A stretch of 35,441 bases of DNA from a virus. Positions 1-35,441 of this stretch are shown here, one piece after another (within the stretch, counting starts at the first letter, position 1; the number at the start of each line of letters is the position of its first letter). The stretch covers positions 1 through 35,441 of IMG/VR virus record IMGVR_UViG_3300035666_000092, one strand, 5' to 3'. A program made the position numbers and the translations under genes. The notes under the pieces are model-generated. The model did not search any database. It was not told the DNA's origin and worked only from the letters and a program-made list of their open reading frames with translations.

Positions 1-127
1 GCCGACCTGGTGCGCGTGGCCCCAGCGCCGAAGCGCCGCCGCGCGGGGGGCGCGCCATGAGCCTGCGACTGTCGAGTGTGCAGATGGCGCAGCTGGGGCG
101 GCTGTACCGCGCCGCGCAGACGGCGAC
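1..127. repeat. Terminal direct repeat, left copy (circular-genome overlap)
   Basis: Bases 1-127 are identical to 35315-35441, so the two ends of the window are the same piece of DNA. A third identical copy lies inside the window at 34713-34839. An exact end overlap of 127 bases is what a de Bruijn assembler run at k=127 leaves on a circular contig, so this is most simply an assembly overlap and not a packaged terminal repeat. The repeat covers the end of a Cro-like reading frame and the first 24 codons of the gene at 57. Confidence 0.9.
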
Positions 128-284
128 CGACCCGGAGCGGACGGGCGTGGGCCGCCTTGCGCTGCAGGAGTTTGAGCGCGCCGGCGCGATCCGCATTACT
201 GGCGAGGGCAAGGGCCGGCGCGTGATTTTCACAGCGCTTGGGCTGCAGGCCCTGAGCGACGGTGCTGGGAAGGTCAATTCATGA
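57..284 (+). CDS. Small early protein, 75 aa, unknown function
   Basis: The frame encodes 75 residues of mixed helical character with a basic C-terminal half (GEGKGRRVIF) that would suit a small winged-helix-like fold, but I do not recognise the family. The start is the ATG that overlaps the tail of the Cro-like frame upstream; in the circular genome that upstream copy is the decayed one at the window end. Its stop overlaps the next ATG (ATGA at 281-284), so it is the first of a translationally coupled early set. A second, diverged copy of its first 24 codons sits at 34769. Function cannot be given; position says early, rightward-transcribed gene just after the immunity switch. Confidence 0.75.
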   Translation: MSLRLSSVQMAQLGRLYRAAQTATDPERTGVGRLALQEFERAGAIRITGEGKGRRVIFTALGLQALSDGAGKVNS

Positions 285-409
285 GCCGGCGCCCGTCACG
301 CCCCGATCTGCAGGACGCACTCGTCGAGTTGAAACGCGAACGCCGCACCCGCGACCACGTCTATTGTGCGGTGGGTGTGCGGCAGCAAGCGCTGTTTGTG
401 CGCACATGA
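281..409 (+). CDS. Very small early protein, 42 aa, unknown function
   Basis: A 42-codon frame starting at the ATG of the ATGA overlap with the previous gene and ending in an ATGA overlap with the next (406-409). The product begins MSRRPSRPDLQDALVELKRE and is basic and mostly helical. Overlap on both sides is the main evidence that it is translated. No family recognised. Confidence 0.6.
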   Translation: MSRRPSRPDLQDALVELKRERRTRDHVYCAVGVRQQALFVRT

Positions 410-621
410 CCACACGCGACGAAAACACGTTTGAGATGATCGCACTTGGTTTGTCGGAGTGCGATCTGTCGCCGCCGCACCGGACAGCGCGCTGGCCGCT
501 CGATAGGGGGGCTGCCGTTTCGGTTGCGCAAGCCCAAGTGCACGGCCGACAGCGGGCCTATCGCAGCGCAAAAGCGCGCGCCGGTGCGGCGACGTCCCTG
601 CTGTGGGGCGATTTGGCGTGA
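406..621 (+). CDS. Small early protein, 71 aa, unknown function
   Basis: The open frame extends upstream to 262, but the ATG at 406 overlaps the stop of the preceding 42-codon gene and is the more natural start. The product begins MTTRDENTFEMIALGLS and ends LLWGDLA; it is basic towards the C-terminus. It ends in a GTGA overlap with the replication initiator gene, so it belongs to the same polycistronic early message. Family not recognised; the acidic N-terminus and basic tail give no firm clue. Confidence 0.55.
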   Translation: MTTRDENTFEMIALGLSECDLSPPHRTARWPLDRGAAVSVAQAQVHGRQRAYRSAKARAGAATSLLWGDLA

Positions 622-1658
622 GCGTCCAGGCGATCACCTGGGCGTTGGCCGCCGAAGTGCGCAGCGCTACTCACAAGGCAGTGCTTCTTGTGCTGGCGAA
701 CTATGCCGACGATCGCGGCATGTGCTGGCCGGCGCAGTCGACGCTGGCGCGCGAGGCGTGCTGTAGTGCGCGCACCGTCAGGCGGGTGCTGGATGACCTC
801 GAGGAGGACGCTTTTATCGCGCGCCATGCGCGCCGCCGGCGCGACGGGGCGCAATCGTCCGACCACTATGTTCTGGCGTTGGGGGCGGCCCAAGCGGCTC
901 AAGCCGAAGGCGGGACCGAGCCCAAAACACCCTCAAAAGAGCGCGCCAAAGAACAGGGGGCCAAATTGACCAGCGGTCAGATTGACCAGCGGTCAGATTG
1001 TCCTACTAGGCCGGCGGCCATCCTGACCGGTGGCCAAATTGACCAGCGGTCAGATTGTCCGGGGGCCCCGGTCAAATTGGCCGCCCTCGTTCGCCCCCCT
1101 ATGGGGGGCTCACTAGAACCAACCATTGAACCATTGCCTGCGGCTGCTGCTGCTGCGCGCGAGCCGGCGGCCGAGCGGTGCGCCGACTGGCGTGGCGCGG
1201 TGGAGGCCTGCTTCGCTGCGGCGGGGCCTGGTCTAGCCGAGCGCACGAAGACCGCCTCACTGGCGACGAGCGCCGCGCGGATCGAGGTGTGGCTGCGCGC
1301 CGGGTGTGACCTCGAGGCCGACATCGTGCCGGTGATCGCCGCGCAGACCGCCAAGCCGCGGGCGCGGCCGGTGCAGAGCTGGGGCGTGTTCGAGCCTGAC
1401 GTGCTCGCCGCCCGGGATCGCCGCCTGGCGCCGCTGCGCCGCCATCCCGATCCATCGCTCACGGATTTGTCTTCACAGGAGCCAGCCCATGACCGCGCTT
1501 ACGCCCCCACCGCCAAGCCAATCGGCCTTGCCGCCCATGTCGCCGACGCCGCCGCCGTTCGGCGTCGCGGCGCGCTGCGCGCTCTTCACGAGCTTGGCGA
1601 GCTGGCGGATGGGCCAACGCCTGCCAACGGAAGCGACGTTGTTAGCCCTCGAGGCTGA
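618..1658 (+). CDS. Phage replication initiator-like protein with N-terminal helix-turn-helix
   Basis: The first ~75 residues look like the winged helix-turn-helix of lambda-O/DnaD-like phage replication proteins: MSVQAITWALAAEVRS, a conserved KAVLLVLANYADDRGMCWP block, then a helix-turn-helix (STLAREACCSARTVRRVLDDLEE). Such proteins bind the phage origin and recruit the helicase loader. I chose the GTG at 618 because it overlaps the previous stop (GTGA) and begins with the family's usual MSVQAI; an in-frame GTG at 603 is possible. The middle carries repeated GQIDQRSDCP peptides that are simply the translation of DNA iterons at 967-1052. The last ~57 codons overlap the next gene by 170 bp, an unusually long overlap. 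Ala-rich C-terminal half of unknown role. Confidence 0.8.
   Translation: MSVQAITWALAAEVRSATHKAVLLVLANYADDRGMCWPAQSTLAREACCSARTVRRVLDDLEEDAFIARHARRRRDGAQSSDHYVLALGAAQAAQAEGGTEPKTPSKERAKEQGAKLTSGQIDQRSDCPTRPAAILTGGQIDQRSDCPGAPVKLAALVRPPMGGSLEPTIEPLPAAAAAAREPAAERCADWRGAVEACFAAAGPGLAERTKTASLATSAARIEVWLRAGCDLEADIVPVIAAQTAKPRARPVQSWGVFEPDVLAARDRRLAPLRRHPDPSLTDLSSQEPAHDRAYAPTAKPIGLAAHVADAAAVRRRGALRALHELGELADGPTPANGSDVVSPRG
961..1080 (+). repeat. Iteron cluster inside the initiator gene, candidate replication origin
   Basis: Three exact copies of the palindrome TGACC-AGC-GGTCA lie at 967-979, 983-995 and 1040-1052, and a near copy (TGACC-GGT-GGCCA) at 1024-1036; a half site GGTCA is at 1070-1074. 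They form two pairs, each with 16-bp spacing, 57 bp apart. Repeated binding sites inside the coding region of an O-type initiator are the layout of the lambda origin, so this is the best candidate for the phage origin. No strongly AT-rich unwinding element is evident next to it; AAATT runs adjoin the iterons. Confidence 0.65.
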
Positions 1659-2130
1659 GGAGCGCACGCTGGCCATGATGATGCTGCGGGCGCCTGCAGC
1701 CCGCACCATCGCGCTGCTTGAGACCCTGTTCGAGCTGTACGGCGACAGCGGCCTGCCTGCCGGTGATGAGGCTGCGGCGACACGCTTCTGGCGCGCCTGG
1801 ATCGAGGACACGCAGACGATCCCGCTGGAGTGCCTCGAGGAGGCGGTGCGCCAGTGGCGGCAATCGGCGGCGCGGCGGAGGCCGGCGACGGCCGGGCAAT
1901 TGCTGGCGCCGGTGCGCGAGGAGATCGCCGCACGGGCCGCGCACCAGCAGAAGTTGCGGTTGGCATTGGCGCAGCGGCGCAATGTGCGCCCGAGTGAGGC
2001 TGACGATGAGGCTGATCGCGTGACGCCCGAGCAGCGCGCGCGGATTGCCGCCGAGCTTCGCGACACCGCGCGGCAACTGCGCGCTGCTGCTGCAGCGCAG
2101 ATTGCCAATGGCAAGCGGGGGCGGCCATGA
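1489..2130 (+). CDS. Replication-associated phage protein, possibly gpP/helicase-loader type, 213 aa
   Basis: The frame starts at an ATG with a good ribosome site (AGGAG, 7-base spacer) lying inside the end of the initiator gene. After a Pro-rich N-terminus (about residues 4-25) the body is helical, with an aromatic/charged segment (ATRFWRAWIEDTQTIPLE) and ECLEEAVRQWRQSAARRRPA followed by a GQLL segment, a pattern seen in phage proteins encoded right after O-like initiators. No ATPase motif is visible. The C-terminal third is strongly charged and coiled-coil-like. By position it could be the helicase loader or another replication partner; I cannot name it with certainty. It ends in an ATGA overlap with the nuclease-like gene. 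Confidence 0.65.
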   Translation: MTALTPPPPSQSALPPMSPTPPPFGVAARCALFTSLASWRMGQRLPTEATLLALEAEERTLAMMMLRAPAARTIALLETLFELYGDSGLPAGDEAAATRFWRAWIEDTQTIPLECLEEAVRQWRQSAARRRPATAGQLLAPVREEIAARAAHQQKLRLALAQRRNVRPSEADDEADRVTPEQRARIAAELRDTARQLRAAAAAQIANGKRGRP

Positions 2131-2648
2131 GTGCGCGGCGATCGACCGGCTGGCAATCGGCCCAGCATGTGCGCGCTGCGCTGGACGCGCTGAGCCGTCA
2201 GCGGCGCAACAAGTATGGCGCGAAGCCGGTGATGATCGACGGCGTGATGTATCACAGTGAGGGCGAGTATCGGCGCTGGTGCGAGCTCGTGGCGCTGCAG
2301 CAGTCTGGCTCGATCTCAAACCTGGCGCGCCAGGTGCGTGTCGAGCTGGTGGCTTATGGCCTCAATCACGAGCCGGCGCGTTTAGGGCGCAAGGGGCGCT
2401 ACTACATTGCCGACTTCGCCTATGAGACCCCGCACGGCTACCAGCTCGAGGATTATAAGGGCTTTGACACGCCCATGAGCCAGCTGAAGCGCGAGATGGT
2501 CGAGGCCCAGACCGGCCGGCCGGTGCTGCTCACCCGGAACGTGGGGCGGCGGTCGCGCGGGGATGTCAGCACGGGCGTGTCGGCGGCTTTGATCCGCCGC
2601 GCCGCGCCGCGATCGAATACCAAGCGCGACACCGAAGGAGAGGGCTGA
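2127..2648 (+). CDS. DUF1064-family nuclease-like protein
   Basis: The sequence has the hallmarks of DUF1064, a phage family with a restriction-endonuclease-like core: RRNKYGAKPVMIDGVMYHSE near residue 26, an E..YRRW..L helix, then YYIADFAYETPHGYQLEDYKG (split by a few residues) which supplies the D...E-x-K type catalytic set (the Asp of ADF and the Glu and Lys of LEDYKG). Family members are thought to process phage DNA, for example branched intermediates; the substrate here is not known. Start is the ATG overlapping the previous stop. The C-terminal ~35 residues are basic and probably disordered. It stands at the end of the replication block, as such nucleases usually do. Confidence 0.75.
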   Translation: MSARRSTGWQSAQHVRAALDALSRQRRNKYGAKPVMIDGVMYHSEGEYRRWCELVALQQSGSISNLARQVRVELVAYGLNHEPARLGRKGRYYIADFAYETPHGYQLEDYKGFDTPMSQLKREMVEAQTGRPVLLTRNVGRRSRGDVSTGVSAALIRRAAPRSNTKRDTEGEG

Positions 2649-3193
2649 TGGCCTGGCGACGCAAGCGCGCGGGACGGCCGCGCAAGGATGGCCCGCGCCA
2701 CCCCAGCGGGCAGCTGCGGCGCGAGAATATCAAGCCGCCCGATGAAGTGCTGCAGCGCCGGGCGCGCTATGGGCGGGCGCAAGCTGAGACCGATTGGATC
2801 ATCGACCAATGGTGGGCCGACGGAGCGCTGGCGCAGCGCGAGCGAGAAGCGGCGCAGCGGCTGAACGCCCTGGTGCGCGCCCGCCAAGCGCGGATTGGCG
2901 CGCCGCGGGCCACTGCGATGGCCTTTCATGACGCGCGCGGCCCCAGCTGCTTTGCGCACATCGACACCAGTCGGGCGCAAGAGCTGGCGCTGCGGGCCTC
3001 GCTGCAGGCGCTGCGCGGCCTTGATACATCAGGGGCGGCGTCGCGGGCGACGGTGGATGCGGTGGTGTATAACCGCGTCGCGCCGGTGGCGCTGGTGCGC
3101 GTCGGGCTGCAGGCGGTGGCCGCGGCGCTGGCGAAACCGCTTTCGCCCAGCGCCCCCTTGACCGGCGGCCCAAAACACGACAGGACTTCATGA
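2648..3193 (+). CDS. Basic early/late-border protein, 181 aa, unknown function
   Basis: The gene starts in a TGATG overlap with the nuclease-like gene. The N-terminus RKRAGRPRKDGPRHPSGQL is an AT-hook-like basic motif seen in many phage proteins of this genome position; a helical charged region follows (WWADGALAQREREAAQRLNA) and a C-terminal helical segment ends the protein. The place, last gene before the change from early to late genes, is where phages often keep a late-gene regulator or antiterminator, but no family signature supports that and I leave it as unknown. DNA binding through the basic N-terminus is a reasonable inference. Confidence 0.65.
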   Translation: MAWRRKRAGRPRKDGPRHPSGQLRRENIKPPDEVLQRRARYGRAQAETDWIIDQWWADGALAQREREAAQRLNALVRARQARIGAPRATAMAFHDARGPSCFAHIDTSRAQELALRASLQALRGLDTSGAASRATVDAVVYNRVAPVALVRVGLQAVAAALAKPLSPSAPLTGGPKHDRTS

Positions 3194-3292
3194 AATGCAG
3201 GCTGAGCGTTGTGCGCGCAGGCTTTGAGTTGCGCGCCGCCGCCTGCAGTCCTTTCCAGTTTTGCCGACAGTTGGTTTTGCCTGGAGGTCGCC
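3194..3292 (+). other. Short intergenic gap at the early/late boundary
   Basis: About 100 bp without a convincing gene. A frame opening at the ATGA at 3190 runs to 3399 but overlaps the better-supported gene at 3293 and reads like a shadow. The gap ends in a good ribosome site (GGAGG, 3282-3287 region) for the next gene. It is one of the few non-coding stretches on the plus strand and so a candidate place for a late promoter, though I see no convincing sigma70-type pair in it. Confidence 0.35.
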
Positions 3293-3736
3293 ATGAGCGA
3301 ACCGCAGCGCTTTCTCAAGCCCGTGACGCCGCCGGCGCGCCCGCCAGGCGCGCCTCAAACACCGCCGCCTGCCGTGCAGACGACGCAGGCGACGTTTGAG
3401 GCGCACGAAAGCCCGCGCTTGAACAAGGCCGAGACGCACATTCACCGCAGCGGATTTTGGCGCGGCGTGCTGTACGGCGCGATTGGCGGTTTGGTGTTTG
3501 CGGCTGGCTATCATCTGATTGTGGTGACGGCCGACGCTATTAATCGGCAATGGATTTATGAACGCGGGCGCGGCGACGGCCTGCGCAGCGCCGACCCCAA
3601 CGGCGGCGCGGCGCTGACCGGCTTGCCGGTGCGGCCGGTGGCCTTCGCCGATGCGGTGGCGCGCGATCCCAATCCTGATGCGGATGCGGGCTACCAGCGC
3701 AACGCGCAGCGGCGCTTTGTGCGGGAGGCGCGCTGA
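3293..3736 (+). CDS. Single-pass membrane protein, 147 aa
   Basis: The chosen ATG follows a strong ribosome site (CTGGAGG, short spacer); the open frame runs further upstream but without one. The first ~50 residues are rich in Pro and polar residues (cytoplasmic tail). One hydrophobic segment (GVLYGAIGGLVFAAGYHLIV, about residues 64-85) should cross the membrane, followed by a polar domain with DADAGYQRNAQ. It ends in a TGATG overlap with the fibre-like gene, so it is co-translated with it. Family not recognised; no lipobox or cleavable signal. Confidence 0.65.
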   Translation: MSEPQRFLKPVTPPARPPGAPQTPPPAVQTTQATFEAHESPRLNKAETHIHRSGFWRGVLYGAIGGLVFAAGYHLIVVTADAINRQWIYERGRGDGLRSADPNGGAALTGLPVRPVAFADAVARDPNPDADAGYQRNAQRRFVREAR

Positions 3737-4563
3737 TGCCCGCGCTGTCGGCGCTTCGCCGCGTTGGCACGATCGCGGCGCAACAAGCCAATGCAGTAGC
3801 GATCACCGGCGGATCTATTGCCGGGATAAGCGATCTGGCGGTGGCTGACGGCGGCACGGGCGCAAGCACACAGGCTGGTGCGCAGGCTAATCTGGGCCTT
3901 GGCACTGCGGCGACGGTGAATACCGGCACAAGCGGCGCCACGATACCGCTGTTGAATGGGGTTAATACGTGGACGGCGGCGCAGACGTTTGACGGCGTGG
4001 CCGCGGTGTTCCGTTTGGGTGGCGTTATCAAGGGCTACACCGCGATTGGGACGTTGGTGGATGGCGGCTCTGGCACAGACATGGTTGTGCGGGGTGAGGA
4101 CGGCATATCGTTTTCAATCGGCGGGTCACGGTTTGCGCGCTTAACCAATTCAACCTTTGCGATCACTCCCGGCGTCACAATTGCAGGCAACACCGTCTAC
4201 CACGCCGGCAACCTCCCTGGCACGGCAATTACGTGGACGGCGGCGCAGACGTTTGACAATTCAGGCACGAGTAGCTTTGTCACTCACGATGCCGCTGGTC
4301 GTGCTTTTGCAGTGCGCCCAGCAGGCGCGGGATCAACCGGCATTATTCAATTCACCAACCACGCAATGTCGGTGCAATGGGGGGCGATTGAGACGAAGTC
4401 TAGCGGTTTTAACTTTGTCACTAGCGGTACTGTGCTGGCAAATGGACGCGCGCTAGCTCGCGTCAATTCGGGGACCGGCGCTAATTCGGGGCTGATCAGC
4501 TGGGGCACGGCGGCGCCGGGCAGCTTGGCTGAGGGCGAGATCTATCTGCGGCATGCGGCATGA
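3736..4563 (+). CDS. Tail-fibre-like protein, 275 aa
   Basis: Residues ~28-55 carry the linker LAVADGGTGASTQAGAQANL followed by GLGTAATVNTG, a signature of phage tail-fibre and side-fibre proteins, and the later NTVYHAGNLPGTA segment is also typical of fibres. A WTAAQTFD block occurs twice, encoded by a 28-bp exact direct repeat (3966-3993 and 4230-4257). Ser/Thr/Gly-rich beta-type composition continues to the end. It likely contributes to host-surface binding. The GC content is lower than in the neighbouring enzymes, usual for receptor-binding genes that are swapped between phages. Ends in an ATGA overlap with the next gene. The place, upstream of the terminase, is unusual. Confidence 0.75.
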   Translation: MPALSALRRVGTIAAQQANAVAITGGSIAGISDLAVADGGTGASTQAGAQANLGLGTAATVNTGTSGATIPLLNGVNTWTAAQTFDGVAAVFRLGGVIKGYTAIGTLVDGGSGTDMVVRGEDGISFSIGGSRFARLTNSTFAITPGVTIAGNTVYHAGNLPGTAITWTAAQTFDNSGTSSFVTHDAAGRAFAVRPAGAGSTGIIQFTNHAMSVQWGAIETKSSGFNFVTSGTVLANGRALARVNSGTGANSGLISWGTAAPGSLAEGEIYLRHAA

Positions 4564-5000
4564 GCACGGGCGTCACGGTCGGTACGTCTGGCGGCTCTAA
4601 GGCGCTCACGGCGGCGTCTGTCGGGACGGCAAGCGGCGCCAAGGCGGTGACCGAGATTTATGTCGGCACAGTGAGCGGCGCGCGCCTGGTGTGGACGAGC
4701 ATGGAGGTGACGGCTGGCAATGTGAGCGGCGCTCGCACAGGCGTTGGTTTTGTCGCCTCGAGCGCAGCGACGGCGACTGTGACCGGCGGGGCGGGGCCGT
4801 TTACGTATTTGTGGGAGCAGGTCAACGGTGATGCGTTCACGATCACGTCGCCGACAGCGGCCAGCACCACCTTTAGCGACAGTTTTGGGCCCGCCGATGT
4901 GCCAGGCGCCCGCGCTGGTGATTATCGCTGCACGGTGACGGACACGGCGACGGGGTACACGGCGACGGCGACGATTACGGTGTCGTTGAGCGCGTCGTGA
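4560..5000 (+). CDS. Ig-like/PKD-like beta-sandwich virion protein, 146 aa
   Basis: The N-terminal half consists of short repeats (VGTSGGSKALTAA, VGTASGAKAVTEI, VGTVSGARLVW), and residues ~66-144 look like an Ig/PKD-type beta sandwich: a TGGAGPFTYLWEQVNGD start and an AGDYRCTVTDTATGYTATAT ending. Such domains on phages decorate heads or fibres and may bind cell-surface sugars. The ATGA overlap with the fibre-like gene suggests the two act together. Precise role unknown. Confidence 0.6.
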   Translation: MSTGVTVGTSGGSKALTAASVGTASGAKAVTEIYVGTVSGARLVWTSMEVTAGNVSGARTGVGFVASSAATATVTGGAGPFTYLWEQVNGDAFTITSPTAASTTFSDSFGPADVPGARAGDYRCTVTDTATGYTATATITVSLSAS

Positions 5001-5010
5001 GGATGATCTG

Positions 5011-5628
5011 ATGGCAAAGGGCAAAACCCGCAGGCCGGCGACAACGAAGAAGGCGACCGCACAGCCGGTAAAGCGATCCGTGCGCAAGCGCGCGCCATCG
5101 GGCGGGCCGCAGGCGCAGGCGCGCCGCGAGGGCCGCCCGCCGACCTATCACGAGACTTTTGTCAAACGCGCCTACAAGTTGGCGCTGCTTGGCATGGTCG
5201 ATGACGAGATCGCCGAGCAGTTCGAGCTTACGCCGCGCGCCTTCCAGGCGTGGAAGGTCAAGCATCCCAAGTTTAAGCAGGCCCTCATTGACGGACGCGA
5301 GGAGGCTGACGCCGACGTGGCGCAGAGCCTTTATCGGCGGGCGGTCGGCGGGATGATCATCAAGCGCGAATATGTGAGCGACCCGGACAAGCCGGATGCG
5401 GCGCGGGTGCTGAAGATAACCGAGCAGGAGGTGCCGGGCGATTTGAGCGCGGCGAAGCTGTGGATGCACAATCGTCAGCGCCCGCGCGGCCGGTGGAGCA
5501 GCAACCCCGATGAAAGCACAGGCGCAGCCATCGGCGCGGGCTTCGGCGCGATCCTTGCCAGCCTCGACGGCGCCACGCGCGGTCTCACCGCGCCGATCGA
5601 AACAGGCGACGACGCAGACGACGACTAA
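5011..5628 (+). CDS. terS: Terminase small subunit
   Basis: After a basic, disordered N-terminus (residues 1-40) comes a helix-turn-helix-like region (YKLALLGMVDDEIAEQFELT, then PRAFQAWKVKHPKFKQAL) typical of small terminases that recognise phage DNA. The later pair SLYRRAVGG and AAKLWMHNRQRPRGRW is the usual small-terminase C-terminal motif. The gene immediately precedes and overlaps by 119 bp the large terminase gene. Together they form the packaging motor that feeds DNA through the portal. The acidic tail (GDDADDD) may contact the large subunit. Confidence 0.85.
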   Translation: MAKGKTRRPATTKKATAQPVKRSVRKRAPSGGPQAQARREGRPPTYHETFVKRAYKLALLGMVDDEIAEQFELTPRAFQAWKVKHPKFKQALIDGREEADADVAQSLYRRAVGGMIIKREYVSDPDKPDAARVLKITEQEVPGDLSAAKLWMHNRQRPRGRWSSNPDESTGAAIGAGFGAILASLDGATRGLTAPIETGDDADDD

Positions 5629-7162
5629 GGCGGACGACGAATCGCGCGCGGCGGCGGAGCTCGCCGCGCGCTTGGCCGATCGGGCGTGGCGTCTCGACAA
5701 TCTGTACACGGTGGAGACCAAGAGCGGCCAGGTGGCGCCGTTTGTGATGAACCGAGCGCAGCGGCGGCTGTTGGCGGCGGCGCACAGCCGCAACATCATC
5801 CCAAAGGCGCGCCAGCTTGGGTTCACGACGTTTATTCTGTTGCTGATGCTGGATGCGTGTCTGTTCAACAGCAACACGCGCTGCGCGGTGATTGCGCACG
5901 ACAAGGACAGCGCGGGCGAGTTGTTCGAGCAGCGGGTGCGCCAGGTCTATGAACGCCTGCCAGCCTGGCTGCGGGCGGCCGTGCCGGCGCGGAAAGACCA
6001 GGCCAAGCAGCTCGACTTTGCCAACGGGTCGCAGATCCGGGTGACGACGTCGGCGCGGTCTGGGACGGTACAGTGGTTGTTGGTGAGTGAGCACGGCAAG
6101 ATCTGCGCGAAGTATCCGAAGAAGGCGCAGGAGATCCGCACGGGCGCGATGCCGGCAGCCCCGTTGGATGCGACGGTGTTTGTGGAGAGCACGGGCGAGG
6201 GGCCCGACGGCGACTTTTACGAGTGGTGCATGGCTGCGTCGCGGCGCGCCGATACAAACCAGGCGTTGACGCCGCTGGATCTCAAGCTGCACTTTTTCCC
6301 GTGGCATGAGGATCCCGGCTATCGGCTGCCGGCGCAGTCGGTGCAGATCAGCGACGATCTGGGGAAGTATTTCAACGAGCTCGCCGAGAAGCACGGCGTG
6401 GTGCTCGATGCAGAGCAGCAGGCCTGGTACGCAAAGACCTGGGAGATCCAGCGCGACGATATGCTGAAGGAATACCCCTCAACATTTGAGGAGGTGTTTA
6501 AAACGGCGATCGAGGGCGCCTTCTTCACTTTGGAGATGCAGGCGCTGCGCCGCTCGGGCCGGCTCACCAGCGTGCCGTACGAAGCCCAGAATGGGCGCGT
6601 GCATCGGTTCTGGGACATCGGCGTGGATGATTACACGGCGGTCTGGTTTGTGCAGATCGTCGGGCGCGACATCCTGCTGATCGATTACAAAGAGTGGAGC
6701 CTGGTCGGGCTGCCGCAGGTGCTGAAGGACATGGATCGGCTGCGGGAGGAGCGCGGCTATCTGTTCGGCGTCGACGTGATGCCTCACGACATCGCGGTGA
6801 CCGAGTGGGGGTCTGGTCATTCGCGCCTGGAAATGGCGCGCGCGGCGGGTCTGGACATCATTAAGGCGGAGAGCCCGCCTGGCGTGGTGGCGGAGCGTAT
6901 CGGCATGATCCGCAACGTGTTTCCGCGGTTCAAGATCGACGCGGTGCGCTGTGCTTTGGGCGTAAAGCGCCTCGATGCGTATCGGCGAGAATGGGATGAT
7001 CGGTTGGGCGTGTGGCTGCCGAAGCCGCGCCACGATGAGGCGAGCCACGGCGCGAGCGCGCTGGGGATCGGCATACAGAAGCTGGAGATGCTGCCGAGTG
7101 CGGCAGGCGAGGGCGCAAGCGGCTTTATGGCGGCCTATACGCCGCCGCGGCGCGCGAGCTGA
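5510..7162 (+). CDS. terL: Terminase large subunit (packaging ATPase and nuclease)
   Basis: ATPase half: a Walker A-like P-loop variant KARQLGFTT at residues 99-107, a Walker B-like WLLVSEHGK further on, and the VFVESTGEG coupling motif. Nuclease half: HRFWDIGVDDYTAVWF gives the first metal-binding Asp, LFGVDVMPHD the second, and KPRHDEASHGASALGIG the third, as in RNase H-fold terminases. The length (550 aa) fits. The ATG at 5510 lies within the small-subunit gene (119-bp overlap); the first ~45 residues are low complexity, so a later non-ATG start near 5690 is possible. The enzyme translocates and cuts DNA during head filling. Confidence 0.9.
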   Translation: MKAQAQPSARASARSLPASTAPRAVSPRRSKQATTQTTTKADDESRAAAELAARLADRAWRLDNLYTVETKSGQVAPFVMNRAQRRLLAAAHSRNIIPKARQLGFTTFILLLMLDACLFNSNTRCAVIAHDKDSAGELFEQRVRQVYERLPAWLRAAVPARKDQAKQLDFANGSQIRVTTSARSGTVQWLLVSEHGKICAKYPKKAQEIRTGAMPAAPLDATVFVESTGEGPDGDFYEWCMAASRRADTNQALTPLDLKLHFFPWHEDPGYRLPAQSVQISDDLGKYFNELAEKHGVVLDAEQQAWYAKTWEIQRDDMLKEYPSTFEEVFKTAIEGAFFTLEMQALRRSGRLTSVPYEAQNGRVHRFWDIGVDDYTAVWFVQIVGRDILLIDYKEWSLVGLPQVLKDMDRLREERGYLFGVDVMPHDIAVTEWGSGHSRLEMARAAGLDIIKAESPPGVVAERIGMIRNVFPRFKIDAVRCALGVKRLDAYRREWDDRLGVWLPKPRHDEASHGASALGIGIQKLEMLPSAAGEGASGFMAAYTPPRRAS

Positions 7163-7177
7163 AACACGGATGGCCAA

Positions 7178-9475
7178 ATGAGCATGGCTGACGATATGAG
7201 CGCTTATGACAGCGCCTACGATCCCGAAGCGGGCGAAGGCGGCGCGGGCGGCTATGCCGACGCGGCGTGGGACGATCCGAGCCTCTGGGACGCCGCCGAC
7301 GACGACGACGTCCGCGAGACCGCCGTGGCGCAGCTCGACGCCGCGATCGCCTGGCAGGACACGCAGGACCTCGAGCGCAAGGACAATTTGGATCGCTGGC
7401 TGGGGCTGCCGTATGGCACCGAGCGCGCTGACTATTGCAAGGCGGTGGATCGCACCGCGATGGAAACAGTGGGGTGGATCCTGCCGGCGCTGCTCGAGAT
7501 TTTTCACGGCAGCGACGAGACCGGCCAATTTGAGCCGAGCGCCGAGAGTGACGTCGACGCGGCCGAGCAGGCCACCGACCTGGTCAATTACGTATATGCG
7601 CGCGATAATCCTGGATTTCTTGTGTCTGCGACGGTGTTGCAGGACGCGCTAATCGAGGGCCTGGGCACCTGGAAAGTGGAATGGGACGACGCCGAAGCGG
7701 TGACGGTAACAACGCATACCGGGCTGTCGATGGAGCAGGCGCAGGCGCTGGTGCAGCAGGAGGGCGTCGAGCTGTTGGCGGGCCGCGTGCGCGTGGAGGC
7801 TTCGCCGATCACTGCGCAATCGATTGAGGCGATGGCGCAGGCGAGCGGGGACCCGATGCTAATGCAGGCGCTGCTGCCGCCGCCGCGCCAGGTGATGGAT
7901 ATGCGCATTCGCCGGCGCAAAAAGCGCGATCGTGTACGTGTCGAAGCGGTGCCGAATAGCGAGTACGGATATGAGCCCGGCGCGCGGAATGCAGCCGACG
8001 CCAACTTTCACTATCACCGGCGGCTGATGCCGCGCGCTGACCTCGTGGCGCTGGGGTACGATGACCAGGTGATTGCGGACTTGCAAGCCGAAGCCAGCGG
8101 CAAGCTGGATCCGTGGCGCACGCACACCGAGACATTTTCTGATGCGATCGCGCCGTCGATGCAGCATGAAAGCATGGAGCTGCTGGCTTATTATGAGTGC
8201 TATCTGCGCGCTGATTGCGACGGCGACGGCATTGCAGAGTGGCGCAAGGTGTGCCTGGCCGGGACGGGTAAAGAGCTGCTGCACCAGGAGATGATCGACA
8301 AGCCGCCTTTTGTGCCGGTGTCGCCGATCCTGCTGTCGCATCACCTCGAGGGTCTGGCGGTGGTGGACCTGGTCAAGGATTTGCAGGCGATCCGCACCGA
8401 TATTCTTCGGCTGATGGTGGACGGCCTTTTTGACACGACGGTGCCGAGATTTAAGGTGTTGCATTCCGCCAAAAAGCAAACCTGGGAAGCGCTGCTGTCG
8501 CCGGCGACGGGCCGGCCGATTCCGGTGACGACCATGGACGAGGTCGAGGCGTTTCAGCCGCCCTGGTCGGGCGCGCAGGCGCTGCCGCTGATGGAATGGC
8601 TGGAGCGACAGCGAGAGCAGCGCACCGGCGTGTCGACAACTTCGACGGGCGCCTCGCCTGATTTGTTGCAGAACCAAACGGCGGCGGCGGTTAATCAGCT
8701 GATGACCGCGGCGCAGCAGAAGATTGGGTTGATCGCGCGGGTGATGGCCGAGACCGGCTACAAGCCCTTGTTTATGCGCATTCTCGAGCTGCTGGTGCAG
8801 CATCAGGACAAACCGCGCACGCTGCGTTTGCGCAACCGATGGGTGGCGATGGAGCCGGCGAGCTGGGATGCGTCAATGGATTATGTGCCCAATGTCGGAT
8901 TGGGCACGGGTGACAAAACCAAGGTGCGCCAGGCGCTTATGGATATGCTGGCGATCCAGCGCGAGGCGCTGCAGGCCGGCGCGCCGATCGCGACCTGGAA
9001 ACAAGTCTACAACACGCTAAAAGAGCTCACGCGCGCGTCCAATTTGCCGAGCGTCGAGCCTTACTTTGTCGATCCGTCGACTGAGGGGCAGCAGCAGCAG
9101 CCAGCCGGGCCGCCGGATCCGATGGCGGACCCTGCGGTGGCGGGGCTTGTGGCGGGCGAGCAGGTGAAGGCTGACAGCGCGCTGCGCCGGGAGTTGATCG
9201 AGGACGCCTACAAGCGCGACAAGATGTGGGTCGATTTGGCGATCGAGGGCATTAAGTCGGGCTTTGCGCCGCCGTGGCAGGATCTGTTGGCGCTGGTGTC
9301 GCAACCGCCTGCGCTGATGCAGGCGCCGCCAGCTGATGCTGCAAGCGGCGCGGCGCCGATCGGCATGCCTAGTGAAATGCCTCAGGACGCGCCGCAAGCG
9401 CCGCCGATGCCAAATAGCACGCCCATGCTGGGGCCCATGCTGGGGCCAACGCCGGCGCCGTTGGGAGGGCTGTGA
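7178..9475 (+). CDS. Portal protein (large podovirus type)
   Basis: The 765-residue length and directly post-terminase position fit the large portals of podoviruses such as the P22 and BPP-1 groups. Recognisable pieces include the N-terminal KAVDRTAMETVGWILPALLE and FHGSD segment, the ECYLRADCDGDGIAEWRKV segment with the DGDG motif, and a long helical C-terminal part with GPPDPMADP and a Pro/Met-rich tail of repeated MLGP units. Twelve copies form the ring through which DNA enters and leaves. A second in-frame ATG at 7184 could be the true start. The N-terminal ~45 residues are acidic and disordered. Confidence 0.85.
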   Translation: MSMADDMSAYDSAYDPEAGEGGAGGYADAAWDDPSLWDAADDDDVRETAVAQLDAAIAWQDTQDLERKDNLDRWLGLPYGTERADYCKAVDRTAMETVGWILPALLEIFHGSDETGQFEPSAESDVDAAEQATDLVNYVYARDNPGFLVSATVLQDALIEGLGTWKVEWDDAEAVTVTTHTGLSMEQAQALVQQEGVELLAGRVRVEASPITAQSIEAMAQASGDPMLMQALLPPPRQVMDMRIRRRKKRDRVRVEAVPNSEYGYEPGARNAADANFHYHRRLMPRADLVALGYDDQVIADLQAEASGKLDPWRTHTETFSDAIAPSMQHESMELLAYYECYLRADCDGDGIAEWRKVCLAGTGKELLHQEMIDKPPFVPVSPILLSHHLEGLAVVDLVKDLQAIRTDILRLMVDGLFDTTVPRFKVLHSAKKQTWEALLSPATGRPIPVTTMDEVEAFQPPWSGAQALPLMEWLERQREQRTGVSTTSTGASPDLLQNQTAAAVNQLMTAAQQKIGLIARVMAETGYKPLFMRILELLVQHQDKPRTLRLRNRWVAMEPASWDASMDYVPNVGLGTGDKTKVRQALMDMLAIQREALQAGAPIATWKQVYNTLKELTRASNLPSVEPYFVDPSTEGQQQQPAGPPDPMADPAVAGLVAGEQVKADSALRRELIEDAYKRDKMWVDLAIEGIKSGFAPPWQDLLALVSQPPALMQAPPADAASGAAPIGMPSEMPQDAPQAPPMPNSTPMLGPMLGPTPAPLGGL

Positions 9476-9909
9476 TGGATAGCTGGTTCAGCCGTTTGGC
9501 GACCTGGTGCGCAGCTGTGCGCGCAAGCGTGTGGCCGCAGGTGGACGCAGCGCGCCCTGATGAGGATGAGGCCAAAAGCGCTTTTGCTAAGAGGCTGGCG
9601 CGAACTGCGCCGCTGCCGAAGAAGGAGGAGCCGCCGCCGGATCTTGAGCCGCGTGTGCGTGCCGCTTTTGCACGGGAGGCGCAGGCGCTGTTAAGCGCGC
9701 CCGCCTTTGCAGAGGCGCACGATCGCCTTCTGCGCACCTATATGCAGGCCTGGCTCAATACCCCAGGCGGCGCAGTGGCGGAGCGCGAGCGCCTGTATGC
9801 GTACGCGCAGGCTGCGCGTGCGGTGCAGTCGGAGTTGGTCGCTATGATGGCGGCGGCGCCTGCGCAGACAGATGAGCAGCGGCCGGGCCGTCTGGCGTCG
9901 TCGCGATAA
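9475..9909 (+). CDS. Virion-module protein, 144 aa, unknown function
   Basis: Starts in a TGATG overlap with the portal gene after a strong ribosome site (GGGAGGG). The product is helical with an amphipathic N-terminus (SWFSRLATWCAAV) and a Pro/Glu linker near residue 55. Small genes of this kind lie between portal and scaffold genes in many podoviruses; no function is established from sequence. Confidence 0.65.
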   Translation: MDSWFSRLATWCAAVRASVWPQVDAARPDEDEAKSAFAKRLARTAPLPKKEEPPPDLEPRVRAAFAREAQALLSAPAFAEAHDRLLRTYMQAWLNTPGGAVAERERLYAYAQAARAVQSELVAMMAAAPAQTDEQRPGRLASSR

Positions 9910-9927
9910 TCACAACGGAGAACGTGC

Positions 9928-11013
9928 ATGATGAATGGTGGTGCGCCCAGCGCGCCGGCCGCGCCTGCGGCAAGCGCGAGCGACGGCGGTCTGTCATTGG
10001 AAGCCGCGGCGGCCGAGATTGGCGCGCTAAGCGACGATTACGGCGACGACGAGAGCGGCCAGCCGCGCGACGATCGCGGGCGTTACGCGCGCCGTGAGAC
10101 CGCGCAAGAGGGCGACGAAGGCGACGCCGATCGCGAGTTTGATCTCGACACAGACGCCGATCCCGACGCGCTCGAGGCCGATGACGCAGACGGCGAGGAG
10201 GTCGAAGCTGAGGCCGAGCCGGTTTTCAAGGTGGTGGTCGACGGCGAGGAGCGCGAGGTTACGCAGAGCGAGTTGGTGAAAGGCTATTCGCTCGGCGAAG
10301 CCGCCTACAAGCGCATGTCGGAAGCCGCGCAGGTGCGCAAGCAGGCAGACGAATATGCGCGCCAGGCCACCGTTGAGCGCCAAGCCTATACGCAGCTGTT
10401 GCATAATGTGGGCGCGTTCCTGGAGAGCCAAGCGCCGAGCGCGCAGATGATCGAGCAGATGATGCTGCAGGATCCGGTGGAGGGCTATCGGGCGCGCGAG
10501 GTGCGCGATCAGATCCTTTCTAAGGCGGCGGAATTTCGGCACGGCTTTGAGGCCATGACCAGGGCCGCCGCCGCCTATGAACAAAGACAGTTGCAAGAAG
10601 AATTGAAGGCGGCGCAGGCGCAGCTACCAGTGGTAGTTCCTGAGTGGAAAGATTCCGCGCGCGCCCAGAAGGAGCTGCCTGAAATCTATACATTCATGGT
10701 GCGCGAGGGCTTCCAGCACGAGGAGCTGGCGCGCATTACTGACGCGCGTGCGATGAAAATCGCGCGCAAAGCCTGGCTGTTTGATCGCCTGCAAGCGAAG
10801 GGCAAGATGCCCGTCGCCCAGGCCCAAGGCAGACCGGGGCCCGACGGCGCCAGGCAGGCGCAACCGCAGCGACCGGGGAAGCCGGCGCCGCGCAGCCTGC
10901 CGCCGGGCAGCCGCGCACAACCCAGCAAGAGCCGCGCCGCGCAGGCCATCGCCGATCGCGCGCGCGCCACCGGCTCCCTGGAGGATGTGGCGGCGTGGAT
11001 CGGCGTCGACTGA
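9928..11013 (+). CDS. Scaffold-like capsid assembly protein
   Basis: The N-terminal third is very acidic (DADREFDLDTDADPDALEAD), followed by FKVVVDGEEREVTQSELVKG and YSLGEAAYKRMSEAA, a motif common in phage scaffold proteins, then long coiled-coil helices (AAQVRKQADEYARQ onward) and a basic Pro/Arg-rich C-terminus ending with SRAAQAIADRARATGSLEDV. Acidic start, helical rod and basic capsid-binding tail is the general plan of internal scaffolds, and the gene lies directly before the major capsid gene. No protease is seen nearby, so the scaffold probably leaves the prohead intact. Confidence 0.75.
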   Translation: MMNGGAPSAPAAPAASASDGGLSLEAAAAEIGALSDDYGDDESGQPRDDRGRYARRETAQEGDEGDADREFDLDTDADPDALEADDADGEEVEAEAEPVFKVVVDGEEREVTQSELVKGYSLGEAAYKRMSEAAQVRKQADEYARQATVERQAYTQLLHNVGAFLESQAPSAQMIEQMMLQDPVEGYRAREVRDQILSKAAEFRHGFEAMTRAAAAYEQRQLQEELKAAQAQLPVVVPEWKDSARAQKELPEIYTFMVREGFQHEELARITDARAMKIARKAWLFDRLQAKGKMPVAQAQGRPGPDGARQAQPQRPGKPAPRSLPPGSRAQPSKSRAAQAIADRARATGSLEDVAAWIGVD

Positions 11014-11039
11014 CCCCTAAACCTTGAGAGGAGAACGCC

Positions 11040-12002
11040 ATGCCTGTTCCGGCTGGTACATTTTCGACGGGCCGCGCGGTGGGCAACCGCGAGGACCTGC
11101 AAGACAAGATCTATCGCATCACCCCCACCGATACGCCGTTTCAGATGCTGTGCGGTACGACGCAGGCAAAAGGCGTTCTGCACGAGTGGCAGACCGACGC
11201 GCTTGCGGCGCAGGACAATGACAACGCAGTGCTTGAGGGCGACACGCCGGCGATCACGCTCATGGCGCCTACTGCGCGGGTGCAGAACTACTGTCAAATC
11301 TCGCGCAAGACTGGCGGCGTCTCGGGCACGCAGGAGGCCGTGGATAAGGCGGGCCGCGACAGCGACCTAAACTTGTTCAAGGCAAAAGCTGGTCTCGAGC
11401 TGCGCATCGACATGGAAGGGATTTTGTCTGGCCGCCAGCCGCAGAATGCCGGCGCTGTCGACGCCAACGGCATCCAAACTACAGCGCGCCGCACGCGCGG
11501 TTTCGAGCACTTTGTGACCAGCAACGTCAGCTATGGCACTAACGGCGCGAACGGCGCCAACGCGACGACAGCGCTTACCGATGGCACTCAGCGCGCGTTC
11601 AGCGAGACCGAGTTTCTGAACGTGTTGCAGGCTTGCTATGTATCGGGCGGCAAGCCGACCGACGCGCTGCTGGGCCCGTATGCCAAGCGCTTGGCGAGCG
11701 GCTTTACCGGCCGGTCTCAGGCCCGCGTGCAGGTGTCAGATGAGACCGTGCAACAAAGCGCGAGCGTATATGCGTCTGATTTTGGCGACATTCGCCTGCA
11801 TCCGTCGCTGTATACGCGGGCGCGCACGGCGCTGATCGTCGACAAGCGTTACCTGAAAATCGCGTTTTTGCGACGCATGAAGACAAAGGACCTGCCGAGT
11901 TCGGGCGACAATGAGAGCTTCATGATGGTTACTGAATACGCGCTGCACATGGGCAACCAGGCGAGCTGCGGGAAGGTCGCTGACCTGACCACGGCGCCAT
12001 AG
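11040..12002 (+). CDS. Major capsid protein, SU10/DUF5309-type
   Basis: The opening (TFSTGRAVGNREDLQDKIYR then ITPTDTPFQMLCG) is the usual start of the SU10-like/DUF5309 major capsid family with HK97 fold. ARVQNYCQISRKTGGVSGTQ, followed by a long helical segment, and the LHPSLYTRARTALIVDKRYL segment near residue 255 are further family features. The 320-residue length fits. A very good ribosome site (GAGGAGAACGCC before ATG) suits a highly expressed protein. It forms the icosahedral shell around the scaffold. Neighbours upstream (scaffold) and downstream (adaptor) confirm the role. Confidence 0.88.
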   Translation: MPVPAGTFSTGRAVGNREDLQDKIYRITPTDTPFQMLCGTTQAKGVLHEWQTDALAAQDNDNAVLEGDTPAITLMAPTARVQNYCQISRKTGGVSGTQEAVDKAGRDSDLNLFKAKAGLELRIDMEGILSGRQPQNAGAVDANGIQTTARRTRGFEHFVTSNVSYGTNGANGANATTALTDGTQRAFSETEFLNVLQACYVSGGKPTDALLGPYAKRLASGFTGRSQARVQVSDETVQQSASVYASDFGDIRLHPSLYTRARTALIVDKRYLKIAFLRRMKTKDLPSSGDNESFMMVTEYALHMGNQASCGKVADLTTAP

Positions 12003-12011
12003 GGGCTGGCT

Positions 12012-12257
12012 ATGGTTCGTGGCGCACCGCCTGCCGATGTCGTTTTGGTCGAGATCGTGCGGGCGGGCGCGGTGCATGACGGCGCTGGTGGGACATTTCC
12101 CGTTGGCGCCGTTATCGCCGTCACGTTGGTGCAGGCGCAATCGCTGGCAGAAAACGGCTACGCGATTGGCGCGCGTACGCCAGCAGGCGCACGCTCAGAC
12201 ACAACACCCACAGAGACACCTGCCGCCGCGTCACGTGCGCGGCGCAAAAGCGCATAA
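12012..12257 (+). CDS. Small virion-module protein, 81 aa
   Basis: A short gene just after the capsid gene. The first ~50 residues are hydrophobic/beta-like (DVVLVEIVRAGAVHDGAGGT, FPVGAVIAVTLVQAQSLAEN), the rest is Thr/Pro/Ala-rich and basic. Small genes in this place often encode head-decoration or connector proteins; no family recognised. Confidence 0.55.
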   Translation: MVRGAPPADVVLVEIVRAGAVHDGAGGTFPVGAVIAVTLVQAQSLAENGYAIGARTPAGARSDTTPTETPAAASRARRKSA

Positions 12258-12267
12258 GGGGCTGCCT

Positions 12268-12555
12268 GTGCATTTGTTGCATCGCAATCCGGTTACGGGA
12301 AAATCGACCTACTATGTCGAGACCGACGACAGTTATGTGATCTACACAGAGCAGGACGTTGAGCCGGTGCTCGACTTTTGTGTCGCCAAGGCCAGCGAGA
12401 AGCCTGGCGCTGCCTTTCGACACGCCGCCGAGATTCCGCTGGTGTTCGTTGACCAGGCCGCCGTCGAGGGCTGGCTGCACGATGAGAAGAAGTGGAAGCA
12501 GTGGCTAAATGATCGCGATCACTACCGCTTTCGCACATGGGAAGGGCGGCTATGA
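12268..12555 (+). CDS. Conserved small podovirus-type protein, 95 aa
   Basis: I chose the GTG at 12268, ten bases after the previous stop with AAGGGG as ribosome site; an open frame exists further upstream but overlaps the previous gene completely. The C-terminal segment EKKWKQWLNDRDHYRFRTWE resembles a conserved motif (a WLND-type sequence) of short proteins encoded between capsid and adaptor genes in BPP-1-like phages. Function is not established. Ends in an ATGA overlap with the adaptor gene. Confidence 0.65.
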   Translation: MHLLHRNPVTGKSTYYVETDDSYVIYTEQDVEPVLDFCVAKASEKPGAAFRHAAEIPLVFVDQAAVEGWLHDEKKWKQWLNDRDHYRFRTWEGRL

Positions 12556-13202
12556 CTATCGCCACATATAACGATCTCAAAAACGCCGTTACCGACGAGC
12601 TGCTGCGCGCTGGTGACGCGACTTTTGCCGCCCGATTGCCGCGCCTGATCGCGCAGGCCGAGCGCGGTATCGAGCGCGATCTGCGCTGCAAGGAGATGGA
12701 GCAGACCGTCACGCTGACGCTGACGGCAGGGAGCGCTGTGCCCACTGGCGGTATGCCGAGCAATCTGATGGAGGTGTGCGCCATCGAGTTGCTAACGGCG
12801 CCGCCGCAGCCGCTTGATGCGATGGAGCGAAAGGCGATGTCGCTGCGGTTTAGCGGCGCGCCTGCAGGCCGGCCTCAGGCGTATGTTGAATGGGGTGGCG
12901 GGCTGACCTTCGCACCAACGCCCGACGCTACATACCAGGCGCGCCTGGATTACTATGCGCGTCTTGCGCCGCTGTCGGACGCGGCGCCTACCAACACGGT
13001 GTTTACGCGCTATTGGGATCTGTATCTGTACGCGACGTTGCTCGCCTCTGCGCCTGGTCTGGCCGATGATGCGCGGATCAAAGTGTGGGGTGAGTTGTAC
13101 GGCGCAGCGCTCACGAGCGCGCTCGAGCAGATCAATGGCGCCAATGTGCGCAGCGCGTACGCGCGCGCCACCGCTGGGCGCGCCTATGGCAAGCTGTCGT
13201 GA
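12552..13202 (+). CDS. Head-tail adaptor protein (gp6/SU10 adaptor-like)
   Basis: The start MTIATYNDLKNAVTDELLRA, then LPRLIAQAERGIERDLRC, is the typical N-terminus of phage adaptor proteins that sit below the portal ring and close the channel. Residues ~165-200 (RYWDLYLYATLLASAPGLAD) form the usual C-terminal helix pair, followed by helical sequence. The length of 216 residues fits. ATG overlaps the preceding stop, and the gene ends in GTGA overlapping the next start. Confidence 0.75.
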   Translation: MTIATYNDLKNAVTDELLRAGDATFAARLPRLIAQAERGIERDLRCKEMEQTVTLTLTAGSAVPTGGMPSNLMEVCAIELLTAPPQPLDAMERKAMSLRFSGAPAGRPQAYVEWGGGLTFAPTPDATYQARLDYYARLAPLSDAAPTNTVFTRYWDLYLYATLLASAPGLADDARIKVWGELYGAALTSALEQINGANVRSAYARATAGRAYGKLS

Positions 13203-13435
13203 CCGACTTTTCGGGCCGCGGCGAGGGCGGCCCGCTGCTGGCGCGGCTGCGCAATGAAATCAAGCAGGCCTTTGAGCGGCGTGATGCTGCGCCGCTGCGT
13301 CTGAACGCCTACCAACCGAGCACGCTGCCGCCGCCGGCGCGGTTGCGCGGTCATGTGGTTTTTATCGAAACGACGGCGCGCCCCGCTTACAGCGACGGCG
13401 CGGCCTGGCGTTACATGGATGGGAGCGCGGTTTAA
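13199..13435 (+). CDS. Small tail/connector protein, 78 aa
   Basis: Starts at GTG in a GTGA overlap with the adaptor gene and ends adjoining the next ATG. The C-terminal GHVVFIETTARPAYSDGAAW then RYMDG is a short motif found at the end of small phage structural proteins. Helical N-terminal half. Role unknown; by position a minor connector or tail component. Confidence 0.6.
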   Translation: MTDFSGRGEGGPLLARLRNEIKQAFERRDAAPLRLNAYQPSTLPPPARLRGHVVFIETTARPAYSDGAAWRYMDGSAV

Positions 13436-14199
13436 TGCCTGCAGTCGCATCGCCGCGCCTGCGCCTGGAAAAGCAGGCGACGGGCGAAAACACCAACACC
13501 TGGGGGGTGCGCCTGAACGACGGCGGCCTCGAGCTGATCGACCAAGCGATTGCTGGTGTAACAACAAAGGCTGTGACTGGCGCAGCGGCGCTGACCGCTA
13601 CCAACTTCGCAGCCGACGAAGCGCGTAGCGCTGTGCTGCGGCTGACGGGCGACGGAGGCACGCTCACGATCCCGGCTGTGCAGAAGGTGTATCTGGTCGA
13701 CAATGCCTGCACCGGCGCGGTGACGATCACTGCCGGCGCCGGCGCAGCGGTGGTGCAGCCGGGGGAAGTGGCGCCAATCTATTGCGACGGCGTCGTGGTG
13801 CGGCGCATCGGCATTCGCAATTTTGGCGACGCGGTGTTGAAGGCTGCGGCCGATCCCGTCGACGCCACCGACATCGCCAATCGCAGATGGGTTCTCGCGC
13901 AGATCGGCGCGGTGGCGCAGTCGCTCTGGCTGCCGCGCACCAGCGCGATCGTGGCGGCGGCAGGCGATCGCATCCTGGCCGACACCAGCGCCGGCGCTTG
14001 GACCCTTACGCTGCCGCCGACGCCGACCACGGGCATGGAAGTGCAGGTGATCGACGCGCGCGCGACATGGCACACCAACGCGCTGACGATCGCGCGCAAC
14101 GGCGCGACGATCGCCGATCTCGCGGAGGATCTGATTTGCGATCTGCGCGCTGCGCGCGTGTCGTTGGTTTACACCGGCGCGACCTGGGCGGTCGGCTAA
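13435..14199 (+). CDS. Minor tail/structural protein, 254 aa
   Basis: The N-terminus PRLRLEKQATGENTNTWGVR followed by LNDGGLELIDQAI is a recurrent motif of phage tail and fibre-base proteins (Gxx-NTWG...LN). Beta-rich body with repeats of the kind GAVTITAGAGAAV. It follows the adaptor region, so it may be part of the tail knob or fibre attachment. Exact role not resolvable. Confidence 0.6.
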   Translation: MPAVASPRLRLEKQATGENTNTWGVRLNDGGLELIDQAIAGVTTKAVTGAAALTATNFAADEARSAVLRLTGDGGTLTIPAVQKVYLVDNACTGAVTITAGAGAAVVQPGEVAPIYCDGVVVRRIGIRNFGDAVLKAAADPVDATDIANRRWVLAQIGAVAQSLWLPRTSAIVAAAGDRILADTSAGAWTLTLPPTPTTGMEVQVIDARATWHTNALTIARNGATIADLAEDLICDLRAARVSLVYTGATWAVG

Positions 14200-14211
14200 G
14201 GGGAGGCGCAT

Positions 14212-15732
14212 ATGGCCTGGCGAGCCCTGCCGATCGAGATTGGCGACGGTCTGTTATTCGACGAGACCGGCGTGGCGGCTGAGGGCCGCTGGAAAGCGGG
14301 CGCGCGCGTGCGGTTTCGGCGCGGCCGACCGCAGGCGATCGGCGGGTGGCAGCGTAGGCTGCCGGGCACGCTGTCAGGCGTGTGTCGTGCTGCCATTGCC
14401 TGGAGCAATCGCGCCCGGGATCTGCAGATCGCCTACGGCACACACTCGCACCTGCAGATTGAGCGCGGCGGCGCGCTGTATGACGTGACGCCGACAGGGC
14501 TAGCAGTGGGCGCGATCGACGCCGGCAGCCTGGGCGGCTTTGGCGAAGGGCTCTACGGGCGCGGCGCCTACGGCGTCGGCGAGCTTGGCGGCGGACTGTT
14601 GCGCACCTGGTCGCTTGCGCCGTATGGCGAGCAGCTGCTGGCAAGCCCGCGCGGCGGCACGCTGTATGCCTGGCTGGGCAATACGGGCGTGCGCGCCAGC
14701 GCGGTGGCGGGCGCACCAGCTGTCATCGAGGCGATGTTTGTCGATCCCAATCGCTATGCGGTGGCGCTGGGCGCCACAGAGCAGGGAACGGGCAACTTCC
14801 ACCCGATGCTGGTGCGGTGGAGCGATCAGGACGATTACGCGAGCTGGGTGGCCAGCGCGACCAACAAGGCGGGCGAATTTCCCGTGACCGAAGGCGCCAA
14901 ACTGGTGGGCGGATCGCCAGGATCGCCATCGCTGATTTGGACTGACACAGCCTTGTACGAGATGCGCCTTTTGGATGCCGACCTAGTGTGGGGCTTTCCG
15001 CTGGTCGGCACCGGCTGCGGCCTGATCGGGCCGCGGGCGCATGCGCGGCGCGATGGTCTGGCCTGGTGGATGAGCCCGACCGGGCAGTTTTTCGAGTTTA
15101 CCGGCGGGCCGCCGACGCCGCTGCCGTGCCCGCTGCTCGATGAGGTGTTTGATAATCTGAATTGGGCGCAGGCCGAGAAGGTGCACGCCGCGCCGAATAC
15201 GGCATTCGATGAGATCTGGTGGCTGTATCCCGATCGCCGCGACGGCGATGGGCGCGAATGCTCGCGTTATGTCGCTTTCCATCTGCGCGAGCGGCATTGG
15301 ACGGCGGGCCCGCTCGATCGCACTGCCTGGATTGATGCGGGCCTGTTTGCGCAACCGATCGCGGTGACGCCTGGCGGCATCGTGTACGATCACGAGACCG
15401 GCGCGAGCGCGGATGGCGGGCCGCTAGGCGAGTGGCTGATCAGCGGCGCGCTGGATACTGAAGACGGCGACGCCTTCTGGCGCATCGACGGGATGATGCC
15501 GGATGTGGAAAACCTCGAGGGCGTGCTGCAGGTCGAGATTTTGTTTCGCGACACGCCGCAGGGGCCTGAGCGCGCGATCGGACCTTTCGCGATCACGGCG
15601 GCCGCGCAGGTGCTGAAGTTTCAGGCCCAGGGCCGCCATGCGCGCATCCGCTTTTCATCGGCGACGACGCCTAGCGCCTGGCGCCTGGGCGATCCGCGCT
15701 GGGATGTGCGCGTTACAGGGATGCAGCGATGA
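14212..15732 (+). CDS. Tail knob/hub-like structural protein, 506 aa
   Basis: Good ribosome site (GGGGAGGCGCAT before ATG). The product opens PIEIGDGLLFDETGVAAEGR then WKAGARVRFRRGRPQAIGGW, a beta-rich, WD-like repeat pattern found in ~500-residue structural proteins of BPP-1-like and P22-like podoviruses (tail stabilisation or hub). The pattern of PxxxGGW and W/Y-rich strands continues to the end (ARIRFSSATTPSAWRLGDPR). I infer a tail component under the adaptor; no enzymatic motif seen. Ends in an ATGA overlap with the next gene. Confidence 0.65.
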   Translation: MAWRALPIEIGDGLLFDETGVAAEGRWKAGARVRFRRGRPQAIGGWQRRLPGTLSGVCRAAIAWSNRARDLQIAYGTHSHLQIERGGALYDVTPTGLAVGAIDAGSLGGFGEGLYGRGAYGVGELGGGLLRTWSLAPYGEQLLASPRGGTLYAWLGNTGVRASAVAGAPAVIEAMFVDPNRYAVALGATEQGTGNFHPMLVRWSDQDDYASWVASATNKAGEFPVTEGAKLVGGSPGSPSLIWTDTALYEMRLLDADLVWGFPLVGTGCGLIGPRAHARRDGLAWWMSPTGQFFEFTGGPPTPLPCPLLDEVFDNLNWAQAEKVHAAPNTAFDEIWWLYPDRRDGDGRECSRYVAFHLRERHWTAGPLDRTAWIDAGLFAQPIAVTPGGIVYDHETGASADGGPLGEWLISGALDTEDGDAFWRIDGMMPDVENLEGVLQVEILFRDTPQGPERAIGPFAITAAAQVLKFQAQGRHARIRFSSATTPSAWRLGDPRWDVRVTGMQR

Positions 15733-16253
15733 TTGATACCGACACTGACACTGACACTGACACTGACGAAGACATGAAGGATGACATTGACGAGGCGGCG
15801 CTGGTGCGGCGCTGGATGCTGGGCAATGAGGCAGCGGTCGACTTTATTTTGTTGCTGTTTCGCGCGTCGCACCTGGCCGATGATGTCGTCGACGGCGACA
15901 GCTTCGATCCGCTCGCCGACCAGGGCCAGCTTTGGGCGATCTTTTTCGGCCGGCTGATGCCCAACCCCTTCTTCCAAGCGCATGTGCAGCGGTTTGCGGG
16001 CGCCATCACGCCGGCGGTGCACGATTGGGTGCTGGCGACGCGCTGGCAGCGCGAGCCGGATACAGTGAAGCGGCTGTTTGCCTACGTGCTGCGGTTGACG
16101 CTCGAGCATGCCGTGATCGTCGCGGCCGATATTGTCGGCGGCTTCGACCATGCGCAGGCGGTGGCGACCGAGATGCGCGAGGTGTTCCATATCGAAACGG
16201 GGCGCGAGGCGCTGCCGGCTTTCCTGGAGGAATGCGATGGGCTGGCTAGGTAA
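15729..16253 (+). CDS. Conserved phage protein with DT-repeat N-terminus, 174 aa
   Basis: The N-terminus is an Asp-Thr run encoded by a GACACT hexamer repeat. The body (ALVRRWMLGNEAAVDFILLL, then SHLADDVVDGDSFDPLAD, NPFFQAHVQRF) matches a family of ~160-residue phage proteins of unknown role commonly found in podovirus structural modules; the conserved piece is the D-D-x-V-D-G-D segment. The first 13 residues are likely a disordered addition. ATG overlaps the previous stop; the gene overlaps the next by 17 bp. Confidence 0.65.
   Translation: MIDTDTDTDTDTDEDMKDDIDEAALVRRWMLGNEAAVDFILLLFRASHLADDVVDGDSFDPLADQGQLWAIFFGRLMPNPFFQAHVQRFAGAITPAVHDWVLATRWQREPDTVKRLFAYVLRLTLEHAVIVAADIVGGFDHAQAVATEMREVFHIETGREALPAFLEECDGLAR
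15741..15764 (+). repeat. In-frame GACACT hexamer repeat (4 units)
   Basis: Four perfect GACACT units, flanked by the related GATACC and GACGAA, encode an Asp-Thr run at the very start of the protein. Loss or gain of a unit keeps the frame and changes only the length of the run. Confidence 0.9.
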
Positions 16254-17661
16254 CGCCCGCACCACGACGGTGCAGCAGAACACAACGCCCGCCTGGGTGC
16301 AGAATGCCGTGCAAGAGGGCATCCAGGCCGGCCGTGACGCTGCCGCGCGCCCGTTTGTGCCCTACACAGCGCCACGGGTGGCGGGCATGGATCCGATGCA
16401 GGTGCAGGCGCGCGCCATGGCCAGCGCCAATGCCGGCGCGTGGCAGGACGGCTTGCAACAAGCTGGCCTCAGCGGCATGGCGGGGCTGGCGCCGGTGCGC
16501 GATGTGACGGCGCCGACTGTGCAGGCTCAGACGGTGCAGGCGCCGACAATGGCGCCCACCGCGCAGGCGACTGCTGTCGGCCAGGCGGCCGTGCAGGGTG
16601 TTACAGCGCCGACTGCAGCCGCCGGCATGGCGGCCTATCAGAACCCCTACCAAAACCAGGTGATTGACGCGGCCATGCGCCAGGTGCGCCGCCAGGCCGA
16701 CCAGGCGCAGGCGCAGTTGGGTCAGCGAGCGGCGGCAGCAAACGCCTTTGGCGGATCTCGTGAGGCTATTCTGCGCGGCGAGATCGAACGCAATGCGCAA
16801 GAGACCGCCGGCGACGTCGCCGGCCGCCTTGCCGCGCAGGGGTTCGACACGGCTGCGGGCCTGGCCATGCAGGACGCGGGCCGATCGTTGCAGGCGGGGC
16901 TGTTTTCAGCGGGGGCGGCCAACCAGGCGGCAGAGGCGGCGGCTGGCCGTAGTCAACAGGCCGGGCTGTTCAACGCGGAAGCGGCTAACGCGCAGGAAGC
17001 GCGACGCGCCGCGATGGAAATGGAGGCGCGGCGCACGACTGCTGACATGGCGATGGACGCCGATCGCACCAATGCTGGCTTCTCCATGGCCGCACAGGGC
17101 GCCAACCAGGACGCCGACGCCGCTGCCCGCGATCGCGCCATCCGTGTCGGCGGCCTATTTGGCGATCTCGCCGAGACCGGCGGGCGGCTCAACCTTAGCG
17201 ACATCGCGATGCTGCAGGGCTTGGGCGCGGAGGGCCGCGGCATTGACCAGCAAAGCCTTGATGCACGCTTTAATGAGTTCCTCCGCGAGCAAGAGTATGG
17301 CGACGAGCGCACGCGCCTGCTGCTGTCTGCGATTTACGGGGCTCCCATGAGCCTGTGGAGCACGCGAACGGAAAACAGCACCAGCCGGGATCCGGCGCGG
17401 GACTTGCAGGCGATCGGCAGCCTAATGCAAGGCGCCGGCCTATTTTTTAGTGATCGACGGCTGAAGCGCGCCGTTACGCCGATCGGCGTCGATGAGCGCG
17501 GCGTGGCTTGGTACGAGTACGCTTACAAATGGGATGCGCCGGAGGTTCGACGTGTCGGCGTGATGGCGCAGGATCTGCTACTCATTGCGCCACAGTGTGT
17601 GCAAGAGCTTGGCGGGGTTTTGGCCGTTGACTATGGCGCGCTGCACGGGTGGAGGCGCTAA
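16237..17661 (+). CDS. Internal virion protein with C-terminal S74-type chaperone domain
   Basis: The start is the ATG (MGWLGNARTTT) after a CTGGAGG ribosome site; the open frame upstream to 16132 is an arginine-rich shadow. Residues ~1-330 are Ala/Gln-rich helices (QNPYQNQVIDAAMRQVRRQA, QAQLGQRAAAANAFGGSRE, then many AA-rich repeats) as in ejection or injection proteins of podoviruses. The last ~75 residues (FFSDRRLKRAVTPIG through the C-terminus) are an S74/intramolecular-chaperone domain; SDRRLK holds the Ser-Lys pair (five residues apart) that in endosialidase-type domains performs self-cleavage. This domain normally trimerises and releases fibre proteins, so its fusion to an internal-protein body is noteworthy. 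Confidence 0.75.
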   Translation: MGWLGNARTTTVQQNTTPAWVQNAVQEGIQAGRDAAARPFVPYTAPRVAGMDPMQVQARAMASANAGAWQDGLQQAGLSGMAGLAPVRDVTAPTVQAQTVQAPTMAPTAQATAVGQAAVQGVTAPTAAAGMAAYQNPYQNQVIDAAMRQVRRQADQAQAQLGQRAAAANAFGGSREAILRGEIERNAQETAGDVAGRLAAQGFDTAAGLAMQDAGRSLQAGLFSAGAANQAAEAAAGRSQQAGLFNAEAANAQEARRAAMEMEARRTTADMAMDADRTNAGFSMAAQGANQDADAAARDRAIRVGGLFGDLAETGGRLNLSDIAMLQGLGAEGRGIDQQSLDARFNEFLREQEYGDERTRLLLSAIYGAPMSLWSTRTENSTSRDPARDLQAIGSLMQGAGLFFSDRRLKRAVTPIGVDERGVAWYEYAYKWDAPEVRRVGVMAQDLLLIAPQCVQELGGVLAVDYGALHGWRR

Positions 17662-17722
17662 TGATCTCTGCTATAGTGGACTGCCTGCCGCGTCGACACT
17701 CTAATGTTTTGGAGCGCCGCTG
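17662..17722 (+). other. Short gap between internal virion genes
   Basis: Sixty-one bases with no gene; one of the few places in the late run where genes do not overlap. A TATAGT hexamer lies at 17672-17677 but without a clear partner -35, so I do not call a promoter. The ribosome site for the next gene is the GGAGCGCC just before its ATG. Confidence 0.3.
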
Positions 17723-19291
17723 ATGTTCACAAGCCCAACCTTTGATCGTCAGCAGCGCTTGCGAGCGGTTATGCAGCTGATAGGGCGCGATCCTTCTGCT
17801 GCGCTGATGATGCTGACGCAGGGCACGCCAGGTGCGACGCCAGGTGCGACGCCAGGTGCGACGCCAGGTGCGACGCCAGGTGCGACGCCAGGTGCGACGC
17901 CAGGTGCGACGCCAGGTGCGACGCCAGGTGCGACGCCAGGTGCGACGCCAGGTGCGACGCCAAGTGGGCGGCAGCCTATGCAGCCAGCGGCTCCACTGCC
18001 GCAGGCAATCACGGGAAGCTCGCCGTTCTCGCCGCCGCCGCGCAATCCTGCGGTGGCGGCGGTTACGGCGCAGCAGCCACAAGCTGGACCCGAAGCGCCA
18101 ATGAACGCCGACGACGCCGAAATTGTGGTAACGACTCGACCCGTCGCGCGCACGCCGTTTGATGCTGGGTTGTTGGCTATGGATCGGGCAGCCAATCCGG
18201 TGAAACCTGCCGAACTGACGTGGGGTGATCGATTGCAGATCGCCGGCGCTACTCTGCAACAAATGGGGCGGCCCGATAATCAGATCGCTACGACAATGAC
18301 GGGGATTCGCACGCTGTCACGAGAGCAAGCGCAGGAGGAAGAGCGCAAGCGCCTGTCGGCGGCTCAGATCGCCGGCGTGCGCAACATAATCGATCAGGAG
18401 CGGCTGCGCTGGGAGGAAGACGACAACCCCGCCAAGCCTCGATGGGAGCAGACTTGGACAATGCAAATGGCGCGCCTTGCGTCGAGCCCCGACGAGTTTT
18501 TTCGCTTATATGCCGCGCGCCAGGAGGCCGAAGCGGGCCGCGACATTCAGCGCAGCCAGCTGAATCAAGAGGGCGCGCAGTTCAACAGAGCCTACGCCCA
18601 GCGCGATCGGCATTTCGACGCCGAGCACAACCTGAATCAAAAGCAGGCAGATCGCAATTATGAGCTGGGACAGGGCCAGCTAAATGTGGAAAGAACCAAC
18701 GCGGAAACGCGCCGGCGGGATGTCGACAACAATATCAACAACCTAGCCGGCAAGGACCCATTGCAAAGAGCGCTGTTGAACGCCGATGTCAGTGCGCTGA
18801 AGGACATGGACGACGAAACGGAAAAACTGACTAAGGTCGCGGAATCTCTGCAGCAGTTCGGAAGACTGAACGCGCAGCAACCAACCGGCTTTATGGCGTC
18901 AGGCACGCCGATCCTGGGGATCGCGCCCAATCAAAACTTCCAGCAGATGCAAGTGATCCAGAATGCGCTGTTTCCGGTGCTCGGTGAGCTGATTCGCGGT
19001 ACACTGTCGGAGACCGACGCGTACCGCGTTGAGCGTGGGACTGTGCATGTCGACAACAGCACAGAAACCAACCAAGCGATCGTGCGGGTCGGCGTCGAGG
19101 CAGCGCGGCGGGCGCAAGAGCGCTCAACGCTGGCGCGGGAATACCTGCGCACTCAGAGGAACCTTGACACATTCAACCGACATTGGGCCGCATACGTGGG
19201 CGAAGTCAGCGCCTGGTCGGATGATCCGAAGAAGCCGCCGAAAACTTTTGCGCAGTGGATGCGTGATAAGACCGGCGGAGGCGCCCAATGA
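17723..19291 (+). CDS. Internal virion (ejection) protein with TPGA repeat tract
   Basis: Helical, charged protein of 522 residues. After an N-terminal helix (DRQQRLRAVMQLIGRDPSAA) comes a tandem TPGA tract (residues ~35-82) and a Pro-rich linker, then a conserved-looking piece (LTWGDRLQIAGATLQQMG) followed by long coiled-coil helices (QARREAE-like segments, NLNQKQADRNYELGQGQLN). Size, composition and neighbours fit the proteins that podoviruses inject ahead of their DNA. It ends in an ATGA overlap with the next large internal protein. Confidence 0.7.
   Translation: MFTSPTFDRQQRLRAVMQLIGRDPSAALMMLTQGTPGATPGATPGATPGATPGATPGATPGATPGATPGATPGATPGATPSGRQPMQPAAPLPQAITGSSPFSPPPRNPAVAAVTAQQPQAGPEAPMNADDAEIVVTTRPVARTPFDAGLLAMDRAANPVKPAELTWGDRLQIAGATLQQMGRPDNQIATTMTGIRTLSREQAQEEERKRLSAAQIAGVRNIIDQERLRWEEDDNPAKPRWEQTWTMQMARLASSPDEFFRLYAARQEAEAGRDIQRSQLNQEGAQFNRAYAQRDRHFDAEHNLNQKQADRNYELGQGQLNVERTNAETRRRDVDNNINNLAGKDPLQRALLNADVSALKDMDDETEKLTKVAESLQQFGRLNAQQPTGFMASGTPILGIAPNQNFQQMQVIQNALFPVLGELIRGTLSETDAYRVERGTVHVDNSTETNQAIVRVGVEAARRAQERSTLAREYLRTQRNLDTFNRHWAAYVGEVSAWSDDPKKPPKTFAQWMRDKTGGGAQ
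17825..17968 (+). repeat. 12-bp tandem repeat coding for TPGA (11 perfect units)
   Basis: Eleven exact copies of ACGCCAGGTGCG at 17825-17956, then one degenerate copy (ACGCCAAGTGGG) to 17968. The unit is in frame, so copy-number changes alter only linker length. The opposite strand reads as open frames of repetitive sequence through it, which are artefacts of the repeat. Confidence 0.95.
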
Positions 19292-21606
19292 CGCCAGAGG
19301 ATATTAAGCGCCTGGACTATGTCCTGCGGCTCGATAAGGGAGCGGCTGCTGCGCGCGAGGCTACCAACCCAACGCCTGCACCGCGTCGGCGGTCCTCGTT
19401 CGACGCCGTTTGGGGCGGCATTACGGACGCCGCCACCTTGGGCTTTGACGACGAGATTATCGGCGCTTTAGGTGGTGAGTCTGAACGGCGGAAAATGCTG
19501 GCCGGCAAGGCCGCGCTGCAGCGCGACGAGCCGGGCGCGTTTTTTTCAGGGGGCTTGCTGAGCATGGCTGTGCCCGGCCTTGGAATTGCGCGCGCCGGTG
19601 CGCGCGGTGCAATGCTAGGATCAGGGCGCAGCATAGCGACCCATGGCGGGTCGCTACTGGACAAAGCGCGCACCGCGGCCGGGGCGAGCGCGGCGACGGG
19701 CGCGGTGTACGGGTTTGGCAGCGGCGACACTCTGGAGGAGCGGCTGAGCAACGCCGCCGTGTTTGGCGGGACGGGCGCAGTGATGGGCGCCGCACTGCCG
19801 CCAATGGCTGCGGCCGTGGGGCGCGCTGGAGCGGCGGTGGGGCAGCCGGTGCGTGCACTCGGGCAGGCTTTGCCGGGCGTGCGCAACCTGCCTGGCGTGC
19901 GCAACGCGCAATCGCGCTCGGCGGTGGGTTTTCTGGCCCCACTGCAGCAGGCCGATAAATACTACATGCCGCCATTTTTATCGCATCTGCCGGGCGTTAA
20001 TCCGTCTATTAGTCGCGCTGAGGCAGTGATGTTTGATCGGCTGGGCATGGACATGCAGCCCCGGGTGGAAGAGATGGCTGCGGCGGCTATGCCGGGCGAT
20101 AGGCCGCCGACGGTTGCCGACGCCGTAGAGGCGGCCTATCGCGAAAACCGCAACGCTGGCGGATCGCCGCCGGCGCTGCTGGACGTGGCGGGCGAAAACG
20201 TCTCGCGCCTGACGGAATATGCAGCCTCACTGCCAGGGCCTGGACGCAACGTGATGCGCCAGGAGGTGGAGCAACGGACTAGCGATCAGGCATCCCAGGT
20301 CGAGCGGATGATCAACCGACGCACGGGCGCGCCAGCGCAAGGCGGTGACAGTTTGCGCACGACGCTGGCTGCCTTGGACGAACAGCAGCGACAACTGGCG
20401 GGGCAGCTGTATGCGCGCCTGGGCGACATCTCGGTTGATCCGCTGCGCGCGGTCGAAATTCCGGGCGCTGACGGCACAATGGCGCGCGCAGAACGGGTGC
20501 GGCTCGGCGAGCTGTTGGCGCGGCCTAGCGTGCAGCGCGCGACGACGCGCGCGACCCAGCTTGCTGCAGAGTTTGGGATCGACTTGCAGGCGATTGGGCT
20601 GCGCCCTGGCGGTGTGATCACGCGCGCCGATGGTAAAATCAATCTCGAGCTGCTGAACTGGATCAAGATGGGTCTTGACGCCGAGCTATCGATCGCGCGC
20701 AGCCCGATGAGCAATATTGAAAAGACAGAGCGCGCCGCGATGAGCCGCACAGCGGCGCAACTGGTGCACACGCTCGACGCGCTGGTGGCGGTGGAGGGCC
20801 GCACTGGCGAATATGCAGCGGCCAGAAACGTGTATGCAGGGCTGGCGCGCATGAAAGACGCCGCCGATCTGGGGCGGCGCATTTTCAGCCCTGGTGAGGG
20901 CGGCCATTCGGGCTTTCTGGACGACGCTTCCGAGCTGCTTTACCCGCGCGACATTAATGGCAAACCAGTGCTGCAGGAGGGCGAGCTTAAGGCAGCGCTG
21001 GCCGGCCTGCGTGACGGCCTGCTCGAGAAAGCATTCAGCGCCCAGGACGGCCGCGATCTCTATCGCACGCTGTTGGGTAACAAGGCAGTGCGTCAGCGGA
21101 TTGCCGCCGTCTTCGGGCCCCTGACCGAAACCGGCAAGCCGGGACCGCAGGCGCGCGCGTTTTTCCGTCAGGTGCTGGCCGAGGCTGATCGCCTGCGCCG
21201 GATCCGCGAAACATACTCGCGCACAGGCAGCCAGACGGCGCCGCGGCAGCTGGAGGCCGACACCGTCGACGAGGCGATGAGCGAGGCCTTTGTGCGCACT
21301 GTCTTCGACGGGTTAAGCGGCAATTGGCTGCAAGCGCTGATGCAGAACGCTCGCGGCTTGGTGATGGGACCGCTGGCCAAGAATCCGCTCACGCCGCGCG
21401 AGGCAGAGCAAGTGGTACGCATGGCCGTTACCCCGCTATCAGCACGCGCAGGCCGGCCCCTGGCGCTGGCGCAGCGCTATCGAGAGTTGGAGCGCATGAT
21501 GGCCGCCCGCGGTGGGCGGCGGTATCAGGCGCGACTGCCTGCAGCCCTTGCCGTCGCCTACGGCGGCTCGCAAACCGCTTTTGAACCGGAGCCCACACCC
21601 ACATGA
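19288..21606 (+). CDS. Large internal virion (ejection) protein, 772 aa
   Basis: Starts at the ATG of the ATGA overlap with the previous gene. The N-terminal part has an aromatic/acidic segment followed by glycine-rich hydrophobic stretches (GGLLSMAVPGLGIARAGARG, GAVMGAALPPMAAAVGRAGA) that could insert into or cross a membrane, and the rest is helical. A segment near residue 300 (ALLDVAGENVSRLTEYAASL) recurs in the next protein as VLDAAGPNVQSLFGV. Such large, Gly/Ala-rich proteins with membrane-active parts form the channel through the cell envelope in podoviruses. No transglycosylase motif is visible. Confidence 0.7.
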   Translation: MTPEDIKRLDYVLRLDKGAAAAREATNPTPAPRRRSSFDAVWGGITDAATLGFDDEIIGALGGESERRKMLAGKAALQRDEPGAFFSGGLLSMAVPGLGIARAGARGAMLGSGRSIATHGGSLLDKARTAAGASAATGAVYGFGSGDTLEERLSNAAVFGGTGAVMGAALPPMAAAVGRAGAAVGQPVRALGQALPGVRNLPGVRNAQSRSAVGFLAPLQQADKYYMPPFLSHLPGVNPSISRAEAVMFDRLGMDMQPRVEEMAAAAMPGDRPPTVADAVEAAYRENRNAGGSPPALLDVAGENVSRLTEYAASLPGPGRNVMRQEVEQRTSDQASQVERMINRRTGAPAQGGDSLRTTLAALDEQQRQLAGQLYARLGDISVDPLRAVEIPGADGTMARAERVRLGELLARPSVQRATTRATQLAAEFGIDLQAIGLRPGGVITRADGKINLELLNWIKMGLDAELSIARSPMSNIEKTERAAMSRTAAQLVHTLDALVAVEGRTGEYAAARNVYAGLARMKDAADLGRRIFSPGEGGHSGFLDDASELLYPRDINGKPVLQEGELKAALAGLRDGLLEKAFSAQDGRDLYRTLLGNKAVRQRIAAVFGPLTETGKPGPQARAFFRQVLAEADRLRRIRETYSRTGSQTAPRQLEADTVDEAMSEAFVRTVFDGLSGNWLQALMQNARGLVMGPLAKNPLTPREAEQVVRMAVTPLSARAGRPLALAQRYRELERMMAARGGRRYQARLPAALAVAYGGSQTAFEPEPTPT

Positions 21607-23564
21607 GCAGACAGCGTAACCCGTGGCTGCCGAGCCCAGAAGCACTGTTCACGGGCGTGGGCGACACCGCGGCGGGCTTTGTGCAGGGCGCGTCGTTTAA
21701 CTTCCTCGACGATCTGCTGCGCGCGGTGACGCAGAACGAGCAGGCCGACAACTTTTTGGCCGAGGCGCAGGCGCGCAATCCGTTCTGGTACGGCGCGGGC
21801 AATTTTGCCGGCGCGCTCACTGGACCAATGAAAATCCCATTCCCGCGCGGCGACTTTGTGCAGGCCGGCGTGGCCAGCGCGCTCGATGCTCTACCCACGC
21901 GGCTTTTAGCCAAGGGGTTGCGCGGCACCAGCGACGATCTCAGCGCCTTGACGGCCGGGCAGTTTTTGAAACGCGCGGCAGCGAATGACGCGGCCGCTGG
22001 CGGGCTCTACGCCGCCGGCGGCTATGATGTGGCGGAAGACGGCGGCGACGACAGCGCGCTGACGCTAGCGCAAAAAGCGCTGGTGCATGGCGCTGCGGGC
22101 GCGGCGGCGGGGGCTGCCTCTGCTGCGGCGATCCCGGCGTTAGGGCGCTATTGGCAGCGGTCACAGCTCAATGCACCTACAGCGCGCGGTGAAGCTCCGC
22201 TCGATGCGCCGTTGGCGTTGACGCCGGCAACGCTGGCTGGCCGAAATTTGACGCGCGCTCAGCCCGAGGAATTGCGCGAAGCGGCGTTTGGGCTAGTCGA
22301 TGAGGCGTTGGCGCGCGACGAGGCCATTCGCAGATTGCAGAGCGTCGACCCGGTAATCCAGACCGGCATGCCGGTTCGCACCGTTTTGGACGCTGCCGGG
22401 CCCAATGTGCAATCGCTGTTTGGCGTCATCGCGCGAGATCCTGAGGGCCGCGCGATGCTGCTGGACCACGTAGCAAATAGCGCGCGTGAGAATGTGCGCG
22501 CCAAGCTGGCCGCGCTGCACTTTGACGGTCTGCCTGTCAGCACGCGGCGCGTCGTGCAGGATGGCGAGAAGACGGTTACGCGGCCACTGTTGAAGCCATC
22601 GACCAGCCTGGTGCAGGATCTGGTCGACGCGATCGATGATCCCGACGCGCACCAGCAATGGCTGCGGCTGGCCAAAACGCTGCATAAAAGCGGCCGTACA
22701 GCGCCGCCGCAGCTCAAGCAGCGGGCCAACGAGACAGACGCAGGCTTTGCTGATCGCCAACGGGCGCAGGCGGACGCTTTTGAACGAGACCGGCCGAGGC
22801 GGGACGCGGCAACCACCGCGCGGCGTGAGGAGGCCCGTGATTTGGCGCAACAGGTGGTGCACGGATTAAAGCAGCGGGTCGATCGGGCTTCGGGTGAAGA
22901 GGCGTTGGAGCTCTTTCGCCGTCTGGAGAACGGCGATCTGGCCGAAAAACTGCGCGCGGTGGGCTTGCGTATTGAGGCGCCAAAAGATCTCAGCGCAGGC
23001 CTGGCGCGCAGCGATCAAAGCCTGCGCGCCGTGGTAGGTGCAGGCGCCAACCCAAGCTTTATGCGTGTGGTCGAGCAGGTGACGCGCGACCCGAAGACTG
23101 CAGCGCCTGTACGCGGGCGCAGCGCTATGGAGGCGACGGAGGACAATTTGACAGCGCGCAGCCCTAATCGGCGGGCGGTGGGCCGCGAGGATCTCAGTGA
23201 CGCGCCGCCGGCGCCAGTGGCGCCTGAACTGCGAAATTATTTGGTCGATGCGCTCACGGCGCCGCGCCGTTTGAGCTTTGTGCCAGCGTCGCGCAGCGAA
23301 GCGCCGCTGCTGGGGCTGGCCCCGGACTTCACGCCGCGCCGCGTAGATTGGAGGGCTGCGACAACGGGCGCCGACAAAGGTTTCTACTATGCGGGCAAGG
23401 GGCTGCCGATCCTGGGCGATCAAATCATTACCAGCGACGACAACGTCGCAACGGGTTTTTTTGATTTGGTTCGGTATTATCTTGACCTGGCGCGCGAGCA
23501 GGGGCAAACATCACGAAATGCAACTTCGCGAAATCCTTGGCTTCCTGCGTTCGACGCAGCGTAA
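21603..23564 (+). CDS. Large internal virion (ejection) protein, 653 aa
   Basis: ATG overlaps the previous stop. The N-terminus has GVGDTAAGFVQGASFNFLDD, comparable to GGITDAATLGFDDEIIG in the preceding protein, then a glycine/alanine-rich hydrophobic stretch (GAAGAAAGAASAAAIPALG) and a long helical body. The segment VLDAAGPNVQSLFGVIARD followed by GRAMLLDHVANSARENVRAK matches a segment of the 772-residue protein, so the two are paralogues or share a domain. Its end (NPWLPAFDAA) resembles its own start (NPWLPSPEAL). Expected role: delivery of DNA through the envelope. Confidence 0.7.
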   Translation: MSRQRNPWLPSPEALFTGVGDTAAGFVQGASFNFLDDLLRAVTQNEQADNFLAEAQARNPFWYGAGNFAGALTGPMKIPFPRGDFVQAGVASALDALPTRLLAKGLRGTSDDLSALTAGQFLKRAAANDAAAGGLYAAGGYDVAEDGGDDSALTLAQKALVHGAAGAAAGAASAAAIPALGRYWQRSQLNAPTARGEAPLDAPLALTPATLAGRNLTRAQPEELREAAFGLVDEALARDEAIRRLQSVDPVIQTGMPVRTVLDAAGPNVQSLFGVIARDPEGRAMLLDHVANSARENVRAKLAALHFDGLPVSTRRVVQDGEKTVTRPLLKPSTSLVQDLVDAIDDPDAHQQWLRLAKTLHKSGRTAPPQLKQRANETDAGFADRQRAQADAFERDRPRRDAATTARREEARDLAQQVVHGLKQRVDRASGEEALELFRRLENGDLAEKLRAVGLRIEAPKDLSAGLARSDQSLRAVVGAGANPSFMRVVEQVTRDPKTAAPVRGRSAMEATEDNLTARSPNRRAVGREDLSDAPPAPVAPELRNYLVDALTAPRRLSFVPASRSEAPLLGLAPDFTPRRVDWRAATTGADKGFYYAGKGLPILGDQIITSDDNVATGFFDLVRYYLDLAREQGQTSRNATSRNPWLPAFDAA

Positions 23565-23760
23565 CTGGTCCCGCCGCCTTGCGGATTGGGCGTGGGCTGG
23601 CGTGTATGCGCTGTTGGCGGCCTGGGCGTTTCTGGCGTTTGGATCTCTTGCGGTCGAGGCGAGCTCGGAGAATGTGGCGCAGGCGGGCGCGTGGGCTGTG
23701 GCCGCTGGTGCGGTCTCCGCTTTTTTGTGTTGCGGCGTGTGGGACCGGCTGCGGCGCTAG
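23518..23760 (+). CDS. Two-TM small membrane protein, holin-like, 80 aa
   Basis: The ATG at 23518 starts a frame overlapping the end of the previous gene by 47 bp. A basic N-terminus (LREILGFLRSTQRNWSRR) is followed by hydrophobic segments at about residues 24-46 and 57-75 and a charged end (WDRLRR). Two membrane segments with short charged ends is the usual size and plan of class II holins, but such proteins have many roles and the position, next to ejection proteins and not lysis genes, weakens the call. Confidence 0.55.
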   Translation: MQLREILGFLRSTQRNWSRRLADWAWAGVYALLAAWAFLAFGSLAVEASSENVAQAGAWAVAAGAVSAFLCCGVWDRLRR

Positions 23761-23763
23761 GCC

Positions 23764-24114
23764 ATGAGCCGCGCGCGCCGGTTTTTATATGAGGCGACCT
23801 TAAAGGTGGCCGAGCTGCTGATCTTTGCGGTGGCCATCGTCCCTACGGTGTTTGTGGTGCACTCTGAAGCGCCGACATGGATTAAGGCGGGCTGCCTTGG
23901 TCTCATGCTGGCTTGGATGTGGTTTTGGTACGCTCGCGCTCAGAAGACGCGCAAAAGGTTTTTTGTCGACAGTTTTGACCTTGACGAGGTGGCGCAGCAC
24001 GCGCCGCCTGTGCGCGACCACCCGCCCTCACCGCGCGCGCGGCCTGACGCCAAAATGCGCTATCTGCGCCGCCTGCGCGCAATCGCCGATAGGCGCCCGT
24101 TCGACGGCGCTTAA
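23764..24114 (+). CDS. Two-TM membrane protein, 116 aa
   Basis: Follows the previous stop by three bases. Hydrophobic segments at about 15-32 (KVAELLIFAVAIVPTVFVV) and 41-58 (IKAGCLGLMLAWMWFWY), then a basic cytoplasmic tail (RYLRRLRAIADRRPF). No family recognised; could act in lysis with the preceding two-TM gene. Confidence 0.6.
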   Translation: MSRARRFLYEATLKVAELLIFAVAIVPTVFVVHSEAPTWIKAGCLGLMLAWMWFWYARAQKTRKRFFVDSFDLDEVAQHAPPVRDHPPSPRARPDAKMRYLRRLRAIADRRPFDGA

Positions 24115-24128
24115 ATCTGGAGCACACT

Positions 24129-24362
24129 ATGCTGAGCAATGACCAAATCGCCGCGGAGGCTTTCGCGGTGACGCCTAGCGACACGGTCGCGCGGCCCGCC
24201 CGCGCGCTGTATGTCGGCACGGGCGGCAATGTGTCGGTGGTAATGGCTGGCGGCCAGACCGTCACCTTTGCCAACGTTCCGGCGGGCATGCTGTTGCCAA
24301 TTGAAGTAGGCCGTGTGCTCGCGACGGGCACGACAGCCAGCAATATTGTGGCGCTGCTGTGA
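24129..24362 (+). CDS. Spike base protein, GTA head-spike (RCAP_Rcc01079) type, 77 aa
   Basis: The pattern FAVTPSDTVARPARALYVGT then GGNVSVVMAGGQTVTFANV and a PAGMLLPIEVGRVLATGTT ending in NIVAL matches the small spike-base family first described on the heads of the Rhodobacter capsulatus gene transfer agent. In that system the protein helps anchor head spikes that bind capsular polysaccharide. Ribosome site GGAG before ATG. It ends in a GTGA overlap with a tiny gene and lies just before the tail-fibre gene, so it may anchor that fibre. This is recall of a family pattern, not a search. Confidence 0.75.
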   Translation: MLSNDQIAAEAFAVTPSDTVARPARALYVGTGGNVSVVMAGGQTVTFANVPAGMLLPIEVGRVLATGTTASNIVALL

Positions 24363-24505
24363 TCAGGCTCGATGCGCGGCTGCCTTCTCGTGCGGTGGCA
24401 ACTAGCCTTTCCCCCGCCTCTACGCCTGCGAAAGAGATAGTCGCCCGTACTGGCGTGGTAATTGTAGCCCGTGATGGCTCAACGATTGTGGGGCGTGACC
24501 TATGA
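24359..24505 (+). CDS. Very small gene, 48 aa, coupled on both sides
   Basis: Opens at GTG in a GTGA overlap with the spike-base gene and closes in an ATGA overlap with the fibre gene. Product starts MIRLDARLPSRAVATSLSPA and ends VIVARDGSTIVGRDL; short, polar N-terminus and beta-type end. Exact coupling on both sides is the argument for translation. No family recognised; likely a small attachment piece of the spike/fibre. Confidence 0.6.
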   Translation: MIRLDARLPSRAVATSLSPASTPAKEIVARTGVVIVARDGSTIVGRDL

Positions 24506-25683
24506 GCACTATGCCAATCTATGCCCTTGTCGATACGTGGAACGCCGCCGGCACGACTTTTACGGGCATAGGCTTGAACGTCACCGACACCGCCTCCGCA
24601 GCGGGCAGCCTGCTGCTGGATTTGCAGGTGGGGGGGACGAGTAGGTTTAAGGTTGATAAGACGGGCGATATAGTAACTAACGGCGCCTCTATTACCACGT
24701 TGCCTAATGGTACATGGTCGAAACCGTCTGCCATCGAAATGGTGGCTGGTGGACACATTCGGTGGGAAAATCGTTCTAGAATATATTCAGGGTCAGACGG
24801 AAATTTGACGTTTTATAACTTTGGTTTTTCAAATACCGTCGAGTTGCAAATAGAAGCCGCCGACACCCTCGCCCAGCGGCGGGGGACGAACGCGCAGGCG
24901 TTTCGCATCTCGAACACCCACACCGACGCTTCCAACTTTGAGCGCGGCTTTATGCGCTGGTCGAGCAATGTCCTTCAGATCGGCACCGAAAAAGCCGGGA
25001 CGGGCACAGCGCGGGCGCTGGAGTTGCAGACGGATGGGCTTACGGCGCTGACGATTGCGACGAATGCGATAGTTACTACTTCGAGATCATTCAATGCTGC
25101 TGGTGGCACGTTTTATGTTGATTGGGCCACAGGCAATCTTACCACTTATGACAATGGCATGTACGGATGGACGGGCAGCAATACTGCGGTTGGAACTTCC
25201 GACCTCACCCTCCGTCGAGACGCCGCCGACACCCTCGCGCAGCGGCGGGGGACGAACGCGCAGGCGTTTCGGGTCTACAACACGTTCACGGATGTGAGCA
25301 ATTTTGAGCGCATTTTTTTTGGGTTTTCGTCGAACACTGCCGCTCTAGTTCAAGACGCGGCAGGCACTGGGTCCGCTCGTGTCTTTGTAATCGGAAACGC
25401 TGGCGCGTCACCTTTGCGATGGCGAACCAACAGCACTGATCGATGGGAAGTCACAGCGACAGGAAACCTTTTAGCTTACATTGACAACACTTACGACATC
25501 GGCGCGACAAACGCCACGCGCCCGCGCGACGTTCACATAGCTGGCTATGTGGCTGTTGGTGACGGAATTACGGCCCCCGGCGCTGGAACGGGTGAGGCGC
25601 GTATCTACGTCGACACGGCAGACGGCGACCTCAAGGTCGTGTTTGCGGACGGGACCGTGAAGACCATCGTGACCGATACATAA
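24502..25683 (+). CDS. Tail fibre protein, 393 aa
   Basis: Beta-rich, Ser/Thr/Asn/Gly-rich protein. A ~55-residue block starting AADTLAQRRGTNAQAFR occurs twice (about residues 119 and 241), as in many fibre and spike proteins of marine and alphaproteobacterial phages. The C-terminal IDNTYDIGATNATRPRDVHI and the following DGITAPGAGTGEARIYVDTA then DGDLKVVFADG are the usual fibre tip features. Lower GC than neighbouring genes, typical for exchangeable receptor-binding genes. Likely binds the host surface. Preceded by a coupled 48-residue gene and the spike-base gene. Confidence 0.8.
   Translation: MSTMPIYALVDTWNAAGTTFTGIGLNVTDTASAAGSLLLDLQVGGTSRFKVDKTGDIVTNGASITTLPNGTWSKPSAIEMVAGGHIRWENRSRIYSGSDGNLTFYNFGFSNTVELQIEAADTLAQRRGTNAQAFRISNTHTDASNFERGFMRWSSNVLQIGTEKAGTGTARALELQTDGLTALTIATNAIVTTSRSFNAAGGTFYVDWATGNLTTYDNGMYGWTGSNTAVGTSDLTLRRDAADTLAQRRGTNAQAFRVYNTFTDVSNFERIFFGFSSNTAALVQDAAGTGSARVFVIGNAGASPLRWRTNSTDRWEVTATGNLLAYIDNTYDIGATNATRPRDVHIAGYVAVGDGITAPGAGTGEARIYVDTADGDLKVVFADGTVKTIVTDT
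24856..25271 (+). repeat. 50-bp direct repeat within the fibre gene
   Basis: Positions 24856-24905 and 25222-25271 are identical except for one base. They encode the AADTLAQRRGTNAQAF motif. Recombination between them would remove 366 bp, exactly 122 codons, and keep the reading frame, leaving one block. Confidence 0.9.
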
Positions 25684-25695
25684 GGAGACAGACCC

Positions 25696-25902
25696 ATGAC
25701 CTACACCCTCAACATCACCGACGACTACACCGTGCCCGAAGGTCCGCTTGACACCAACGAGGCTTACCTGGCCTTCGTCCTCAACATGGCCGCGCAGTCC
25801 TACGCCAAACAATACTCAGCCGCCGACAAAGAGGCGGGCATCACCGCGGCGCGCGAGGCGTACAACGCCGCCCTGCCGGCGCCCGTGGAGCCCGTGGAAT
25901 GA
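25696..25902 (+). CDS. Small late protein, 68 aa
   Basis: Strong ribosome site (AAGGAGACAGACCC before ATG). The product, MTYTLNITDDYTVPEGPLDT then NEAYLAFVLNMAAQSYAKQY, is acidic at the N-terminus and helical later; genes of this kind often follow fibre genes but no function is known. Ends in an ATGA overlap with the next small gene. Confidence 0.6.
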   Translation: MTYTLNITDDYTVPEGPLDTNEAYLAFVLNMAAQSYAKQYSAADKEAGITAAREAYNAALPAPVEPVE

Positions 25903-26066
25903 CCCTCGACCTCACCCCCGCTCAATTCCAGGCGCTTGTCGGGCTGCTGGATGTGGCCATCAAGCAAGTTGGCATCCGCGCCTTTGAGGATGACGTTGCT
26001 GGGCTGATGGCTGCGGTTAAGGCCGCGGCGCAGGCGCAACCCCAGCAGATGGACGAAGCGGCGTGA
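25899..26066 (+). CDS. Very small late protein, 55 aa
   Basis: ATG in an ATGA overlap with the preceding gene; ends in a GTGA overlap with the next. Product MTLDLTPAQFQALVGLLDVA then a helical Ala/Gln-rich end; amphipathic helix throughout. No family recognised. Confidence 0.6.
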   Translation: MTLDLTPAQFQALVGLLDVAIKQVGIRAFEDDVAGLMAAVKAAAQAQPQQMDEAA

Positions 26067-26158
26067 ACGGTGACGTTTTCGCTATGCTCGCGATGTGGGC
26101 TGTCGGTTTGTTCACCGGCTACAGCCTCGCGCATGTCGTGATGGTCCTGCGGCGGTGA
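26063..26158 (+). CDS. Tiny single-TM membrane protein, 31 aa
   Basis: GTG start in a GTGA overlap with the previous gene. The 31 residues contain one hydrophobic helix (AMLAMWAVGLFTGYSLAHVV) and end in two arginines, giving a short positively charged cytoplasmic end. Too small for domain recognition; single-helix peptides of this size in phages can be lysis or membrane-associated regulators. The coupled start is the main support. Confidence 0.5.
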   Translation: MNGDVFAMLAMWAVGLFTGYSLAHVVMVLRR

Positions 26159-26201
26159 TGGGGGGGGTAAGGCTAGCCCGATTGTAAGGAGCAGAGCAGA
26201 C

Positions 26202-26807
26202 ATGACCCAACTTGCCGCAGGATCACGCAGCGAGGCCGAAACCCTGCACGCTGCCGTGCGCGCCTATGCGCGCCCGCATCTCGATACCGCCGCCAGCCTG
26301 GCGGCGCAGCTGCACAATAACCTGGTGGAGATCGCCGAACATCTACCCGACGGCGTGCCTGAGAAGGTGCATGTCGCTGAGTTAGCGGTGACGCTGGCGC
26401 GGTACGCGGCGCTGTTGGGCTATGAGGCTGAGCCGGCGGATGACGCCGGCCTGGCGCCGACGCTGGGCCTGGCGAAACGGGTGGCGGTTCAGGCCATCAA
26501 CGAGGCCGCCGATCGCCTGGTCGATGCGTCGGTGCTGGAATGGGCGCAAGGCATCGATCTGCCTGTGATGGATATCACGCGCATCGTCGACGCCGCTCTG
26601 GTGGCGAGCGCCGCGCTCACGCATAAGCGCGCGCTGGGCCTCGAACTGACCGAACTGGAGTTGGCGCAGGAAATGGGCCTGCAGCTGCTACAGGCGCGCC
26701 AGGTTGCGGTGCGCGCAGCCCAGCGCGACCATGTGCGCATAATCGACACGCTTGGCGACGTCGATACCGTGCGCGAGTATCCCGCGCTGGCCGTCTGGCC
26801 CGAATAG
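26202..26807 (+). CDS. Helical protein of unknown function, 201 aa
   Basis: Ribosome site AAGGAG about ten bases before the ATG. The protein is almost entirely helical (AARRVAV-like helices, with the pieces QLHNNLVEIAEHLPDGVPEK and LEWAQGIDLPVMDITRIVDA) and has no signal peptide or membrane segment. I looked for endolysin motifs (catalytic Glu with nearby Thr/Asp, amidase His/Cys, peptidase sets) and saw none. Its position just before the spanin genes is where an endolysin would be expected, so this is the first candidate for an unfamiliar lysis or lysis-control protein, without positive evidence. Confidence 0.6.
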   Translation: MTQLAAGSRSEAETLHAAVRAYARPHLDTAASLAAQLHNNLVEIAEHLPDGVPEKVHVAELAVTLARYAALLGYEAEPADDAGLAPTLGLAKRVAVQAINEAADRLVDASVLEWAQGIDLPVMDITRIVDAALVASAALTHKRALGLELTELELAQEMGLQLLQARQVAVRAAQRDHVRIIDTLGDVDTVREYPALAVWPE

Positions 26808-26837
26808 GCAGCCACACCTTGACATTGGAGGCAGGCG

Positions 26838-27794
26838 ATGAGCGACGCGACAGGCGGCGACCGCGATCCCGCGCCGATTGTGCTTAGCCCGGTCGATCTC
26901 GTCGTGGAGGATCATGTGGGGGACATCGCGCTGACCATCTTCGCTTTTGTGGTTATCGCTGGCTTGGCTGCCTCGTTTCTGCCGTCGCCGTGGAATTGGA
27001 TTGTGCCGCTCATGGTGTTGGCGCCGCCTCTAATCATGATGGCCGCGACGCCGCGTTCACGCGCCTGGGCGGGCCGCATATTAAGCGCTGTTGCTGTGGC
27101 CATGCGTGTCATCGCGCAGCACCTGCGCGGATGGTGGGCGCGTCGCAAGCAGCGCTGGGGCGCGGCGTTGTACGCGCTGCGCCGCTGGCTGCGCCTGGCG
27201 GTGGGTAAGAAGGAGCCGGAGGCGCTGGCCGAGATGGCGAGCGTACAGGGCTTTCTCGCGGCCACGCCGCTCAGCCCGTTCCGCCTGATCGCGACGATCG
27301 CCGGCGGCGCCGCGGCGTTGTTTGCCTCGCTGTGGGGCTGGGCGGCGAATGTCACAATACCAGACCTTGAAAAGAAGCTGACGGCGCAGACCGCGTTGGC
27401 GAGTGAGGCGATCGACGCCAATGCAGGCCTGGCGGCGCGCATTCAGGCCGCTGAGACCGCGGCCGAGCAGGCGCGGGCCCAGCTGACGACGCATCGCAAT
27501 GCGGTGCTGGCCGAAACCGACGCCGCCGCCCGTCGCGCTCAGGCGCGCACGGCGGCGCGCATGCGTACCTTGTCTAAGCAAGCGGAGATCCTCGATGCGG
27601 GCCGCCGTACTGATGATGCTGAGCCTTTCGATGGCGAGCGCTGGCTGCGCGAGCGCGCCGCCCGTGCTGACCAAGACAGCCCCGTGCCCGGTGTGTCCGG
27701 CGCCGGTGCTGCCGCCGCCGCCGCCGATCGAGTGCCTGACGGAGCTCGAGCCCATGCCGCCGGCGACGGCGAGCGCGCCCCGCAGCCGCGCTGA
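26838..27794 (+). CDS. Inner-membrane spanin (Rz-like) with extra N-terminal membrane hairpin, 318 aa
   Basis: Three hydrophobic segments (about residues 29-48, 53-70 and 147-169), with a strongly positive loop between the second and third (RGWWARRKQRW, YALRRWLRLAVGKK) that should stay in the cytoplasm, then a periplasmic coiled coil (about 174-255: LEKKLTAQTALASEAIDANA and RIQAAETAAEQARAQL). The C-terminal third overlaps, in another frame, a lipoprotein gene: the nested Rz/Rz1 arrangement of spanin pairs. Ordinary inner spanins are ~150 residues with one membrane segment; the N-terminal hairpin resembles a holin, so a holin-spanin fusion is possible. Spanins fuse inner and outer membrane in the last step of lysis. 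Confidence 0.65.
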   Translation: MSDATGGDRDPAPIVLSPVDLVVEDHVGDIALTIFAFVVIAGLAASFLPSPWNWIVPLMVLAPPLIMMAATPRSRAWAGRILSAVAVAMRVIAQHLRGWWARRKQRWGAALYALRRWLRLAVGKKEPEALAEMASVQGFLAATPLSPFRLIATIAGGAAALFASLWGWAANVTIPDLEKKLTAQTALASEAIDANAGLAARIQAAETAAEQARAQLTTHRNAVLAETDAAARRAQARTAARMRTLSKQAEILDAGRRTDDAEPFDGERWLRERAARADQDSPVPGVSGAGAAAAAADRVPDGARAHAAGDGERAPQPR

Positions 27795-27909
27795 AGCGCT
27801 TGCGCTGTCGGACGCCGAGAACCTGGCGCTGCGCGATTGGGGCCGCGCAGCGGTGGAGGTGCACGCCGTGTGCGTCGCCCATCACCGCGCGCAGGTGCCG
27901 CGAGACTAA
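27595..27909 (+). CDS. Outer-membrane spanin (Rz1-like lipoprotein), 104 aa, overlapping the inner spanin gene
   Basis: The ATG at 27595 has a good ribosome site (GGAG, 8-base spacer). Residues 1-17 form a signal peptide and MASAGC gives a lipobox, with Cys18 as the lipidated residue. The mature part is Pro-rich (SAPPVLTKTAPCPVCPAP, then PPPPPIECLTELEPMPPATA), as usual in outer spanins, and carries several Cys residues. The first 200 bp lie inside the inner spanin gene in a different frame and 115 bp extend beyond it. It would contact the periplasmic coil of the inner spanin across the cell wall. The earlier in-frame start at 27499 gives an arginine-rich extension and no signal peptide, so I reject it. 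Confidence 0.75.
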   Translation: MRAAVLMMLSLSMASAGCASAPPVLTKTAPCPVCPAPVLPPPPPIECLTELEPMPPATASAPRSRAEALALSDAENLALRDWGRAAVEVHAVCVAHHRAQVPRD

Positions 27910-27929
27910 GTGGGCAAACGGGGCTGAGA

Positions 27930-28331
27930 ATGAACAACGAATATCACGACCAGGGCACCTGGCGCGACAGCGTCGAGCGGCGCATCGGGCAGCTGGGCGC
28001 TGGTCTGGACGCTGCGCGCCACACCGACGATCGCCACCACGGCGAGCTGCGCGACCTTAAGGCGAGCATTGAGACGTTGCGAACGGATCTGTCGACGCAG
28101 ATCGCCACGTCGGTGGGCGGGCTGCGCGCTGATCTGATGGCGCTGCGCACCGCGCGGGCGATGCAGGACGCGCCAGCGGCCGCCCCTGCCTCGTCTGCGT
28201 CGCTCGATTGGAAGCTGGTGGCGACGATTGCCGCTCTGCTTGCCGGCGCCCTCGTGGGCATTGGGATTTCTGTCGGGCGCTCTTGGCAGCTCGATGACAC
28301 CAAGGCGATCGTGCGGACAATCGCACCATGA
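27930..28331 (+). CDS. Coiled-coil protein with C-terminal membrane segment, 133 aa
   Basis: The natural start is the ATG at 27930 (a longer frame to 27837 is basic and unlikely). Residues 10-80 are heptad-like (VERRIGQLGAGLDAARH, RDLKASIETLRTDLSTQIA), followed by an Ala/Ser linker and a hydrophobic segment (LVATIAALLAGALVGIGISV, ~96-115) and a short charged end. The plan (soluble coil plus C-terminal anchor) resembles phage hemolysin-XhlA-type accessory proteins, a weak resemblance. Its stop overlaps the next ATG (ATGA), coupling it to the four-TM gene. Confidence 0.55.
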   Translation: MNNEYHDQGTWRDSVERRIGQLGAGLDAARHTDDRHHGELRDLKASIETLRTDLSTQIATSVGGLRADLMALRTARAMQDAPAAAPASSASLDWKLVATIAALLAGALVGIGISVGRSWQLDDTKAIVRTIAP

Positions 28332-29626
28332 TTGGACCGTTCAAACGGGCGGCGGCGCCCGACAAGCCGCGGTGGGACAAGATCGACCCTGTGCAAGAGG
28401 CGATCGAGCTCGCCAAGATCGCTAAGCTGGCGGCCGATTGCGTGGGGCTGTTCTCGCTGTTCGCGCTGGTGGTGGTGTTTTCGGACATCGCCGGCGCCAA
28501 GCATTTGACCTGGTCGCTAGACGCAATCGGGCCGGCGTCGGGCCTGGCCTGGTCGCTGCACATACCGTGGCTGCCCTTTCTGCTGGCCGGCGCTTTTGGC
28601 GTGTGGATCTTCAACCGCCATGGGCTGCGGATCCTGCTCACGCTGCGCTTTGCCGCACCCGATCAGCGCCGCTGGATGGGCCTTGCCTGGGGCGGCCGCG
28701 ACGCGACGCCGATCGCCAAGGCGTCGGTGGCGCTGGCGTTGCTGGCGTTTAGTGCACTGATCGTGGTGACCGCCACCAAGTTCCAAGACGGCGGGCGGTC
28801 TGCCGATGCACGCCAGGCCGCGATCGTCGAGGAGACCGCCGCGCGCGATCGCGCTGCGGTGCAGGCGGAGCTCGACAGCGTGACGCGCGACCTGGAGACA
28901 CTGACGCAGCCGCGAGACGACACGCCAAACTTCCAGACCCAGGCCGCGCGCGCCGGCGAGGGCGCCTGGACCGCGCGCGTGCAGGCCACCGCCGACGCCA
29001 CGCTGCGCGCCCGCCTCGGCGCTGAGACGCCCACCGCGGCTCGCGCCGACGCGCTGCGCACGCGAGAGGCCGCCTTGCGACAGGAGCTGGCTGCGGCGCC
29101 CGTGACGGCGGCTGTGGCACGGGAGGTGGATGTCGATCGCGGCGCGACCGATTGGATCGTCGGCGCGTTCGCGTCGATCCCGTTGTGGTTTGCGGTGGCC
29201 ACCGAGTTCCTGGCCCTGATCATGAAGCTGGTGGAGGTGCTGCTGCTGCGCCGGGCGCAGGCAGCCTGGCTGGCGGCTGAGGCTGAGCCCATTGCAGCGC
29301 CGCCACCGTCGCGCACTGACGCCGACGGCGAGCGCCAGCGGCTGCGCTGGTCACGCCGGCCGGCAGCTGCGCCCTTGGAGCGGGCCGCGATGCCGCCTGA
29401 GCCACCGCCGCCCCAGGAGCCGCCGAGCGAGCCCCCCACTGAGCCCGCCCGCAAGCGCGCCCTGAAAGCGCTGCCGGAGCCGACGCCGGAGGAGCTCGCG
29501 GCCTGGCGCGGCCTGCAGGATGAAGACGAGGCGACGCAGGACGACGTTGCGCCCGACGCCGCGGCTGATGATGTTGCAGGAGACACGGCGACCGTGGTCG
29601 CTGACGATGAGCGGAGCGCTGCCTGA
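28328..29626 (+). CDS. Polytopic membrane protein with coiled-coil domain and Pro/acidic tail, 432 aa
   Basis: Membrane segments at about residues 34-53, 77-94, 130-149 and 273-303. Between the third and fourth lies a heptad-like region (160-255: ARQAAIVEETAARDRAAVQA, ELDSVTRDLETLTQP). If the N-terminus is cytoplasmic, the coil is periplasmic and the last ~120 residues (Pro-rich then acidic: PPEPPPPQEPPSEPPTEP, ending ATQDDVAPDAAADD) are cytoplasmic. ATG overlaps the previous stop, and its own stop overlaps the Hsp70 ATG (TGATG), so the Hsp70 is coupled to it. No known family recognised; no J-domain HPD motif in it. It is the natural candidate partner of the Hsp70 at the membrane. Confidence 0.55.
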   Translation: MIGPFKRAAAPDKPRWDKIDPVQEAIELAKIAKLAADCVGLFSLFALVVVFSDIAGAKHLTWSLDAIGPASGLAWSLHIPWLPFLLAGAFGVWIFNRHGLRILLTLRFAAPDQRRWMGLAWGGRDATPIAKASVALALLAFSALIVVTATKFQDGGRSADARQAAIVEETAARDRAAVQAELDSVTRDLETLTQPRDDTPNFQTQAARAGEGAWTARVQATADATLRARLGAETPTAARADALRTREAALRQELAAAPVTAAVAREVDVDRGATDWIVGAFASIPLWFAVATEFLALIMKLVEVLLLRRAQAAWLAAEAEPIAAPPPSRTDADGERQRLRWSRRPAAAPLERAAMPPEPPPPQEPPSEPPTEPARKRALKALPEPTPEELAAWRGLQDEDEATQDDVAPDAAADDVAGDTATVVADDERSAA

Positions 29627-31203
29627 TGGCGATCATTCTGGGTGTGGATCTCGGCACGACCAATAGCGTGCAGGCGGTGTATGAGCGCGGCCAGCCGCGG
29701 GTGATCCTAAGCGGCGACGATCAGCGCAGCCCGGTGACGCCGACGGTTGTGGCGCAGACCGAAGGCGGCGCGACGATCGTCGGCGCGCCAGCGCGCTGGC
29801 AGGCGCAGACCAATGCGAGGTTTACCTATTCCAGCCTAAAGCGGATCCTGGGCCGCAAGTTCGATGAGCCGATCGTAGCTGCGCAGGCCGCTTATGCGCC
29901 GTACGAGCTCGCGCCAGGCCCTGATGGCCAGGCTTGGGTACGCGGCCGTGATGGCCTGCAGAGCCCGGAGGCGCTGCTGGCGCTGGTGTTGCGCAAGCTG
30001 AAGGCGGAGGCCGAAGCCCGGTTTGGGCGCGCGGTGGGCGATTGCGTGCTCACAGCGCCCGCCCATTTTGGCGTCGCCCAGAAAGCGGCCTTGACGGCGG
30101 CAGCTGAAGCGGCGGGCCTGCGCGTGCGGCGATTGCTGCCGGAGCCCAGCGCTGCGGCGCTGGCCTATGGCTATGATCGCGGGGCGAATAAGACCATCGC
30201 GGTCTTTGACTTCGGCGGCGGGACCTTCGACGTCTCCATCCTACGTGTGAAAGGCGCCCGCTTCGACATTTTGGCGACCGCGGGCGATCCCTTTCTGGGT
30301 GGCGATGACGTCGATCGGCGCATCGCTGAGCGGCTGCATGGCGACTTCGAGCGCGAGCACGGCCGCAGCCTCGCCGGCGATGCCTTCCAGTTGCAGCGGC
30401 TGCGGGATGAGGCCGAGAAGGCCAAGATCCAGCTGTCGGCGGTGGAGAGCTACACGGCGGCCATCCCGTTCGTCGCTATGGATCTCGACGCGCGCCGCCA
30501 AATTGACCTGGTCCACACGCTGACAAGGGCGGATCTTGAGGCGATGACGGCGGATCTGATCGAGCGCTGCCGCGAGCCCTGCCTGCAGGCGCTGCGCAAG
30601 GCCAAGCTCGACGCCCGCGACCTCGACGAGGTGGTGCTGGTGGGCGGCATGACAGCCATGCCGGCAGTGCGCGCCGTGGTGCGCGAAGTGTTTGGGCGAG
30701 AGCCGCGCAAGGATGTGCCGCCCGAGCAGGTGGTCGCCATGGGCGCGGCGCTGTACGCCGCGGCCCTGCAGGGTGAGGTGGCGTCGCTCAGCCTCTCAGA
30801 GCCGCTGCAGCACAGCCTGGGCCTGGAGGATCACACTGGCAAACTGCAGGCTATTTTGAGGGCCGGCACGCCAACGCCAGCGCGCCGCGCGGTGCGGTTC
30901 ACGACATCGCAGGACGATCAGACGGCGGTGGCGGTGCGCTTGTATGACGGCGACCTGGCCGTGGCGCGCGACAATCGCGCCTTGGGCGTTCTGATCCTCG
31001 ATGGGATCGCACCCGCGCCAGCGGGCCAGCCTGTGATCGAGGTGGAGTTCGATCTCGACGACGAGGGCGTGCTCACCGCCAGCGCGAAGGACCTCGCCAG
31101 CGAGGCGCTGGTCAGCGCCCAGGTGCATGTCGCCACAGGCCTGGACGCCGGCGCTATGGCGGCGCTGCGCGACGATGGCGCCGGCGCGGAGCTCAGCCCG
31201 TAG
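29626..31203 (+). CDS. DnaK-type Hsp70 chaperone, lid-less
   Basis: Clear Hsp70. Nucleotide-binding domain (about 1-383): phosphate loop 1 GVDLGTTNS (6-14), SSLKRILGRKF with the Lys72 counterpart of DnaK Lys70, LPEPSAAALAYG (171-182), phosphate loop 2 VFDFGGGTFDVS (193-204, with D195, T200, D202), adenosine motif VLVGGMTAMPAV (337-348). Linker region VASLSLSEPLQHSLGLE lacks the usual LLLD core. Substrate-binding beta domain ~392-503 with TTSQDDQTAVAVRLYDGD and SAKDLASE. The protein ends at 525, so the helical lid (about 100 residues in DnaK) is missing. Coupled TGATG start with the preceding membrane gene. No DnaJ or GrpE partner is encoded in the window, so host factors would be needed if it cycles normally. 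Confidence 0.95.
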   Translation: MAIILGVDLGTTNSVQAVYERGQPRVILSGDDQRSPVTPTVVAQTEGGATIVGAPARWQAQTNARFTYSSLKRILGRKFDEPIVAAQAAYAPYELAPGPDGQAWVRGRDGLQSPEALLALVLRKLKAEAEARFGRAVGDCVLTAPAHFGVAQKAALTAAAEAAGLRVRRLLPEPSAAALAYGYDRGANKTIAVFDFGGGTFDVSILRVKGARFDILATAGDPFLGGDDVDRRIAERLHGDFEREHGRSLAGDAFQLQRLRDEAEKAKIQLSAVESYTAAIPFVAMDLDARRQIDLVHTLTRADLEAMTADLIERCREPCLQALRKAKLDARDLDEVVLVGGMTAMPAVRAVVREVFGREPRKDVPPEQVVAMGAALYAAALQGEVASLSLSEPLQHSLGLEDHTGKLQAILRAGTPTPARRAVRFTTSQDDQTAVAVRLYDGDLAVARDNRALGVLILDGIAPAPAGQPVIEVEFDLDDEGVLTASAKDLASEALVSAQVHVATGLDAGAMAALRDDGAGAELSP

Positions 31204-31251
31204 CGCCATCACCAAGAGTAGCGGCCCCAAGGGCAGCCGTGGAGCCGGTTT

Positions 31252-31458
31252 GCAGTTGACACGCAAAACGGAGCTTTGCGTCGAAACAAGGCCTTATTGG
31301 CGGGTCGGTTGACGTCGCCAGCCAGCGCCAGCCGCGAAAGCGGTGGGTTTTACACACCGTTGGTCGGGGGTTCGATCCCCTCACCGCCCACCATGGCCGC
31401 CTTGCCTGCCGTGGCGGCGACCCAGGGGCCCGCGGATCGCAGTTGACGCGAAGTTGAC
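31252..31458 (+). promoter_or_regulatory. Candidate integrase arm sites: GTTGAC repeats around attP
   Basis: The hexamer GTTGAC occurs four times in one orientation: 31255-31260, 31308-31313, 31442-31447 and 31453-31458; the first and third copies share the longer GCAGTTGAC. Two flank each side of the attP core. Repeated short sites on both arms of attP are how tyrosine integrases of the lambda type bind, and the inverted repeat at 31261-31281 could bind an excisionase or bending protein. This assignment is by pattern and position only. Confidence 0.45.
31346..31393 (+). other. attP core: 3' half of tRNA-Val(UAC)
   Basis: The sequence folds as the 3' part of a tRNA: anticodon loop TTTACAC with UAC at 31351-31353, variable loop, T arm with GGGGG and CCCTC stems (one G-T pair) around TTCGATC, acceptor strand ACCGCCC, discriminator A and CCA at 31391-31393. 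The 5' half is absent and the two lower anticodon-stem pairs (positions 28-42 and 27-43) are mismatched, which puts the left limit of homology at about 31346. It is therefore an attachment core, not a working tRNA gene, next to the integrase. Integration would restore an intact host tRNA-Val. Confidence 0.85.
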
Positions 31459-31467
31459 AGAAACCGC

Positions 31468-32598
31468 TCACGGCTTGTTCTCTTCTGCTGATTTGGCGGG
31501 TCGGCCCGCCTGGGGGGTTTCGGGCTGATCGGCGGTGTCGTTTGCAGCTGCCAGCGCCGCCGAATAGGCCTCACGGGCCAGCTGCGCCTCGTCGACATAG
31601 ATCGCAGTGAGCGTCTCAACCTCTCGCTCTGACCAGCCGAGCTCCATCGCCAAGGTGCGATTGGGCACGCCCTGCCGCGCGCGGCGTGTCACCGCGTTGT
31701 GCCGCAGCCTGTGCAAGGAGCCCTCAAGGCCCAGGCGCGCAAATTCGCGATCGACCGCCTGGCCCAGACTGTCGGGCTTCCAGGGCCGCCCGTGCGCGTT
31801 GGTCAGCACGGTGGCCGCCCGTCGCGGGATGCGCTGCAGCAGCGCCGCCAGGGCCGGCGTGATGCGCACCATGGCGACCCGCCGCTTGCGCCGCCCCTTG
31901 CTGGTGGGCAGTCGGATGACGCCGGCGGCCTCGTCGATCCATGACCAAGCCAGGCGGCACAGATCCGTGCGCCTAAAGCCCGCCTCATAGGCGACCGCAA
32001 TCGCCCAGCTGACTTCCTCACGCGCACCCTCGATGGCGCGATGCACATCGGCGTCGGCCATCGGCGCGACAACAGCCGCCACATACAGCCCGCCCAGGCC
32101 TGCGGCCGGCGTGCAATCCTTGGGCAGCGCCTTCACCTCTCGGCAGTAGCGCGTGAACGCTTGCAGCGTCGTCACCAGCGCGTCGGCCTCGCGCAGGCTG
32201 CGGGCGGCCGTGTGATCGCGCAGCATGCGGCAGGCCTGCGCGCCAACATCGCGCGCCAGCTGCGCCATTGTCAGCGCACCCAAGGCCGCCTCGATCGCAT
32301 CAAGATGGCGGTGGTAGGTTTTGCGGGTGGCCGGCGCCAAGATCGCCCACTCGGGCGACATGCGCCAGCGGCGGCACAGGGCGGCGACACTGCCGGCCGG
32401 CGCGCCCGCCCGCGCTTCAGCCCAACCCTTGGCGATGTCAGGCAGCGCCTCAAGCACGGCGCGCTTTGCGTCGGCCTTGGTTGCAAAGGGGCCGGCGTCA
32501 AACAAGCGCGGCGCGCCTGCGCCCCGCCACGCATAGACATACACGCGCCAGCCGCCGGCGCGCAGCACGGGATTGATCCATAAATCACGCAGGACCAA
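31468..32598 (-). CDS. int: Tyrosine-family site-specific integrase
   Basis: Tyrosine recombinase: N-terminal arm/core-binding region with the start LVLRDLWINPVLRAGGWRVY, a helical core-binding domain around residues 90-150, and a catalytic domain with R209 (GFRRTDLCRL), K234 (TSKGRRKR), H296-x-x-R299 (LHRLRH), W322 (LGWSE) in place of the second His, and Tyr334 (IYVDE). The frame is open to 32700, but that would overlap the next gene by 115 bp; I chose the TTG at 32598 (14-bp overlap), so the start is uncertain. It inserts the phage at tRNA-Val through the attP core about 75 bp beyond its 3' end. Low-complexity C-terminal tail. Confidence 0.88.
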   Translation of the reverse strand: MVLRDLWINPVLRAGGWRVYVYAWRGAGAPRLFDAGPFATKADAKRAVLEALPDIAKGWAEARAGAPAGSVAALCRRWRMSPEWAILAPATRKTYHRHLDAIEAALGALTMAQLARDVGAQACRMLRDHTAARSLREADALVTTLQAFTRYCREVKALPKDCTPAAGLGGLYVAAVVAPMADADVHRAIEGAREEVSWAIAVAYEAGFRRTDLCRLAWSWIDEAAGVIRLPTSKGRRKRRVAMVRITPALAALLQRIPRRAATVLTNAHGRPWKPDSLGQAVDREFARLGLEGSLHRLRHNAVTRRARQGVPNRTLAMELGWSEREVETLTAIYVDEAQLAREAYSAALAAANDTADQPETPQAGRPAKSAEENKP

Positions 32599-32860
32599 GC
32601 CGCTTGCGAATGTCCTCGATCGCCGCTTGGTCGGCAAGGTGGTCGGCAAGCGAGGAGAGTATGGCGGCGGCGGTCGGGTCATGGCGCTGTGCCTTTTCAA
32701 GCTCTATGGTGGCGCGAGGTAGGCCAAGCATAGCGCGCTCAACGCGGACACGCACGCCGTCGACCTCAAGTTCGATCGCGACCAGGCCGAGATCGGCAGC
32801 CGAGCGCGCCGCCTCTGTAACCAAGCGGCGCAACTTGGCGGGGGACGGCGGCGCCGTCAT
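32585..32860 (-). CDS. Small integrase-linked protein, 91 aa
   Basis: Lies just upstream of the integrase on the same strand and overlaps its start. The product has a helical N-terminus (LRRLVTEAARSAADLGLVAI) leading to a strand ELEVDGVRVRVE, a pattern recalled from small proteins next to integrases in alphaproteobacterial prophages. An excisionase or integrase regulator is possible but unproven. ATG overlaps the stop of the upstream 43-residue gene (ATGA). Confidence 0.6.
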   Translation of the reverse strand: MTAPPSPAKLRRLVTEAARSAADLGLVAIELEVDGVRVRVERAMLGLPRATIELEKAQRHDPTAAAILSSLADHLADQAAIEDIRKRLGPA

Positions 32861-32988
32861 GGCCCGCCCAACAGCGTTGTGAAAAAGGCCGCCCAGCCGC
32901 CAACCACGAACACAGCGAGGGCGGTATAAATCACAATCCGCGTCCAGCTGATTGTTAGGCCTTCAAGGGCGGAGCGGTGGCGGCGCAT
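32857..32988 (-). CDS. Very small single-TM membrane protein, 43 aa
   Basis: The minus-strand ATG at 32988 opens a 43-codon frame whose TGA overlaps the next gene's ATG (ATGA at 32857-32860). Product MRRHRSALEGLTISWTRIVI then YTALAVFVVGGWAAFFTTLL: a basic N-terminus and one membrane helix. Only a weak ribosome site is visible. Coupling to the integrase-linked gene supports it; function unknown. Confidence 0.5.
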   Translation of the reverse strand: MRRHRSALEGLTISWTRIVIYTALAVFVVGGWAAFFTTLLGGP

Positions 32989-33001
32989 CTGAGAAGGACC
33001 T

Positions 33002-33034
33002 CAAAAAGCGCCCCGCCCGTTTTGCAGGCGGGGC
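33002..33034 (-). terminator. Rho-independent terminator (minus strand)
   Basis: A perfect 8-bp stem, GCCCCGCC at 33010-33017 and GGCGGGGC at 33027-33034 with a 9-base loop, is followed on the minus strand by a run of five T (A5 at 33003-33007). It lies just after the stop of the minus-strand gene ending at 33051 and before the small genes leading to integrase, so it would end or reduce read-through from the repressor side. Confidence 0.85.
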
Positions 33035-33050
33035 AAGTTTGGGGAAAAGC

Positions 33051-33803
33051 TTAGCCGCAGCCGTAGCCGTCGGCGCTCACGACAGGCGCAGCGGCGATCG
33101 AGGCGCTGGCGCGCCTGCTGGCGGCCAGGAGTTCACACACGCCCTCAACGACGACGACGTCCACGACGGGCTCGATCGTGCAGGTGGCAATCTTGTCGGG
33201 GTGCAGACCAGCCACCGCCACGCCAGACAGGCTCACGCCCTCAGCCGCCCACCAGCGCCACATGCGGCGCGCGTGCTCGAGGCGCACGCTGTTGTCGCTC
33301 TTGGAGGCCAGGACACCCCACCAGCAGCCGCCCCAATTAGAGCGCGCGATCACCCGCTTGCCGAGCAGCGGGTGGTGCGGCGTGTTTTGGGTTAAAAGAT
33401 CGTTCAGACGTACACGGGCCTCATCCGACGGTCTGCCGGCAAGCGCCAATTCGTCGCTGTCAAGCGACGATCCGGCGTCGCTGTTCGGGTTAGTCATCAT
33501 CACGTTAAACCGCGAATCTAAGTTGGCGGCGATGGTGCCCAGCGCGCCCAAGGTGGTCGCCTCACTAGCAATGTCCGGGGCAGGGATCGGGGCCGGCGGC
33601 GTTTCAGCGGCGAGCCAGTCTTCCTGCCTAGCAATGTCCGGGGCAGGGATCGGGGCCGGCGGCGTTTCAGCGGCGAGCCAGTCTTCCTGCCTAGCAATGT
33701 CCGGGGCAGGGATCGGGGCCGGCGGCGTTTCAGCGGCGAGCCCCAGGCCCTGATACGGGGTCTGGCCAGAGTGGATTTCGTTCTCGTTAGGAATAGGGTG
33801 CAT
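33051..33803 (-). CDS. Repeat-bearing lysogeny-region protein with DUF6948-like C-terminus, 250 aa
   Basis: The ATG at 33803 has a GGAG ribosome site six bases upstream; upstream in-frame ATGs exist without one. Residues ~20-82 are a Pro-rich repeat of 21 residues (AAETPPAPIPAPDIARQEDW) in nearly three copies. The C-terminal ~120 residues (GKRVIARSNWGGCWWGVLAS, RRMWRWWAAEGVSLSGVAVA) resemble DUF6948-type phage proteins, which often end in a Gly/Tyr-rich GYG tail, here DGYGCG. Function of that family is unknown. It is downstream of the repressor gene on the same strand, with operator-like sites just before it, so it may be expressed from the prophage. Confidence 0.65.
   Translation of the reverse strand: MHPIPNENEIHSGQTPYQGLGLAAETPPAPIPAPDIARQEDWLAAETPPAPIPAPDIARQEDWLAAETPPAPIPAPDIASEATTLGALGTIAANLDSRFNVMMTNPNSDAGSSLDSDELALAGRPSDEARVRLNDLLTQNTPHHPLLGKRVIARSNWGGCWWGVLASKSDNSVRLEHARRMWRWWAAEGVSLSGVAVAGLHPDKIATCTIEPVVDVVVVEGVCELLAASRRASASIAAAPVVSADGYGCG
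33565..33742 (-). repeat. 63-bp tandem repeat (2.8 copies)
   Basis: Two exact 63-bp units (33565-33627, 33628-33690) and a third truncated unit to 33742. The unit is 21 codons, in frame, encoding the Pro-rich repeat of the protein at 33051-33803. Being exact copies, they look recently expanded and are prone to copy-number change. Confidence 0.95.
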
Positions 33804-33842
33804 GGTTTTCTCCATCGTCGCGAAGCACCGACGCGCCCTATG

Positions 33843-33887
33843 TTCTGCAAAAGCGAACATTCTGCAAGTGATTTCGTAATTACAGAA
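33843..33887. promoter_or_regulatory. Imperfect operator-like sites upstream of the repeat-bearing gene
   Basis: TTCTG occurs at 33843-33847 and 33860-33864 (both within TTCTGCAA), and CAGAA at 33883-33887. With the 5-base spacing of the main operators, TTCTG-N5-GCGAA (33843-33857) and TTCGT-N5-CAGAA (33873-33887) are imperfect palindromes of the same kind. They lie just upstream of the gene at 33051-33803, so the repressor may also act there. Confidence 0.4.
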
Positions 33888-33940
33888 ATTGATTTTTCCC
33901 GATCGGTTGGTGGGCTGCTAAAAGCGGTGTGGGCGCGGCC

Positions 33941-34360
33941 CTAGCCGGTCTTGCGCTTTAGGCGCAGGCGCTTGGGCTTGTCGCCGGCGATTGTCGCGGC
34001 TTCCCGCGTCCCGGCTTCCCGCGCTCGCGCTGTTTTTGCAGCCTTAGCCGAGACCTTGGGGGCCAGCGCTTCGATTACCGCCTGGGCGCGGGGCAGGTCC
34101 TCCACGGGGATGCGCCGCACGGTATCGAAGATTGAGCCCCAAAAATCCGGGGCGGTGGGATCCCGCATTAGCAGGTCGGCCGGTTCGCAGTTCAAGGCGT
34201 CCGCCAGGCGCTCCAGCAGGTCCTGATTGTAGCGGGCGCGACCGCTCTCCAGCTCACTGATGCGGCTGACGGCTATGTCAATGCGATCCGCAAGGCGCGC
34301 CTGCGTGAGTCCGCGGTATTTACGCCATTCATACAAAAACCACTGTCGGCGTGTGCGCAT
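33941..34360 (-). CDS. XRE-family repressor (CI-like), 139 aa
   Basis: N-terminal helix-turn-helix of the XRE/Cro-CI type: WRKYRGLTQARLADRIDIAV then SRISELESGRARYNQDLLER and LADALNCEPADLLM, spanning residues ~13-65. The C-terminal part is a helical region and a very basic tail (KPKRLRLKRKTG). There is no LexA/CI-type cleavage and protease domain, so this is a short repressor, unlike lambda CI, and induction would not be through RecA-stimulated self-cleavage. It faces the Cro-like gene across two palindromic operators, as expected for the lysogeny repressor. Confidence 0.8.
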   Translation of the reverse strand: MRTRRQWFLYEWRKYRGLTQARLADRIDIAVSRISELESGRARYNQDLLERLADALNCEPADLLMRDPTAPDFWGSIFDTVRRIPVEDLPRAQAVIEALAPKVSAKAAKTARAREAGTREAATIAGDKPKRLRLKRKTG

Positions 34361-34454
34361 TTTGAGGTTCTGCTTGACAGAACGCCCCCCGCGCCATCCA
34401 CAATAACAGAAAATTGCTCTTGACCAACATTCTGAAAATCAGAACTTATGGCGC
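34361..34454. promoter_or_regulatory. Divergent promoter/operator region of the immunity switch
   Basis: Two palindromes share the form TTCTG-N5-CAGAA: 34368-34382 (arms extend one base to GTTCTG and CAGAAC, 34367-34383) and 34430-34444. For the rightward (Cro) side a consensus TTGACA lies at 34374-34379, overlapping the first operator, with a CACAAT -10-like hexamer at 34399-34404 (19-base spacer, long). For the leftward (repressor) side TTGGTC (34422-34427 reverse) and TATTGT (34400-34405 reverse) are 16 apart. The two -10 regions overlap, so the promoters would compete. The region is markedly AT-rich compared with the rest. Confidence 0.65.
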
Positions 34455-34772
34455 ATGACTTCGCCACCCGACTGCACCGTCCCAGCCGCCGAGCCCGCCG
34501 CGCCGCCGCGACGGGCGCCCCGCAAGCGTCGACTGCTGCCCAAGCGCCGCGCGCTGACAGCCTGGCGCGAAAAGCTGGGCTTTAGCCAGGCGCATGTGGC
34601 GCGGCTGCTCGAGGTCAGCCGGGCGCGGGTGTGTGAGATTGAGAGCGGCCATGGCTGCTCGCTGCGGCTGGCTGTGAAGATCGAGGCGCTGACCAAGGGT
34701 GCCGTGCGCGCCGCCGACCTGGTGCGCGTGGCCCCAGCGCCGAAGCGCCGCCGCGCGGGGGGCGCGCCATGA
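34455..34772 (+). CDS. Cro-like helix-turn-helix protein, 105 aa
   Basis: After a basic, Pro/Ala-rich N-terminus (about 1-40) the HTH is clear: LTAWREKLGFSQAHVARLLE followed by VSRARVCEIESGHGCSLRLA and VKIEALTKGAVRAADLV, like Cro/YdaS-type antirepressor or early regulators. The basic end (PAPKRRRAGGAP) may also touch DNA. It is divergent from the repressor and stands first in the rightward early operon, so it most likely switches off the repressor and starts lytic growth. Its stop overlaps the next ATG (ATGA). A decayed partial copy lies at 35240-35372. Confidence 0.75.
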   Translation: MTSPPDCTVPAAEPAAPPRRAPRKRRLLPKRRALTAWREKLGFSQAHVARLLEVSRARVCEIESGHGCSLRLAVKIEALTKGAVRAADLVRVAPAPKRRRAGGAP

Positions 34773-34906
34773 GCCTGCGACTGTCGAGTGTGCAGATGGC
34801 GCAGCTGGGGCGGCTGTACCGCGCCGCGCAGACGGCGACATGCCAAGCAATGCGCGACTGGATGGCGTTGATGCCGCCGCGCGCAGCGCTGAAAGGCGGT
34901 GAGTGA
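34769..34906 (+). CDS. Hybrid copy of the orf75 start, 45 aa
   Basis: The first 24 codons are identical to the gene at 57-284 (through the T of QTAT); after 34839 the sequence is unrelated and the frame ends after 45 codons (CQAMRDWMALMPPRAALKGG then E). It starts in an ATGA overlap with the Cro-like gene and its stop overlaps the next ATG (TGATG), so it is probably translated but is a truncated or chimeric version of orf75. Function unknown. Confidence 0.5.
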   Translation: MSLRLSSVQMAQLGRLYRAAQTATCQAMRDWMALMPPRAALKGGE

Positions 34907-35226
34907 TGGCAAGCGAATGGACCCCCGAGCGGATCGCGGCGACGATCAATCGCGCGCAGAGCCTTGTAGAGCGCGGCTACCTCCCGTGCGGATCTGATGT
35001 GCTTGCGCTTTGCGACGCGGCCCGCATCGGCCTCGCCGTGGTGGACCCCACCGACGCGGACGTGGAGCGGGTGGCTAAAGCGCTTGCGTGGCGTGAATGG
35101 CAGCGATGGCGGCCCGACCCCCTCGCGTGGGAAAGCCGCGATCCGGCTACACTTCGATACTGGCGCGACAACGCCCGCGCCGCAATTGCGGCTTTGGGCG
35201 GAGATAGAGCGAATGGAGATGAGTGA
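34906..35226 (+). CDS. Early protein of unknown function, 106 aa
   Basis: Starts in a TGATG overlap with the hybrid orf75 copy. The C-terminal half contains DADVERVAKALAWREWQRWR and the ending RYWRDNARAAIAAL, a pattern seen in small phage proteins (a V-E-R-V-A-x-A-L helix and an A-R-A-A-I-A-A-L end). N-terminal EWTPERIAATINRAQSLVER is helical. It sits between two copies of the repeated segment, so it may have arrived with the duplication. Function unknown. Confidence 0.65.
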   Translation: MASEWTPERIAATINRAQSLVERGYLPCGSDVLALCDAARIGLAVVDPTDADVERVAKALAWREWQRWRPDPLAWESRDPATLRYWRDNARAAIAALGGDRANGDE

Positions 35227-35239
35227 TGACACAAGCAAT

Positions 35240-35372
35240 TGGCGCGGCTGCTCGAGGTCAGCCGGGCGCGGGTGTGTGAAGATCGAGGCGCTGACCAAGG
35301 GTGCCGTGCGCGCCGCCGACCTGGTGCGCGTGGCCCCAGCGCCGAAGCGCCGCCGCGCGGGGGGCGCGCCAT
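35240..35372 (+). pseudogene. Decayed partial copy of the Cro-like gene
   Basis: 35240-35279 equals 34597-34636 and 35280 onward equals 34678-34839: the copy lacks 41 bp (34637-34677) that lie between two TGTGA direct repeats, one of which remains. The loss shifts the frame after VCE, so the helix-turn-helix is broken and the first ~47 codons of the parent are absent. A short frame (17 codons, starting at the ATG at 35226) reads through part of it and ends at 35279. Confidence 0.8.
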
Positions 35373-35441
35373 GAGCCTGCGACTGTCGAGTGTGCAGATG
35401 GCGCAGCTGGGGCGGCTGTACCGCGCCGCGCAGACGGCGAC
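35315..35441. repeat. Terminal direct repeat, right copy
   Basis: Identical to 1-127 and to 34713-34839. Together with 35275-35314 the match to the internal copy is 167 bp long (34673-34839). Joining it to position 128 closes the circle. Confidence 0.9.
35371..35441 (+). CDS. Start of orf75 (continues at position 128 after circularisation)
   Basis: Same 71 bases as 57-127: the ATG and first codons of the 75-residue gene. In the circular genome this is the same gene as the one annotated at 57-284, here cut by the window end. Confidence 0.85.
   Translation, partial: MSLRLSSVQMAQLGRLYRAAQTA

Follow-up and report, generated by a model that had tools for sequence, protein, structure and literature searches.

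The locus at positions 26838-27909 raises two questions: whether a 318-aa membrane protein and the lipoprotein encoded partly within its gene form a spanin pair, and what the additional hydrophobic segments at the N-terminus of the inner component might do. The DNA examined, all 35441 bases of an IMG/VR virus record, is referred to here as the window. Recomputation from the ORFs reproduced exactly the coordinates, the out-of-frame overlap of 200 bp and the 115 bp extension given in the initial annotation (Table 1). The lipoprotein ORF lies in the +1 frame relative to the 318-aa ORF, which follows the previous gene after a gap of 31 bp. An outer lipoprotein gene that begins inside the gene for the inner component, in another frame, and extends past its end is the arrangement of the overlapped class of two-component spanins (class traits taken from PMC6139136). 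Between about 26940 and 27420, third-position GC peaks in the 318-aa frame, the maximum then shifting to the lipoprotein frame within the overlap, so that no frameshift is indicated. The 104-aa product carries the lipobox motif MRAAVLMMLSLSMASAGC, SAGC with Cys18 and serine at -3, a lipoprotein signal assigned by motif only. Its mature part contains 16 prolines and five cysteines; besides Cys18, Cys31, Cys34, Cys47 and Cys92 would be available in the periplasm, where the i-spanin has none.

Table 1. Coordinates of the spanin-like pair, its predicted segments and neighboring candidate lysis genes.
Feature	Position	Strand	Remarks
i-spanin-like gene	26838..27794	+	318 aa, ATG, GGAGG Shine-Dalgarno six nt upstream; third-position GC backs frame
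TM1, residues 30-48	26925..26981	+	KD 2.57, rough dG -1.6
possible TM2, residues 54-72, three prolines	26997..27053	+	KD 1.68, rough dG about +4
basic loop, residues 73-148	27054..27281	+	14 K/R, 3 D/E; mostly helical in low-confidence single-sequence AlphaFold2 model
internal in-frame ATG, Met133	27234..27236	+	would give 186-aa one-TM i-spanin; GGAGG 11 nt upstream
predicted long helix, residues 147-259 (TM3 and periplasmic coil)	27276..27614	+	AlphaFold2, pLDDT 91-97 for 201-250
TM3, residues 150-168, putative anchor of periplasmic coil	27285..27341	+	KD 1.55, rough dG +1.4; weak Rz-like PHROG match begins there
o-spanin-like lipoprotein gene	27595..27909	+	104 aa, GGAG upstream; lipobox SAGC
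out-of-frame overlap of the two ORFs	27595..27794	+	200 bp
candidate holin, two-TM, class-II-holin-like layout	23518..23760	+	80 aa; no family match
candidate holin or antiholin, two-TM layout	23764..24114	+	116 aa; no significant family match
neighbor, N-terminal coil and one C-terminal TM (XhlA-like layout)	27930..28331	+	133 aa; no family match

A pair scanner detected exactly one such overlapping pair in the whole 35441-base window, and the same scanner also retrieves a pair in RHph_N2 and the one published for phiCbK. No such pair arose in 1000 synonymous-codon shuffles of the 318-aa ORF or in 40 Markov copies of the whole window; under the null models used, the overlapping pair is not due to chance. 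It should be noted that the scanner was written after the pair had been seen, with thresholds that were not blind, and the null tests are therefore checks against chance and not a blind discovery.

The C-terminal half of the inner component resembles an ordinary i-spanin, with an anchoring segment (TM3) followed by a predicted periplasmic helical domain. The sole family evidence is a weak match to the Rz-like family phrog_739 (E 0.083 for the whole 318-aa protein, 0.03 for residues 133-318), in which residues 151-232 align with profile positions 7-87 of 122, placing TM3 where ordinary Rz has its N-terminal TM. The published i-spanin gp105 of phiCbK gives a similarly weak and late Rz-like match (residues 44-116, E 0.031). 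None of these E-values is significant alone, and the informative part is their register; coil composition alone could explain the phrog_739 match. AlphaFold2 predicts helices at residues 18-45, 55-69, 72-123, 127-141 and 147-259, in a model built from the single sequence with no alignment, with a mean pLDDT of 62 and confident only for about residues 200-250. Since TM3 and the coil are modeled as one helix and the Rz-like match starts from TM3, residues 1 to approximately 140 would represent an extra N-terminal part placed ahead of an ordinary i-spanin.

Generally, i-spanins have a single N-terminal transmembrane domain, whereas here one or two additional hydrophobic segments precede the anchor. 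The initial annotation had counted three membrane segments. Hydropathy does show segments at residues 30-48, 54-72 and 150-168, but the second contains three prolines and scores poorly on our dG measure, a rough biological-scale estimate whose scale values and weighting were chosen by us; it may be re-entrant or interfacial rather than spanning. The N-terminus is acidic (1 K/R, 7 D/E), which by the positive-inside rule would place it outside. Together, the three prolines and the poor score of segment 54-72 make an N-out, two-TM topology a live rival to the N-in, three-TM topology that had been called self-consistent; the latter is plausible, but because of the weak segment and the acidic N-terminus not the sole consistent one. 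Two topologies thus remain plausible: in one the N-terminus is inside and there are three TMs, in the other it is outside, TM1 and TM3 span the membrane and segment 54-72 lies in or on it. In either predicted topology, the basic loop is inside and the coil outside, and the described very basic character of the loop ahead of the coil is borne out by its composition. An antimicrobial-peptide-like reading of this loop was dropped, its amphipathicity not being significant against shuffles.

Additional membrane segments in an i-spanin are not without precedent. The phiCbK-like phages encode inner and outer membrane spanins (gp105/gp106; gp136/gp137 in Colossus), and their inner membrane spanins carry one, possibly two additional TMDs, a hydrophobic domain presented as a trait of this group and suggested to allow coordination with the holin (PMC3556154). 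Consequently, the observation that the 318-aa protein is not the usual single-segment inner spanin is correct, but its layout had already been described. Each of the five phiCbK-like pairs examined consists of a hydrophobic N-terminal domain, a loop of 3-14 residues and an anchor TM (the anchor segment of Bajun being slightly under the scanner threshold). Features held in common with the present pair are the overlapped genes, the hydrophobic N-terminal domain, a basic loop, the anchor TM, a periplasmic helix or coil and a proline-rich lipoprotein. The two types differ in i-spanin length (318 aa here, 157-176 aa in phiCbK-like phages), in the loop, which here is about 76 residues long, basic and predicted to be helical, and in phage type, phiCbK being a large siphophage whereas the present record has LUZ24-like podovirus head genes. 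There is no sequence similarity between the present pair and the phiCbK-like spanins, BLASTP against gp105 yielding noise only, and relatives of gp105 were found in 48 phage records, all of Caulobacter or Brevundimonas phages. A weak gp105 match prompted a search with phrog_944, which was uninformative as it gave no match anywhere, controls included. Given the phiCbK-like precedent and the lack of sequence similarity, the layout is known, and novelty resides in the long basic loop and in the type of phage. Since the extra segments of phiCbK-like i-spanins have not prevented their acceptance as spanins, such segments are a variant and not a defining feature.

With P2 LysB/LysC, likened here by description (PMC3556154, PMC6139136), the pair shares an o-spanin gene that starts inside the i-spanin gene in the +1 frame and runs past it, as well as a proline-rich o-spanin. 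With lambda Rz/Rz1, it shares an anchor TM with a C-terminal periplasmic coil and a proline-rich outer lipoprotein, whereas the lambda pair is embedded and has a single TM. The N-terminal TM of lambda Rz is exchangeable and considered no more than a tether (PMC3556154).

The inner/outer spanin pair proposed initially is backed by the overlapping genes, the lipobox motif, the anchor followed by a coil, and the parallel published for phiCbK. The locus probably encodes a two-component spanin of the overlapped class, in genetic type like P2 LysB/LysC, whose inner component carries an accessory membrane module at its N-terminus. We infer a role in lysis, partner binding and a role for the hairpin along the following lines. 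The 318-aa protein would reside in the inner membrane, held by TM3, its long coil extending into the periplasm, and the 104-aa lipoprotein would sit in the outer membrane, bearing the proline-rich stretch. Both components would meet in the periplasm and, after murein degradation, drive membrane fusion, a mechanism adopted from lambda Rz/Rz1. The hydrophobic hairpin and basic loop would form an accessory membrane module ahead of an ordinary i-spanin which, by analogy with the proposal for phiCbK-like phages, most likely strengthens anchoring or oligomerization or couples the spanin to the holin.

One gene might instead give two products, the full-length protein and a one-TM i-spanin started at Met133, with the long form modulating the short one. 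The in-frame ATG lies immediately ahead of TM3 and is preceded by GGAGG, and the shorter product would have an ordinary i-spanin layout, but the Shine-Dalgarno spacing is long and other in-frame ATGs are present in the ORF, and we consider a dual product unlikely.

The initial annotation further suggested that one protein might carry out both hole formation and membrane fusion. In such a holin-spanin fusion, residues 1-132 would be a class II holin and the remainder an i-spanin; the hairpin and basic loop would make the inner membrane lesion and the same polypeptide would fuse the membranes, timing both steps from a single gene. Residues 1-132 are indeed laid out like a class II holin, with two hydrophobic segments followed by a basic tail, and the record yielded neither an endolysin nor, outside this gene, a proven holin. 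Class II holins have two TMs with both ends inside; here hydropathy fits, but the second segment is weak and proline-rich, the N-terminus is acidic and the region is fused to an i-spanin-like part. No holin family matched the whole protein (Pfam) or residues 1-132 (PHROGs), and in the related phage phiM5 a GTA-type holin is recognized by the same Pfam library. Located 3 kb upstream in tandem, two further two-TM genes with a holin-like layout are at least the equal of the 318-aa protein as holin candidates, and phiCbK-like phages have a comparable i-spanin plus a separate predicted holin gene. No paper naming a holin-spanin fusion was found in the literature searched. The claim of a protein with both activities thus gained no positive evidence, and we regard both the fusion itself and its proposed timing of the two steps as improbable.

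As for the remaining lysis system, no endolysin was recognized in Pfam and PHROG scans of annotated-size ORFs, and tblastn queries with lysozymes from phiCbK and from relatives recognized none either, so that no complete lysis cassette is recognizable at the locus. For the upstream gene P0005, taken as a possible endolysin, AlphaFold2 gave a low-confidence all-helical model. The product of the gene at 27930-28331 is a possible lysis accessory. A small phiM5 protein resembling it has a Pfam XhlA match under the cut-off. In phiM5 (MF074189), the gene at 13700-14146, annotated as 'putative spanin', looks XhlA-like with an over-extended start, and the gene ahead of it, annotated as 'putative holin', matches GTA_holin_3TM.

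Relatives of the record were sought through its virion genes. Portal, scaffold and major head protein are LUZ24-like and match PHROG families as well as phage records (phiM5, RHph_N2, LUZ24). Relatives of the major head protein are about 35-51% identical, the best about 45-51%, while scans with the portal and a 772-aa virion protein returned only a near-identical contig (L002) ending before the lysis region, or nothing. None of the lysis regions fetched from head-protein relatives encodes a homologue of the 318-aa protein, and none was found in the IMG/VR scan, the phage records, the 219-locus set or the MCP relatives. Against 28 genomes and 20 virus records, the best E-value was 0.004, from coil-only matches that were not accepted. 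The lipoprotein has no significant homologue among the fetched loci. In the 3.39 Mb of fetched lysis regions, the scanner reported 16 candidate pairs, of which the credible ones have one-TM i-spanins; a Pelagerythrobacter prophage, for example, encodes a one-TM i-spanin close to genes for a lysozyme and a two-TM protein. Several long N-terminal extensions in the relatives' candidates were rejected as over-extended GTG/TTG starts and are not additional domains.

The lack of homologues, of a recognized adjacent endolysin and of neighbors with known function would also suit an envelope protein pair unconnected with lysis, e.g. a structural or superinfection-related membrane protein and its lipoprotein partner. 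This is doubtful at best, as a lipoprotein gene overlapping that of a coil-bearing membrane protein out of frame is a hallmark spanin arrangement, and several of the few scanner candidates proved on inspection to be ordinary spanins. That a sequencing error fused a small two-TM gene with an i-spanin gene is very improbable: although the region is represented by one metagenomic record and the near-identical contig stops short of it, third-position GC stays in one frame over the junction, no stop interrupts it and the i-spanin part has no equally good start of its own.

Further features of the record lie outside the pair. The orphan gene P0004 (28328-29626, + strand, 432 aa) encodes two hydrophobic segments, a basic loop, a third segment, a coil, a fourth segment and an acidic proline-rich tail; the TM-TM-loop-TM-coil order is similar to that of the 318-aa protein, with no sequence similarity between the two. 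A full-length DnaK/Hsp70 gene (29626-31203, + strand, 525 aa, Pfam HSP70 E 4e-140) is found in this 35-kb podovirus-like record, its product about 40% identical to DnaK of other phage-collection records. The record also encodes a tyrosine integrase, and 'GEGIEPP'-kind peptides (31193-31619, - strand) by the integrase gene suggest a tRNA-derived attachment site; ARAGORN detected no complete tRNA. Tandem-repeat proteins are encoded at 17723-19291 (+) and 33051-33860 (-), with GATP units and AAETPPAPIPAPDIARQEDWL units. Close to the record end, the peptide end VKIEALTKGAVRAADLVRVAPAPKRRRAGGAP is encoded twice (34660-34772 and 35270-35374, + strand), possibly a repeat or an assembly effect.

The probable spanin pair with its accessory module would be a minor structural variation if the hairpin is a stronger anchor only. 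Finding extra i-spanin membrane segments in two unrelated phage types suggests that the feature may recur independently and have a function, perhaps as a link between holin action and membrane fusion. With the short form of phiCbK and the present long-loop form, two constructs are available for probing such a link and, if it is true that extra segments connect the two steps, spanins would do more than wait for the endolysin.

Follow-up and report, generated by a model that had tools for sequence, protein, structure and literature searches.

A half tRNA-Val(UAC) beside a tyrosine integrase as the very probable attP core of a metagenomic tailed phage, and the host group to which it points

Many phages enter host tRNA genes without destroying them, the host keeping the 5' half of the gene and receiving the 3' half from the phage. 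The available part of the Islander paper (PMC4383910) counts 2083 anticodon-centred sites against 1836 in the T-stem region, and 3760 islands with a 3' fragment. Its site 'A', as described in that part, is the same kind of site as the one presented here: the attP holds a gene-restoring 3' tRNA fragment from the anticodon arm and adjoins the integrase. In a 2013 PLoS Genetics paper (PMC3861242), attP-tRNA matches were used to predict the hosts of metagenomic phage genomes; the accessible portion of that paper, whose method is the same as ours, includes a 43-base tRNA-Val case in a marine actinobacterium.

The locus analysed here lies in IMG/VR record IMGVR_UViG_3300035666_000092, and the window is the whole stretch of 35,441 nucleotides taken from that record. 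The original prediction placed an attP in tRNA-Val(UAC) at 31331-31393, with only the 3' half of the tRNA carried by the phage. Both points hold. A half tRNA stands at 31346-31393 with a convergent tyrosine integrase next to it, phage genes lie to either side, the contig is probably circular, and ARAGORN found no complete tRNA in the whole window, nor in 31201-31500. The core of the predicted feature stands, but its start at 31331 was about 15 bases too far left, and 31331-31345, upstream of the core, is not tRNA-like. The core on the plus strand reads GGT TTTACAC ACCGT TGGTC GGGGG TTCGATC CCCTC ACCGCCC A CCA and covers tRNA positions 29-76 including CCA (numbering assigned by eye), with the anticodon TAC at 31351-31353. 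Very probably, 31346-31393 is the attP core of a temperate tailed phage of the anticodon-loop type, with tRNA-Val(UAC) as its target. Folded as RNA, 31320-31393 gave a z of -1.3, with no special structure.

The integrase is encoded on the minus strand at 31468-32700 (410 aa from a putative TTG start; PF00589, E 9.6e-16; PHROG 1, E 9.5e-27), and its gene points at the 3' end of the tRNA from 74 bases away. The phage genes that flank the attP are terminase and portal on the left, and integrase and repressor on the right. The repressor, a Cro/CI-type helix-turn-helix regulator at 33941-34360 on the minus strand, was recognised by its sequence matches (PF01381, E 1.8e-12; several PHROG repressor families) and is consistent with a temperate phage. 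On the other side, the last gene before the attP, which it directly adjoins, is an Hsp70-like gene of 525 aa at 29626-31203 on the plus strand (PF00012, E 4.1e-140; PHROG 22485, E 1.1e-139). The place beside an attP is a frequent location of lysogen cargo. Two tandem repeats were also seen in the window: one with a 63-base unit at 33565-33742, within an ORF at 33051-33860 whose protein has a DUF6948 domain, and a perfect array of 12-base units at 17825-17962, within an ORF at 17723-19291.

Integrases of the lambda type use arm-type sites on both sides of the core. In the 264-base stretch 31204-31467, GTTGAC occurs in four direct copies, two on each side of the core, against seven occurrences elsewhere in the window on both strands. 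The putative arm-type sites, all on the plus strand, are AGTTGAC at 31254-31260 and the variant GGTTGAC at 31307-31313 in the P arm, and AGTTGAC at 31441-31447 and at 31452-31458 in the P' arm. All three copies of AGTTGAC in the window, on either strand, fall in this stretch, and 18 bases at 31246 recur at 31433 with 83% identity. Against controls, the statistics of these repeats are modest. Of 693 other 264-base segments of the genome, 15 have some 7-mer that occurs three times in the segment and not again on that strand, and 274 have a 7-mer in three copies at all; among Markov shuffles of the stretch, 13% reached three copies of a 7-mer and 11% four copies of a 6-mer. Two repeats per side is the arrangement seen in arm sites, and because two GTTGAC repeats stand on each side of this core, their use as integrase arm sites is likely but unproven.

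Candidate host tRNAs were collected with a pattern that was degenerate in the anticodon stem, the variable loop and the T loop and selected on the ACCGCCC acceptor. It gave 39 genomic loci, in Microvirga, Niveispirillum, Azospirillum and a few unassigned genomes, which differ from the phage core at 2 positions (20 loci), 3 (5 loci), 4 (13 loci) or 5 (1 locus). The best match, 46 of 48 bases, is found in Microvirga and in Azospirillaceae. Among the BLAST matches listed, the half tRNA aligns to six Azospirillales genomes at 96% identity over 49 bases, with E values of 5e-14 to 8e-14 per genome. Because of these values, and because 20 of the 39 fetched tRNA-Val genes have only 2 differences, the likeness of 31346-31393 to tRNA-Val is, as judged from the alignments, not a product of chance.

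An exact copy of the host tRNA-Val end had also been expected in bacterial genomes, and none turned up: the 45-base tail at 31349-31393 is absent from viral_contigs and genome_contigs, collections from which near-identical records have possibly been left out. A mildly degenerate core had no match in viral_contigs either, and the core searched as DNA against phages and plasmids found only other tRNA genes or partial matches among the best 20 of 500 and of 57 records. The lack of an exact host tRNA does not refute the attP reading, because drift of a few bases in the attP, an unsampled host species and the possible omission of near-identical records are ordinary explanations.

The anticodon stem was compared in 42 tRNAs, namely the 39 pattern loci and three more from Azospirillales (L074-L076), one of the 42 having its 5' end cut by a contig end. 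The predicted host 5' end, GGGCGGT, was present in 41 of the 41 tRNAs with a visible 5' end, a result nearly forced by the selection on ACCGCCC. The predicted 5' anticodon stem at positions 27-31, ACGGT, occurred in none of the 42, which have TCGGT in 39 cases and GCAGT, CCAGT and GCGGC in one each. Two pairs of this stem are broken in the half tRNA, T27-T43 and G28-G42, and both had been read as marking the crossover side. The 28-42 pair does mark the boundary: position 28 is G in the phage versus C in candidate hosts with TCGGT stems. The 27-43 pair is naturally open in candidate hosts with TCGGT, and two genomes, G487 and G488, share the phage's ACCGTT yet have TCGGT, which sets T43 opposite T27. 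Since 27-43 is open in real tRNAs of the group, only the broken 28-42 pair marks the departure of the phage from its host. The original prediction assumed that 27-43 must be closed; to judge from these genes, it is often open in the tRNA-Val family at issue. For the same reason, host prediction calls for some caution, in that unpaired positions of a phage tRNA half may be unpaired in the host too.

The host identity of the phage core ends within the anticodon stem on the 5' side, stopping at position 28, from which we infer that the crossover point lies in a likely 7-base overlap, the anticodon loop TTTACAC at 31349-31355 on the plus strand; this loop is identical in all candidate hosts by choice of the search pattern. 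The tyrosine integrase would most likely exchange strands within the TTTACAC loop of the tRNA-Val(UAC) gene in the host. Integration would then leave a working tRNA gene beside the integrase, made of the 5' half kept by the host and the 3' half received from the phage, while the host's own 3' half, now displaced, would mark the far end of the prophage. When host 5' halves were joined to the phage 3' half, ARAGORN called 41 of 41 hybrids tRNA-Val(TAC), the 42nd tRNA being the one without a visible 5' end.

The window begins and ends with the same 127 bases, of which a third copy lies inside it at 34713-34839. The two right-hand copies share 167 bases (34673-34839 and 35275-35441) and are 602 bases apart. 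L002, another IMG/VR contig of 17963 bases, comes from the sample of IMG 3300042289; it agrees exactly with window positions 1-17923 and starts 40 bases earlier, and those 40 bases match the sequence before both right-hand copies of the 127-mer. This second contig ends at window position 17923, inside the 12-base tandem array, and the attP is outside it. From these overlaps the phage contig is probably a circle some 35.3 kb long in which a repeat varies locally; closure is unproven because the 127-mer has a third copy inside. The three copies probably arose either where the assembly graph was joined across a strain variant or by a genuine duplication at this place.

The same features bear on a different reading, in which the half tRNA is the attR of one prophage, the integrase comes from a second, tandem element, and the window is a stretch of host DNA that holds both. 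Integration also leaves a tRNA 3' fragment at the far end of a prophage, according to the available part of PMC4383910, and circular closure depends on a three-copy repeat. We nevertheless hold this reading to be very improbable: the window has no complete tRNA-Val; the integrase, the repressor, a replication-type helix-turn-helix gene, the terminase and the portal fit one phage of usual size; and the exact 127-base terminal overlap comes with another contig that bridges the left end. Still less credible is a decayed relic unused by the present integrase, with the real attP elsewhere. In its favour, the core is at least 2 of 48 bases off every sampled tRNA-Val, and Paracoccus phage Pben1 has a complete tRNA-Val next to its integrase and an annotated att site apart from it. 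Against it, the core agrees with the nearest hosts from the anticodon loop through the CCA end at all but two or three bases, and it sits between flanking repeats, 74 bases away from the integrase gene.

Read as an attP, the half tRNA indicates a group of hosts rather than one species. A tRNA with at most 3 mismatches over the 48 bases was found in 1 genome among 385 sampled from the class, in 8 of 82 genomes from the order of a Niveispirillum (G015), which we take to be Azospirillales, and in 7 of 248 genomes from the family of a Microvirga (G001). The phage's TT at positions 43-44 occurs in only 3 of the 82 Azospirillales genomes. One of them, G423, has 2 mismatches to the phage core and a swapped 31-39 pair; the other two, G487 and G488, have 3 mismatches each, all in the T loop, and belong to the same genus as the Niveispirillum genomes G015 and G019, with 11 genomes of that genus in the collection. 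With moderate confidence, we infer a host in Alphaproteobacteria, most likely in Azospirillaceae. As a matter of judgement and not of computation, we give Azospirillaceae slightly better than an even chance and Microvirga a small one, and leave the rest to other, unsampled groups. Azospirillaceae is favoured over Microvirga because the TT at 43-44 was found only in Azospirillales genomes and because G487 and G488 share a genus with Niveispirillum genomes. The actual host species is probably absent from the genomes searched. The tRNA half gives this host-less metagenomic phage a concrete lead at the level of a host family.

The nearest database relatives of the integrase are about 30% identical. 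Matches in phages, at E up to 1e-5, come from 13 records at 25-34% identity, of which 12 are Rhizobium, Mesorhizobium, Paracoccus or Agrobacterium phages and one is an Acinetobacter phage; the three matching plasmid records are all from Bradyrhizobium. A search of viral_contigs with the integrase protein gave no match. The integrase has matches in 24 of the 39 genomes of the tRNA-Val loci and in 34 of the 82 Azospirillales genomes, and in both sets identity does not exceed 32% in long alignments and reaches up to 40% in short ones. As reported in the available part of a paper on Sinorhizobium hot spots (PMC11476347), Sinorhizobium prophages have integrases that resemble those of Azospirillum phages, a case which warns against taking the relatives of an integrase for its host.

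No integrated copy bounded by a tRNA and a tRNA fragment was found among viral_contigs, the 39 locus genomes and the 82 Azospirillales genomes, and the DNA of 28000-35441 had no match in phages. When the right 19.9 kb of the window was compared with the 82 genomes, the matches listed were mostly to the Hsp70 gene and the tRNA core, with a few short ones, in a comparison that scored three candidates per genome and could miss small matches such as spacers. The longer DNA matches listed for the Hsp70-like gene in Azospirillales genomes are 63-69% identical. Distant portal relatives, at 26-38% identity, occur in 6 of the 82 Azospirillales genomes and in 12 of the 385 class genomes, rates which are not strictly comparable, as up to 12 candidates per genome were scored in the order and 2 in the class. 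Several genomes have the neighbouring structural genes in similar order, in pieces 23-45% identical. Around five of the six Azospirillales portal relatives, ARAGORN found a tRNA-Lys pair near one and no tRNA-Val. Because no close relative of this integrase was seen in the Azospirillaceae genomes that have these structural-gene relatives, they are no test of the tRNA-Val prediction. We offer only tentatively the idea of a temperate phage from an unsampled Azospirillaceae lineage, whose integrase founds its own branch with the tRNA-Val(UAC) anticodon loop as target and whose Hsp70 is possible lysogen cargo.

Among described phages, Paracoccus phage vB_PbeS_Pben1 (MK291441) likewise has a tRNA-Val(TAC) adjoining a convergent tyrosine integrase, but its annotated tRNA-Val is complete and it has a separate att site of 20 bases. 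Its integrase is absent from the 13 phage records that match ours. The annotated 'intergenic' att site at the start of the Pben1 record (L135, 1-240) resembles the anticodon arm of tRNA-Val(UAC). Pben1 may exchange the host tRNA gene as a whole.

Other viral contigs too carry 3' halves of tRNA-Val(UAC) cut at the anticodon stem, like the half in the window: of 30 stretches that a looser pattern picked up in viral_contigs, 14 have no AGCTCAG in the 31 bases upstream. Of the 14, L127 still has a 5' half in altered form, part of the D arm survives in L107, and L119 has the same sequence as L116 around the site. One neighbouring protein per locus was compared at 10 of the 14 loci (L117, L119, L122 and L127 left out): five of the ten gave a Phage_integrase match with E no higher than 0.001, and three of these five scored above the Pfam cut-off. 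These viral halves differ from ours in tRNA sequence, and only L113 of the 30 matches the window integrase, weakly. Compared with the case in the accessible portion of PMC3861242, where the match is exact, the best match here is 46 of 48 and is common to two host groups. From site 'A', as set out in the available part of PMC4383910, the present site differs in nothing of kind, only the Val-UAC tRNA and its sequence being particular to it. The best explanation is that the tRNA-Val attP of the window is of the ordinary, common anticodon-loop type.
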